Part shown: piece after piece, positions 1-43,012 of the stretch | Layout: each line of letters begins with the position of its first letter | How positions within the stretch are numbered: the stretch's first letter is position 1 | Assembly: GCA_013538855.1 (NCBI GenBank) | Contig: JABXJS010000197.1 | Location: 1-43,012, forward strand | DNA: 43,012 bases | Direction: 5' to 3' | From: Herpetosiphonaceae bacterium | Lineage (GTDB): Bacteria > Chloroflexota > Chloroflexia > Chloroflexales > Herpetosiphonaceae | Notes under the pieces: model-generated | Told to the model about the DNA's origin: nothing | Databases searched by the model: none | What the model saw: the letters and a program-made list of their open reading frames with translations, nothing else | Position numbers and translations under genes: made by a program

Positions 1-1118
1 GCACGGTTCCTTTCTTGGTTGGCACCACAAAGGATACCGCACGATTCGGCCGCCACACCGTTTACCCTGGCCCCAGGGAGTCCTGTGATCTACTGAGCCC
101 AGCGTCAGAGCACATCGCACGGCTGTATCGGCATATCGCCACCGTGTACGAGCGCCGCGCAGAGTTCAACGCCGGCCTCGAGAATCTGGCACATGCGCTG
201 GCTGGACTAGCCAACCGTACATCTTTAGAGTATGTGCGCATTTTGATCCGACGCGCGGGCATCTACTACCGAATTGGTGAGTACAAAAAAGTGCTTGTTG
301 ATGCAGAGCAGGCCATCGATACAGTGATTAAGCTTGATAGCATTGAAGATCTGGCCCAAGCCTATGGGATCATGGGCGTAGCTTATAGCTGTATTGGGGA
401 GAACAACAAATCTATCAGCATGTCGTTGAAGAGCATTGAGTACCTAGAAAAAAGCAAGAACATTCTGCTGCTCTCCAACGCCTACAGCAACACCGCCGCA
501 AACTACTACAAGTTTGGCGATATTGAAAAAGCGCTCAGCTTCCATGAGAAGGCCTACAAAATACGCCTCGACATCAAAGATGACTATGGACTAGCGATCA
601 TAACCAACAATATTGGCGATCTTTATCTCCAGCTTGGGCAGGTTGATCGCGCCATCAGCAAGTTCGAAGAAAGCCTGACCTACTGGGATCGGATTCAATC
701 GGCCTATGGAACCGCCATTCTCTCGATGAATCTTGGCGCGGCATATCTGACCCAAGGCGATCTCGCGCTGAGCCGCAAATACTTAGAGCAAAGCCTACGC
801 ATGTACGAGCAGATGAATATTCGCGAGTACATTCCAGAAATCTATCGCTACTTTGCTGAGCTTGAGCGCAAATCGCAGCAGCCACAGCAGGCGATTGAGT
901 ACTGTCAAGCATCGATCAACGTCGCGCAAGAGCTTTCGCTCCGGCTGGAAGAAGGTCTCTCGCTGCTGCTGCTGGGCAAAATCCACATAGAGCAGGCCAG
1001 TCAGGCGCAAGCGCAGCAGGCACTTGGTAGCGCCCGCACTATTTTTACCGAAATAGCAAATGAACAGTATCTCCAAGAGTGTGAAGCATTGCTGCACGAA
1101 CTAGCATCATTCAGTTAG
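1..1118 (+). CDS. TPR-repeat protein, 3' part (5' end outside window)
   Basis: The reading frame is open to the left edge, so this is probably the C-terminal part of a longer protein. A TTG at 15 is the first possible start in view, but no ribosome-binding site precedes it. About 367 residues are visible. From about residue 35 to the end they form consecutive helical TPR units of 36-40 residues, recognisable by alanine/glycine and aromatic spacing such as 'AQAYGIMGVAYSCIGENNKS' and 'AIITNNIGDLYLQLGQVDRA'. TPR arrays of this kind commonly form the C-terminal scaffold of bacterial signalling ATPases, adenylate cyclases and transcriptional activators; which one applies here cannot be seen. The gene ends 18 bp before the next start on the same strand, so cotranscription is plausible. 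The fold is clear; the function is unknown. Confidence 0.8.
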   Translation, partial: TVPFLVGTTKDTARFGRHTVYPGPRESCDLLSPASEHIARLYRHIATVYERRAEFNAGLENLAHALAGLANRTSLEYVRILIRRAGIYYRIGEYKKVLVDAEQAIDTVIKLDSIEDLAQAYGIMGVAYSCIGENNKSISMSLKSIEYLEKSKNILLLSNAYSNTAANYYKFGDIEKALSFHEKAYKIRLDIKDDYGLAIITNNIGDLYLQLGQVDRAISKFEESLTYWDRIQSAYGTAILSMNLGAAYLTQGDLALSRKYLEQSLRMYEQMNIREYIPEIYRYFAELERKSQQPQQAIEYCQASINVAQELSLRLEEGLSLLLLGKIHIEQASQAQAQQALGSARTIFTEIANEQYLQECEALLHELASFS

Positions 1119-1136
1119 CAATCATGAGGAGGCGTC

Positions 1137-4100
1137 ATGAAAAGATCGGTTCTATCTATGTTGCTCATGGTTTTGTGCGTTATTTTCCCCAATATACCTG
1201 CGCAGGGGGCGCAGGCGCTGCCGCTTATTCCGGCCTACGAGGTAGAGCCAAACGACACCTATGCAGACGCAAACAATATCAATATGCTCACTGGATGCCA
1301 GTGGCTGCTCACGCACCAGTGTTTTGTGAAGGGCGACCTGGGGCTGAATGATCTGGACTGGTACACCTTCAGCATCAGCAATCCCTCGACGATTAGCATC
1401 TCCATGACCGACACGCTCGGCGATTTTGATATCTTTGTCTTCGGCGATCTGAGCAATCCGGTCACCTCAACTGGACAGATCAACCTCAATCAAGTTGAGG
1501 ACACAAATCAAATCGATGAGAGCGGCGATCTGCCGAACCTGAACAACATTGAGCAGATTGGCCAGATCTACTTCACCGGCCAGATCTACTTCACCGGCCA
1601 GATCTACTTCACCGGCCAGATCTACTTCACCGGTGCAAACGGCTACTCTAACAAGGCGATCAACCAGTTTACCTGGCAGCCAGGGATGTACTACTTGCTC
1701 GTGATGCCGCACGATAGCGACCAGCGCGGCGCATACAACCTGACGTTTAAGAGCGAGGCGCTTGGCAACCTTGGTGATCCAGTGCCGGTGAACTTCAACG
1801 TCGTCAACAGTGAAATCAACTGCTATGTCGATGCCCAGCAGAGCATTCCGGTCGAGGTGCTATATCTGACCAACAGCCCGCGGCTGGGCACGACGGGCAT
1901 GACGATCACGCAGGTGCTCAACACGCTGGCGCTGAGCGAAACCCCAGCCGGGCGCGTGATCGATCTGAACGCAACCAACCTGATTCAGCCAGCCACGGCA
2001 TTTGGTCCGGCCTATGCCAACTGGGATGCTGACCCGAGCAATCCGCTGCAGGCCAACGAGATAGCCAAGGGCATTCGCCGCCTGATCATGGCGTATGCGA
2101 AGCAGTGCCCCTCGATCCACTATATCTCGATCATCGGCTCAGACAAAGTGGTGCCCTTCCAGCGCGTGCCCGACGAGACCAAGCTAGCCAATGAGGGTGA
2201 CTACCTGTATGATCTGCCAGTCCAGACAAACACGCGCACGTGGAGCACGCTGTTCTACCGCACTATTTTGACCGACAACCCCTACGGCACGCTAACGCGC
2301 ATCCCCTACCGCGGTCGCCAGCTATGGCTGCCCGACCTGGCGGTGGGGCGACTTGTGGAAGACCCAGGCGATATCTTGCGCTACTTGGAGAACGTGCAGC
2401 TCAACGGCGGCTTTGATGCGCTGGCGATTGACACCAGCGACAAAATCAATGCATTTGTAAGCGGCTACGACTTCCTCACCGATCAAGCGCTGGCGATTAG
2501 TGACACACTCCAGCCGTATCTGCCCCAAACACCCTTTCAAGGCACGGTGCAGCCGTTGATCGGCGACACATGGTCGTCAACCGATCTCTACATGAAATGG
2601 CTGGACAACATCGAGAGCACGACATCCGGCCCCACGCCCTATGCGTTCCAATCGGTCAACGGGCACTTTGCGCATGACTACGCCATTCCGGCCAACTATC
2701 TCTCATCGACAAGTGTGATCTCCGCCGATATCATTTACAACTACGCCAACACATTCCTGCCTGACGCCACGTTCTTCCAGCAGTCGCTGGGCTACAGCGC
2801 TGGCTGCCATGCTGGCTACAATGTCTACAACAGCGATATGATCTTTGCAGTTGATCGCTACCTGCGGTCGATCGACTTCCCAGAGGCCTACATCCGGCAG
2901 AAGGGCACCTGGATTGGCAACACAGGCTTTGGCTACGGCGACAGCGAGCTGGTGGGCTACACCGAGCGGCTGATGCTGAACTTCACCGAGGAGCTTGGAC
3001 GTCAATGGCAGGGTCGGGCAGGCTTTTACGCTGGAATCCCGGTTGGGCAGGCGCTTACGCGCGCCAAGCGGCGCTACCTGCGCGAAGCCGCCGCCGGCTC
3101 GTTCAGTGTGTATGATCAGAAAGTGCTGCTGCAATCGACGCTGTATGGGCTGCCGATGATCCGCGTGCGTGTTGCACCAACGGGCCAGACTAACTTCCCG
3201 CCACATGACCAGCAGGACTTCGAGTGCACCCAGTGTGCGCTCAAGCGGCCGCTGATCACCAACGTCGCGCCGGATCAGGTGATCACCCGCACGCTCACAC
3301 TGCACTTCGACAATCAGCCAGCAACTGGCTCAAACGGCACGGCGATACTGACGACCATGACGGTTGATAGCGACTCGTTCGATCTGCTGACGGGCAGCGT
3401 AATCAATGGCACGATGTCGAATCAGGCTGGACGACCAGCGATCCAAACGGTGGCGATGCCAGTCGATCTTGCAGATATTTCGGGGTCGCTGCAGCTGCGC
3501 GGTGCGGCGCTGCTCGACGCGCAGACCAGCGAGATCACCGGCGTCAACCCGCTGATCACCAGATTGATCACCGAGGAGGTGTACCTTGAGACCGAGCCAA
3601 ACTACAACTTTGCCGAGCGCTGGTATCCCGACCAGCCCTTCGCCTACAGCGTCTTTGAGTCCAAAGAGCTAGCCGACGGCGCGAGCAGCGACGACACACG
3701 GCGCTATGCTCAGCTGCTGCTATCGCCAATGCAGTACAAGGGCAACGGAGCAGACGGCAAGGTGCGCCTGTTCAACCAAATGACCATCCAGCTGAACTAT
3801 CTGAGCAGCGCTGCGCCAGCCTACCTGCTGCAAGATACGATTGCGCCAGTTGTGCGCCACACGCTGTTAAATCAGCAAGGGCAGCTCAACATTCGCATCC
3901 TCGAGCGCGGCGCACCGGGCCGACCAGGCGCGCTCGAAGAGGCCCATGTGATGTTCAAGCGCACAGATGGAAGCTGGGCAGCGCTGCCAACAACACTGGT
4001 GAAAGACACGCTGCCTGATGTGTGGGTGGCAAAGGTTACCCTCCCGCAGCCAGCCCCACAGCCGCTGCAGATTATGGTGCTGCTGCGCGACGAGGCCGGC

Positions 4101-4184
4101 AACATTGGGACAGGCACCTACGATGGCGCGATGAACCTTGATATAACCACGAAGAAGCTCTTCCTGCCAGCTGTGAACAAGTAG
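1137..4184 (+). CDS. Secreted caspase-fold (C25/gingipain-like) peptidase with PPC domain
   Basis: This 1015-residue protein starts at an ATG six bases after AGGAGG. Residues 1-28 form a signal peptide with a hydrophobic core (LLMVLCVIF). A bacterial pre-peptidase C-terminal (PPC) beta-sandwich begins at 'EVEPNDTYADAN' (about 35) and ends near 205. It is interrupted at about 119-170 by a low-complexity insert holding four exact GQIYFT repeats (142-165). Residues about 230-690 resemble peptidase family C25 (clan CD): 'ISIIGSDKVVPF', then 'LAVGRLVEDP', then 'NGHFAHDY' (His510 or His513) and 'YSAGCHAGYN' (Cys557) as the likely His-Cys dyad. The rest is beta-rich. The extreme C-terminus, 'KKLFLPAVNK', looks like a short sorting-type tail. 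The likely role is extracellular proteolysis or surface-protein processing. The family call is good; activity is inferred. Confidence 0.82.
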   Translation: MKRSVLSMLLMVLCVIFPNIPAQGAQALPLIPAYEVEPNDTYADANNINMLTGCQWLLTHQCFVKGDLGLNDLDWYTFSISNPSTISISMTDTLGDFDIFVFGDLSNPVTSTGQINLNQVEDTNQIDESGDLPNLNNIEQIGQIYFTGQIYFTGQIYFTGQIYFTGANGYSNKAINQFTWQPGMYYLLVMPHDSDQRGAYNLTFKSEALGNLGDPVPVNFNVVNSEINCYVDAQQSIPVEVLYLTNSPRLGTTGMTITQVLNTLALSETPAGRVIDLNATNLIQPATAFGPAYANWDADPSNPLQANEIAKGIRRLIMAYAKQCPSIHYISIIGSDKVVPFQRVPDETKLANEGDYLYDLPVQTNTRTWSTLFYRTILTDNPYGTLTRIPYRGRQLWLPDLAVGRLVEDPGDILRYLENVQLNGGFDALAIDTSDKINAFVSGYDFLTDQALAISDTLQPYLPQTPFQGTVQPLIGDTWSSTDLYMKWLDNIESTTSGPTPYAFQSVNGHFAHDYAIPANYLSSTSVISADIIYNYANTFLPDATFFQQSLGYSAGCHAGYNVYNSDMIFAVDRYLRSIDFPEAYIRQKGTWIGNTGFGYGDSELVGYTERLMLNFTEELGRQWQGRAGFYAGIPVGQALTRAKRRYLREAAAGSFSVYDQKVLLQSTLYGLPMIRVRVAPTGQTNFPPHDQQDFECTQCALKRPLITNVAPDQVITRTLTLHFDNQPATGSNGTAILTTMTVDSDSFDLLTGSVINGTMSNQAGRPAIQTVAMPVDLADISGSLQLRGAALLDAQTSEITGVNPLITRLITEEVYLETEPNYNFAERWYPDQPFAYSVFESKELADGASSDDTRRYAQLLLSPMQYKGNGADGKVRLFNQMTIQLNYLSSAAPAYLLQDTIAPVVRHTLLNQQGQLNIRILERGAPGRPGALEEAHVMFKRTDGSWAALPTTLVKDTLPDVWVAKVTLPQPAPQPLQIMVLLRDEAGNIGTGTYDGAMNLDITTKKLFLPAVNK
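1560..1631 (+). repeat. Four exact 18-bp tandem repeats inside the C25-like gene
   Basis: The unit ggccagatctacttcacc occurs four times without a mismatch and encodes GQIYFT each time. It lies in an insert within the PPC domain. The unit length keeps the frame, so copy number can change without breaking the protein. Confidence 0.97.
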
Positions 4185-4215
4185 CCTAGCAACAGGCAGC
4201 CATGGACAGCAACGG

Positions 4216-4253
4216 CAACGCCCCTGCTAGCGAAGGTGCTGGCGGGGGCGTTG
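4216..4253. terminator. Hairpin between convergent genes
   Basis: caacgcccctgctagc pairs with gctggcgggggcgttg across a 6-nt loop, giving a 16-bp stem with a few wobble pairs. It lies 31 bp after the protease stop and 46 bp after the end of the opposing glycosylation operon. There is no clear T-tract, so it probably acts as a weak bidirectional terminator. Confidence 0.6.
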
Positions 4254-4299
4254 GCTAGTCAGCGCGCTCAAACACGCCAGTGCTGTGATCGGGCAGGCG

Positions 4300-6429
4300 C
4301 TAGCGCCAGCCGAGTGAATCGACACGAACACCGAGTGCGCGACCATCAGGGTTGGTGCGATCATAGGCATGCGGCACAAACTGGGTTGATGCGCGTAGCT
4401 CGATGCGGGGGCTTTGGACGGGATCAAGCGGTGCTGGCAGCGGAACATCGATCGTCTGCCAATCCGGGCCAACCGCTTGGGTGAAGATGGGCTGGCCATT
4501 GATCAGGATCGTCAGCTGCGGCGCTGGCAGACCGGCAGGCCGCGGCGCGGCGACACGGATGGACAGCGTATCGGCAGACTGCGGCGGGGCCAGCGTGACG
4601 CTTGCCTGGTCGGCGAACCAGCGAGTCGCATCTGGCTCAGCGGCATAGAAGCCATGGATAAAGCCTAGATCGAGGCCCGCGCCAAGCTCGAGCTGGGCTG
4701 GCGGCGGCGTCTGGGAGAAGCGCAGCTGCGCCCAGCGCTGGAGGTCCTCGCGCGAGGCGGTTTCAAAGGCCAGCTCCGTGCGAGCAGCGGCGAGATCGCC
4801 ACGGGCGCGCAGCAGATCGCCAAGCAGCAAGTGGGGGTAGGGGTGAGCTGGCAGCTGGGCGATAGCCGTGCGCAGCAACTGCTCGGCGCGCTCGGTCTCG
4901 TGCAAGCGCAGCGCAGCGCGGGCCTGGAGCACGCGGGCGAGCACCGAGTCAGGATCGAACTTGAGGGCCTGCGCAGCCTTCGCCTCGGCAGTATAGACAG
5001 GAATGCCAGAGCCGAGCGTGTCGATAAAGGCCCCTGTGGGCGGCGGCGTCGGGTCGGCGAGGGCGACCTCGGCACGCCACAAGCTCCAATGCTTGCGGAT
5101 TAGTCGCACGGTAGTGGCGGGGTAGGCCGCATAGCTCAGGGAAAAGAGCGCGAGGGCCAGCACCAGAGCAAGCGCCGCCAGCGCCGACGGTCGGCTCCAG
5201 CGCCGGCGCTGTATTTCAGCAGACGGAGTGCGCCGCCAGCGAATGTAGGCGAGCGACCAGGCAGCGGCAGGCAGCAGCACCGGCACGAGCGGCAGCCGAT
5301 AGCGATACTCGACGTGAAAAAGCGCGCCAGTGAAAACCGTGTAGAGCGCCCAGAGGGCCAGCACGCTGCGCAGCCCACGCTCCAGCGGCAGCAGCAGCAG
5401 GCCCGCCGCCCCAGCGAGCAGCAGCACAAACCACAGCACATCGCCCAGCACAACCCGCAGCCACGCCTCGGACGGCGGGACCCAGATGGCCGGACGAGCG
5501 AGCAGATCGTCGGTGTGCTCGAAGGCCCAAAAGCGCCGGAACTCGCGCCAGCTTTTCTGCAGCACCCAGCCGGGATGCGACGTGAGCGCCTGTAGCCCCT
5601 GCTGCGTCGCCAGCTTCGAGCGGGCGACACGGTCGTCGCCAAGGGCGTACAGCTGCGCCTTAACCGCCTCGCGCCCAGCCGGATCGTTGTCGAGCCAGAG
5701 ATTTTCGGGGCCGGTGGTGTCGATGAAGATAAAGCCGTGGTAGGTGAGCGCGTTGCGGATGGTCCAGGGCGTAATCGTTAACAGCGCCGCCAGCAGAAAG
5801 ATCACAGCGCGGCGGCCACGCTGAGCGCCAGCAGCGCCGCGCCAGAGCCAGAGCGCACCGAGCGGCAGCAGCGGCAGCGCCACCGAGCGCACGAGGCAGA
5901 CCAGCGCGACGGTCACGCCAGCGAGCGCCGCGCCGCGCCACGGGCCAGCGGCGCGGCGGCCAGTGCGCACCAGCAGCGTGAAGGCCAGCAGCAGGCCCGC
6001 CAGCGTGACCGTCTCGGTCAGCAGCTCGGTGGCATTGAGGGCCAGCGTGTACCAGGCGGCGGTGAGCGTGGCGGCGAGCAGCGGCACACGTCGCGGCAGC
6101 TGCGGCAAGAGCGTGCGCGTCCACCAGTACATCAGCGGGATAGTGGCCGTGCTGACCAGCGCGTTGAGCAGGCGCAGCGCCGTGATGCTGCTATCGGTGA
6201 GGATGGCGAGCAGGGCCAGGCCGAGCGAGAAGAGCGGCGGGCGCATCAGCAGCAGATCGTGGTAGCCCGCGCCGCGAGCGATAGCCAGCGCCTGCTCGAA
6301 GTACTCGCGCTCGTCGCCGCCAAGCGGACGGGCAGCATTCCAGCGCCAGGCCAGCCAGCGCAGCCAAAGGCCGCCGAGCGTGATCAGCAGCAGCGCGATG
6401 GGCGCGCGCCAGCGCTGCCAGCGGCTCAC
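4300..6429 (-). CDS. GT39/ArnT-like membrane glycosyltransferase with TPR and beta C-terminal domains
   Basis: A 709-residue polytopic membrane protein of the PMT/ArnT-like (GT39, GT-C fold) class. The first external loop has the acidic pair expected to be catalytic ('GGDEREYFEQA', Asp39-Glu40), followed by 'MRPPLF' (63-68). About ten hydrophobic segments run to about residue 430. A soluble tail follows: TPR-like helices ('VLARVLQARAALRLHETERA', about 505-575), then a beta-rich domain beginning 'LELGAGLDLGFIHGFY' (about 580-709). Such enzymes transfer a sugar from a polyprenyl-phosphate carrier to lipid or protein on the outer face of the membrane. The start is GTG, overlapping the upstream stop as GTGA (6426-6429), so translation is coupled. 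It is the last gene of the operon and a paralogue of the gene just upstream. Substrate unknown. Confidence 0.85.
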   Translation of the reverse strand: MSRWQRWRAPIALLLITLGGLWLRWLAWRWNAARPLGGDEREYFEQALAIARGAGYHDLLLMRPPLFSLGLALLAILTDSSITALRLLNALVSTATIPLMYWWTRTLLPQLPRRVPLLAATLTAAWYTLALNATELLTETVTLAGLLLAFTLLVRTGRRAAGPWRGAALAGVTVALVCLVRSVALPLLPLGALWLWRGAAGAQRGRRAVIFLLAALLTITPWTIRNALTYHGFIFIDTTGPENLWLDNDPAGREAVKAQLYALGDDRVARSKLATQQGLQALTSHPGWVLQKSWREFRRFWAFEHTDDLLARPAIWVPPSEAWLRVVLGDVLWFVLLLAGAAGLLLLPLERGLRSVLALWALYTVFTGALFHVEYRYRLPLVPVLLPAAAWSLAYIRWRRTPSAEIQRRRWSRPSALAALALVLALALFSLSYAAYPATTVRLIRKHWSLWRAEVALADPTPPPTGAFIDTLGSGIPVYTAEAKAAQALKFDPDSVLARVLQARAALRLHETERAEQLLRTAIAQLPAHPYPHLLLGDLLRARGDLAAARTELAFETASREDLQRWAQLRFSQTPPPAQLELGAGLDLGFIHGFYAAEPDATRWFADQASVTLAPPQSADTLSIRVAAPRPAGLPAPQLTILINGQPIFTQAVGPDWQTIDVPLPAPLDPVQSPRIELRASTQFVPHAYDRTNPDGRALGVRVDSLGWR

Positions 6430-8618
6430 TGTAGCTCCGCCCAGTCGAGCTGAAAGCCCAGCAGGCGCAGCGGCTGCGCAACCTGATCGCGCACGCGCTG
6501 CTCCAGGTCCTGTGGACCAGGAACGAACACCGGGCTATGGAACTCGACGACAACATCAGCGCCAGCGGGCGTGGCGGGCAGCGCCACGCGCAGCTCCTGC
6601 CAGTCGGCGGAGAGCGTGAAGGATTCAAGCGCCGTGCCAGCGACAAAAGGCGTCACGGTCGTCGGATTGGCGTTGGTGGTGTAGCCGCTGGCGTGCAGCA
6701 GCAGCGTCTGCGGCTGGCCAGTGCCAGCGGCGGGGAAGCGCAGCGCAGCGACTGGGCCGCTCCAGCGGTAGTTGGGATCGCTGGCCTCGCGGCTATAGAA
6801 GCCGCGAATGTAGCCATAGTCCAGGCCGGAGCCAAGGTCGATGCGCATTGTTGGCGGCGGATCGAGGTGCTGCCAGGCCCAGGCGGTAGCGTTGGTGATC
6901 TCGACATCGCGGGCCTCGAACAGCTCGCGCGTCTTGGCCAGATCGCCGAGGCGGCGGTAGAGATCGCCCTCGACAAAATAGACATAGCTTGCGAGCAGCG
7001 CATTGGTTGGATCGGCGTCGCGGAGCAACGCCTGCGCCTGCGCAATGCGGCCCTCGTGCTCCAGAATACGTGCATTGAGCAGGGCCAGGCAGGGCAGCTT
7101 CTGATGCGCGGTAGCCGCATCGTGGCGCTGGCGCGCGGCATCAAACTGACCGGCGTTGATCAGCGCCTCGATCTGATCGCACTCGGCGGCATAGCGCAGG
7201 CCAACCAGGCCCAGCCGCGTCTCCTCGATGACGCTGCGGCGATCCGGATCGATCCACTTCGGCCAGTAGGCGTAGGAGGGCAGCACCAGCAGCCAGAGCA
7301 GCGCGGCAGCGCCCCAGGCCAGCCAGCGCCGCTGCACCGACGGCCAGGGCCTGCGCCACTGCACCAGCGCGCAGGCGGCATAGATGAAGAGGAAGGGCAG
7401 CAGCGGCTGGCGAAAGCGATTGATCGCAAAGACCAGCGCGCCAACCAGCACGTTGTAGAGCAGCCAGCCGAGCACAAGGCCCTTGCCACGGCGCTGCTGC
7501 TGCCGGAGCAGACCAAGGGCAGCCAGGCCCACAGCGAGCGCATAGAGCGTATCGTCGCTGAGCAGGCCCAGCAAATGCGGCGCGGGCACCATGCCCAGCG
7601 TATGGCCGGTGCGCAGGCGCTCGGCACCGCCGTAGCGCAGCTGGAGCATGTCAAGCAGCTCACGGCCGGACTTGCGCACGAAGCCAGCGGGGTTCGCGCT
7701 GATCCAGCTACGGCCGAGGGCATAGGCGGCGGACTGGCGGGCGGCCTGCGAGCCAGCCTGCGCAGCACAGACACGGCCGCCGCACAGCGTATCGTGGAGC
7801 TTGTTCTCGTCGCGGCCGGTGGGCAGCGCGCTCTGTGCGCCGAGGGCCAGGTTATAGCCGCCGGTGGTATCGACGAGGATCAGGCCGTCGCCGCCACCCC
7901 AGCGGCGAGTGGCGTAGGCCGACCAGGGCAGCACCAGCACACAGACCGTCAGCGTCAGCACAGCAAGGGCGCGCCCAGCGGGCAGCCAGGCCGCCCACGC
8001 GCGCGTAAGCGGCTGCGGGCGCAGCTGCCAGGCCACCCACAGCGCCACCAGCGGCAGCCAGGTCAGGATGATCGCCCGCGTGAGCGCCGCCAGCCCCAGC
8101 AGCAGCGCCGCGCCAACCAGCCAGCGCCAGCGCCGGGTCTCCGGATCGGCCCAGCGCAGAATCAGCCAGACAGCGGCCATGAACACGGTCAGAAACAGCG
8201 TCTCCGACAGCATGAAAAACGCAAACGAGGCGAAGGAGTAGGCCAGCGCCATGGCCCAGCCACTGATCAGCGCAACACGGCGCTGCTGGCCCACCGGAGC
8301 TAAGCGGGCAGCGACCTGCATGGTCAGCCAGACGGTGAGCACGCTGAGCAGGGCCTGCGTCAAGCGCGGTGCCCACAAGGCTGTCGGGCCAAACACCCGA
8401 ATATGGGCGGCCAGAAACAACACGTAGAGCGGCGGGCGCGTCCAGATCCAGCCATCGAAAAAGCTGAAGCCACGGCCACGGGCCAGCCACGTCGCCGCCG
8501 CCCAGTACTCGCCCTCATCGCTGATCCAGTCGCGGTAGGGCAGCATGCGCCACACGATCAGGCGCAGGGCGAAGGCGACCAGCAGGAGCAAAGGCACATG
8601 CCACGAGCGACGCTTCAC
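6426..8618 (-). CDS. GT39/ArnT-like membrane glycosyltransferase (paralogue of the next gene)
   Basis: This 730-residue GT-C fold protein has the same plan as its downstream neighbour. There is an N-terminal transmembrane helix, the acidic motif 'WISDEGEYWA' (Asp34-Glu35), 'TRPPLYVLF' (60-68), multiple membrane spans to about residue 450, a TPR-like helical segment (about 480-590), and a beta-rich end starting 'IDLGSGLDYGYIRGFYSRE'. The shared tail (LGxGLDxGxIxGFY, then a closing LGxxxDxxxW/L) shows that the two arose by tandem duplication and then diverged widely. The GTG start overlaps the preceding TGA (8615-8618). The extra soluble domains may bind the acceptor glycan or protein; that is inference. 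The donor is probably a polyprenyl-phosphate sugar. Confidence 0.85.
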   Translation of the reverse strand: MKRRSWHVPLLLLVAFALRLIVWRMLPYRDWISDEGEYWAAATWLARGRGFSFFDGWIWTRPPLYVLFLAAHIRVFGPTALWAPRLTQALLSVLTVWLTMQVAARLAPVGQQRRVALISGWAMALAYSFASFAFFMLSETLFLTVFMAAVWLILRWADPETRRWRWLVGAALLLGLAALTRAIILTWLPLVALWVAWQLRPQPLTRAWAAWLPAGRALAVLTLTVCVLVLPWSAYATRRWGGGDGLILVDTTGGYNLALGAQSALPTGRDENKLHDTLCGGRVCAAQAGSQAARQSAAYALGRSWISANPAGFVRKSGRELLDMLQLRYGGAERLRTGHTLGMVPAPHLLGLLSDDTLYALAVGLAALGLLRQQQRRGKGLVLGWLLYNVLVGALVFAINRFRQPLLPFLFIYAACALVQWRRPWPSVQRRWLAWGAAALLWLLVLPSYAYWPKWIDPDRRSVIEETRLGLVGLRYAAECDQIEALINAGQFDAARQRHDAATAHQKLPCLALLNARILEHEGRIAQAQALLRDADPTNALLASYVYFVEGDLYRRLGDLAKTRELFEARDVEITNATAWAWQHLDPPPTMRIDLGSGLDYGYIRGFYSREASDPNYRWSGPVAALRFPAAGTGQPQTLLLHASGYTTNANPTTVTPFVAGTALESFTLSADWQELRVALPATPAGADVVVEFHSPVFVPGPQDLEQRVRDQVAQPLRLLGFQLDWAELQ

Positions 8619-10651
8619 GGCTGCACCTCGACCTGACCAAGCTCGATGTAGTCCGGCCCGGCCGGGCCAGAGTGCGCGGTGACAGGCAGGCGCTGGGCGT
8701 CGATCTCAGGGATGGTCGGATCATACCAGCCGAGCACGACGGTATAGCGGCCAGGCGGCATATCTGCGGGCAAGGGCACAGCGACCTCATCGTGGATGGG
8801 CTGGCCGACCGGCCACTGGCTGGTTGGCAGGCCACCGTAGAGCGGCTCGGTGTCGCGCTGGGCGGCGACCGGCGCGCCGATGGCAGGCAGCAGGTGAATA
8901 AACATCCGATAGCGCTTCTCAAGCGGCTGCTGGGCCTGCCATGTCAACTGCAGCGGCAGTGTGCCGCCTGGATGCAGCGTCGTGGCCGACGACCACGGCT
9001 CTAGCTGATAGCCGAGTAGGTCGATGGCCGCCGCCCAGGTGGCGGTGGGCGAAGCGGGGACAGGCCACGGCGCGCGCAGCTCGAGCGAGCCTGGCTGGAG
9101 CTGGCGCGGAAAGCTCTGGCAGAGCAAGCGCACGCCATTGAAGGCCCAGAAGGGCTGGTCGATGCAGCGCCACTTGCCGTTCATATCAGCAGTCATGAAG
9201 TTAATCCCAACAACGCCCATATCATCTTGCGGATACTGGGGATTAGGCGGATCGATGGTGGCCGCGTTGAGCGGCGCGATCACCAGCCAGGCGCGGCGGT
9301 GGCCAGCCAGCAGCGCCGCGTAGTCGTTGTCGAACTCGCCCTGGGTGTAGCCAAGCGCGCCGACACGCCCGAACGCCTGCGGCTCTGGCAGCGGGTTGGC
9401 GCTGACGCGGCTGGCGTAGTAGCGATAGAGCGGCTTGATATAGGCCGGGTGCACCACAACCACATCGTCAGGCGTGACGTGCTGAGCGAGCGTCGTAAGG
9501 GCAGCGCGATAATCTTCTTTGACCGATGCTCCGCTCCACAAGCCGTAGGGCTTGGTCAGCAAGGCCAGGCTCTGCGGCAGCAGCAGCAGCAGCGCCAGGG
9601 CAGCGGCGGCCCAGCCGGGCAGCGGCAGGCGCTGCATCAGCCACAGCAGGCCAGCGGCGATGAGAATCGACCACAGGCCAAGCACAAAGCTCACATAGCG
9701 CGGCTCGAAGATGGGCAGGCCAAACGCCAGCACCAGCAGGTAGACCAGCACCGGCAGTGCGCCGCAGGTGAGCAGCACGCGTCCAGCCAGCGGCTGACCG
9801 GCCTGCGCCTGCTGCCACAGCGCCCAGCCGCCGAGCACGGCGCAGAGCACGAACGGCAGCAGCAGCAGCGGCACATCGCCAGGCGCACGATCGAGCGTGA
9901 GGCGACCAAGCAGCACCCAGAGCGCCGTCAGCGGCCCGGCGCTGTTGCCGACCGGCGGCGCATTCGGGTCCTGGCGCAAGCCCACGCCAAAACCAATGGC
10001 CATCACAACGCTGAGCGCCAGCGGCACCAGCCACGCCAGACGGCGCGCGCGCGGTGCGAGCGGGGCCTGCCAGACGATCAGCGTCACCTGGCCGATCACG
10101 CTGAGCAGCGCCAGCCGATGCAGCAGCAGACTCAGCGCAACCAGCGCCGCCCAGATCAGCCAGTCGCGGCGTGATCCCGACTGAAGCGCCTGCACCAGCG
10201 CAACCACGGCGGCCGTAATCACGGCCAGCAGCAGGCTATACACCTTGGCATCCTGCGCCTGGAACAGCGCAAACGGATTGAGCAGCAGCACGAGCGCCGC
10301 CAACCCACCGAGTAGCCATCCACCGAAACGCTGCCCAAGCTGAAAGGTCAGCACAACCGCCACGGCTCCGCCCAACGCCGAGGGGAAGCGCAGCGCCCAG
10401 ACGCTATCACCAGCGACAGCGATCCAGCCCTTCATCAGCAGGTGATAGAGCGGATAGCTGGCGCGCGGGCTGAACAGATCGGCGAGCAGCGCGCCCCAGG
10501 AGCGGGTTGTCGCCTGGCTCCAGGTGCCGCCCTCGTCGAGCCAGAGGCTCTGCGCATCGAGCCGAAACAGCCGCAGCAGCAGCGCCAGCAGCAGCACGCC
10601 GAGGCTAGCCCAGAGCCAGCGTGATCGTGATGACAGACGCACAGGCTTCAT
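8615..10651 (-). CDS. GT39/ArnT-like membrane glycosyltransferase
   Basis: A 678-residue integral membrane protein. It starts with an Arg-rich cytoplasmic tip and a membrane helix, then the typical 'QSLWLDEGGTWSQA' loop (catalytic-type Asp39-Glu40), 'YPLYHLLMKGW' and about ten hydrophobic segments to about residue 370. The C-terminal 300 residues are soluble and include a periplasmic-type beta-rich domain ('TLPLQLTWQAQQPLEKRYRM', 'PPGRYTVVLGWYDP'). Similar tails occur in other ArnT-like proteins of filamentous Chloroflexota as far as I recall. The ATG start overlaps the upstream stop by one base (TAATG), which implies coupled translation. It probably transfers a lipid-linked sugar outside the membrane. 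The exact sugar and acceptor cannot be read from sequence. Confidence 0.85.
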   Translation of the reverse strand: MKPVRLSSRSRWLWASLGVLLLALLLRLFRLDAQSLWLDEGGTWSQATTRSWGALLADLFSPRASYPLYHLLMKGWIAVAGDSVWALRFPSALGGAVAVVLTFQLGQRFGGWLLGGLAALVLLLNPFALFQAQDAKVYSLLLAVITAAVVALVQALQSGSRRDWLIWAALVALSLLLHRLALLSVIGQVTLIVWQAPLAPRARRLAWLVPLALSVVMAIGFGVGLRQDPNAPPVGNSAGPLTALWVLLGRLTLDRAPGDVPLLLLPFVLCAVLGGWALWQQAQAGQPLAGRVLLTCGALPVLVYLLVLAFGLPIFEPRYVSFVLGLWSILIAAGLLWLMQRLPLPGWAAAALALLLLLPQSLALLTKPYGLWSGASVKEDYRAALTTLAQHVTPDDVVVVHPAYIKPLYRYYASRVSANPLPEPQAFGRVGALGYTQGEFDNDYAALLAGHRRAWLVIAPLNAATIDPPNPQYPQDDMGVVGINFMTADMNGKWRCIDQPFWAFNGVRLLCQSFPRQLQPGSLELRAPWPVPASPTATWAAAIDLLGYQLEPWSSATTLHPGGTLPLQLTWQAQQPLEKRYRMFIHLLPAIGAPVAAQRDTEPLYGGLPTSQWPVGQPIHDEVAVPLPADMPPGRYTVVLGWYDPTIPEIDAQRLPVTAHSGPAGPDYIELGQVEVQP

Positions 10652-11967
10652 TACAGCAGAATAATCTTCTCGCGGCCAGCGCTCACCGTGTGGGTGGCGT
10701 TGCGCGTGTCCACAATCACCGGCGCGACCGCGACAATGTGGGCGTAGTCGAAGGCGGAGTGATCGGTGATGATCACCACACAGTCGGCCTGGCGCAGCAG
10801 ATCGTCGGTGAGCGGCACGGTGTGATACTCGCGGTTGTGATGGTCAAAGAACGTGTCAATGTGCGGATCGCAGCACACGACCTCTGCGCCATGGTCGAGC
10901 AGCAGCTCCATCACCTTGAAGACCGGCGACTCGCGATAGTCGTCGATGTTTTTCTTGTAGGCCACGCCAAGCAGCACCACCTTCGAGCCATTGACGGACT
11001 TCTGATCGCGGTTGAGCGCCTGGATGACGCGCTCGCGCACAAAGCGCGGCATCATCATATTGATCTCACCGGCCAGCTCGATGAAGCGTGCCGACAGATC
11101 GAACTGGCGCGCCTTCCAGGCCAGATAGAACGGATCGAGCGGGATGCAGTGGCCGCCGAGGCCGGGGCCAGGCGTGAAGCGCATAAAGCCAAACGGCTTG
11201 GTCGCAGCGGCGTCGATGATCTCCCACACATTAAGGCCCATGCGATCACAGATGAGCGTCAGCTCGTTGACCAGGGCGATGTTGACATTGCGAAAGATAT
11301 TCTCAAACAGCTTGGTCATCTCGGCGGCGGCCGGCGACGAGACAACGGTGATTGAGTCGATAAACTGCGCGTAGAACAGCCGCGTCAACTCCGCGCACTG
11401 CGGGGTAACGCCGCCGACGACCTTGGGGATATTTTGAACCTGGAAGTGCTCGGAGCCAGGGTCGATGCGCTCGGGCGAGAAGGCCAGGAAGTAGGTTGCG
11501 CCGACCGTCTGCTGGCAGGCGTCGAACTGTGGCTGGAGCACCTCGACGGTGGTGCCGGGGTAGGTTGTGCTCTCCAGAATGATCAACTGGCCGGGGCGCA
11601 GGCGCTTGGCAATATCGGCGGTGGCCGTCTCGATATAGCTCATATCGGGATCGCGCGAAGCGTTCAGCGGCGTGGGCATGCAGATCAAGATGACATCGCA
11701 CTCAGCGAGGCGCTCGAAGTCGGCGGTGGCCTCGATCAGGCCCGCCTGGCGCAGCTCGGCCAGCTTGGCCGAGGGCACATCGCCGATGTAGCTGGTGCCA
11801 GCGTTGATCATGGCATTGCGCTCGGCGCTGATATCGAAGCCCAGCACGTGAAATCCAACCGAGGCGGCGCGGGCCAGCATCGGCAGGCCAACGTAGCCCA
11901 TGCCGATCACGCCCACACAGGCTTTGTGCTCACCAATTGCGGTGCGCAAAGTCTCAAAGTAGCTCAC
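10651..11967 (-). CDS. Nucleotide-sugar 6-dehydrogenase (UDP-HexNAc/UDP-glucose DH family)
   Basis: A 438-residue cytoplasmic NAD-dependent dehydrogenase that oxidises C6 of a nucleotide sugar to a uronic acid. The Rossmann motif 'VGVIGMGYVGLP' lies at 18-29. 'FSPERIDPG' (163-171) and 'EMTKLFENIFRNVNIALVNE' (216-235) are the conserved central motifs. 'GPGLGGHCIPLDPFY' contains catalytic Cys274. The motifs fit the WbpA/WecC branch (UDP-GlcNAc or UDP-ManNAc 6-dehydrogenase) better than UDP-glucose dehydrogenase, but substrate is not certain. I chose the GTG at 11967 rather than the longer frame from 12018. It has an AAAGGAA ribosome site and overlaps the upstream stop as GTGA, the rule in this operon. 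It would feed activated uronic-type sugars to the neighbouring glycosyltransferases. Confidence 0.9.
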   Translation of the reverse strand: MSYFETLRTAIGEHKACVGVIGMGYVGLPMLARAASVGFHVLGFDISAERNAMINAGTSYIGDVPSAKLAELRQAGLIEATADFERLAECDVILICMPTPLNASRDPDMSYIETATADIAKRLRPGQLIILESTTYPGTTVEVLQPQFDACQQTVGATYFLAFSPERIDPGSEHFQVQNIPKVVGGVTPQCAELTRLFYAQFIDSITVVSSPAAAEMTKLFENIFRNVNIALVNELTLICDRMGLNVWEIIDAAATKPFGFMRFTPGPGLGGHCIPLDPFYLAWKARQFDLSARFIELAGEINMMMPRFVRERVIQALNRDQKSVNGSKVVLLGVAYKKNIDDYRESPVFKVMELLLDHGAEVVCCDPHIDTFFDHHNREYHTVPLTDDLLRQADCVVIITDHSAFDYAHIVAVAPVIVDTRNATHTVSAGREKIILL

Positions 11968-13187
11968 GAGATTTCCTTTGTATACAGTTGCTCTAGACGA
12001 GCGGCGTAGCGTTCCCAAGTGAGTTCAGCTTCGACGCGCTGACGGGCGGCGCGTCCGAGTGCTGCCGCCAGCGCTGGATCGGCGAGCAGGCGCAGGAGGG
12101 CCTGGCTCAGCCCAGCGGGGCTTGCTGGCGGCACCAGCAGGCCGTGCTGGCCATCGCTGATCACGCCGGGCACACCAGCGATACGGCTGGCCACCAGCGG
12201 ACGACCAGCGCCCATTGCCTCCAATAGGGTGTTGGGCAAACCATCGACATTGCCGGAGCGATCGCGAACCGAGGGCAGCACAAAGATATCGGCGGCGTTG
12301 AAGGCGGCGTTGATCTGGTCGCGATGCACGGCGCCGGGGAAGATCACGGCGTGGCCGACACCGAGGGCCGCCGCCGCCGCCTCTAGCTCCGCGCGGCCTG
12401 GCCCATAGCCAGCCAGCAGCAGGCGCACAGCCGGATACTGCTCCAGCAGGCGCGGCAGGGCCTGGATTAAGTAGATAAAGCCCTTCTTTTCCACCATGCG
12501 CCCAATGCTAAACAGCACCGGCGTTGCTGGATCGATGCCGTGATCAGCGCGAAAGCGCGCGCCTGCCGCTGGGTCAGGATAAAACTCATCTGGATGGACA
12601 CAGTAGGGCAGCACATGCAGACGCTGCGGCGGGCCGCCAATCGCGGCAGCGCGTGTTGTGAGATCGCTGGACGGGGCCGTGACCGCCTGGGCATAGCGCA
12701 GCACCAAGCGCGTCAGCAGCGCCACTGGAGCGCTGCGCTCGGCGACAGAGATATCGGAGCCGTGGGTGCTCACCACCAGCGGCAGGCGGCGCTGCAGCGC
12801 GACCAGCCACGCGGGCACGCCGTTGGGAATCGCCCAGTGCGCATGAATCAGATCGAAGCGCAGCTCGGCTGTTAGCCGCCGCAGGCATGACCAGCCCGCC
12901 GCCAGCGCCAGCGGCGCTACCGCCAGCGCCGCAAAGCGCATCTGCACATCGTTTTGCAGGGCGGCAGCATAGCCCCAGACGCGCAGGCGCGGGTGTGGCG
13001 CATAGGCGTAGCGATGAATATGCACGCCGCGCTCGATCGGCTCGCGCCGCAGCTCTGGGTGCTCTGGCACGACCAAGTGGACCTCATGGCCGCGGGCGGC
13101 CACCGCCACAGCGATCTCTTCAATAAATGGAGCCGTCATCTCGCCAGCGTATTTTGGAAACGACGACGCCATCATCAGCACGCGCAC
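11964..13187 (-). CDS. GT4-family glycosyltransferase
   Basis: A 407-residue GT-B glycosyltransferase with a retaining mechanism, expected in the cytoplasm or on the inner membrane face. The N-terminal half has 'MRVLMMASSFPKYAGEMTAP' and 'DLIHAHWAIPNGVPAWL' with 'STHGSD' (140-145). The C-terminal half binds the sugar nucleotide: 'SIGRMVEKKGFIYLI' supplies Arg230 and Lys235, and 'VDGLPNTLLEAMGAG' is the E-x7-E motif, with Asp315 in place of the first Glu and Glu323 as the second. The GTG start lies eight bases after AGGAGG. The gap to the upstream gene is only 9 bp. It is probably a chain-elongating enzyme for the glycan made by this operon. Confidence 0.9.
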   Translation of the reverse strand: MRVLMMASSFPKYAGEMTAPFIEEIAVAVAARGHEVHLVVPEHPELRREPIERGVHIHRYAYAPHPRLRVWGYAAALQNDVQMRFAALAVAPLALAAGWSCLRRLTAELRFDLIHAHWAIPNGVPAWLVALQRRLPLVVSTHGSDISVAERSAPVALLTRLVLRYAQAVTAPSSDLTTRAAAIGGPPQRLHVLPYCVHPDEFYPDPAAGARFRADHGIDPATPVLFSIGRMVEKKGFIYLIQALPRLLEQYPAVRLLLAGYGPGRAELEAAAAALGVGHAVIFPGAVHRDQINAAFNAADIFVLPSVRDRSGNVDGLPNTLLEAMGAGRPLVASRIAGVPGVISDGQHGLLVPPASPAGLSQALLRLLADPALAAALGRAARQRVEAELTWERYAARLEQLYTKEIS

Positions 13188-13196
13188 TCGGGCCTC

Positions 13197-16016
13197 CTAG
13201 CGTTGGCTCGCGCCAGCAGGCACGATCGGCTCAACCTGATTGTAGTCGGATGGAAAGGCATAGATGTAGATCGTGCGTCCTTTGGGAGCCGGAAAAACGG
13301 CCACCCGCTTAAAGCCAGCGGTCTCCTGGCCCTGGAGCAGCTGGCCCAGGGCGATGCGCGCATCATCCTTATTATTTTGCAGCGCGTTGACCAGCAAATA
13401 CTGCGCATTATAATACCGCGCAATCCGCAGCAGCGTGGCCATGTCGCTGGTGTTGGGATTCATCACAGCCGGGCGCTCGGCGTGAAAGTTCAGCTGCCAG
13501 GGCACGCGGGTCATCACGACCGCATCGGGCGGTGTGTGCTCGCGCAGCCAGGCAAACGCCGCCAGGTCGGCCTGCCAGTCGGCCGCCTCGCCGCTCGGGC
13601 TTATTTTATCGCGAATCTCCACCCAGCCCGGCTGCACGGCCAGCACCAGCAGGGCCGCCAGCGTGACCAGCGCCAACGGGCGCAGCCAGCCGCGCGCGAC
13701 ACGGGCGATGCTATCGTGAATCGCCCAGAGGCCCGCAGCGGCCAGCAGCACCAGCAGCGGCACCAGCGGCACAAAGTAGCGCTCTTCGTTGGCGTGCCAG
13801 TACGTGATCAGAAACAGCGTGTATGGGGCGAAGCTCCAGAAGATCAGGCCCAGCCAGCGCAGCTGCCGCCGACGGGCCAGCAGCAGGCCGATCAGCGCCA
13901 GCCAGGAGCCAACCATCAGCCAGTGTGTCGGATCGCTGGAGCCTTGATCCAGGTTGCCAAGCAGCGCGCCTTTGCCACTCAGCGGGCCAAGGCCAGCGCT
14001 GGCTGGCAGCAGATAGCTGCGCACAGCCGCGACCTGGCGCACAGCCTTATCGAATGTGCGCTGAAAGCCCCAGCGCAGCACCCAGCTGCGATCCGGCAGC
14101 CCAAGACCCGGCAGCCCGCCCTCGCTGGTCATCACGCTGTAGATCTTCTCCCAGTCATCGCCAGGGCCAGGGTACTCGAGAATCCAGGCGTCGTACTGCT
14201 CGGTTGAGAACATCGGGCGGCCAAACTCAAGCATATTGCGCAGCACATAGGGCGCGAACACCAGCAGCGCCGGCAGCACCCAGTAGAGCGCCAGGCGCTG
14301 GATATGCGGCCATGGCCGCTCGCTGCGCCGCCACACCTGCCACAACACCCACAGGCCAATTCCCACCGCCACCAGCACGCCGCTCGGCTTCTGCAGACAC
14401 ATCAGGCCAATAATGCTGCCGCTGAGCACAAGCGGCCAGCGCCGTGTCTGATTCCAGGCGCGCCAGATCGTCCACAGGCCCGCCACATAGAACAGGCTAA
14501 AGCCCAGATCGGAGGTGCTGTAGATCTGCAGACGCACAAACAGGCCATTGAGCAGCAGCAGAATCACTGCCACCAGGCCCACGCGGCGATCCCACAGCCG
14601 TGTGCCAATGTGATAGACCAGCAGCGCCAGCAGCGCCATGAACAGCAGGTTAGGCAGCTTGGCCGCCCAGGCCGAAACGCCAGTTAGCGCAAAGAACGGC
14701 GCGATCCACACTGGCTGGAGCAGCGGCCAGGTCTCCTGCACCCGCGTGACGCTGCCGCCAGGATTGAGGCGATAGAACTGGCTGACGTAGTCCACAACCC
14801 AACCGCGTCCATTGATGAGGTTGCGCGCAACAACGCCGTTGTCGGCGTAGTCGGCGTTGCCAAGGTAGGGAATATGCCAGATCACGCTGGTCATATAGCC
14901 AGCCCAGATCAGCAGCACCAGCGTGAGCACCACCAGCAGCGGCCAGCGCCGCAGCTTGATGCGTGCGTTGGCCCAGCCTAGCCAGCTGCTCAGGTCGCGC
15001 CAGCGGATCAGCAGCAGGCTCGTCAGCGCAAACCCAAGCGAGATAACCATGACCGTGTTGGGATGCAGCAGCGGTGCATCCAGCCAGCCGCGCACTGGCG
15101 CATCCAGCCACGTGATCAGCGCCAGCGCTAGCCCGACCACGCTCACCAGTGCCAGCCCGCGCGCCAGCGCTAAGCTGCGCGCCAGCCGCCAGCGTAGCCC
15201 GCCCAGCCACGTGGTCAGCAGCGTGCGCCGATTCCAGAGCAGCAGCAGCAGCGCCAGCAGCAGCAGCGCCTCCAGCACCGGCCAGGCCCATAGCCGCGCC
15301 CACGCCACAAGCAGCGTCAGCAGCCCAGCTACACCCAGGGCGGCCAGCAGCACGCGGCGCGCAGGCCACGTTGTTAGCCCAAGCAGCACAATCAGGGCAG
15401 CGCCGCCGAGCAAGATCGCGCGCGCCGGGCGCACACCGCCGCCCTGCGTGCGCAGCTCTACGCTGTACAGGCGCAGGCCGTGCGGCCGCAGATCGTCGGG
15501 ATACTGCTGCGTGCCAGTAAAGATGGCGGTTGCCGCAGGCTCCGGCAGCACCAGCGGCGATTCGCTCAGACGCAGATCGAGCAGCAGGTCGCTGGAGCGC
15601 AGATCGACCGGAAAGGCAAATGTGGCTAGCTGCGTGGTGGGCGTAAACACGCCCACCGTCCGCCCGTTGGCGAGCACAAACACAGACGGCTGCTTAAGAT
15701 CGCTGCGCAGCACATCGGTGGGCCAGCCCTCGGCGCTGATGGCGACCTGGAGCGCCGTGGCTCCAATGGCGGGGATATGCACGAGGGTGCGCCCGCGCGT
15801 CCAGCGAAAGCGCGCGCCTTGGGCGTCAAGTTCATCGGGGTACACGTAGCCATCGGTTGAGGCCCAGGTGCGCTGCGCCTCGGTCGTGCGCACAAACCAC
15901 TGATCGCCCAGCCCGGCGGTGCGAATCAGGCCATGCGCAGGTGCCTGGTACGCGAGCGAAAGCACGCAGACCGCGCCAACAATCAGGCCCAGAATCAAGC
16001 TAAGGCGGCGAATCAT
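13197..16016 (-). CDS. GT39-like membrane glycosyltransferase with N-terminal beta domain
   Basis: First gene of the minus-strand operon. The open frame extends to 16115, but a good promoter (-10 at 16084-16089) lies inside that extension. I therefore start at the ATG 16016, giving 939 residues. A signal-anchor helix (about 5-25) is followed by an extracytoplasmic beta-rich domain (about 40-195). Membrane segments follow (about 200-340), then the GT-C catalytic core with 'LGNADYADNGVVARNLINGR' (acidic residues 389-392) and about ten more spans. The tail ends 'FPAPKGRTIYIYAFPSD'. No ribosome site precedes the ATG, so an internal GTG a little upstream (16043) is possible. It is much longer than typical ArnT/PMT proteins (500-700). 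It probably transfers a lipid-linked sugar; the extra domain may bind the acceptor. Confidence 0.82.
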   Translation of the reverse strand: MIRRLSLILGLIVGAVCVLSLAYQAPAHGLIRTAGLGDQWFVRTTEAQRTWASTDGYVYPDELDAQGARFRWTRGRTLVHIPAIGATALQVAISAEGWPTDVLRSDLKQPSVFVLANGRTVGVFTPTTQLATFAFPVDLRSSDLLLDLRLSESPLVLPEPAATAIFTGTQQYPDDLRPHGLRLYSVELRTQGGGVRPARAILLGGAALIVLLGLTTWPARRVLLAALGVAGLLTLLVAWARLWAWPVLEALLLLALLLLLWNRRTLLTTWLGGLRWRLARSLALARGLALVSVVGLALALITWLDAPVRGWLDAPLLHPNTVMVISLGFALTSLLLIRWRDLSSWLGWANARIKLRRWPLLVVLTLVLLIWAGYMTSVIWHIPYLGNADYADNGVVARNLINGRGWVVDYVSQFYRLNPGGSVTRVQETWPLLQPVWIAPFFALTGVSAWAAKLPNLLFMALLALLVYHIGTRLWDRRVGLVAVILLLLNGLFVRLQIYSTSDLGFSLFYVAGLWTIWRAWNQTRRWPLVLSGSIIGLMCLQKPSGVLVAVGIGLWVLWQVWRRSERPWPHIQRLALYWVLPALLVFAPYVLRNMLEFGRPMFSTEQYDAWILEYPGPGDDWEKIYSVMTSEGGLPGLGLPDRSWVLRWGFQRTFDKAVRQVAAVRSYLLPASAGLGPLSGKGALLGNLDQGSSDPTHWLMVGSWLALIGLLLARRRQLRWLGLIFWSFAPYTLFLITYWHANEERYFVPLVPLLVLLAAAGLWAIHDSIARVARGWLRPLALVTLAALLVLAVQPGWVEIRDKISPSGEAADWQADLAAFAWLREHTPPDAVVMTRVPWQLNFHAERPAVMNPNTSDMATLLRIARYYNAQYLLVNALQNNKDDARIALGQLLQGQETAGFKRVAVFPAPKGRTIYIYAFPSDYNQVEPIVPAGASQR

Positions 16017-16083
16017 GGTTGTGAATACGCTGTGTTGCTGCACTGTACGAAGACCCCAATTCGGAAGCGAAAACCAGCGTGTC

Positions 16084-16111
16084 ATTATACCCTGCCGCCT
16101 GAAAAGCGCAA
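16084..16111 (-). promoter_or_regulatory. Promoter of the glycosylation operon
   Basis: On the minus strand TTGCGC (16111-16106), a 16-bp spacer and a perfect TATAAT (16089-16084) form a sigma70-type promoter. Transcription would start near 16077, about 60 nt before the chosen start codon. It lies back-to-back with the ybaK promoter. Confidence 0.65.
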
Positions 16112-16116
16112 ACAAG

Positions 16117-16145
16117 TTGCCGCAGATAGGGAATTAGGCGATAAT
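16117..16145 (+). promoter_or_regulatory. ybaK promoter
   Basis: TTGCCG (16117-16122), a 17-bp spacer and GATAAT (16140-16145). The start point would be near 16152, 18 bp ahead of the ybaK ATG. It is divergent from, and nearly abuts, the operon promoter on the other strand. Confidence 0.65.
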
Positions 16146-16169
16146 TCTTAGACGAAAGGAAGCATCTTT

Positions 16170-16634
16170 ATGAGCAAAACACGCGCACTTATGATCCTAG
16201 ATCGGTGGAACTTCCCGTATGAGCTGCGCACGTTCGAGGCCAGCGAGTTCACTGCCGAGGAGGCCGCCCGAGCGCTTGAGCTGCCGCCAGGCAGCATCTT
16301 CAAGACGCTGGTTGTGCAGGGCGAGCGCCGCGGCTATGCTCTGGCGGTCATCCCCGGCGACAGCACGCTCAGCCTGCGCAAGCTGGCCCAGGCGCTGGGC
16401 GATAAGCGCGCCGACCTCATCCCGCTGGCTGATCTGACGCGGATCACAGGCTACGTCAAGGGCGGCGTCTCGCCGCTGGGCACCAAGCGCCAGATGCCGG
16501 TGCTGCTCGACCAGCAGGCCTTTCAGCACCCGACGATCAGCGTTAGCGCTGGGCAGCGCGGCGTGCAAATGCTGCTCTCCCCCGCGCATCTGATGCAGGC
16601 GGCCAATGCCACCGTGGCTGAGCTGACCGAGTAA
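16170..16634 (+). CDS. ybaK: YbaK/EbsC-family Cys-tRNA(Pro)/Cys-tRNA(Cys) deacylase
   Basis: A 154-residue single-domain editing protein of the YbaK/ProX superfamily. It hydrolyses mischarged aminoacyl-tRNA (in the characterised member, Cys-tRNA(Pro)) as a free-standing trans-editing factor in the cytoplasm. The conserved lysine is in 'SIFKTLVVQG' (Lys45), and the signature 'GYVKGGVSPLGTKR' lies at 94-107. Length and motif order match the family. The ATG follows AAGGAAG by seven bases and sits just downstream of its own promoter. The next gene has its own promoter, so this is probably monocistronic. Confidence 0.93.
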   Translation: MSKTRALMILDRWNFPYELRTFEASEFTAEEAARALELPPGSIFKTLVVQGERRGYALAVIPGDSTLSLRKLAQALGDKRADLIPLADLTRITGYVKGGVSPLGTKRQMPVLLDQQAFQHPTISVSAGQRGVQMLLSPAHLMQAANATVAELTE

Positions 16635-16664
16635 GCGTAAGTGACGCTGGATGTCGCAGTTTCA

Positions 16665-16673
16665 TGCTACACT
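16665..16673 (+). promoter_or_regulatory. Extended -10 promoter of the exonuclease gene
   Basis: TGC-TACACT forms an extended -10 with no convincing -35. Transcription would begin near 16680, which rules out the longer frame from 16641 and supports the ATG at 16713. Confidence 0.5.
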
Positions 16674-16712
16674 AGCAGCGAGTTAAGCCAGAACACACGA
16701 ATAGAAAAGACA

Positions 16713-17549
16713 ATGCGTATTAATCTCGAACAACCCCTACACACAGTACCGTTTATCCTGTTTGATCTCGAAAGCACCGGCCTCGATGCCCAGGCTGGCC
16801 ATCGCATCTGCGAGATTGCCGCCATCCGCATCGAGCAGCGCCAGGTGGTTGCACAGCTCGAGCAGCTGGTCAACCCCGAGCGCCTGATCGATCCCGATGC
16901 CTTTGCTGTCAACGGCATCACGCAGGCAATGGTCGCCGCCGCGCCGCCCTTCAGCAGCGTGGTGCCGCAGCTGCTGGAGCTTGCCGACGGCGGCGTGCTC
17001 GTGGCGCACAACGCCTACTTCGACGTGGGCTTCCTGACCACCGAGCTGCAGCTGCTGGGGCTGCCGCCGCTGGGCAATCCGGTTATCGACACACTGGCGC
17101 TCGCCCGCCGCTACATTACGGCGCGGCGCTACAACCTCGGCGCGCTGGCGTCGAGCCTCGGCGCACGGGTGCCAACCCACCGCGCCATGAGCGATGTGCT
17201 GGCCCTGCGCTCTGTGTTCGAGCACCTGATCGATCTGCTCTACCGCAAGGGCGTCCATACGCTCGACGACCTGCTGCGCGCTCAGCGCGGCCTGCTCCCC
17301 GGCGATCTGGAGAGCCGCATCTCGCAGCAGATCTCGGCGGCAATCGCCGCAGGCCAAGAGCTAACTATCAGCTATCGCACCAACGGCGGCGAGCCGGTCG
17401 AGCGACGCATCCTGCCGCTGGGCATGGTCGTCGAGGGCCGCCGCCACCTGCTGCACGCCTTCTGCTACCTGCGCAACGCGCCGCGCTCGTTCTCGCTCGA
17501 CCGCCTTTCGCTGCTCGCAGGGCCAAGTCAGGCCAACGACGCTATTTGA
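16713..17549 (+). CDS. DEDDh 3'-5' exonuclease (DnaQ-like) fused to a WYL domain
   Basis: This 278-residue protein has two parts. Residues 12-175 are a DnaQ/RNase T-type exonuclease with all five DEDDh acids: Asp18 and Glu20 in 'FDLESTG', Asp104 in 'HNAYFDVGF', and His156 and Asp161 in 'THRAMSDVLA'. Residues about 215-268 match a WYL domain ('LTISYRTNGGEPVERRILPL', then 'LLHAFCYLRNAPRSFSLDRL'). WYL modules bind nucleic acid or small ligands and often regulate repair or defence proteins. I chose the ATG at 16713 because the extended -10 at 16668-16673 lies inside the longer frame. The ribosome site is weak (AGAAAAG). The enzyme should trim DNA or RNA 3' ends in the cytoplasm; its stop codon overlaps the promoter of the following tRNA gene. 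Confidence 0.88.
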   Translation: MRINLEQPLHTVPFILFDLESTGLDAQAGHRICEIAAIRIEQRQVVAQLEQLVNPERLIDPDAFAVNGITQAMVAAAPPFSSVVPQLLELADGGVLVAHNAYFDVGFLTTELQLLGLPPLGNPVIDTLALARRYITARRYNLGALASSLGARVPTHRAMSDVLALRSVFEHLIDLLYRKGVHTLDDLLRAQRGLLPGDLESRISQQISAAIAAGQELTISYRTNGGEPVERRILPLGMVVEGRRHLLHAFCYLRNAPRSFSLDRLSLLAGPSQANDAI

Positions 17550-17574
17550 CAAAAGCGGTGAGTTGATGCACAAT
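17546..17574 (+). promoter_or_regulatory. tRNA-Glu promoter
   Basis: A perfect TTGACA (17546-17551), a 17-bp spacer and CACAAT (17569-17574). The start point would be near 17581, nine bases before the mature tRNA 5' end. The -35 box contains the stop codon of the exonuclease gene. Confidence 0.75.
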
Positions 17575-17589
17575 GCACGGCGTCACCGC

Positions 17590-17666
17590 GCCCCCGTCGT
17601 CTAGCGGCCTAGGACGCCACCCTTTCAAGGTGGAGATCGTGGGTTCGAATCCCATCGGGGGTACCA
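17590..17666 (+). tRNA. tRNA-Glu (anticodon UUC), copy 1
   Basis: This 77-nt cloverleaf has acceptor arm GCCCCCG pairing with CGGGGGT. The anticodon stem CCACC/GGTGG encloses the loop CTTTCAA, giving anticodon TTC. The T-arm is GTGGG-TTCGAAT-CCCAT, and CCA is encoded. It has its own promoter and a strong terminator 24 bp downstream. Confidence 0.97.
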
Positions 17667-17690
17667 CCATTTCCTTGTTTAGGAGATGCA

Positions 17691-17724
17691 CAGCAACGCC
17701 TTGATTCAGGGCGTTGCTGTTTTA
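17691..17724 (+). terminator. Rho-independent terminator after tRNA-Glu copy 1
   Basis: A perfect 10-bp stem (cagcaacgcc/ggcgttgctg) with a 9-nt loop, followed by TTTTAT. It separates the two tRNA genes, so the second copy needs readthrough or a promoter I do not see. Confidence 0.85.
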
Positions 17725-17733
17725 TCCCTTCCC

Positions 17734-17810
17734 GCCCTCGTCGTCTAGCGGCCTAGGACGCCACCCTTTCAAGGTGGAGATCGTGGGTTCGAATCCCATC
17801 GGGGGTACCA
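17734..17810 (+). tRNA. tRNA-Glu (anticodon UUC), copy 2
   Basis: From the eighth base on it is identical to copy 1 (70 bases, including the encoded CCA). It differs in the 5' acceptor strand, GCCCTCG instead of GCCCCCG, which turns pair 5-68 into a U-G wobble. It starts only 9 bp after the T-tract of the preceding terminator, and no clear separate promoter is visible. Confidence 0.95.
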
Positions 17811-17814
17811 ATCA

Positions 17815-17855
17815 CCTGAGCGCACACGAGCTTTGTTCGTGTGCGCTCAGGCGTT
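17815..17855. terminator. Bidirectional terminator after tRNA-Glu copy 2
   Basis: A perfect 15-bp stem (cctgagcgcacacga/tcgtgtgcgctcagg) with a 7-nt loop, then CGTTTT on the + strand. It lies between the tRNA and the stop codon of the convergent regulator gene. Confidence 0.85.
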
Positions 17856-18668
17856 TTAGCCTAGCGCCGCAGGCGGCTGCATACGCCACAGCAGCTGGGC
17901 GGTGGCCGCATCGGCGGGGAAGAATAGCTCGACCGCTAGCTCGGAGAGCGTGATGTCCACCGGCGTGCCAAACACCATCGTGGTGCTGAATAGTGAGAGC
18001 AGGCCAGCCTCGGTGCGAAACTGCACCGGCAGCGCAACGCTGGAGAGCAGCGGCGCAGGCGGCGTGTGGCTTGGCGGCGGCAGCTGCGCATAGCCGCGCA
18101 GCTCAGCAAGCAGCGCGATCAGCTCGGCGTCGGCGGTCAGGTCGATCTGCTGACGCAGCCGCTCCAGCAGGTGCGGGCGCACCTGATCGAGATTCGCAAT
18201 GCGCGGGGCTAGCCCGTCCGGGTGCAGGCACACGCGCATCACGTTCAGCGGCGGCTCCAGCAGCGCAGGCGCAACCCCGGCCAGCAGCAGCGCAACGGCG
18301 CGGTTGGCCGCAACCAGCCGCCAGTGCCGATCAACCGCCAGTGCCGGGTATGGCTCATGGCCGCCGAGGATGTGCTCGATCGCCTGGCGCGCCAGCTCAA
18401 GCGCCGGGTCGTCGAGCGGGCGCTCCGGAAATATCGGCGCGTAGCCGGCGGCCACCAGCAGCATGTTGCGCTCACGTAGCGGTATCGCAAGCTGCTGGGC
18501 CAGATGCAGCAGCATCTCGCGGCTCGGCGCGGCCCGGCCGGTCTCCACAAAGCTCACGTGCTTGGCCGATACCTCCGCCTCCACCGCAAGATCAAGCTGG
18601 CTCATGCGCCGCCGCTGCCGCCACTCGCGCAGCATCGACCCGACCGTCTGTGACTGGGCTATACTCAT
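17856..18668 (-). CDS. XRE-family regulator with MmyB-like ligand-binding domain
   Basis: This 270-residue regulator has an N-terminal XRE helix-turn-helix (about 10-65; 'MSQLDLAVEAEVSAKHVSFV' with 'ETGRAAPSREML'). It is followed by an MmyB-type domain (about 95-265; 'ALAVDRHWRLVAANRAVALL', 'FRTEAGLLSLFSTTMVFGTP', then 'ELAVELFFPAD'). In known members the C-terminal domain binds small hydrophobic ligands, and the proteins often act on neighbouring oxidoreductase genes; none is adjacent here. The ATG at 18668 follows GAGGA. It is transcribed alone, with the 145-bp repeat array upstream. The target is unknown, possibly the palindrome at 19229. Confidence 0.9.
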   Translation of the reverse strand: MSIAQSQTVGSMLREWRQRRRMSQLDLAVEAEVSAKHVSFVETGRAAPSREMLLHLAQQLAIPLRERNMLLVAAGYAPIFPERPLDDPALELARQAIEHILGGHEPYPALAVDRHWRLVAANRAVALLLAGVAPALLEPPLNVMRVCLHPDGLAPRIANLDQVRPHLLERLRQQIDLTADAELIALLAELRGYAQLPPPSHTPPAPLLSSVALPVQFRTEAGLLSLFSTTMVFGTPVDITLSELAVELFFPADAATAQLLWRMQPPAALG

Positions 18669-18735
18669 CGCTGTTTATCCTCGTATCACGCTGGCTCGGC
18701 TAGCGCTCGCCGCTCGCACGCCATCCACCACCATC

Positions 18736-19170
18736 CACCTGCGGGCGCACACAAACGGCCGCGCTCGCCATCAGCGGGCGCTGCGGGAACATCGCGCCTG
18801 CCACCGCGCACCGTGCACCGACCGGACCTCCGCTGGAACCGCCGCGCACCATGCACGCCTCGCCTTCCGCCAGAACCATTCACCTGCGGGCGCACACAAA
18901 CGGCCGCGCTCGCCATCAGCGGGCGCTGCGGGCACATCGCGCCTGCCGCCGCGCACCGTGCACCGACCGGACCTCCGCTGGAACCGCCGCGTACCATGCA
19001 CGCCTCGCCTTCCGCCAGAACCATCCACCTGCGGGCGCACACAAACGGCTGCGCTGGCCATCAGCGGGCGCGGCGGGCACATCGCGCCTGCCACCGCGCA
19101 CCGTGCACCGACCAGACCTCCGCTGGAACCGCCGCTCAGCATGCGCGCCTCGCCTTCCACAACAACAATC
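18736..19170. repeat. Three 145-bp tandem repeats in a gene-free stretch
   Basis: Units begin at 18736, 18881 and 19026, each with CACCTGCGGGCGCACACAAA. Units 1 and 2 differ at about 4 of 145 positions; unit 3 is more diverged, especially after about 19135. Degenerate pieces flank the array on both sides. The unit is not a multiple of three and all frames are open because of composition, so I do not read it as coding. It fills most of the 18669-19322 gap between the regulator and the DUF2834 gene. Confidence 0.95.
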
Positions 19171-19228
19171 CGTATGAGCGCACATGCACTGGATAGGTAC
19201 CATCATAGCAGAGATGGCGCGGCGCTCC

Positions 19229-19273
19229 ATTACCTGCAAGGTAATTGTTTTGCTGGCCTGCGCAGGCTACGCT
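19229..19273 (+). promoter_or_regulatory. Palindromic operator-like site and weak promoter upstream of the DUF2834 gene
   Basis: ATTACCT-GCA-AGGTAAT (19229-19245) is a perfect 7-bp inverted repeat. It runs into TTGTTT (19245-19250), which with TACGCT (19268-19273) at 17-bp spacing could form a weak promoter. The placement over the -35 suggests a repressor or activator site. The regulator is unknown. Confidence 0.45.
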
Positions 19274-19322
19274 AGAGCGGTAGCACGGCTACGCATTCAG
19301 CGAACTTTACAAGGAGGCAACT

Positions 19323-19664
19323 GTGAAACGAGTGTATCTTCTACTGGCGATTGTTGGATCGATTGCACCCTGGCTGTTCTTTGGCGCGTACTTCGGCAGC
19401 GCGGGGCTGGACATGGGCGGGTTTGTGGCCGGAATGTTCGCCAACAGCGCGGCAGGCGGCGCAGCGACCGACCTGATCATTAGCTCGCTGGTGTTTTGGG
19501 TGATTATGGTGGTGCGCCAGCGGCGCGGGCAGGGGCCTAGCCCGTGGCTCTTCATCGCGCTCAATCTGCTGATCGGCCTCTCGTGCGCGCTGCCAGCCTA
19601 TATGTATGTGATCACCAAGCCTGCCGAGCAGCCGCAGATGCGCTACCAGGCCGAGCGCGGCTAA
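19323..19664 (+). CDS. DUF2834-family small membrane protein
   Basis: A 113-residue protein with three predicted membrane helices (about 4-25, 45-65, 75-98). The pattern fits DUF2834: 'VYLLLAIVGSIAPWLFFGAY', 'GGFVAGMFANSAAGGAATDL', then 'IISSLVFWVIM' and 'LLIGLSCALPAYMYV'. The GTG start follows AAGGAGG by six bases. The function of the family is not known; it is expected in the cytoplasmic membrane. A hairpin terminator follows, so it is probably a single-gene unit under the palindromic site upstream. Confidence 0.85.
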   Translation: MKRVYLLLAIVGSIAPWLFFGAYFGSAGLDMGGFVAGMFANSAAGGAATDLIISSLVFWVIMVVRQRRGQGPSPWLFIALNLLIGLSCALPAYMYVITKPAEQPQMRYQAERG

Positions 19665-19688
19665 GTCAAACGCTTTTTGGGAAACGCA

Positions 19689-19725
19689 GCGCCGTGGTTG
19701 ATCCGTCGCGGATCGGCTGCGGCGC
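19689..19725 (+). terminator. Hairpin after the DUF2834 gene
   Basis: gcgccgtggttgatccg and cggatcggctgcggcgc can pair over 17 positions (four wobbles) around a 3-nt loop. The T-rich tail is poor (TTGGCGTT), so termination is likely but not certain. Confidence 0.55.
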
Positions 19726-19731
19726 TTGGCG

Positions 19732-19759
19732 TTGTGCGCCCCGCACGCTGTGATAGAAT
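19732..19759 (+). promoter_or_regulatory. Promoter of the CmoM-like/MT-A70 pair
   Basis: TTGTGC (19732-19737), a 16-bp spacer and TAGAAT (19754-19759), 79 bp ahead of the methyltransferase start. Confidence 0.55.
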
Positions 19760-19837
19760 GCCGCCAGTGTTCGCGCTGCCTGATGACGAGCAGCCGTTTG
19801 TGTGTTGTGCGCTAGCGCACCGCTGAAAGGATCGGCT

Positions 19838-20626
19838 ATGAACGTTCCCGCCCACGTTTTCGACGCCAATGTTGAGCGCTGGCTCGCTGAGCAGGCCCAG
19901 CCGTGGATGCAGATCAAGCACATGCTCACCATGGGTCACCTGCAGCAGCATATGCCAAGCGGCGCGCTGCACATCCTCGATGCTGGCGGCGGCAGCGGGA
20001 CCGAGGCACTGCCACTGGCCGCAGCGGGCCACAGCGTCACCATCGTCGACTACTCGCAGGCGATGCTCGATCACGCCAGTGCGCAGGCGCAGGCCGCTGG
20101 GCTAAGCGCCCGCATCACCACCCAGCTCGCCGCGCTTGACGCGCTGCCAGCGCTGTTCGCGCAGCCAGCGTTCGACGTGGTGCTGTGCCACAACGTGCTC
20201 CAGTATGTCGCCGATGTGCCAGCGCTGCTGCGCGCCCTCGCCGCGCCGCTCAAGCCCGGCGGCCTGCTGTCGCTGATCAGCGCCAACCGCTACGCCATGC
20301 CCTACCGCGCCGCCTTTATGCAAGGCGACCTCGCCGCGGCCCAGGCCAAGCTCGACGAGCGCAGCGAGCAGGTCTTTATGTTCCCCGCCACCGTCACGGA
20401 GTACAGCGCCGAGGAGATCGGCGCGCTGCTGGCACAGGCTGGCTGCCGCCACATCGCCGACTACGGCATCCGCTGCATCACCGACTACTGGGGCAGCAAC
20501 GAGCAGAAGCGCGACCCGGCCACATTCGCCAAGCTCGTCGCGCTGGAGCAGGCCATGGCCGCGCGCCACCCCTACAAGCTGCTGGCGCGCTACTTCCACC
20601 TGCTGGCCCTGAAGCCGACCAGCTAA
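19838..20626 (+). CDS. CmoM/SmtA-like SAM-dependent methyltransferase
   Basis: A 262-residue class I methyltransferase. SAM motif I is 'HILDAGGGSGTEALPLA' (45-61), followed by the acidic motif 'VTIVDYSQAMLDHA' (67-80) and 'FDVVLCHNVLQYV'. The C-terminal half is close in pattern to Escherichia coli CmoM, which methylates carboxymethoxyuridine at tRNA position 34: 'GIRCITDYW', an LExxxAxxxPYxxL segment and 'LARYFHLLALKP'. The best guess is therefore a tRNA wobble methyltransferase, though other small-molecule methyltransferases share the fold. I start at the ATG 19838, six bases after AAAGGA, not at the longer frame. It is followed after 24 bp by the MT-A70 gene, probably cotranscribed. Confidence 0.83.
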   Translation: MNVPAHVFDANVERWLAEQAQPWMQIKHMLTMGHLQQHMPSGALHILDAGGGSGTEALPLAAAGHSVTIVDYSQAMLDHASAQAQAAGLSARITTQLAALDALPALFAQPAFDVVLCHNVLQYVADVPALLRALAAPLKPGGLLSLISANRYAMPYRAAFMQGDLAAAQAKLDERSEQVFMFPATVTEYSAEEIGALLAQAGCRHIADYGIRCITDYWGSNEQKRDPATFAKLVALEQAMAARHPYKLLARYFHLLALKPTS

Positions 20627-20650
20627 GCTATGATCACCGAAAGGAGCACC

Positions 20651-21304
20651 ATGACCAACCAGGAAATGAGCGCAGCCGACGATCTGCTTCAGGCCGTTGG
20701 GAGCCAGACGTTCTCAACCGTGCTGGCCGACCCGCCCTGGCAGTTTCAAAACCGCACCGGCAAGATGGCCCCAGAGCACAAGCGGCTCGCGCGCTACCCA
20801 ACGCTGACGCTCGACGAGATCATGGCGCTGCCAGTCGCGAGCATCGTCGCGGAGCCTGCGCACCTGTACCTGTGGGTGCCCAACGCGCTGCTGGCCGAGG
20901 GGCTGCGCGTGCTCGATGCGTGGGGCTTCTCCTACAAGACCAACCTGATCTGGTACAAGGTGCGCAAGGACGGCGGGCCGGATCGCCGCGGCGTCGGCTT
21001 CTACTTCCGCAATGTCACCGAGATGATCTTGTTTGGCGTGCGCGGCAGCAACGCGCGCACGCTTCAGCCTGGCCGCTCGCAGGAAAACATCATCTGCACC
21101 CGCAAGCGTGAGCACAGCCGCAAGCCCGACGAGCAGTACGACCTGATCGAGGCGTGCAGCCCCGGCCCCTACATCGAGCTGTTCGCCCGCGGCCCGCGCC
21201 CACGCTGGACCGTCTGGGGCAACCAGGCCGACGAGTACAGCCCCGACTGGGCCACCTACGCCAACCACTCGCAGGCCCCCCGCGCCAGCGCCGAGCAGCA
21301 CTAG
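20651..21304 (+). CDS. MT-A70 family N6-adenine methyltransferase (orphan)
   Basis: A 217-residue protein with the MT-A70 signature 'VLADPPWQFQ' (catalytic DPPW at 27-30). It also has 'LYLWVPNALLAEGLRVLDAW', 'YKTNLIWYKV', 'REHSRKPDEQYDLIE' and 'YIELFARGPRPRWTVWGNQ', the usual order for this family. Members methylate the N6 of adenine in DNA or RNA using SAM. The start at 20651 follows AAAGGAG. No restriction endonuclease is nearby, so it is an orphan; base composition matches the neighbours, giving no hint of recent transfer. It sits just after the CmoM-like methyltransferase. The nucleic-acid target is unknown. Confidence 0.9.
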   Translation: MTNQEMSAADDLLQAVGSQTFSTVLADPPWQFQNRTGKMAPEHKRLARYPTLTLDEIMALPVASIVAEPAHLYLWVPNALLAEGLRVLDAWGFSYKTNLIWYKVRKDGGPDRRGVGFYFRNVTEMILFGVRGSNARTLQPGRSQENIICTRKREHSRKPDEQYDLIEACSPGPYIELFARGPRPRWTVWGNQADEYSPDWATYANHSQAPRASAEQH

Positions 21305-21318
21305 CTGCTTGAGCCGCC

Positions 21319-21327
21319 TGCTATAAT
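21319..21327 (+). promoter_or_regulatory. Extended -10 promoter of the HAD gene
   Basis: TGC-TATAAT is a perfect extended -10. No good -35 is seen. It implies a leader of about 145 nt before the HAD start, with a GGGTTCA (21338-21344)/TGAACCC (21391-21397) pairing inside it. Confidence 0.6.
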
Positions 21328-21478
21328 CGCTCCAAATGGGTTCAATCATTCTCGCTGCTTATACTCATCCACCGACGCGCAGGTGCAGGATGAACCCCTG
21401 CCGAGGCCTGAGGCTGCGCCCCAAACCCGCACACCATTGATGGGCCGCCACTGTGAATTGATCGTAGAAGGAGCGTCT

Positions 21479-22096
21479 ATGCCGATCAAGGCCGTTGTAT
21501 TTGATATTGGTGGCATTCTGGAGTACACACCACCGACGGGGTGGATCACCGCCTGGGAGGAGCGGCTCGGCCTGCCAGCAGGCAACATCGACGAACAGCT
21601 GATGGATGTTTGGCGCGCCGGCAGCGTCGGCAGCATGACCGAGGCCGACGTGATCGAGCAGATTCGCACACGGCTGGGCCTGGACAACGCGCAGCTCGCC
21701 GCCTTTCTCGACGATCTGTGGGCCGAGTATCTTGGCACGCCCAACACCGAGCTGATCGCGTACTTCCGCAGCCTGCGCCCGCGCTTGCGCACCGCGCTGC
21801 TCAGCAATAGTTTTGTCGGGGCCAGAGCGCGCGAGCAGGAGCGCTACCAGTACGCCGAGCTGTGCGAGTGCATCATCTACTCGCACGAGGTCGGCCTGTC
21901 CAAGCCCGATCCGCGCATCTACGCGCTCACCTGCGAGCGGCTGGGCCTAGCGCCACACGAGATTATCTTTTTGGATGATCGCGAGCAGTGCATTGAGGGC
22001 GCGTGCGCTGCGGGCATGCACGGGATTGTCTTTCACGACAACGCGCAGGCCATCGCTGAGATCGAGGCGTGCATCGCCGCGCAGGCCAGCAGCTGA
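21479..22096 (+). CDS. HAD-superfamily (subfamily IA) hydrolase
   Basis: A 205-residue HAD phosphatase-type enzyme, cytoplasmic. Motif I is 'AVVFDIGGILE' with nucleophile Asp9; the usual second Asp is Gly, as in some YihX-like phosphatases. Motif II is 'TALLSNSF', motif III 'GLSKPDPRIY' and motif IV 'IIFLDDREQCIEGA'. The cap is the small helical type between motifs I and II. The ATG follows GAAGGAG by five bases; the longer frame upstream has no such site. Possible substrates are sugar phosphates or similar phosphomonoesters; none can be fixed from sequence. Confidence 0.87.
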   Translation: MPIKAVVFDIGGILEYTPPTGWITAWEERLGLPAGNIDEQLMDVWRAGSVGSMTEADVIEQIRTRLGLDNAQLAAFLDDLWAEYLGTPNTELIAYFRSLRPRLRTALLSNSFVGARAREQERYQYAELCECIIYSHEVGLSKPDPRIYALTCERLGLAPHEIIFLDDREQCIEGACAAGMHGIVFHDNAQAIAEIEACIAAQASS

Positions 22097-22203
22097 GCCG
22101 ACCACCAGCACGCCGCCGCTATGAGTCCACAGCGGCTGTCACAGCGACAAGCATCAGCCATTCAGCAGCGAGCAGCCCCGCTCGTAGATGCGTGGAGGTT
22201 TCT

Positions 22204-23364
22204 ATGGACTATCTCGATAGCGCGCTGGCGCTCCTGCGCAGCCGCGCCTACTTCAGCCAAAACGTCAACTGGGCAAGCATCACAGCGCAGGCTGCCGAGC
22301 TTGCCGCCGCCGCCCAATCGCCCGCCGACTGCTATGCGGCGATCCAGCTCGCTGTCGCAGCGCTCAACGACAACCACAGTTTTTTCATCGGCGCACAGGA
22401 CAAGCAGACGCAGGGGCCAACTGGCACGCCGCTGGGCTTTGGCGCGCTGATCATCGTGCCCGAGCTGGTGACAATCGAGGTCTTTCCAGACTCAGCCGCC
22501 GAGCGCGCCGGGCTGCACGTTGGCGATGTGATCGAACTGGTGAATGATCAGCCGCCACCAGCGGACGGCGCGCGGCTGCTGCGCCTCGACCCCGCCCAGC
22601 CAGCAACGCTCCAGGTGCGCCGCGGCTCCGAGCAGCTGACGCTGACGATGCAGGCCGCACCGATCACCAAGGCTCCGCTGCCACGCGGCGCATACCTTGG
22701 CGCAGGCATCGGCTACCTTGAGCTGTTTGTGCAGGGCGATCCCGAGGCCGCCCAGCAGTACATCGACACGGCCCAGCAGTGCATCCGCAGCGCGGCGGCG
22801 GCAGGCGCACGAGCCTGGATCGTCGATCTGCGGCGTGATCGCGGCGGCAACATGTGGCCGATGCTGACTGGCGCAGGGCCGCTGCTCGGCGACGGCCTGC
22901 TCGGCACCTTCATCGACGCCGACGGCAGCACCACGCGCTGGCTCTACGAGCGCGGCACAACGCTCTATCAGCAGGCACACATGGACACACCACAGGCGTT
23001 CATGCAGGCCAGCGATCCTGTGCCCACCTTCGATCCGCACACGACACCAGTGGCTGTGCTCACCAGCGAGCTCACCGGCAGCTCCGGCGAGATGACGCTG
23101 ATCGCCTTTCGCGGGCGACCGCGCACGCGCACATTTGGCGCACGCAGCAGCGGTGAGATCACCGGTGTCGCTATCCACGAGCTGAGCGACGGCGCGCTGC
23201 TCGGCATCGCCGAGTCCATCGCCGCCGACCGCAGCGGCCAGTCCTACGCCAGCGCCATCGAGCCAGACGAGCCGGTCAGTGTCGATTGGCTGCGCTGCGA
23301 CTCGCCGGCTGATCCTGTGCTCAACGCCGCCAAGGCGTGGCTCCAGGCCGAGCTACGCGCCTAG
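22204..23364 (+). CDS. PDZ-S41 (tail-specific protease-like) protein without signal peptide
   Basis: This 386-residue protein has an N-terminal helical domain (1-65), a PDZ-type domain (about 75-150; 'PDSAAERAGLHVGDVIELVN') and an S41 peptidase core (about 160-350). The core shows 'GAGIGYLELFVQGDP', 'IVDLRRDRGGN' and the serine motif 'TSELTGSSGEMTLIAFR' (Ser293 or Ser294). The lysine of the classical CtpA Ser-Lys dyad is not obvious in 'RTFGARSSGEITG', so it belongs to the non-CtpA branch or is weakly active. No signal peptide or membrane helix is seen, which is unusual because most S41 proteases are exported. The ATG follows GGAGG. The TPR gene starts 22 bp after its stop. Confidence 0.85.
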   Translation: MDYLDSALALLRSRAYFSQNVNWASITAQAAELAAAAQSPADCYAAIQLAVAALNDNHSFFIGAQDKQTQGPTGTPLGFGALIIVPELVTIEVFPDSAAERAGLHVGDVIELVNDQPPPADGARLLRLDPAQPATLQVRRGSEQLTLTMQAAPITKAPLPRGAYLGAGIGYLELFVQGDPEAAQQYIDTAQQCIRSAAAAGARAWIVDLRRDRGGNMWPMLTGAGPLLGDGLLGTFIDADGSTTRWLYERGTTLYQQAHMDTPQAFMQASDPVPTFDPHTTPVAVLTSELTGSSGEMTLIAFRGRPRTRTFGARSSGEITGVAIHELSDGALLGIAESIAADRSGQSYASAIEPDEPVSVDWLRCDSPADPVLNAAKAWLQAELRA

Positions 23365-23386
23365 CCGCTATCGAAAGCGAAACACC

Positions 23387-23869
23387 ATGACAACCCTTGA
23401 TGCCATCCGCGCGCTGCGGGCGCAGGGCCAGCACGAGGCCGCTCGCACCGAGCTGCTGCTGCTCGCCAGCGCGCATCCGACCGATCCGGCCGTCCAGTAC
23501 GCGACCGCCTGTGTACACGATTTTCTCGGCTATGAGCGGGCGGCCGTGCCCTTCTACCGCGCCGCCATCGAGCACGGTCTGAGCGGCGCAGATCTGCGCG
23601 GAGCCTACCTGGGCCTTGGCAGCACCTACCGTGCGCTTGGCGAGTATGCGGCGGCCCAGTCGACGCTGCTCGCGGGCCTCGCGCTCTTTCCCGACGCGCC
23701 GGAGCTGCGCGTGTTCCTTGCGCTTACCAGCTACAACCTTGGCGCACACGCCGCGGCCGTCGCGGCGCTGCTGCACCTGCTGGCCGACACCAGCGCCGAT
23801 CCGGACATTCAGTCCTACGCCCGCGCCATCCACTTCTACGCCGAGCATCTCGACGAGCGCTGGGAGTAG
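23387..23869 (+). CDS. TPR_5-type tetratricopeptide protein
   Basis: A 160-residue protein whose whole length fits the TPR_5 pattern: 'VHDFLGYERAAVPFYRAAIE', 'GLSGADLRGAYLGLGSTYRA', then 'LGEYAAAQSTLLAGLALFPD' and a C-terminal helical cap ending 'HFYAEHLDERW'. It probably acts as a soluble scaffold or binding protein; nothing indicates an enzyme. I start at the ATG 23387, 22 bp after the upstream stop; the ribosome site is weak (GAAAG). The longer frame overlaps the protease gene and is less likely. Confidence 0.82.
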   Translation: MTTLDAIRALRAQGQHEAARTELLLLASAHPTDPAVQYATACVHDFLGYERAAVPFYRAAIEHGLSGADLRGAYLGLGSTYRALGEYAAAQSTLLAGLALFPDAPELRVFLALTSYNLGAHAAAVAALLHLLADTSADPDIQSYARAIHFYAEHLDERWE

Positions 23870-23947
23870 CTTCGGCTGCACGACTGATGCCAGAACAGGC
23901 ATTTTGCGCTCCAATACAAGCACCATCAGCTATGCAGGAGTGCACCT

Positions 23948-24328
23948 ATGAACTACACGCTTGTTCCGTTCACCAGCGCGATGCTTGGCGCAGCCGCCCT
24001 TGGCTCACTGGGATTCTTTGCCGCCACAGGCGTCGATGATCCGCTGCTCACGCCGGAACGCTGCGCCTACCTCACGCTGGCTGCGGTGCGCCCGGAGGCG
24101 CGCGGCCAGGGCGTGGGCCGCGCCCTCACAGCGCACGGCCTGGCCTATGCCGCCCAGAGCGGCTACGCTTTCTGTAGCACCAACTGGCGCAGCACCAACC
24201 TCCAGGCTGCCCACTTCTGGCCGCAGCGCGGCTTTCAGCCTGTCGCCTACCGCCTGGTGCGCCGTGTCGACGAGCGCAGTGCTTGGGCCAACGGTCAGGC
24301 ATGCGACAAGGCACAAGCTGGCAGCTAG
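23948..24328 (+). CDS. GNAT acetyltransferase, C-terminal catalytic half
   Basis: 126 residues holding the acetyl-CoA binding core 'LTLAAVRPEARGQGVGRALT' (about 43-62), then 'STNWRSTNLQAAHFWPQRGF' and 'AYRLVRRVDERSAWA'. The last two segments resemble the C-terminal end of larger GNAT proteins of about 280-300 residues, so this may be a shortened relative; I infer that from memory of the family. The start is supported by GGAG seven to ten bases before the ATG. The protein should acetylate a small amine or a protein N-terminus, substrate unknown. It is an isolated gene with 78 bp before it and 91 bp after it. Confidence 0.75.
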   Translation: MNYTLVPFTSAMLGAAALGSLGFFAATGVDDPLLTPERCAYLTLAAVRPEARGQGVGRALTAHGLAYAAQSGYAFCSTNWRSTNLQAAHFWPQRGFQPVAYRLVRRVDERSAWANGQACDKAQAGS

Positions 24329-24419
24329 ACGCACAGTATTGACAGATTGACGCAAGAGCGCCATAGCCCGCCGCGCTAGAATGACAGCATCAAGCACATT
24401 TTAGCAAGGAGCTTTGACT

Positions 24420-24851
24420 ATGACTCAGCCACTCAACCACCACGGCATCGTCGAGCAGTTCATCAACGAGTTCTGGAATCGCGCCGATGTGCAGGCCGCC
24501 GAGCGCTGGCTTAGCGCTGATTATGTCGATCATGCCTACCAGCCAGCCGACCGCAGCGGGCTACAGCAGACGCTCGCCGCCATCAACAGCAGCTTTCCCG
24601 ACCACCGCTGGAGCATCGAGTCCAGCACCGCCGAGGGCGACCTTGTGGTCGTGCGCATGCGCATGCAGGCCACGCACCAGGGCGACTTTCGCGGCACCCC
24701 CGCTAGCGGCAACCCCATCGACGTGAGCGCCTACCGCACCTTCCGCATCAGCAACGGCCAAATCGCCGAGCACTGGGCGCTGCTCGACACCGCCACGCTG
24801 CTGCGCCAGATCGGCAGCGCGCCCACGCCACAGAACGCCTGCGCCCGCTAA
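24420..24851 (+). CDS. SnoaL-like / ester cyclase-type protein
   Basis: A 143-residue alpha-plus-beta-barrel protein of the SnoaL-like (NTF2 fold) group: 'VEQFINEFWNRADVQAAERW', 'DYVDHAYQP', 'GDLVVVRMRMQATHQGDF' and 'RTFRISNGQIAEHWALLDT'. Such proteins are cyclases, isomerases or small-ligand binders. The His/Asp pattern 'YVDH' and 'EHWALLD' is typical of the ester cyclase branch. I use the ATG at 24420, eight bases after AAGGAG; a TTG six bases upstream is too close to the ribosome site. A perfect terminator follows the stop codon. The substrate is not known. Confidence 0.85.
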   Translation: MTQPLNHHGIVEQFINEFWNRADVQAAERWLSADYVDHAYQPADRSGLQQTLAAINSSFPDHRWSIESSTAEGDLVVVRMRMQATHQGDFRGTPASGNPIDVSAYRTFRISNGQIAEHWALLDTATLLRQIGSAPTPQNACAR

Positions 24852-24857
24852 ACCACA

Positions 24858-24906
24858 GCCGCCACGCTGCACGAGCATCGCCGTGCAGCGTGGCGGCTCT
24901 TTTTTG
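24858..24906 (+). terminator. Strong Rho-independent terminator
   Basis: A perfect 16-bp stem (gccgccacgctgcacg/cgtgcagcgtggcggc) with an 8-nt loop, followed by TCTTTTTTGTT. It ends the SnoaL-like gene. Confidence 0.95.
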
Positions 24907-25049
24907 TTGATCGCTAGCGCTGTTGTGCGCCGCCAGCTCGCGCAGCGTGGGCCTGGCTGCGCACCCCCCGCTCGTTGCCTGCGATTGCTCTGCGCCGCGT
25001 TTCACCGCCTAACATCTGTTGGCCACAACGGAACCATGTTACAAAAATA

Positions 25050-25112
25050 CAGCGCTGGGCAATCCCGGCCCTACGAGCGTGTTTGCACTCGTGCGGCTAC
25101 GCTGCGCAGGCG
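25050..25112 (+). repeat. Dispersed intergenic repeat, copy at 25 kb
   Basis: Starts CAGCGCTGGGCAATCCCGG, continues through ACGAGCGTG-TTTG-CACTCGT (a near palindrome) and ends GCGGCTACGCTGCGCAGG. The same two blocks in the same order define the copies near 28.6-29.0 kb (reverse strand) and 34.6-37.0 kb. It lies in the 24907-25162 gap, which otherwise holds nothing I can name. Confidence 0.7.
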
Positions 25113-25162
25113 TGCGCTAAGCGCTAGCGCTGATCTTCAAACATCACAGACGGCGACATACC

Positions 25163-25951
25163 TCAGCTAGGATGTTGCAGGCGCTGGCGGTACTGGCCAG
25201 GCGGCTCGCCGATGATCGCGCGGAAGGCGGCGCTGAAGGCGCTCACGCTCTGCAGGCCCACGGCGTCGGCCACCTCCAGCACCGAGACAGGCGCCGCGGC
25301 CAGCAGCTCGGCGGCGCGCAAGATACGCGCACGCTGCACAAACTGGCTCCAGGTCATGTGCAGCTCGGCGGCGCAGCGGCGGGCCAGCGTGCGCTCGGAG
25401 ATCGCGGCGGCCTGCGCGACCGCGCCCAGCGTCAATGCGCTGTCAGCTAAATTATCCAGCGTGAAGTCGAGCGCCTGGCGCAGCTCCGGCGAGCGCGCCT
25501 GCGGCAGCCAGAGCTGGTCGGGCGCGGCGGCCAGCTCGCGGCACACATCGGCCAGCGCCAAGAAAAAGCGCTCGGCGGCAGGGTCCGGCTCGGCGTGCTG
25601 CGGCCCCCAGCGCATGGCGTAGGCGATCATCTCGCGGGCCAGCGGCGCGACGCTGAACACGCGGCAGTCGGCCACCGGCGGCGGCAGCTGCTGCGGCGCA
25701 AAGATCACCGAGCAGCAGGTGACAGGCGCGCTGCAGGCAATGCGGATCGTAGTGCCAGCGGCGATCCAGGCGGCGCGGTGCGGCGGCAGCAGCCAGCGCG
25801 CCCGCGGTAGCTCCAGGTGAAACGCGCCAGCGGCGGCGTACAGCAGATAGTGGTGCGGAAACGGCCGCCAGCCGCTGTCGAAGGGCGCGAACGTCTGCAG
25901 CAGGCCGTAGGTTGCGGCGGTTGGCGCGGGATTGATCGGCGGTGTACGCAT
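25163..25951 (-). CDS. AraC-family transcriptional regulator with cupin domain
   Basis: This 262-residue regulator has an N-terminal cupin sensor (about 20-115; 'FPHHYLLYAAAGAFHLELPR', 'PPHRAAWIAAGTTIRI') and a C-terminal double helix-turn-helix of the AraC/XylS type (about 165-258; 'LTLGAVAQAAAISERTLARR' and 'VADAVGLQSVSAFSAAFRAI'), closing with 'GEPPGQYRQRL'. This cupin-AraC layout is common in regulators that respond to small molecules or stress. The ATG follows directly on the stop of the upstream gene (TAGATG), so the two are cotranscribed and probably coupled. The ligand and targets are unknown. Confidence 0.92.
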   Translation of the reverse strand: MRTPPINPAPTAATYGLLQTFAPFDSGWRPFPHHYLLYAAAGAFHLELPRARWLLPPHRAAWIAAGTTIRIACSAPVTCCSVIFAPQQLPPPVADCRVFSVAPLAREMIAYAMRWGPQHAEPDPAAERFFLALADVCRELAAAPDQLWLPQARSPELRQALDFTLDNLADSALTLGAVAQAAAISERTLARRCAAELHMTWSQFVQRARILRAAELLAAAPVSVLEVADAVGLQSVSAFSAAFRAIIGEPPGQYRQRLQHPS

Positions 25952-26389
25952 CTAGAAGCTCATATCTTGGGCGTGGGCGTTCCAGTCCAGCGCCTGAATT
26001 GCCGCCAGCGCTGCGGCACCAATCGGAAACACAAAATCGTCTTGAAACCAGATGATCGACAGCTCCGACCAGTCCATCAGGTACGGGTCGTGATACGTCG
26101 GCGTGTCGGACTTGAAGCGGGCGACGCAGGCCAGCTGTGGCAGGCGCAGCGGCGGATCATCAGCGTCGATCATCTGGGAATGTATATCCATGGGCTGCTG
26201 CTCTGGCTCGATCAGGTAGGGCGCATGGCCGTGGCTGGCGGCGCGCTCCTGCTCCACGTAGCGGGCGATAATCTTCAGATTATGCCTGCGCTGCGGCACG
26301 CCCTCCAGCCAGCCCGTGTAGACATGCTCCTGCCAAATTCGCCGTAGTCGAATCTCGCGCCCACTGGCGAGCGTGATCGCGCCCTGCAT
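25952..26389 (-). CDS. Conserved hypothetical protein
   Basis: A 145-residue soluble protein with no domain I can name. It is acidic and aromatic-rich. Noticeable stretches are 'SGREIRLRRIWQEHVYTGWL' with 'EGVPQRRHN' and the end 'MDWSELSIIWFQDDFVFPIG'. I recall similar hypothetical proteins with a WFQDxFxxPI motif in other bacteria, but no function is established. The ATG follows AAAGGAG by seven bases. It is the first gene of a two-gene unit with the AraC regulator, so it may be a partner or target of that regulator. The coding call is firm and the function is open. Confidence 0.78.
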   Translation of the reverse strand: MQGAITLASGREIRLRRIWQEHVYTGWLEGVPQRRHNLKIIARYVEQERAASHGHAPYLIEPEQQPMDIHSQMIDADDPPLRLPQLACVARFKSDTPTYHDPYLMDWSELSIIWFQDDFVFPIGAAALAAIQALDWNAHAQDMSF

Positions 26390-26432
26390 ACGCAGCTCCT
26401 TTCTCTGCTATACGTAGCGAAATAGTGCGAGG

Positions 26433-26438
26433 AGTATA
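26433..26438 (-). promoter_or_regulatory. Possible -10 box for the hypothetical/AraC unit
   Basis: TATACT on the minus strand, 44 bp ahead of the start codon at 26389. No convincing -35. Confidence 0.4.
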
Positions 26439-26527
26439 CGCTACCTGAGCCGACCCAGCCAGCGCACGCCAAGCGTGATCGCCAGCCAGCCGCCCAAGAA
26501 TGGCCATAAAGGGCAGTAAAACGCTTG

Positions 26528-26533
26528 TATAAT
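26528..26533 (+). promoter_or_regulatory. -10 box for the thioredoxin-like/SelW-like unit
   Basis: A perfect TATAAT in an AT-rich patch (CTTGTATAATTAAAC), 40 bp ahead of the ATG. The -35 position (about 26505-26510, cataaa) is weak. Confidence 0.55.
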
Positions 26534-26573
26534 TAAACAAAATCGCAGTTATTCGCTAGAAGGAGTGCACACA

Positions 26574-27194
26574 ATGTCCATCACCAAGGAGCGCTTTGCA
26601 CAGGGCATGAGCTTTCAGCAGTACCTGGATCAGATGACGCGCAACCGCGAGCGACTGGAGGAGAACTACAACACCGTCCAGCTCAGCGACGAGCAGCTGG
26701 CGTTCTTCAAAGACCTGCCGCAGCCGCTCAACGTCGTCGTGATCGCCGAGGACTGGTGCGGCGATGTGATCAACAACCTGCCTGTGCTCGCGCGCCTGGC
26801 CGAGGCCAGCGGCAAGCTGAACCTGAGCATCTTCCTGCGCGACCAGAACCACGACCTGATGAACCAGTACCTCAAAGATGGCCAGCACATGTCCATCCCT
26901 GTGTTTGTTTTCTTCGACCAGAGCTTCAACGAGTTGGGCCACTTCATCGAGCGCCCAGAAGAGATCAGCCGCCTCCAGGGCGAGTACCTCGCCAAGCTGT
27001 TCGCCACCGACCCGGCCTTTGCGGGCGTCGAGCCAGGCGCATCGCCTGCGACCCTGCCCGATGCCGCGCGCAACCGCATGATGCAGGCGTTCGGCGAGTT
27101 CCGCGCCCAGCACCGCGAGCAGTCCGACCGCGAGGTCGTGCGCGAGCTGCACGAGCTGCTTGATCGCGGCCTGAGCCAGGCCCGAGGTCAGTAG
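26574..27194 (+). CDS. Thioredoxin-like protein with single active-site cysteine
   Basis: A 206-residue thioredoxin-fold protein of the thioredoxin_9 type. A helical N-terminus (1-45) precedes 'LNVVVIAEDWCGDVINNLPV' (52-71), where the usual CxxC is CGDV, so Cys62 has no resolving partner. The cis-proline is in 'HMSIPVFVFF' (Pro109). The C-terminal 80 residues form a charged helical tail. It is probably a cytoplasmic thiol oxidoreductase or bacillithiol/thiol-type reductase working by a single-cysteine mechanism; that is inference. The ATG at 26574 is eight bases after GAAGGAG. The SelW-like gene starts 2 bp after its stop, which points to a joint redox function. Confidence 0.85.
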   Translation: MSITKERFAQGMSFQQYLDQMTRNRERLEENYNTVQLSDEQLAFFKDLPQPLNVVVIAEDWCGDVINNLPVLARLAEASGKLNLSIFLRDQNHDLMNQYLKDGQHMSIPVFVFFDQSFNELGHFIERPEEISRLQGEYLAKLFATDPAFAGVEPGASPATLPDAARNRMMQAFGEFRAQHREQSDREVVRELHELLDRGLSQARGQ

Positions 27195-27195
27195 C

Positions 27196-27456
27196 ATGAG
27201 CGACGCTCCCACGCTCGTGCGCGTGCGCATCGTCTACTGCGCCGCGTGCGGCTACGAGCCGCAGGCGCTGGAGCTGGCCCGCGCGCTCATGTACGAGTTC
27301 ACCTACGGCCTGGAGGCCATCGAGATCATCCCGTGGGCCGAGGGCACCTTCGATGTGGCCGTCGATGGCGAGCTGGTCCACGCCATGCTCCGCGACGGCA
27401 GCTTCCCCGCCAACCAGAAGATCATCGACGCCGTGCGCCAGCGCCTCAACCGCTAG
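27196..27456 (+). CDS. Rdx-family (SelW/SelT/SelH-like) redox protein
   Basis: An 86-residue thioredoxin-like mini-protein. 'VRIVYCAACGYEPQALELAR' (9-28) holds the CxxC pair (Cys15, Cys18) that in some family members is Cys-x-x-selenocysteine. 'EIIPWAEGTFDVAVDG' and 'GSFPANQKIIDAVRQRL' complete the Rdx fold. Both positions are cysteine here, and no in-frame UGA is involved. The function in bacteria is not settled; thiol-disulfide exchange in the cytoplasm is the usual proposal. It begins right after the thioredoxin-like gene with GAGGT as ribosome site, and is followed by a hairpin. Confidence 0.9.
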   Translation: MSDAPTLVRVRIVYCAACGYEPQALELARALMYEFTYGLEAIEIIPWAEGTFDVAVDGELVHAMLRDGSFPANQKIIDAVRQRLNR

Positions 27457-27467
27457 CCCACCACGCT

Positions 27468-27501
27468 CTGCGGGGCGATCCAACAGTGTATCGCCCCGCA
27501 G
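27468..27501 (+). terminator. Hairpin after the SelW-like gene
   Basis: A perfect 12-bp stem (ctgcggggcgat/atcgccccgcag) with a 10-nt loop and no T-tract. It probably ends the redox unit. Confidence 0.6.
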
Positions 27502-27554
27502 CCGCTTATGCACCAGCGCCTACCCTGCCAATACACCAATCGACACTTACGCCA

Positions 27555-27616
27555 GTAAAGCAGCTCCCAGAGCTTTACCATATCCTACACGCATACCGGC
27601 GTTTTTGCGGTACAAT
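27555..27616 (+). promoter_or_regulatory. Inverted repeat and -10 box upstream of the zinc-finger PRiA4 gene
   Basis: GTAAAGC-10 nt-GCTTTAC (27555-27578) lies ahead of TACAAT (27611-27616), which is framed by TACCG/CGGTA. It may be an operator plus promoter. The remaining 168 bp to the start codon hold nothing recognisable. Confidence 0.35.
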
Positions 27617-27784
27617 CTCCCTGCGCCGACCACCACACACCCACGTCCTCAATCGGCGCACAGCTCGTCCACACAACACGCAACAGCCCGCCGCAGGAGC
27701 AGCCATACCCAACGTTTGGCACAGCGGCGACCTAGACTCCATGTCTGCGCTAGCAACACAACCCGTTTTAGAAGGAGTGCCCGT

Positions 27785-28471
27785 ATGTCGCGTCAAGCGC
27801 AAACCCGCGGCGTATGCGCCTACTGTGGCAAATCGCTGACCCGCAGCGGCATGGCCAAGCATCTGCCGACCTGCCCAAAGCGCCAGGCGCTGCTAGAGCG
27901 TGCGCCAGCCGCCAAAGAACAGCCCGACGAGTTCGCCCACCTGCACGTCTACGATGCGTGGAGCGGGAGCTACTGGCTCCAGCTTGAGCTAAGCACGCTG
28001 ACCACACTCAAAAAGCTCGACCAGTACCTGCGGGCCATCTGGCTCGAGTGCTGCGGCCACCTCAGCCAGTTCTCCGTTGGTGGCTGGCGCGGTGCAGAGA
28101 TTGCTATGCGCCGCAAGCTCGGCGAGGTTATGCGCCCTGGCGTCGAGCTAACCCACATCTACGATTTTGGCAGCTCCACGGAGACGCGCATCAAGCTGGT
28201 TGGCGTCCGCTACGGCCTGCCGCTCTCGCCGCACCCGATCACGCTGATGGCGCGCAACGACCCGCCGTTCTACCAGTGCTCGCGCTGTGAGCAGGCCGCC
28301 GTCGCCGAGTGTCAGGAGTGCGCGTTTGAGGGTAAAAATAGCCTCTACTGCGCCGCCCACCTCGCCGACGAGCCACACGCCGAGGACGACGAGGCGCTCT
28401 ACGTCTCCATCGTCAACTCGCCGCGCGTCGGCGTCTGCGGCTACCAAGGCCCGTCCGAGCCACCGTACTAG
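27785..28471 (+). CDS. Zinc-finger plus PRiA4-ORF3 (IS1096 TnpR-like) protein
   Basis: This 228-residue protein has an N-terminal C2HC finger (Cys11, Cys14, His26, Cys30 in 'CAYCGKSLTRSGMAKHLPTC'). A central PRiA4b-ORF3 domain (about 48-165) follows, marked by 'LKKLDQYLRAIWLECCGHLS' and 'HIYDFGSSTETRIKLV'. A C-terminal cysteine cluster comes after it (about 172-202, CxxC-x7-CxxC-x9-CxxH). The central domain is known from plasmid and IS1096-type passenger genes, where its role is unclear; no transposase is near. Nucleic-acid binding is likely from the two metal sites. The ATG follows GAAGGAG by seven bases. It is a single-gene unit. Confidence 0.82.
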   Translation: MSRQAQTRGVCAYCGKSLTRSGMAKHLPTCPKRQALLERAPAAKEQPDEFAHLHVYDAWSGSYWLQLELSTLTTLKKLDQYLRAIWLECCGHLSQFSVGGWRGAEIAMRRKLGEVMRPGVELTHIYDFGSSTETRIKLVGVRYGLPLSPHPITLMARNDPPFYQCSRCEQAAVAECQECAFEGKNSLYCAAHLADEPHAEDDEALYVSIVNSPRVGVCGYQGPSEPPY

Positions 28472-28558
28472 CCGCTGCATCACTTATGTCGTGTTAAGTT
28501 CCTGGGCGATTCGGGGCACGGTTTTGGTGAAACAAGCGTCGGCGTGTTCCACCCGTTC

Positions 28559-28630
28559 GCGCCGCGTAGCCGCCGGGCACCCGTTGGGTGGTGCTCACCC
28601 GCTCGTTAGCCGCGATTGCCCAGCGCCGCG
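28559..28630 (-). repeat. Dispersed intergenic repeat, reverse copy
   Basis: Read on the minus strand: CGGCGCTGGGCAATCGCGGC, then a GC-rich imperfect hairpin (GAGCACCACCC/GGGTGCCC), then GCGGCTACGCGGCGC. It has the same order of blocks as the copies at 25.1 and 34.6-37.0 kb. Confidence 0.75.
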
Positions 28631-28871
28631 TATGGCACATCACGCTGCGTAGTGGCGACAGGGCTACTATGTGGTGCGAAAAACGCGCCCGCCTGATCCG
28701 CCCGCCTGCGCCGCGTAGTTGCAGCCCTGCACCCACGCTCGTTAGCCGCGATTGCCCAGCGCCGCGTATGGCACATCACGCTGCGCGGCAGCTGCGCCGC
28801 AAGGTTCGCGTGAAAAACGCGCCCGCCTGATCCGCCCGCCTGCGCCGCGTAGCCGCAGCCCTGCTCGCTCC
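28601..28871. repeat. Imperfect tandem duplication, period about 135 bp
   Basis: A 49-bp block (28601-28649) recurs exactly at 28737-28785. A 36-bp block beginning AAAAACGCGCCCGCC (28679) recurs at 28813. The unit includes the dispersed-repeat core. Confidence 0.85.
28708..28766 (-). repeat. Dispersed intergenic repeat, reverse copy
   Basis: Carries the core GCGCTGGGCAATCGCGGCTA on the minus strand and a GCGCCGCGTAG end, with a shorter middle than its neighbours. Confidence 0.7.
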
Positions 28872-28973
28872 CGCGTGGGCCACGCTGGCCTCGCGCTGAT
28901 TATGTCACGTCATGCTGCTGGGCGGCCTGGAGCGAGGTTCACGTGATTAATCGTCCATGGGCTACGTCCGCCT

Positions 28974-29040
28974 GCGCCGCGTAGCCGCCGGGCACCCGTT
29001 GGGTGGTGCTCGCTCGTGGGCCGCGATTGCCCAGCGCCGC
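28974..29040 (-). repeat. Dispersed intergenic repeat, reverse copy
   Basis: Shares about 38 exact bases (from GCGCCGCGTAGCC on) with the copy at 28559 and ends in the GATTGCCCAGCGCCGC core. Confidence 0.75.
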
Positions 29041-29286
29041 ACGCGGTCCCTGGCGCTGCTGGGCGGCCCGGCGGCCTGGCGCAGGCCACCCGCAGCGACG
29101 AGCAACCACTGGTGAACGAGGGAGACGGCACCAGCGCTGAATCTGTCGGCTGAGCTGTGCGCGGGCTGGCGCAGACGATTCTTTTTTCCAATAACCACCC
29201 CTGCAGCCGCCAGCGCCTGACGGTGTTAAACACCACGCGCCCGCAGCTGCCAGAGCCGCGAGCGCGTGATTGAACGGTGGCGTAGC

Positions 29287-30777
29287 CTAGCCGACCTGGC
29301 TGGTGGCCGACTCGCCATGCTCCTTCTCGATGTCGGAGATGTCGATGTTGAGCGCGGCGGCGACACCGCGGCCGTAGGCCGGATCGGCCTTGTAGAAGTG
29401 GGCGAGCTGGCGGCGCACGATGAACTCGGGCACGTCCTGCATCGCGTCGGCGAGGTTGCTGAACAGCTGCTGCTTCTGGTCGTCGCTCATCAGGCGGAAC
29501 AGATTGCCTGGCTGCGTGTAGTCGTCGTTGCCCGCGCGGTGGTCGTAGCGGTCGGCGTCGCCGCTGATCTTCAGCGGTGGCTCGGCGTAGCGCTGGTCCT
29601 GCTTGGGGCCGCCGAAGCTGTTTGGCTCGTAGTTGACAGAGCCGCCGCCGTTGTCGTCGAAGCGCATCTGGCCGTCGCGGTGGTAGGTGTTGACGGGCAC
29701 GTGCGGCTTGTTGACCGGCAGCGCGGCGTAGTTAACGCCGATGCGGTAGCGGTGGGCGTCGGCGTAGGACATAATGCGCGCCTGGAGCATCTTGTCCGGC
29801 GAGAAGCCGATGCCGGGCACGATGTTCGACGGCTCAAACGCGGCCTGCTCGATCTCGGCGAAGTAGTTCTCGGGGTTGCGGTTCAGCTCCAGCACACCCA
29901 CGTCGATCAGCGGGTAGTCGGCGTGCGGCCAGACCTTGGTCAGGTCGAACGGGTTGACGTGGTAGGTGTCGGCGTCGGCCTCGGGCATGATCTGGACGCA
30001 CACGCGCCAGCGCGGGTAGTCGCCCTGCTCGATCGACTCGAAGAGATCGCGCTGGGCGCTCTCGCGGTCGCGGCCGATCAACTCGGCGCTCTCGGCGTTG
30101 GTCAAGGTCTTGATGCCCTGCATGGACTTGAAGTGGAACTTGACCCAGAAGCGCTCGTTGTTGGCGTTGATCAGGCTGTAGGTGTGGCTGCCGTAGCCGT
30201 TCATGAAGCGATAGCCGTTGGGCAGGCCGCGGTCGCTGAACAGGATCGTGACCTGGTGCAGGCTCTCCGGCGAGAGCGACCAGAAGTCCCACATGGCCGT
30301 GGTCGAGCGCATGTTGGTCTTGGGGTTGCGCTTCTGGGTGTGGATGAAGTCGCTGAACTTATACGGATCGCGCACAAAGAACACCGGCGTGTTGTTGCCG
30401 ACGAGGTCCCAGTTGCCCTCCTCGGTGTAGAACTTGACGGCGAAGCCGCGCACATCGCGCTCGGCGTCGGCGGCACCGTGCTCGCCGGCGACGGTGGAGA
30501 AGCGCAGCAGCACCGGCGTCTCCTTGCCGACCTGGGCAAAGACGGCGGCCTTGGTGTAGGCGCTGATGTCGTTGGTGACCTTGAAGGTGCCAAACGCGCC
30601 CGAGCCTTTGGCGTGCACGACGCGCTCGGGGACGCGCTCGCGGTTGAACGTCGCCATCTTCTCCAGCAGCTGGTGATCCTGCATGAGCAGGGGGCCGCGC
30701 GGGCCAGCGGTGAGCGAGTTCTGATTGTCGGAGATCGGGGCACCGCCAGCGGTCGTCTGCGTTTTTTCCTCAGACAT
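29287..30777 (-). CDS. katA: Monofunctional haem catalase
   Basis: This 496-residue small-subunit catalase converts hydrogen peroxide to water and oxygen in the cytoplasm. Distal residues are His55 ('[12 protein letters not shown]') and Asn128 ('[12 protein letters not shown]'). The proximal haem ligand is Tyr338 in '[13 protein letters not shown]', with Arg334. Other hallmarks are '[20 protein letters not shown]' and '[14 protein letters not shown]'. Length and motifs fit the clade 3 small catalases. I start at 30777, where AAAAGGAG lies eight bases upstream; the open frame extends to 31011 but gives an Arg/Ala-rich, non-family extension. It is divergent from the Roco gene, with 412 bp between the starts. 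Confidence 0.96.
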
Positions 30778-30835
30778 GGATGAATGCTCCTTTTCGCACT
30801 CGGACCTGCGCCGGACAGCGGGCGCAGGCCGTAAG

Positions 30836-30849
30836 AGACAGCGCTGTCT
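30836..30849. promoter_or_regulatory. 14-bp palindrome in the catalase leader
   Basis: AGACAGCGCTGTCT is a perfect palindrome, 59 bp ahead of the catalase start. AAGAGAC/GTCTCTT arms nearby can pair alternatively, and a CCTGCGCC/GGCGCAGG hairpin lies closer to the gene. It may be an operator or leader structure; no promoter box is clear. The rest of the 30778-31189 gap shows only the Roco promoter. Confidence 0.35.
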
Positions 30850-31136
30850 AAGAGCGTCTCTTCTATGGTAGCTGCGAGGCCGCGCCGCCGCAGCGCCGTC
30901 GCACAGCCGCGTGCCGCCGCACAGAGAAGTGCGAAGGCAGCGAGCGGTCCAGGCCGCTCTGGGGGCCGAACGAAAGCGATGGCATAGCCGGGCATAGGCT
31001 ACGAGCCTCACTCGTTAGGGTATCACGAGATGCACATCCCTACAAGCGGCCAAAGATAAAAATTTGGTGAACGCGCAGGCCAACGCCGCCAGCGCCCATC
31101 CTAACAGCGCCAGCCCTACCCAGCCGCCCACCGATC

Positions 31137-31145
31137 TGCTACAAT
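31137..31145 (+). promoter_or_regulatory. Extended -10 promoter of the Roco gene
   Basis: TGC-TACAAT, with a weak -35. It lies 45 bp ahead of the ATG at 31190 and inside the longer open frame, which supports the shorter start. Confidence 0.55.
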
Positions 31146-31189
31146 GCCCGCAGTTCCCGCCCAAAGCCCCAGCCGAGAGGAGGCCGCCC

Positions 31190-34100
31190 ATGGACGCCCA
31201 GGCCGTCGCAACCTTCCTAGCCGCCCTCCAGCGCGACAACCCGCACATCGCCTGGCTCCCCGAAGAGCTAGAGCAAATTTATGAGGAGGTGCTGAGCGAG
31301 GGGAGGCTCAGCTTAACCCCGTGGGGGTTACGGCACGATGTAGGCCGAAAAAGCCTGGAGCATACGCCGCTTCGGATACTGCCCGACGAGATTGAACTGA
31401 TCGATGGTCTGAAAGAACTAGATATCCAAAATAACGAACTAGTTGAATTACCAGTCACGATAAGCAAGCTCGCGGCACTGCAAAAGGTTAATGTTAAGAG
31501 CAATGAACTGCCGCTGCTGCCGCAGAAGCTTGAAGCACTAAAAACGCTAGTTCAGCTAGATATTGGCTACAACAAGCTACGCGAGCTGCCTGAGTGGCTG
31601 CAAGATTACACCCAGCTTGAGCAGCTTGGAATTGCAAGATCAAGTGTAGGCAGTCTACCAACATGGCTCACCAATTTCAAAAACTTGACTCATCTTAATA
31701 TCGCCAGCAATGAGCTTAAGACGCTACCGGAGTGGCTCGGCCAACTCACCGCCCTCCAATCCCTCCACCTCAGCAATAATCAACTCACCGCTCTGCCCGA
31801 GTCCCTCGGCCAACTCACCGCCCTCCAACGGCTTGATCTCAGTTCTAATCAACTCACCGCCCTGCCTGAGGCGCTCGGCAAGCTTACGAACCTCCAACGG
31901 CTTGATCTCAGCAATAATCAGCTCACCGCTCTGCCCGAGTCTCTCGGCCAACTCACCGCCCTCCAACAGCTTGATCTCAGCAATAATCAGCTCACCGCTC
32001 TGCCCGAGTCTCTCGGCCAACTCACCGCCCTCCAATCCCTCAACCTCAGTAGGAATCAACTCACCATTCTTCCGGAATCGCTCGGCCAACTCACCGCCCT
32101 CCAACAGCTTGATCTCAGCAGGAATCAACTCACCACTCTGCCCGAGTCGCTCGGCCAACTCGCCAACCTTAAGGAGCTTGATCTTCTGGATAATCTCCTC
32201 ACTAGGCTGCCAAAAAATCTATTTTTCTTAAAGAATTTGCGCAAACTTTATCTTGGCAATAACAAACTTATACAGGTGCCAGCAGCTATCACAACACTTG
32301 CATTTCTTGAACGACTCGATCTAGCCAAGAATCAAATTACAGCACTACCAGTCAACCTAGCCGAGCTAAAGCATCTTGAGACTTTACAGCTCAAAAACAA
32401 CCAGCTCAAGACGCTGCCACCCAAGCTTGATCAGCTAGCACGCCTCAGACAATTAGATCTCTCCGGCAACCCGCTGCTTATTCCGCCGGAGATTTTAGAT
32501 AAACCAAGCAATGTCAAGACCATTCTTGAGTACTACTACCAGCCGCGGCGGGCTATGGCGGAGGCCAAGGTGGTGCTCGTGGGGCAGGGCGGCGTGGGCA
32601 AGACGTCGCTGATCCGCCAAATGATCGACGGCGACTTCAACCCCAACGAGAACAAGACCGAGGGCATTCAGATTCGCCACTGGCCCATCCACGACGCCGC
32701 GGGCCAGCAGTATCGCTGCAACATCTGGGACTTTGGCGGGCAGGAGATTATGCACGCCACCCATCAGTTCTTCATGACCCAGCGCACGCTGTATGTGCTG
32801 GTGCTCGACGCCCGCTCCAGCGACGAGGACAACCGCCTGGAGTACTGGCTCAAGCTCATCGAGAGCTTCGGCGGCGACTCGCCGATCATCATCGTCGGCA
32901 ACAAGACCGACCAGCACCCGTTTAGCCCGGATCGACGGGCGCTCCAGCGCAAGTACCCGCAGATTCGCGCCTTCTATCCCACCTCCTGCGAGCGCGGCGA
33001 CGGCCTCGCCGCCCTGCGCGCCGCCCTGCCCGCCCACGTCCTCGACCTGCCGCACGTCCACGATCAGATACCGATCACCTGGTTTGACGTCAAGCAGCGC
33101 CTGGAGCAGCTGGAGCGCGACCACATTCCCTTCGACAGCTACATCGAGCTGTGCGAGCAGGCGGGCATCAGCTACGGCTGGGAGCAGCAGCAGCTCATCC
33201 GCTTCCTGCACGACCTCGGCGCAGTGCTCAACTTCCGCGACGACCCGCGCCTAGAGGAGACCAACGTGCTGCGGCCCGACTGGGTGACGCAGGCGGTCTA
33301 CGCCATCCTCAACGAGCCGTCGCTGACCACTCAGCACCACGGCGTGCTCGACTGCCGCCAGCTCGGCGACATCCTCGACAACAAGCGCTATCCCCGCCGC
33401 AAGCACTACTTCATCATCGAGATGATGCGCAAGTTCGAGCTGTGCTTCTACCTCGACGACAACACCCAGCAGCGCGTGCTCATCCCCGACCTGCTGCCGC
33501 CGGAGGAGCCGGACACCGGCGAATGGGACGATGTGCTGGCCTTCGAGTACCACTACGACGTGCTGCCCGGCAGCGTCATCTCGCGCTTTATGGTGCGCAT
33601 GGAGCACCGCATCGACGCCCACACCTACTGGCGCAACGGCGTGGTGCTGCGCCAGCCCGAGGACGGCAATCGCGCCCTCGTGCGCGCCGACCGCGAGGCC
33701 AGGCAGATCATCATCTGGGTTGCTGGCCCGCCCGCCACGCGCCGCCGCTTCCTCTCCGAAATGCGCTCGCAGTTCGAGGCCATCCACCGCTCGATCAAGA
33801 AGCTCACGCCGCAGCAGGTCGTGCCCATCCCCGGCCACCCCGCCATCAGCGAGGACTACGACTACCTGCTCCAGCTGGAGCAGATGGGCGAGCAGACGTT
33901 CATCCCGCGCGGCCTGCGTGAGCGCATCGCCATCCGCCAGGTGCTCGACGGCATCGAGGCCCCGCAGCAGCGCCAGGAGCGCCAGATCACCGCGATGCTC
34001 GACAAGCAGCTCAAGGGCGAGCAGATGGAGCACATGCGCGACTTCAGCCTTGGCGCGCTCCAGTCCCTCGCGCAGACCTACCGCAGCAACCTGGCCACGC

Positions 34101-34228
34101 TTGAGCTACAGATCGCCCAGCACGGCCTCCAGCCGCCAACCCACCTCATCACCCAGCGCGACGAGAGCAAGCGCCGCCTAGAGCTGCTGGAGCAGCTGAT
34201 CGCGGAGCGCGGCCCAAGCATGCACTAA
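31190..34228 (+). CDS. Roco protein: LRR-Roc GTPase-COR
   Basis: This 1012-residue multidomain GTPase starts at an ATG six bases after GAGAGGAGG. Residues 1-60 are a short N-terminal domain shared with the LRR-only gene downstream. About 65-445 hold some 16 leucine-rich repeats of 23 residues (consensus LTALPESLGQLTALQxLDLSxNQ). The Roc domain follows: P-loop 'GQGGVGKT' (465-472), 'DFGGQE' (514-519) and 'NKTD' (571-574). The COR domain runs from about 640 to the end ('LRPDWVTQAVYAILNEPSLT', 'VLIPDLLPPEEP'). Bacterial Roco proteins are dimeric GTP-dependent switches, related to human LRRK2; their bacterial roles are mostly unknown. There is no kinase or other fused effector. The LRR part is AT-richer than the GTPase part, suggesting a mosaic. 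Confidence 0.94.
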   Translation: MDAQAVATFLAALQRDNPHIAWLPEELEQIYEEVLSEGRLSLTPWGLRHDVGRKSLEHTPLRILPDEIELIDGLKELDIQNNELVELPVTISKLAALQKVNVKSNELPLLPQKLEALKTLVQLDIGYNKLRELPEWLQDYTQLEQLGIARSSVGSLPTWLTNFKNLTHLNIASNELKTLPEWLGQLTALQSLHLSNNQLTALPESLGQLTALQRLDLSSNQLTALPEALGKLTNLQRLDLSNNQLTALPESLGQLTALQQLDLSNNQLTALPESLGQLTALQSLNLSRNQLTILPESLGQLTALQQLDLSRNQLTTLPESLGQLANLKELDLLDNLLTRLPKNLFFLKNLRKLYLGNNKLIQVPAAITTLAFLERLDLAKNQITALPVNLAELKHLETLQLKNNQLKTLPPKLDQLARLRQLDLSGNPLLIPPEILDKPSNVKTILEYYYQPRRAMAEAKVVLVGQGGVGKTSLIRQMIDGDFNPNENKTEGIQIRHWPIHDAAGQQYRCNIWDFGGQEIMHATHQFFMTQRTLYVLVLDARSSDEDNRLEYWLKLIESFGGDSPIIIVGNKTDQHPFSPDRRALQRKYPQIRAFYPTSCERGDGLAALRAALPAHVLDLPHVHDQIPITWFDVKQRLEQLERDHIPFDSYIELCEQAGISYGWEQQQLIRFLHDLGAVLNFRDDPRLEETNVLRPDWVTQAVYAILNEPSLTTQHHGVLDCRQLGDILDNKRYPRRKHYFIIEMMRKFELCFYLDDNTQQRVLIPDLLPPEEPDTGEWDDVLAFEYHYDVLPGSVISRFMVRMEHRIDAHTYWRNGVVLRQPEDGNRALVRADREARQIIIWVAGPPATRRRFLSEMRSQFEAIHRSIKKLTPQQVVPIPGHPAISEDYDYLLQLEQMGEQTFIPRGLRERIAIRQVLDGIEAPQQRQERQITAMLDKQLKGEQMEHMRDFSLGALQSLAQTYRSNLATLELQIAQHGLQPPTHLITQRDESKRRLELLEQLIAERGPSMH
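31739..32221 (+). repeat. Seven near-identical 69-bp LRR-coding units
   Basis: Units repeat every 69 bp (31739, 31808, 31877, 31946, 32015, 32084, 32153) around ggccaactcaccgccctcca, with few changes even at silent positions. This points to recent expansion or gene conversion. Flanking LRRs on both sides are much more diverged. Confidence 0.95.
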
Positions 34229-34307
34229 GCACCTACCGTCCGGCCCGCGCCCGCAAAGCGGCGAGCAGCACCAGCTAGCAGGGCAATATGTTCTGAAAAG
34301 CAGCGTC

Positions 34308-34563
34308 GGCGCAGGCGCTCAGGCTACCGCAGCGTGGGCCGGCGCTGGTGCTTAATCGTCCGCTCACTGGTGGCGATCCGTGGCTGCGGGTGGCCTGCTC
34401 CAGCACTCGCAGGCAGCCCGGCCGCGCCCGGCCAGACTCGTGCAGGATGCTTTTTTGAAAAATAAGCGCCGGCGCAGGCGCTGCCGCTAGCGCGGCGTGG
34501 GCCGGCGCTGGTGCTTAATCGTCCGCTCACTGGTGGCGATCCGTGGCTGCGGGTGGCCTGCTC
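34308..34563. repeat. Tandem duplication, period 163 bp
   Basis: Copy 1 (34308-34400) and copy 2 (34471-34563) share an exact 69-bp block (34332-34400 and 34495-34563) and a preceding GGCGCAGGCGCT. The block includes CTTAATCGTCCGCTCACTGG. It sits just after the Roco gene in the 859-bp gap before the LRR-only gene; the gap has no gene I can support. Confidence 0.93.
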
Positions 34564-34592
34564 GTCGTAGTACAGTGTTAGCAGAGATGTCA

Positions 34593-34680
34593 GCCAGCGC
34601 CTTTGCCCAAACACGGCGCTGGGCAATCCCGCCTGCACGGGCGGATGGAGACTGCTGCGGCTACGGCGCGTGGGCCGACG
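34593..34680 (+). repeat. Dispersed intergenic repeat, copy C1
   Basis: GCCTTTGCCCAAACACGGCG, then GCTGGGCAATCCCGCCTGC and GCGGCTACGGCGCGTGGGCC. It matches copy C2 over more than 80 bp, with only a few changes. Confidence 0.9.
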
Positions 34681-34802
34681 GCGTGGCGCTGGCGCTTTTT
34701 GTTCCAAAAAAAGCACTGGCGGGCAACAACAGCGCTACGGAGCGCGCGGCGGCAGCGGCGCAACATCACAGCGAGCGCGCACCGCTGCACCGCCGCCAGC
34801 GA

Positions 34803-34914
34803 GCGCCTTTGCCCCAAACCCGGTGCTGGGCAATCCCGCCTACACGGGCGGATGGAGACTGCTGCGGCTACGGCGCGTGGGCCAACGCCGCAGCACGGGC
34901 CTGCATCCGCCCAA
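34803..34914 (+). repeat. Dispersed intergenic repeat, copy C2 (left flank of LRR-only gene)
   Basis: Positions 34821-34914 match 36941-37034 at 91 of 94 bases. Positions 34803-34886 also match C1. It ends 89 bp before the LRR-only promoter. Confidence 0.95.
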
Positions 34915-35002
34915 CCATGCCGCCGACCAGCGTCTTCTTCAGCACATGGCGCGGGGGAGCAGACGCGGGCAGCAAAGCTCGGGGCCATCATCCTCATCAC
35001 CC

Positions 35003-35031
35003 ACGACAAACACAAACATATGTGCTATATT
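35003..35031 (+). promoter_or_regulatory. Promoter of the LRR-only gene
   Basis: ACGACA (35003-35008), a 17-bp spacer, and TGC-TATATT with extended -10 (35023-35031). The start point would be near 35038, 50 bp before the ATG. Confidence 0.6.
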
Positions 35032-35087
35032 AATACCCTATCAATCAGCAGCAGAGCGCCGTGCGCACAGTGAGCAGAGGAGGCCCT

Positions 35088-36893
35088 ATGGACACCCATG
35101 CAGTTGATACATTTCTCACAGCGCTACAGCGCGACAACCAACATGTGCTCTGGATACCAGAGGAGCTAGAGGTGTTGCGCCATGACCTACTCACCATGCA
35201 CACGCTCAACCTCTCACGCTGGCATGATGAGAATGAAAGCGGGTGGAAAAGCCTAGATCAAACAGAGCTTAACGTGCTGCCAGCGGAGATCGCGCTGCTG
35301 GAGGGGCTGCAGGTTCTCGATGTACGCTTCAACCAGTTGAGCGATCTACCCGCAGCAATAGCCTGCCTCAGCACATTAGAGCGGCTTGACGTCAGCTTCA
35401 ATAAACTCCAGCAGTTGCCGCACAGCATTACCCAGTTGCGCAATCTGGCCCAGCTTGACATTGGCTACAACAGCATACGCGGGCTACCCGAGTGGCTTGG
35501 CAGCTGCTCTCAGCTAGAGATGCTTGGACTGGCGGACCTTCAGATTGTGCATCTACCCCTATGGCTGCTACAGCTAGAGCAGCTGCACACCCTCGACATC
35601 AGTGATAATCCACTCGCCCCCTTGCCCGAATGGATGGCTCAGATGCGCATGCTACGAGCACTTAATCTTGGTAGCACACTACTCGAACACTTTCCAGCGG
35701 TTGTGTTGCAGCTGCATGGGCTAGAAAAGCTCAACCTAAGCTATAACAATGTCCAAGCTATTCCTGCTATGATCGCGCAGCTCAGTCAGCTTCAGGTATT
35801 AGATGTTAGCAGCAATGGGTTGCTAACGCTACCTGACCAGATGGCGCAGTTGCTTGAGCTACAAGACCTCAACATAGGCGATAATCCTCAGCTACAGCTT
35901 GCACCTTGGATTGGGAGCTTGCCTCACCTGCATACACTCAATATCAATGATGCACGACTCACAACTCTGCCTGAGTGGATCGCCGGGCTAAGCAACCTGC
36001 AAAGCATAGATATTTCCTCCATGCAGCTCAGCAGTCTGCCGGACTGGTTTTGGCAGCTCACAAACTTACGCCATGTGAACTTCAGTCAGCTTTTCTTCAC
36101 CAGCTTGTCCGAGCGCATCGGCCAGCTCACGCAGCTTCAGACGCTCGACCTCAGCTATACTGCTCTGACCAGCTTGCCGGAAAGCATTGGCCAGCTCACG
36201 CAGCTTCAAACGCTCAACCTCAACTATGTTTCGCTCAATAGCTTACCCGAGAGCATCGGGCAGCTTACAAACCTAGAGCAGCTCACGCTCGTCCAAAGCA
36301 ACCTAAGCAGCCTGCCTGAGAGCTTTGGTCAACTGCAGAAACTACGCACGGTGGACTTTAGCGGCTCACCATTGCAGCACTTGCCGAGCTGTGTTGGACA
36401 GCTGACAAATCTGCTCGCGCTTAATCTGCGCTACACCAGCCTTAGCGAACTAAGCGCTACGATTGGCCAGTTGCGCCAGCTTCAATACCTTGAGCTAAGC
36501 GCAAACCAGCTCACCGCACTGCCAAGCGCGCTCGCCCAGCTCAAACAGCTGCGCTTCCTTGATGTAAGTAACAATCAGCTCAGCGTATTTCCCTCAGTTA
36601 TCACCCAGCTAGCTCATCTTCGCGAGCTTAATCTCTCTGAAAACCAGCTCACCAGCATACCGCAGGACATCATCCAGCTGGCTTTGCTCCAGACACTCTA
36701 CTTAAGTGATAATCAACTCACTGCGCTGCCGCCCAACCTTGATCAACTCAGGCATCTTCTTAACCTTTCGGTCTCCAGAAATCCTGTGCCTATTTCAGAG
36801 AAGATCAAAAGTAGCGCTATGCCAGCGCACCAGCTGCTTACTCACTACTACGCTATGGTTGCAGAGCGTGGAGCAACAACAGAGGACAAATGA
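35088..36893 (+). CDS. LRR-only paralogue of the Roco sensor half
   Basis: A 601-residue soluble protein. Residues 1-60 align with the start of the Roco protein ('MDTHAVDTFLTALQRDNQHV' against 'MDAQAVATFLAALQRDNPHI'). They are followed by about 22 leucine-rich repeats of 23 residues. It ends 'MPAHQLLTHYYAMVAERGAT', which lines up with the Roco segment 'ILEYYYQPRRAMAEA' just ahead of its P-loop, so the GTPase and COR domains are absent. No signal peptide or membrane helix. The ATG follows AGAGGAGG by four bases and has its own promoter. The LRRs are far more diverged than those of the Roco gene. It may act as a co-sensor, competitor or adaptor of the Roco protein; that is inference. It is flanked by direct repeats. 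Confidence 0.9.
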   Translation: MDTHAVDTFLTALQRDNQHVLWIPEELEVLRHDLLTMHTLNLSRWHDENESGWKSLDQTELNVLPAEIALLEGLQVLDVRFNQLSDLPAAIACLSTLERLDVSFNKLQQLPHSITQLRNLAQLDIGYNSIRGLPEWLGSCSQLEMLGLADLQIVHLPLWLLQLEQLHTLDISDNPLAPLPEWMAQMRMLRALNLGSTLLEHFPAVVLQLHGLEKLNLSYNNVQAIPAMIAQLSQLQVLDVSSNGLLTLPDQMAQLLELQDLNIGDNPQLQLAPWIGSLPHLHTLNINDARLTTLPEWIAGLSNLQSIDISSMQLSSLPDWFWQLTNLRHVNFSQLFFTSLSERIGQLTQLQTLDLSYTALTSLPESIGQLTQLQTLNLNYVSLNSLPESIGQLTNLEQLTLVQSNLSSLPESFGQLQKLRTVDFSGSPLQHLPSCVGQLTNLLALNLRYTSLSELSATIGQLRQLQYLELSANQLTALPSALAQLKQLRFLDVSNNQLSVFPSVITQLAHLRELNLSENQLTSIPQDIIQLALLQTLYLSDNQLTALPPNLDQLRHLLNLSVSRNPVPISEKIKSSAMPAHQLLTHYYAMVAERGATTEDK

Positions 36894-36940
36894 GGGCCAA
36901 GCGTGGCTCAACGCTGCCAGCCAGCGTTGCCTTCAGCATA

Positions 36941-37034
36941 CGGCGCTGGGCAATCCCGCCTACACGGGCGGATGGAGACTGCTGCGGCTACGGCGCGGGG
37001 GCCGACGCCGCAGCACGGGCCTGCATCCGCCCAA
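36941..37034 (+). repeat. Dispersed intergenic repeat, copy C3 (right flank of LRR-only gene)
   Basis: Same orientation as C2 and 97% identical over 94 bp, starting 48 bp after the LRR-only stop codon. C2 and C3 are 2120 bp apart. Confidence 0.95.
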
Positions 37035-37124
37035 AAAGCAGCCAGCCCACGACACCAGTACGTAGGCAGCGCCAGGGGCGACGGCGGATGATTGGCGCTG
37101 GGACTGGCGAGCATCGGCGCGGAA

Positions 37125-37136
37125 CATGGTACCATG
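37125..37136. promoter_or_regulatory. 12-bp palindrome upstream of rarA
   Basis: CATGGTACCATG, 41 bp before the rarA start. It may be an operator, or it may overlap a weak -10 (TACCAT). Confidence 0.3.
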
Positions 37137-37177
37137 GCAGCTGAAACCAACGGCTCAGGCGAAAGAGGTTAGGTACT

Positions 37178-38527
37178 ATGGAGGACATGTTCAGCGCACA
37201 CGCGGCGGCGGCGCGCGCCAATGAGGCACCGCTGGCCGCCCGCATGCGCCCGCGCACGCTCGATGAGTTCGTCGGGCAGGCGCAGATCGTTGGCGATGGG
37301 CGGCTGCTGCGGCGGCTGATCGAGCGCGACCAGCTGCTCTCGCTGATTTTGTGGGGGCCGCCGGGCACTGGCAAGACCACGCTGGCGCGGCTGCTGGCGC
37401 AGGCGTCGTCGGCGCACTTCGAGCCGCTGTCGGCGGTCAGCGCTGGCGTGGCCGATCTGCGGCGGGTGGTCAAGGAGGCCAACGAGCGCCGCGGCATGTA
37501 CACCAAGCGCACCGTCCTGTTTATCGACGAGATCCATCGCTGGAACAAGGCCCAGCAGGATGCGGTGCTGCCGCACGTCGAGGACGGCACGGTCGTGCTC
37601 ATCGGCGCAACAACTGAAAACCCATCGTTTGAGATCAACAGCGCGCTGCTGTCGCGCTGCCGCGTGATCACCCTGGAGGCGCTCAGCGACGACGACATCG
37701 GCGCAATCGTCGACCGCGCGCTCGCCGATCGTGAGCGCGGGCTGGGCCAGCCGCCAACCACCCTGACCGCCGACGCGCGCAGCACGCTGGTCAACCTGGC
37801 CAACGGCGACGCACGTGCGGCGCTGACCGCGCTGGAGGCCGCCGCGCTAGCCCAGCCGCTGCAGGACGGCACGCGCCAGATTGATCGCGACGCCATCATC
37901 GAGGCCTACCAGCGCCGCACCGTGGCCTACGACAAAAATGGCGAGCTGCACTACGACGGCATCTCGGCGCTGCACAAGTCGGTGCGCGACAGCGATCCCG
38001 ACGGCGCGCTGTACTGGCTCGGGCGCATGCTGGAGGGCGGCGAAGACCCGCTCTATGTGGCTCGCCGCGTCATCCGCATGGCGGTCGAGGACATCGGCCT
38101 AGCCGAGCCGAACGCGCTGGCGATGTGCGTCGCCGCCCAGCAGGCCGTGCACTTCATGGGCGCTGGCGAGGGCGCGCTGGCGCTGGCGCAGGCGGTGGTG
38201 TTTCTGGCGCAAGCGCCCAAGAGCAACGCGGTGTATCGCGCCTACGGAGCCGTGCAGCAGGACGTGGCCGAGACGCGCAACGATCCTGTGCCGCTGCACC
38301 TGCGCAACGCCGCCACCGGGCTGATGCGCGGCCTGGGCTACGGCGCAGGCTACAAGTACGCCCACGACTACGCCGACGCCCAGGTCGAGCAAGAGCACCT
38401 GCCAGCCAACCTACAGGGCCGCCGCTACTACGAGCCAACCAGCCACGGCTATGAGGCCAGCATCCAGCAGCGCCTAGCCTGGCGCACCACCCCATCAGCT
38501 GCATCTAGCGAGGAGACCGACGCATGA
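37178..38527 (+). CDS. rarA: Replication-associated recombination protein A (AAA+ ATPase)
   Basis: A 449-residue AAA+ protein of the RarA/MgsA/WRNIP1 family. It acts at stalled replication forks and binds SSB and DNA ends in the cytoplasm. Walker A 'GPPGTGKT' is at 60-67, Walker B 'LFIDEIHRWNK' at 114-124 (Trp where Phe is usual), sensor 1 'GATTENPSF' at 143-151 and the arginine finger in 'ALLSRCRV' (157-164). The C-terminal tetramerisation region has 'YDGISALHKSVRDSDPDGAL', 'MAVEDIGLAEPNAL' and 'RRYYEPTSHGYE'. Length is as expected. The ribosome site is modest (GAGG, AGGT). Its stop overlaps the next start (ATGA). Confidence 0.96.
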   Translation: MEDMFSAHAAAARANEAPLAARMRPRTLDEFVGQAQIVGDGRLLRRLIERDQLLSLILWGPPGTGKTTLARLLAQASSAHFEPLSAVSAGVADLRRVVKEANERRGMYTKRTVLFIDEIHRWNKAQQDAVLPHVEDGTVVLIGATTENPSFEINSALLSRCRVITLEALSDDDIGAIVDRALADRERGLGQPPTTLTADARSTLVNLANGDARAALTALEAAALAQPLQDGTRQIDRDAIIEAYQRRTVAYDKNGELHYDGISALHKSVRDSDPDGALYWLGRMLEGGEDPLYVARRVIRMAVEDIGLAEPNALAMCVAAQQAVHFMGAGEGALALAQAVVFLAQAPKSNAVYRAYGAVQQDVAETRNDPVPLHLRNAATGLMRGLGYGAGYKYAHDYADAQVEQEHLPANLQGRRYYEPTSHGYEASIQQRLAWRTTPSAASSEETDA

Positions 38528-39639
38528 ACACCGATCTGCTCTGGCTGCCGTTTGCCATGCCCTACAGCAATATCACTGTGCCCAATCGCCTGGCGCTGGC
38601 CCCGATGACCACCTACTCATCGCATCCAGACGGCACCGTGAGCGACGCCGAGGTCGAGTACCTGCGCCGCCGCGCCGCTGGCGGCATCGGCACCATCATC
38701 ACCGCTGCGTGCTACGTTGACCCGGCCGGCAAAGGCTTCATCGGCCAGTGGGGCTGCTCCGATGACCGCTTCCTGCCCTCGCTGCGCCGCGTGGCCGAGG
38801 CCGTGCGCGAGGAGGGCGGCATGCCGCTGCTCCAGATCCACGACGCCGGGCGCATGTCCAACCCGCAGGTGATCGAGGGTGCCCCGCGCGCACCGTCGCC
38901 GATTCCGGCGGCACGGCCCGACGCGGTCACACCGCGCGCCATGAGCACCACCGAGATTCAGGCCAGCATCGAGTCCTTCGCCGCCGCCGCCAAGCGTGCG
39001 ATCCAGGCCGGCTACTACGGCGTCGAGATTCACGGAGCCAACACCTACCTGCTGCAGCAGTTCTTCTCGCCCCACTCCAACTGCCGCACCGACCGCTGGG
39101 GCGGCAACCTCGACAAGCGCATGCGCTTTATCATCGAGACGGTGCAGGCTGTGCGCGACGCTGTCGGCCTAGAGGGCGTCGTCGGCTACCGCTTCTCGCC
39201 GGAGGAGGTCGAGAATCCCGGCATTACCATGGACGACACGCTGGAGCTTGTCGACACGCTCACCGAGCTGCCGCTCGACTATCTGCACGTCTCGCTCGGC
39301 AACTATCGCCAAGGCTCGCTGCGCAACCCCGACGACACACGGCCACGCTCGCAGATTGTCTTAGATCGCGTCAATGGCGACAAGCCGGTGATCGTCGTCG
39401 GCTCGATCACCACGCCTGAGCAGGCCATCGACGCACTGCACATGGGCGCGGCGCTGGTCGGCCTAGGCCGCGTGGCCCTCTACGAGCCAGACTGGGCCGC
39501 GAAGGTGCGCGCCGGTCAGCTCGACGAGCTGCGCACCTGCCTGCCTGCCGTGGACGGCGACAGCATCTGCACGCTGCCGCCGCCGATGTATGCGACGCTG
39601 CTTAGTCGCCGTGGCTGGGTGCCGATCTGCAGCAAGTAG
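38524..39639 (+). CDS. Old yellow enzyme family NADH:flavin oxidoreductase
   Basis: A 371-residue FMN-dependent TIM-barrel ene-reductase-type enzyme. 'PNRLALAPMTTYSS' (20-33) is the first FMN loop; the YqjM-type cysteine at this place is Thr. 'GVEIHGANTYLLQQFFSP' (166-183) gives the substrate-binding pair His170 and Asn173. 'SNCRTDRWGGNLDKRMRF' is the typical following motif, and 'VIVVGSITTPEQAIDAL' binds the FMN phosphate. It resembles the Bacillus YqiG type. It would reduce activated alkenes or quinone-like compounds using NAD(P)H. It overlaps rarA by 4 bp (ATGA), so translation is coupled although the functions look unrelated. Confidence 0.92.
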   Translation: MNTDLLWLPFAMPYSNITVPNRLALAPMTTYSSHPDGTVSDAEVEYLRRRAAGGIGTIITAACYVDPAGKGFIGQWGCSDDRFLPSLRRVAEAVREEGGMPLLQIHDAGRMSNPQVIEGAPRAPSPIPAARPDAVTPRAMSTTEIQASIESFAAAAKRAIQAGYYGVEIHGANTYLLQQFFSPHSNCRTDRWGGNLDKRMRFIIETVQAVRDAVGLEGVVGYRFSPEEVENPGITMDDTLELVDTLTELPLDYLHVSLGNYRQGSLRNPDDTRPRSQIVLDRVNGDKPVIVVGSITTPEQAIDALHMGAALVGLGRVALYEPDWAAKVRAGQLDELRTCLPAVDGDSICTLPPPMYATLLSRRGWVPICSK

Positions 39640-39641
39640 CT

Positions 39642-39672
39642 GCTTGACGACCTGACATATCAGGTATCAAGC
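39642..39672. terminator. Hairpin between convergent genes
   Basis: GCTTGA/TCAAGC and CCTGA/TCAGG arms pair around CATA. It overlaps the 3' end of the SMI1/KNR4 gene and probably ends transcription from both sides. Confidence 0.5.
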
Positions 39673-40265
39673 GTGTCCAGCGGCATCACGCCGCCAGCGT
39701 CGGCATCGAAGATGTAGCGCCCATCCTCTAGATCGTCCGCGAGCTGGCTGAGCAGCTCCGCCCAGCTCGCGGCGATCACGGCGCGTGGGCCAGCAGCCCG
39801 CTCGTGGAGGATAATCTGGCCGACGACGCCAGCAGGCGCAGGATCAAGATCAAGCAGCAGATGGTCCTCGCTGCGCTCAGTCAGCGGGATGCGCGCCGCG
39901 CTCCAGAATAGCGGCTTGATCTGGGCCGCGCTGTCGGTGGCGGACAAGGCGGCGCGATCAAGGTCGGCAAAGTCGCCCTCGGCCAGGGCCTCGCCGTACA
40001 TCTGCCACAGCTCGGCCACGCGCTCCAGCGGCAGCAGCTCGCCGTAGTCGGCCAGCTCACCATAGGTGTAGAAAGTCTGGTCGATCAGGCTCCCGTTGTG
40101 CAGCAAGAACGACGTGCGCACATCCGCAGGCAGCGCGCACCCAATCAGCGCCTCGAACTCGTCCAGCAGCTCGGGCGCTACGCCTGGCGCAAGGCGCAGC
40201 AGGCCGCGCGGGGTATTGCGCGCATACCAGGCCGCAATCCGCCGCCAGCTCTCACGAACATCCAT
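39660..40265 (-). CDS. SMI1/KNR4-family protein
   Basis: About 201 residues of the SMI1/KNR4 (SUKH) fold: 'RLAPGVAPELLDEFEALIGC', 'ALPADVRTSFLLHNGSL' and 'PLFWSAARIPLTERSEDHLL' with 'LDLDPAPAG'. The closing 'SWAELLSQLADDLEDGRY' is typical. Members include immunity proteins against contact-dependent or secreted nuclease toxins, but many are solitary with unknown roles, and no toxin gene is adjacent. Two ATG codons in tandem (40268, 40265) fit; the second has the better spacing from GGAGG. Cytoplasmic. Confidence 0.87.
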   Translation of the reverse strand: MDVRESWRRIAAWYARNTPRGLLRLAPGVAPELLDEFEALIGCALPADVRTSFLLHNGSLIDQTFYTYGELADYGELLPLERVAELWQMYGEALAEGDFADLDRAALSATDSAAQIKPLFWSAARIPLTERSEDHLLLDLDPAPAGVVGQIILHERAAGPRAVIAASWAELLSQLADDLEDGRYIFDADAGGVMPLDTLDT

Positions 40266-40379
40266 CATCAGCCTCCACTTCTGCGCCTTGCAGGGCGCTT
40301 GTGCTTAAAACCTGATTCCTACGCTAGACCTGTATCAGCAACACAGCGGATGCACGCCATCGGGCAAGCACTCGCGCCA

Positions 40380-40438
40380 TGCTATAGTCGCGCTATCAGC
40401 ACTGTGTACCGAGCATGGTTGTTGTAAGCAGCTACAAT
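40380..40438 (+). promoter_or_regulatory. Two candidate promoters of the lipoprotein gene
   Basis: TGC-TATAGT (40380-40388) and GC-TACAAT (40431-40438) are both -10-like with poor -35 boxes. They lie 210 and 160 bp ahead of the start. The 40266-40597 gap holds these, a hairpin and nothing else I can name. Confidence 0.4.
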
Positions 40439-40554
40439 CCGCCTGCCCATGCGCAGCACCACGCTGCTGCCGCCGTCACTATGGCAGCGGCGTAAGCAAC
40501 GCGGCAGCCATGGAACAAAACTCGCTGCGCTAGCGCATACAGCCCTTCAACCGT

Positions 40555-40578
40555 GGCTCTGCCGACGGTGGCAGAGCC
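40555..40578 (+). promoter_or_regulatory. Hairpin next to the lipoprotein ribosome-binding site
   Basis: GGCTCTGCC-GACGGT-GGCAGAGCC forms a perfect 9-bp stem ending 6 bp before AAGGAG. It could affect translation start, stabilise the mRNA, or end transcription from upstream. Confidence 0.45.
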
Positions 40579-40597
40579 TAGCCCAAGGAGATTGTCT

Positions 40598-41938
40598 ATG
40601 CGTCGGTTATTCACGCTCTGCGCATGCCTGCTGCTCGTCGTGCTCAGCGGCTGCGCCACTACCGTCTACCCTGCTCTGCCACTTGAGGATGCCAGCGCCG
40701 CCACCCAGAGCAGCCGCCACCCGGTTGTCGCTATCGACAGCCATGGCGTGCGCCACTACGCCTGGAGCCAGTGCGACATCGGCTGCAAGCTCATCTACAA
40801 GCGCATGCAGCTCAGCGCACAAACTGGCTACCTGGAGTTCATCCCGGCTGTTCCCGGCGATTTTATCATCGATCCAGACATCGTGGCGACGCCGAGCGGC
40901 ACCACCTACCTCGCCGCTTCGATCTGCCCAGATGTGGGCACCCAATGCATCGACTACATCGTCAGCATCCCAGAAAGCCTCGATCCGCTGCCGCTGCTGA
41001 CCAGGCTCACGCCAGCAGGCATGACCAGCCGCAGTGGCTATAGCCCGCTGCTCGTCGCCAACGGCGATCAGGTCTACGCGCTCTACTACACCAACCACGA
41101 CGGCGATCTGGGCGTAGATCTGCGCTACCGCCGCCTTGATCAAAGCGACAGCGACCACCCGATCTCCACCAGCGCCAATAAGGTTGTGGTCAATGCGCGC
41201 GCCGCCGTCGATACCACCGCCACCCTCCACGTCGCCTACGAGTACCTGAGCACGGTCAGCGACTACCAGGCGCTGTTCTACTACAGCCTGCCCTGGGGCG
41301 GCAGCGCCAATCTTGAGTTTATGGTCAACGACGTCAGCACCAACGATCTGTACAGCCCGCCTGATGTCGCCGTCGGCAGCAACAATAGCGCCTATGTCGT
41401 CTTTGCCTTCCTCGACAACGGCGATAATATTCTGCGCTTCTATGAGAATCCGGTCAGCAACCCTGCGACCAGCACCGACTGGCTCAACGGCAGCACCGGC
41501 CAGGGCTGGCAGATCAGCGGCGGCCCGCGCGTAAGCAGCAGTAAGTTCGTCACCTTCGCCGCCAGCAACACCGCCACTGGCGCGGCCAGCGAGATCTGGC
41601 TCATGCAGAACGACAGCACCATCAACCAGCTCACGAGCAGCGCCGACAGCGCGGCCCAGCCAGAGATCACGGCGCTGTTTCCCTACACGGTCGTCGCCTG
41701 GCGCTCCGATGCGGCCTGCGGCGGCGCAGTCTACGCGTGGGACACCTTTCACGCCACCGCGCAGCAGATTCAGCCCGACCTTAGCGCGCAGTGCGAGGAC
41801 GCCAAGCTCGATCTGGCCACCAACGGCCACTTTGTCGCCGCCGCCTGGCTCCAGTCCAATCAGGCCGAAGCCGAGCACGCTATCGCCTGGACGGCCTTCA
41901 GCGTTGAGGCCAGCTTCGCGCCAGTCCTCCTGCGCTAA
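40598..41938 (+). CDS. Predicted lipoprotein, beta-propeller-like
   Basis: This 446-residue exported protein has a lipoprotein signal peptide: 'MRRLFTLCACLLLVVLSGC' with lipobox LSGC (Cys19). The mature part is beta-rich, with repeated blade-like pieces such as 'DPDIVATPSGTTYLAAS', 'RAAVDTTATLHVAYEYLSTV' and 'PPDVAVGSNNSAYVVFAFLD', which suggest a beta-propeller of about six or seven blades. No catalytic motif is seen. Location is the outer face of the cytoplasmic membrane or the cell surface. The ATG at 40598 follows AAGGAG by seven bases; the longer frame from 40553 would put residues ahead of a perfect signal peptide. The function is unknown. Confidence 0.85.
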   Translation: MRRLFTLCACLLLVVLSGCATTVYPALPLEDASAATQSSRHPVVAIDSHGVRHYAWSQCDIGCKLIYKRMQLSAQTGYLEFIPAVPGDFIIDPDIVATPSGTTYLAASICPDVGTQCIDYIVSIPESLDPLPLLTRLTPAGMTSRSGYSPLLVANGDQVYALYYTNHDGDLGVDLRYRRLDQSDSDHPISTSANKVVVNARAAVDTTATLHVAYEYLSTVSDYQALFYYSLPWGGSANLEFMVNDVSTNDLYSPPDVAVGSNNSAYVVFAFLDNGDNILRFYENPVSNPATSTDWLNGSTGQGWQISGGPRVSSSKFVTFAASNTATGAASEIWLMQNDSTINQLTSSADSAAQPEITALFPYTVVAWRSDAACGGAVYAWDTFHATAQQIQPDLSAQCEDAKLDLATNGHFVAAAWLQSNQAEAEHAIAWTAFSVEASFAPVLLR

Positions 41939-42002
41939 ATCGCCAATTTTCGGCGGCCATCCATCCATCCGCAAACACGCCGCGTATATTCAAACAAGTA
42001 GC

Positions 42003-42008
42003 TACAAT
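42003..42008 (+). promoter_or_regulatory. -10 box of the DUF4397 gene
   Basis: TACAAT in AGTAGCTACAATC, close to the box upstream of the lipoprotein gene (AGCAGCTACAATC). It is 82 bp ahead of the start; the -35 is weak. Confidence 0.45.
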
Positions 42009-42089
42009 CTTAAAAAACTCTAGTCCATGGACAGGGAAGTGCTGGCACTGTTTTACAGTAGCAGAAACACTCAGAAGGAGGATTTTCTT

Positions 42090-42761
42090 ATGCGACGAGT
42101 TTTGTTGGTGGTGATGGCGCTGGCAGCGTTGATCGGTTTTGCGCCTCAGGCAAGCGCGCAGTCTGGCTCGAACTATATTCGCGTTATGCACGCCTCGCCC
42201 GACGCGCCGAATGTTGATATCTATGTCGATGGCAGCCGCGTCCTCGCCGACGTACCATTTTTTGCGCTCAGCGGTCAGCTGGCCCTGCCCGACGGCACCT
42301 ATAATGTGGCCATCGTGCCCGCTGGTGGCAGCCTGAGCGACGCCGTGTTCGAAGGCCCGCTCTCGCTCAGCGGTGGCTACACTGGCACTGTGGCCGCGCT
42401 CGGCTCGCTGAGCATGGGCAACTTCCAGGTTGTGCTGTACGACGATGATTTCTCGCCCGTTCCCGCTGGCATGGCCCGCGTCAACGTGATCCACGCGTCA
42501 CCTGATGCGCCCGCTGTTGACATCAAGCTGGCTGGCACCGACACCGTCGTCGCCTCCAACCTGTCCTTCACCGACGCTGGTACCGTCGAGGTTCCCGCTG
42601 GCACCTACTCCTTTGACATCACGCCCGCCGGCAGCTCGACCGTGGTCTTTACAACGCCGCCGCTACGCTTTGAGTCCGGCTGGAGCTACACACTCGCCGC
42701 CACAGGCTTCCTCTCCAGCAACTTCTGGGTCCAGTCGCGGGTCGATTTCATCGGCCAGTAG
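42090..42761 (+). CDS. Secreted DUF4397 protein
   Basis: This 223-residue protein has a signal peptide (1-23, 'MRRVLLVVMALAALIGFAPQ', cleavage after 'ASA') and two DUF4397 beta-sandwich repeats. They start 'IRVMHASPDAPNVDIYVDG' (about 29) and 'VNVIHASPDAPAVDIKLAG' (about 132). DUF4397 proteins are exported and common in the cell envelope and extracellular matrix; their function is not established. The ATG follows GAAGGAGG by eight bases. It stands alone between its -10 box and a strong terminator. Confidence 0.93.
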   Translation: MRRVLLVVMALAALIGFAPQASAQSGSNYIRVMHASPDAPNVDIYVDGSRVLADVPFFALSGQLALPDGTYNVAIVPAGGSLSDAVFEGPLSLSGGYTGTVAALGSLSMGNFQVVLYDDDFSPVPAGMARVNVIHASPDAPAVDIKLAGTDTVVASNLSFTDAGTVEVPAGTYSFDITPAGSSTVVFTTPPLRFESGWSYTLAATGFLSSNFWVQSRVDFIGQ

Positions 42762-42787
42762 CGCCTATCAGGGTCCAAGCTAGTTCA

Positions 42788-42822
42788 CCGCCGCTTGCCC
42801 AGGCAGCAAGCGGCGGTTTTTT
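42788..42822 (+). terminator. Strong Rho-independent terminator
   Basis: A perfect 11-bp stem (ccgccgcttgc/gcaagcggcgg), a 7-nt loop, then TTTTTT. It ends the DUF4397 gene. Confidence 0.95.
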
Positions 42823-42824
42823 GT

Positions 42825-43012
42825 TGATCGTCTGCGCCGTGGTTGATGCTCGGGTATGCGGCGACAAGGTCTGCGCTGTGCTCAGCCAACCGCGCTGACG
42901 GCCCCGTGCCCTGCCCGCGTCCTGCTGCGCCCGCCTGCGCCAAAAGCCGCGCTGATCCGTGCCGCCTTGTTTCGTGATCGTCTGCGCCGTGGTTGATGCT
43001 CGGGTATGCGGC
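42825..43012. repeat. 38-bp direct repeat, period 150 bp, at the window edge
   Basis: TGATCGTCTGCGCCGTGGTT and the 18 bases after it occur exactly at 42825-42862 and 42975-43012. The second copy touches the end of the window, so more units may follow. The block GCGCCGTGGTTGAT also occurs in the hairpin at 19689. No gene is seen here. Confidence 0.95.

Follow-up and report, generated by a model that had tools for sequence, protein, structure and literature searches.

A conserved operon of GT-C glycosyltransferases with a possible role in the envelope glycan of Chloroflexales

Introduction

Six tightly coupled genes of a Herpetosiphonaceae bacterium (order Chloroflexales) encode four GT-C enzymes, a GT4 glycosyltransferase and a nucleotide-sugar dehydrogenase, and their order recurs across families of the order. 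We tentatively propose that this operon supplies the sugar-transfer steps outside the cytoplasm for an envelope-glycan pathway common to the Chloroflexales, with a peptidoglycan-linked wall polysaccharide as its most likely product. The genes and their coupling, the GT-C fold (in models of A and E), the acidic sites, the homology of the accessory modules, the conservation and the synteny were computed directly. The conserved gene set provides a concrete list for testing the envelope glycan of the Chloroflexales.

Organization of the operon

The window analysed here, 43,012 nucleotides long, makes up an entire contig of a 6.3-Mb, 100%-complete genome, and the close relatives of the host in profile searches include Herpetosiphon and other Herpetosiphonaceae. 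The operon spans positions 16016 to 4300 on the minus strand. Its genes are lettered A to F in the order of transcription, and G denotes a paralogue of the E/F type (Table 1). A encodes a GT-C enzyme, B a GT4 enzyme, C a nucleotide-sugar dehydrogenase and D-E-F three further GT-C enzymes. The original prediction had four GT39-like enzymes in a row, whereas B and C in fact stand between A and D-E-F. The tight joining of the six genes that it described was borne out at every junction: A and B are separated by 9 bp, GTGA overlaps join B/C, D/E and E/F, and TAATG joins C/D. An alternative start of gene A is possible at a TTG codon (16115). Promoter and terminator scans of the region gave counts close to chance (2 against 1.2 expected and 9 against 6.8 expected).

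Other features of the window include two tRNA-Glu genes in tandem close to the operon (17590-17666 and 17734-17810), both with the anticodon ttc. A secreted-looking protein of 1015 aa, with a weak PPC domain match, converges on the operon end and contains GQIYFT repeats encoded by a perfect 18-bp repeat (4.1 copies, 1560-1633). A 145-bp unit is present in three head-to-tail copies at 18730-19158 (95% matches) and a 134-bp unit in two copies at 28600-28864 (86% matches). A Roco protein (LRR + Roc + COR-A + COR-B, 1054 aa; 31064-34228) lies beside a second LRR protein (610 aa; 35061-36893), and the 69-bp LRR repeats of this region were also detected as tandem repeats.

Table 1. Genes, domains and candidate catalytic site of the operon, in window positions.
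Feature	Position	Strand	Description
Gene A	13197..16016	-	GT-C enzyme, 939 aa; ATG start
Gene B	11964..13187	-	GT4 glycosyltransferase, 407 aa
Gene C	10651..11967	-	Nucleotide-sugar 6-dehydrogenase, 438 aa; GTG start
Gene D	8615..10651	-	GT-C enzyme, 678 aa
Gene E	6426..8618	-	GT-C enzyme + TPR + CBM-like module, 730 aa
Gene F	4300..6429	-	GT-C enzyme + TPR + CBM-like module, 709 aa
D389-Y-x-D392 of A	14841..14852	-	Candidate catalytic site; D389 and D392 invariant in 39/39 aligned sequences
Module of A (~28-190)	15447..15935	-	CBM6/35/36-like beta-sandwich; DSSP strands, Foldseek, hhalign to E/F tails
Module of E (~592-729)	6432..6845	-	CBM-like; Foldseek, hhalign
Module of F (580-709)	4303..4692	-	CBM-like; hhalign to E tail and A N-domain
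TPR-like helices of E (~463-584)	6867..7232	-	DSSP; TPR_19 weak; hhalign to F TPR 98.1%
TPR stretch of F (~480-560)	4750..4992	-	TPR_17 + TPR_19 over Pfam cut-off
C-terminal domain of D (520-678)	8618..9094	-	D-specific; hhalign at most 2% to A/E/F module

Fold and active site of the GT-C enzymes

Pfam PMT_2 (PF13231) is matched above its cut-off by A (58 bits), D (32 bits) and E (29.7 bits). F has no PMT_2 match in the Pfam search and is classed as GT-C because of its profile homology to E, whose GT-C core aligns with the core of F at hhalign 100%. The prediction of four polytopic GT39-like enzymes therefore holds in that all four are GT-C-like, but the family match itself does not extend to F. 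AlphaFold2 models built from homologue alignments reached a pLDDT of 88.2 and pTM of 0.88 for A, and 85.3 and 0.86 for E. The top VIA match of both models is ArnT (PDB 5f15), with Z 25.8 and 4.4 Å over 440 residues for A, and Z 21.9 and 3.5 Å over 320 residues for E, where structures within 1 Z of ArnT (Pmt4 at 21.5, OST) count as tied. The fold lists also include PMT, OST, Emb/Aft and PimE. A consists of helix 1, a CBM-like module, extra helices, a GT-C core from about residue 350 and an ArnT-like C-terminal alpha/beta domain, and its structural match extends across the C-terminal domain of ArnT. All four enzymes belong to the GT-C superfamily, A and E by modelled fold, and D and F by profile homology together with hydropathy. 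A single-sequence PDB search with A returned only chance-level matches to unrelated viral chains, the D profile had no match in the PDB, and A had no match in the phage collection.

Plain membership of the ArnT or PMT families was considered and rejected, as ArnT sequence models gave no match for the operon proteins (NCBIfam, E ≤ 0.1) and neither PMT (PF02366) nor the MIR domain of eukaryotic PMTs was matched in A, D, E or F (Pfam, E ≤ 1).

The catalytic acid of GT-C enzymes is located after the first core helix. The acidic pairs of A, D, E and F sit at the first extracytoplasmic loop, after the first GT-C core helix; beside the A motif (Table 1), D34-E35 of E (22/22 aligned sequences), D39-E40 of F (15/15) and D39-E40 of D (25/25) are invariant. 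Judged by these residues, the four enzymes appear active, and they very probably transfer lipid-linked sugars on the extracytoplasmic side. The ArnT fold match, the invariant acidic pairs and the candidate synthases described below thus support the idea that these are enzymes of ArnT/PMT type presumably using lipid-linked sugars to modify one surface product.

Accessory domains

A different soluble domain had been proposed for each GT39 member, but the modules of A, E and F form one family. Residues 23-226 of A align with the tail of E (hhalign 98.5%, E 2e-15) and the tail of F (98.4%, E 9e-15), and the two tails align with each other (99.8%), where negative controls of the modules against unrelated domains stay at or below 2%. 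An HMM of the E tail (HMMER) matched 68 domains in A-family ORFs, with a further 34 matches in F and 19 in G, and an HMM of the D tail matched D-family ORFs only (57 matches). These cross-matches place the module directly behind helix 1 in A and at the C terminus in E and F. Foldseek relates the module to the CBM35 chains 2w3j and 2w46 for the A model, and to CBM6E 8j3x and CBM36 1w0n for the E model, with low whole-query TM-scores because only one domain is covered. E and F also have their TPRs in common, and only the tail of D differs, so the argument from four different domains to four different roles is not supported. The module is not confined to the operon, since it follows helix 1 in a 642-aa membrane protein encoded on the opposite strand near A in Herpetosiphon loci (e.g. 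L049:197-2122, minus strand), a protein that otherwise has a weak DUF6077 match only.

The TPRs of E and F would fit a protein acceptor too, and it is possible to picture A, D, E and F acting like PMT or TMTC enzymes in the O-glycosylation of secreted proteins, with the TPRs binding the substrate protein. The layout of GT-C part and TPRs in E and F is that of TMTC1-4 (PMC7801869, available text), Pmt4 and OST are among the top fold matches, and Foldseek matched the TPR domain of AspH. We nevertheless consider protein O-glycosylation rather improbable, given a module that is carbohydrate-binding-like, the lack of any MIR or PF02366 match in the four enzymes at E ≤ 1, and genes B and C, which fit a polysaccharide route.

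Conservation and gene order

Profile counts over 82 Chloroflexales genomes covered A, D and the E-type, the order total of A being counted by hand. A is found in 76 of these genomes at E ≤ 1e-60 (missing in G039, G042, G052, G074, G075 and G077), D in 75 and the E-type in 77; the E profile also picks up F and G, and its best match reaches E ≤ 1e-100 in 74 of the 82. Outside the order, 9 of the 76 genomes searched in the class have weaker relatives of A (E ≤ 1e-60), so A is not strictly order-specific.

Of the 53 named loci with 1500 nt or more of sequence downstream of A, 48 have B within the next 2.5 kb (20 of 73 loci were left out for having too little downstream sequence), the exceptions being L128, L135, L138, L139 and L141. 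In the 33 loci where this sequence reaches 9500 nt or more, A is followed by B-D-E-F in 7, B-D in 6, B-C in 5, B-D-E-F-G and B-D-E in 3 each, and B-C-D-E-F-G and B-C-D-E-F in 2 each, and five further patterns were each seen in a single locus, one of which shows no match at all. The recurring order A-B-(C)-D-E-F-(G) is kept across families at 36-61% identity in A, and so exceeds chance.

The genes read A-B-D-E-F-G in Chloroflexus islandicus, A-B-D-E-F in Ca. Oscillochloris fontis and A-B-D in Roseiflexus, where E-F-G is found in G013 (taken for Roseiflexus); Herpetosiphon has A-B-C together. Among the matches listed, the Roseiflexaceae-type genomes G013, G016 and G022 have E-F-G in one block apart from A, and genome G007 has D, E and G each alone elsewhere. 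Outside the order, a Ca. Chloroheliaceae locus carries A, B, C and E in order with gaps and a Thermomicrobiales locus reads A-B-E. The G homologue of the host genome lies on another contig (C138). Scattered homologues in relatives had been named as evidence against the operon, and here the outcome is mixed: the set is split in Herpetosiphon and Roseiflexaceae but together in Chloroflexaceae and in family f2, and the unlinked parts persist.

The neighbourhoods hold further genes. A PAS/histidine-kinase/receiver hybrid sensor stands directly before E-F-G in two Roseiflexaceae-type genomes (L186:6011-8353 and L189:14988-17516). Just upstream of distant Chloroflexota relatives of A lies a membrane protein of 1031-1092 aa (L133, L137, L138, also L139 and L140), and in the three cases tested (L133, L137, L138) it has a polysaccharide-deacetylase-like domain scoring near the cut-off.

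In a tree built from 81 proteins of the E, F and G types, three separate clades appear (supports 1.0, 0.73 and 1.0), which indicates that the paralogues predate the families of the order and that the array is old. Together with the 31-37% pairwise identity of E, F and G within the host genome, the three clades led us to reject the idea that the GT-C genes arose recently by tandem duplication at this locus.

Genes B and C

B matches Pfam Glycos_transf_1 (129.6 bits) and C matches TIGR03026 (414 bits), in agreement with the predicted pair of one GT4 enzyme and one NDP-sugar dehydrogenase. The nearest solved chain to B is PimB' (3oka, E 1e-25), and BshA-type enzymes are likewise among its nearest solved relatives. 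This relationship recalls the mycobacterial PIM/LM/LAM route, and in a lipoglycan pathway of that kind B would glycosylate a membrane lipid and the GT-C enzymes would elongate it outside. PimE, Aft and Emb do appear in the fold lists of A and E, and D matches the MT1671 mannosyltransferase model, but weakly, at 40 bits, far under the model cut-off of 900. The similarity of B is moreover broad within GT4, with BshA, MshA and others matching too, and the cluster holds no inositol or lipid-anchor gene, which leaves a lipoglycan product unlikely.

The nearest PDB chains to C are 4r16 and Cap5O (UDP-ManNAcA/Cap5O type). C scores 273.7 bits against the curated WecC model, below its cut-off of 459, and Epimerase_2 (PF02350), the WecB-type UDP-GlcNAc 2-epimerase, has no match in the 100%-complete host genome, where 11 of 14 control genomes are positive. 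The assignment of C as the WecC (UDP-ManNAc dehydrogenase) of a WecB/WecC pair was therefore rejected, and from the epimerase result we infer that C is more likely a UDP-GlcNAc than a UDP-ManNAc 6-dehydrogenase. C-like dehydrogenases are present in 41 of 41 genomes searched. In two Chloroflexus genomes (L194, L195) the C homologue lies amid ABC-2 exporter-, GT-, polysaccharide deacetylase-, ATP-sulfurylase- and sulfotransferase-like genes, named by eye among the genes listed. In the Chloroflexus and Roseiflexus loci read, C stands apart from the cluster, so that what it makes may go into a different polymer.

Candidate partner functions elsewhere in the genome

No initiating phosphoglycosyltransferase, flippase or polymerase had been seen in the window. 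The cluster holds none, and the 4 phosphoglycosyltransferase and 6 Polysacc_synt flippase matches of the host genome are all on other contigs. The operon likewise has no polyprenyl-phosphate sugar synthase (Pfam, NCBIfam). The original prediction suggested looking for such a synthase elsewhere, and candidates were found in the rest of the genome. Of 27 GT2 matches in the genome, seven were classified, and three of these (C126, C128, C280) align with AglJ-type polyprenyl-phosphate sugar transferase models over the greater part of their length and into the C-terminal region, with every score under the curated cut-off. All of the 41 genomes searched encode LCP-family ligases (PF03816), which allows for a wall-attached glycan, and because they are also common in the controls (7 of 14) their support for wall attachment is weak.

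The flippase and phosphoglycosyltransferase matches elsewhere, along with the apparent ABC-transporter and sulfotransferase-type cluster around C in two Chloroflexus genomes, would be consistent with the GT-C enzymes decorating an exopolysaccharide or capsule, where they would put side sugars on a polymer exported by Wzx/Wzy or ABC genes elsewhere. Capsule genes usually differ strongly between genera, but A, D and E are found in nearly all genomes of the order, and such decoration seems quite unlikely to be the role of the set.

Proposed pathway and product

The donors, sugars, acceptor and product of the pathway are those we infer as follows. In the cytoplasm, C would oxidise a UDP-sugar, in the most likely case converting UDP-GlcNAc into UDP-GlcNAcA, and B would lengthen an acceptor attached to a lipid or polymer. 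On the outside of the membrane, the four GT-C enzymes would each draw one sugar from a polyprenyl-phosphate carrier and add it to the glycan, either during its growth or once it is finished. The CBM-like modules would keep the acceptor polysaccharide close to the active sites of A, E and F, and the TPRs found in E and F may hold a partner or protein. It is plausible that several sugars are added to one polymer.

Chloroflexus possesses a peptidoglycan-polysaccharide complex. Such a complex is also on record for Herpetosiphon, as cited in the available text of PMC3368417. We recognised no paper on the genes for the peptidoglycan-bound polysaccharide of Herpetosiphon in the open literature, a scope outside which most subscription journals fall. 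Some Chloroflexales look diderm yet have no LPS genes, with the envelope described as unresolved, and Roseiflexus is reported without the outer layer seen in some members of the order (PMC7332563, available text). A set serving only an outer-membrane-like layer was rejected, because Roseiflexus, reported without that layer, has A-B-D and (G013) E-F-G. The presence of the genes in Roseiflexus, Chloroflexus and Viridilinea likewise speaks against a component that belongs to the outer layer alone, and the near-universal presence of A, D and E argues against a variable capsule. Near-universality, occurrence in both envelope types and the recorded peptidoglycan-polysaccharide complex make a wall polysaccharide our first choice.

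Comparison with known systems

ArnT (GT83; PDB 5f15, 5ezm) has the GT-C core in common with A and E, and A also has an ArnT-like C-terminal periplasmic domain; a polyprenyl-phosphate sugar would be the donor in both. Identity in the structural alignments is only 13-20%, and the CBM-like modules and TPRs are extra here. The hallmark of ArnT is the transfer of L-Ara4N to lipid A. Chloroflexales are reported to be without LPS (PMC7332563, available text). The GT39 enzymes Pmt4 and Pmt1-Pmt2 have the GT-C fold in common with A and E (Z 20-23), and PMT_2, a broader model than PF02366, is over its cut-off in A, D and E.

TMTC1-4 resemble E and F in having a GT-C membrane part followed by TPRs (PMC7801869, available text). 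E and F differ from them in having fewer TPRs, an extra CBM-like module and a place in a bacterial operon with a GT4 enzyme and a dehydrogenase, and DUF1736, the TMTC loop between TM7 and TM8, has no match in E or F (Pfam, E ≤ 1). Three-component systems (GtrA/GtrB/Gtr; GT136) use a polyprenyl-phosphate sugar donor and a GT-C enzyme outside the membrane (PMC11127046, available text), as would be the case here, but they have one GT-C enzyme where the operon has four. The synthase and flippase genes beside the GT-C enzymes, a hallmark of three-component systems, are absent from the operon, and none were recognised in the syntenic clusters.

GT-C enzymes and GT-C arrays are already known. In the open literature we found no description of the present combination of four GT-C enzymes, a module common to opposite ends, TPRs and order-wide conservation, nor any paper on GT39 glycosyltransferases of Chloroflexota or Chloroflexus. 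The mycobacterial Emb/Aft/PimE array also comprises several paralogous GT-C enzymes, which build one wall glycan from lipid-linked sugars and have a fold common to A and E; it belongs to another phylum and carries other soluble modules, and none of its sequence models matched the operon enzymes (Pfam, NCBIfam). A more far-reaching reading, which we hold to be doubtful, is that A-G form a glycan-assembly machine that has not been described before and corresponds, in the Chloroflexales, to the Emb/Aft array. Its paralogous GT-C enzymes, of ancient origin and several of them bearing a carbohydrate-holding module at one end or the other, would build a peptidoglycan-bound polysaccharide both in diderm-like envelopes (Chloroflexus, Viridilinea) and in those that appear single-layered (Roseiflexus).

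Follow-up and report, generated by a model that had tools for sequence, protein, structure and literature searches.

The question raised by this locus is whether a gene enclosed by two nearly identical direct repeats is a variable unit or an ordinary gene that happens to lie between members of a larger repeat family. The gene, P0001, encodes a protein consisting of leucine-rich repeats (LRR) only and starts 860 bp downstream of a Roco gene, P0002. Both lie on a contig of a Herpetosiphonaceae bacterium, of which the whole stretch of 43,012 nt was analyzed (in the following called the window). An earlier sequence-only reading had suggested that recombination between the flanking repeats, C2 and C3, would delete or duplicate exactly one LRR-only unit, making the gene a possible variable cassette. 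We consider it probable that two things coincide here: repeats of a genome-wide intergenic family bracket the gene owing to their density, and P0001 is a headless Roco paralogue that probably acts in trans.

Repeat copies around the LRR-only gene

C2 and C3 align without gaps over 94 nt with three mismatches (97% identity), in the same orientation and 2120 bp apart from start to start (Table 1). Their likeness is far above chance, with E 3.5e-39 when searched against the genome, the longest exact stretch common to both is 53 bp, and both are located in intergenic DNA. That they flank the gene together with a promoter-like site, as originally described, was borne out by the repeat search and the ORF coordinates. 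The P0001 ORF is intact from its ATG to its stop codon, with a Shine-Dalgarno-like GGAGG upstream. The promoter candidate is one of two sigma-70-like consensus matches, with 1.1 expected. Because this site lies between C2 and the gene, an exchange between C2 and C3 would take the promoter and P0001 together and nothing else.

Table 1 Features of the P0001 locus, with positions in the window.
Feature	Position	Strand	Remarks
Roco gene P0002, 1012 aa	31190..34228	+	LRR-Roc-COR-A-COR-B; P0001 paralogue
Separate local intergenic repeat pair	34296..34563	+	105 bp, 92%, 163 bp apart; between Roco and C1
C1, partial intergenic repeat copy	34608..34683	+	CGCTGGGCAATCCCG core at 34617; last third shows no relation to C2/C3
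C2, full 94-bp repeat copy	34821..34914	+	upstream of LRR-only gene
Sigma-70-like promoter match	35003..35031	+	ACGACA-17-TATATT; between C2 and P0001; consensus match only
LRR-only gene P0001, 601 aa	35088..36893	+	Roco-type N-terminal cap, LRR array, C-terminal LRR cap and linker, without Roc-COR
C3, 94-bp repeat copy	36941..37034	+	48 bp past LRR-only stop codon
AAA+ ATPase gene, presumably RarA/MgsA-like	37178..38527	+	74-83% conserved in family relatives

C1 had been proposed as a third site, which holds for a part of it: the similarity is 93% across 76 bp and 82% across all 94 bp. In the 61-bp middle, the three copies are 97% identical in each pairwise comparison. In the left part, C2 is like C1 (79%); in the right part, C2 equals C3 at 97%, while C1 reaches 60%, a value close to the top of the range for random 33-mers. 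C2 can be read as a mosaic of a C1-like left and a C3-like right part, an arrangement compatible with earlier exchange among the three copies but no proof of it. Integron attC sites (RYYYAAC/GTTRRRY, inspected by eye) were rejected as a candidate, since GCCCAAC ends C2 but C3 ends with GCCCAAA, and no GTTRRRY partner is present at the other end.

A genus-restricted family of intergenic repeats

The core CGCTGGGCAATCCCG has 42 matches in the genome if one mismatch is allowed, compared to none for the reversed control. A degenerate version of the core yielded 74 matches, again with 0 in the control, and other genomes of the order contained 1 to 22. We built a sequence profile, R1, from 21 elements. 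At E ≤ 0.01, it identified no fewer than 123 elements in the 6.3-Mb genome; this number is a lower bound, as 150 of 15,097 first-look candidates were scored. In eight family relatives, the profile found 0 or 1 element per genome. According to the alignments, the elements are GC-rich and intergenic, about 95 bp long, and combine a short conserved core, CGCTGGGCAATCSCG, with locus-specific bodies. Such copies abound between the genes of this genome and are absent from relatives, which makes C1 to C3 members of a genus-restricted interspersed intergenic repeat family. The exact C2 core had no match in viral contigs, and a search of the literature on intergenic repeats in Chloroflexus and Herpetosiphon relatives yielded nothing relevant.

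The elements group into 84 clusters. Their median identity is 88% if they are at most 700 bp apart, and 70% for elements on other contigs. These local clusters with like members suggest that neighbouring copies multiply or are homogenized locally, which could proceed by slippage, unequal exchange or gene conversion. As 24 of the 123 elements are situated at contig starts (within 350 bp), arrays probably broke the assembly and the true copy numbers are probably higher. One further cluster within the window, at 28534-29067, consists of four locally alike minus-strand elements.

Local repetition as such extends beyond this family. In twenty stretches sampled regardless of the motif (287 kb), local intergenic repeats, whatever their kind, formed 16 clusters, and near-tandem intergenic repeats occurred in about half of randomly taken stretches. 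In the relatives, five local repeat clusters were found in 123 kb, all in two genomes; local repetition is therefore not unique to this genome, but the element family is. The window itself holds a local array of three 170-nt copies at 18725-19184 (145-bp spacing, 88-96%, with a period that is not a multiple of three) and two tRNA genes (17589-17666 and 17733-17810) that are 99% identical and 144 bp apart. A 46-bp repeat is located at 42817-42862 and 42967-43012; the second copy runs up to the very last base of the contig, so that a repeat probably broke the assembly at this point.

Short interspersed intergenic repeats are known in bacteria as REP, ERIC and Correia-type elements. The C1-C3 family resembles these in element length, intergenic location, clustering, a copy number above 100 and restriction to one lineage, but differs in its locus-specific bodies around a common core and in lacking a family-wide hairpin. 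The latter point bears on the alternative that C2 and C3 are functional hairpins, serving as terminator or mRNA 3′ stabilizer and kept alike by selection around P0001. C2 can form an imperfect hairpin (GGGCGGATG...CATCCGCCC), both copies fold better than shuffled sequences (z-scores for C2 and C3 of -2.3 and -3.4 as DNA, -4.3 and -3.7 as RNA), and the position of C3 just past the stop codon would fit such a role. However, C1 shows no folding advantage over shuffles (z -0.6), the family taken together has hardly any (mean z -0.7), C2 sits upstream of the promoter-like site and no T-run follows. Moreover, no conserved covarying pairs were found across the 21 elements, on which grounds a conserved RNA structure of the family was rejected, as was a stem-loop conserved across copies as in REP-type repeats. 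We regard the hairpin explanation as quite unlikely. An Rfam search of the window matched two tRNAs only and none of the elements.

The LRR-only protein and the adjacent Roco protein

The Roco protein of Chlorobium tepidum, CtRoco, is a bacterial model for LRRK2. P0002 shares its architecture, with LRR, Roc, COR-A and COR-B assigned by Pfam, and its closest solved structures are the bacterial ‘Rab family protein’ entries 8r4b and 6hlu, the latter named as CtRoco in PMC11052575. In P0001, LRR families alone scored above the Pfam cut-off, plus one sub-threshold match; a Roc GTPase followed by COR, as defines the Roco family, is present in P0002 and entirely lacking in P0001. A Roc-COR remnant was also sought in the 284 bp downstream of P0001, and none was found.

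The closest relative of P0001 within the genome is the adjacent P0002, with 39% identity across 442 residues, beginning at Met1. In the end-to-end alignment, the match continues via the C-terminal cap and the linker up to the start of Roc: the end of the LRR-only protein, ...AERGATTEDK before the stop, faces ...PRRAMAEAKVVLVGQGGVGKT of the Roco protein, and P0001 stops where the Roc GTPase of P0002 begins. The alignment shows P0001 to be, judged by sequence, a “headless Roco”: it is paralogous to the N-terminal half of P0002 and keeps the LRR-Roc linker; the corresponding part of CtRoco is its N-terminal LRR plus linker. A known LRR-only protein, Leptospira LIC11098 (PDB 4u08), has the same plain LPxxLxxLxxLxxLxLxxNxL solenoid as P0001; unlike it, P0001 possesses a Roco-type N-terminal cap and a linker and adjoins a Roco gene.

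In the contig search, the only named relatives of P0001 were three distant LRR proteins from other phyla (32-37% identity). No signal peptide was seen by eye. A role in anti-phage defence was rejected, as P0001 had no PADLOC match and its neighbours only weak ones.

In CtRoco, activation hinges on the LRR-Roc linker, whose helix, buried among LRR, Roc and COR-A in the dimer, acts as a swivel point upon GTP binding (PMC11052575). A free LRR-linker protein could, by analogy, act on a Roco protein in trans, and P0001 would most likely work in trans with P0002. It might dock on Roc-COR, replacing the Roco protein's own LRR, or it might serve as a ligand-binding scaffold whose partners are common with Roco.

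Bracketing, recombination and origin of the unit

To judge the C2/C3 bracket, we compared it with the other clusters of the genome. Same-orientation cluster pairs 0.7-2.5 kb apart occur twice genome-wide, at the P0001 locus and in C62, versus 0.95 expected (P(≥2) 0.24). Within 0.7-8.5 kb they are somewhat commoner than by random placement (8 versus 4.2, in a simulation that ignores contig breaks). Other gene-bracketing repeat pairs are those of C25 (184 bp, 92%), C62 (79%) and C70 (83%), and with 42 elements compared, the identity of C2 and C3 is the highest among gene-separated pairs. The bracketing frequency is thus near random, but the 97% identity tops all such pairs compared, and this identity alone keeps the cassette idea alive. 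Together with the mosaic C2, it may point to repeated exchange at the P0001 locus.

According to the cassette explanation, recombination at C2 and C3 would remove or multiply the LRR-only gene as one unit, so that strains would carry zero, one or more copies. The geometry does allow the loop-out of one gene, given the length, identity, orientation and intergenic position of the repeats and a unit comprising only the gene and the promoter-like site; a C2 with a C1-like left and a C3-like right part is the form left by a deletion between two such repeats, and the eight family genomes have neither a close P0001 relative nor an LRR gene at this position. The right third of C1 and the left flank of C3 may, however, merely have diverged. 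The unit is single-copy in the genome, the one genome of the genus, in which neither a tandem copy nor an empty site was found. The repeats are not specific to the unit: their presence elsewhere in the genome, one half of what the sequence-only reading had named as speaking against its proposal, is what we observed, with at least 123 family members and similar local repeats in about half of the stretches. Furthermore, a second LRR-only gene (C240:7946-9625), which has its N-terminal cap in common with P0001, is followed by one element 36 bp downstream (9661-9725), and none of the elements listed falls in the 130 bp that separate it from the preceding ORF upstream. An LRR-only gene of this kind consequently needs no bracket. 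A variable cassette is therefore unlikely. The C2/C3 bracket is roughly what the genome-wide element density yields and does not speak for a special, movable cassette. P0001 might be lost through homologous exchange, but this would amount to ordinary recombination between repeats, and we saw no sign of its occurrence. Very unlikely is the wider view that locally homogenized repeats are a general engine of single-gene gain and loss in the genus, here carving out a strain-switchable, trans-acting LRR-linker regulator of Roco.

Horizontal gain of P0001, or of the Roco and LRR-only pair, with repeats that merely flank or seeded the insertion, is a tentative possibility and compatible with the coincidence of dense repeats and a headless Roco that we prefer. 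The eight family genomes contain neither the C1-C3 repeat nor a Roco/LRR arrangement beside the rarA-like gene, which has other neighbours there, and the locus is thus lineage-specific at the depth available. In family relatives, a gene for 418-427 aa lies divergently beside the rarA-like gene (L122-L128); the G008 protein had no significant match in the window. GC3 is about 45-76% in the LRR parts of P0001 and P0002, versus 90-96% in most of Roc-COR and 88% in the rarA-like gene; within the Roco gene, values of 45-65% in the LRR part give way abruptly to 90-96% in Roc-COR. Since the LRR part of the Roco gene is also low, codon constraint on LRRs may explain these values as well as horizontal gain, yet the LRR-only gene on C240 has a GC3 of 79%. 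Low GC3 would agree with codon constraint on LRRs and with LRR modules of separate origin alike. That the closest relative of P0001 in the genome is the adjacent Roco gene also fits local duplication.

Near-identical repeats around a gene need not mean a cassette if the genome has more than 100 copies of the repeat. What is worth keeping from this locus is the gene pair, a full Roco gene and a paralogue ending at the LRR-Roc junction. As the linker is the activation hinge in CtRoco, Roco regulation in trans could be usefully tested with a naturally occurring free LRR-linker protein.
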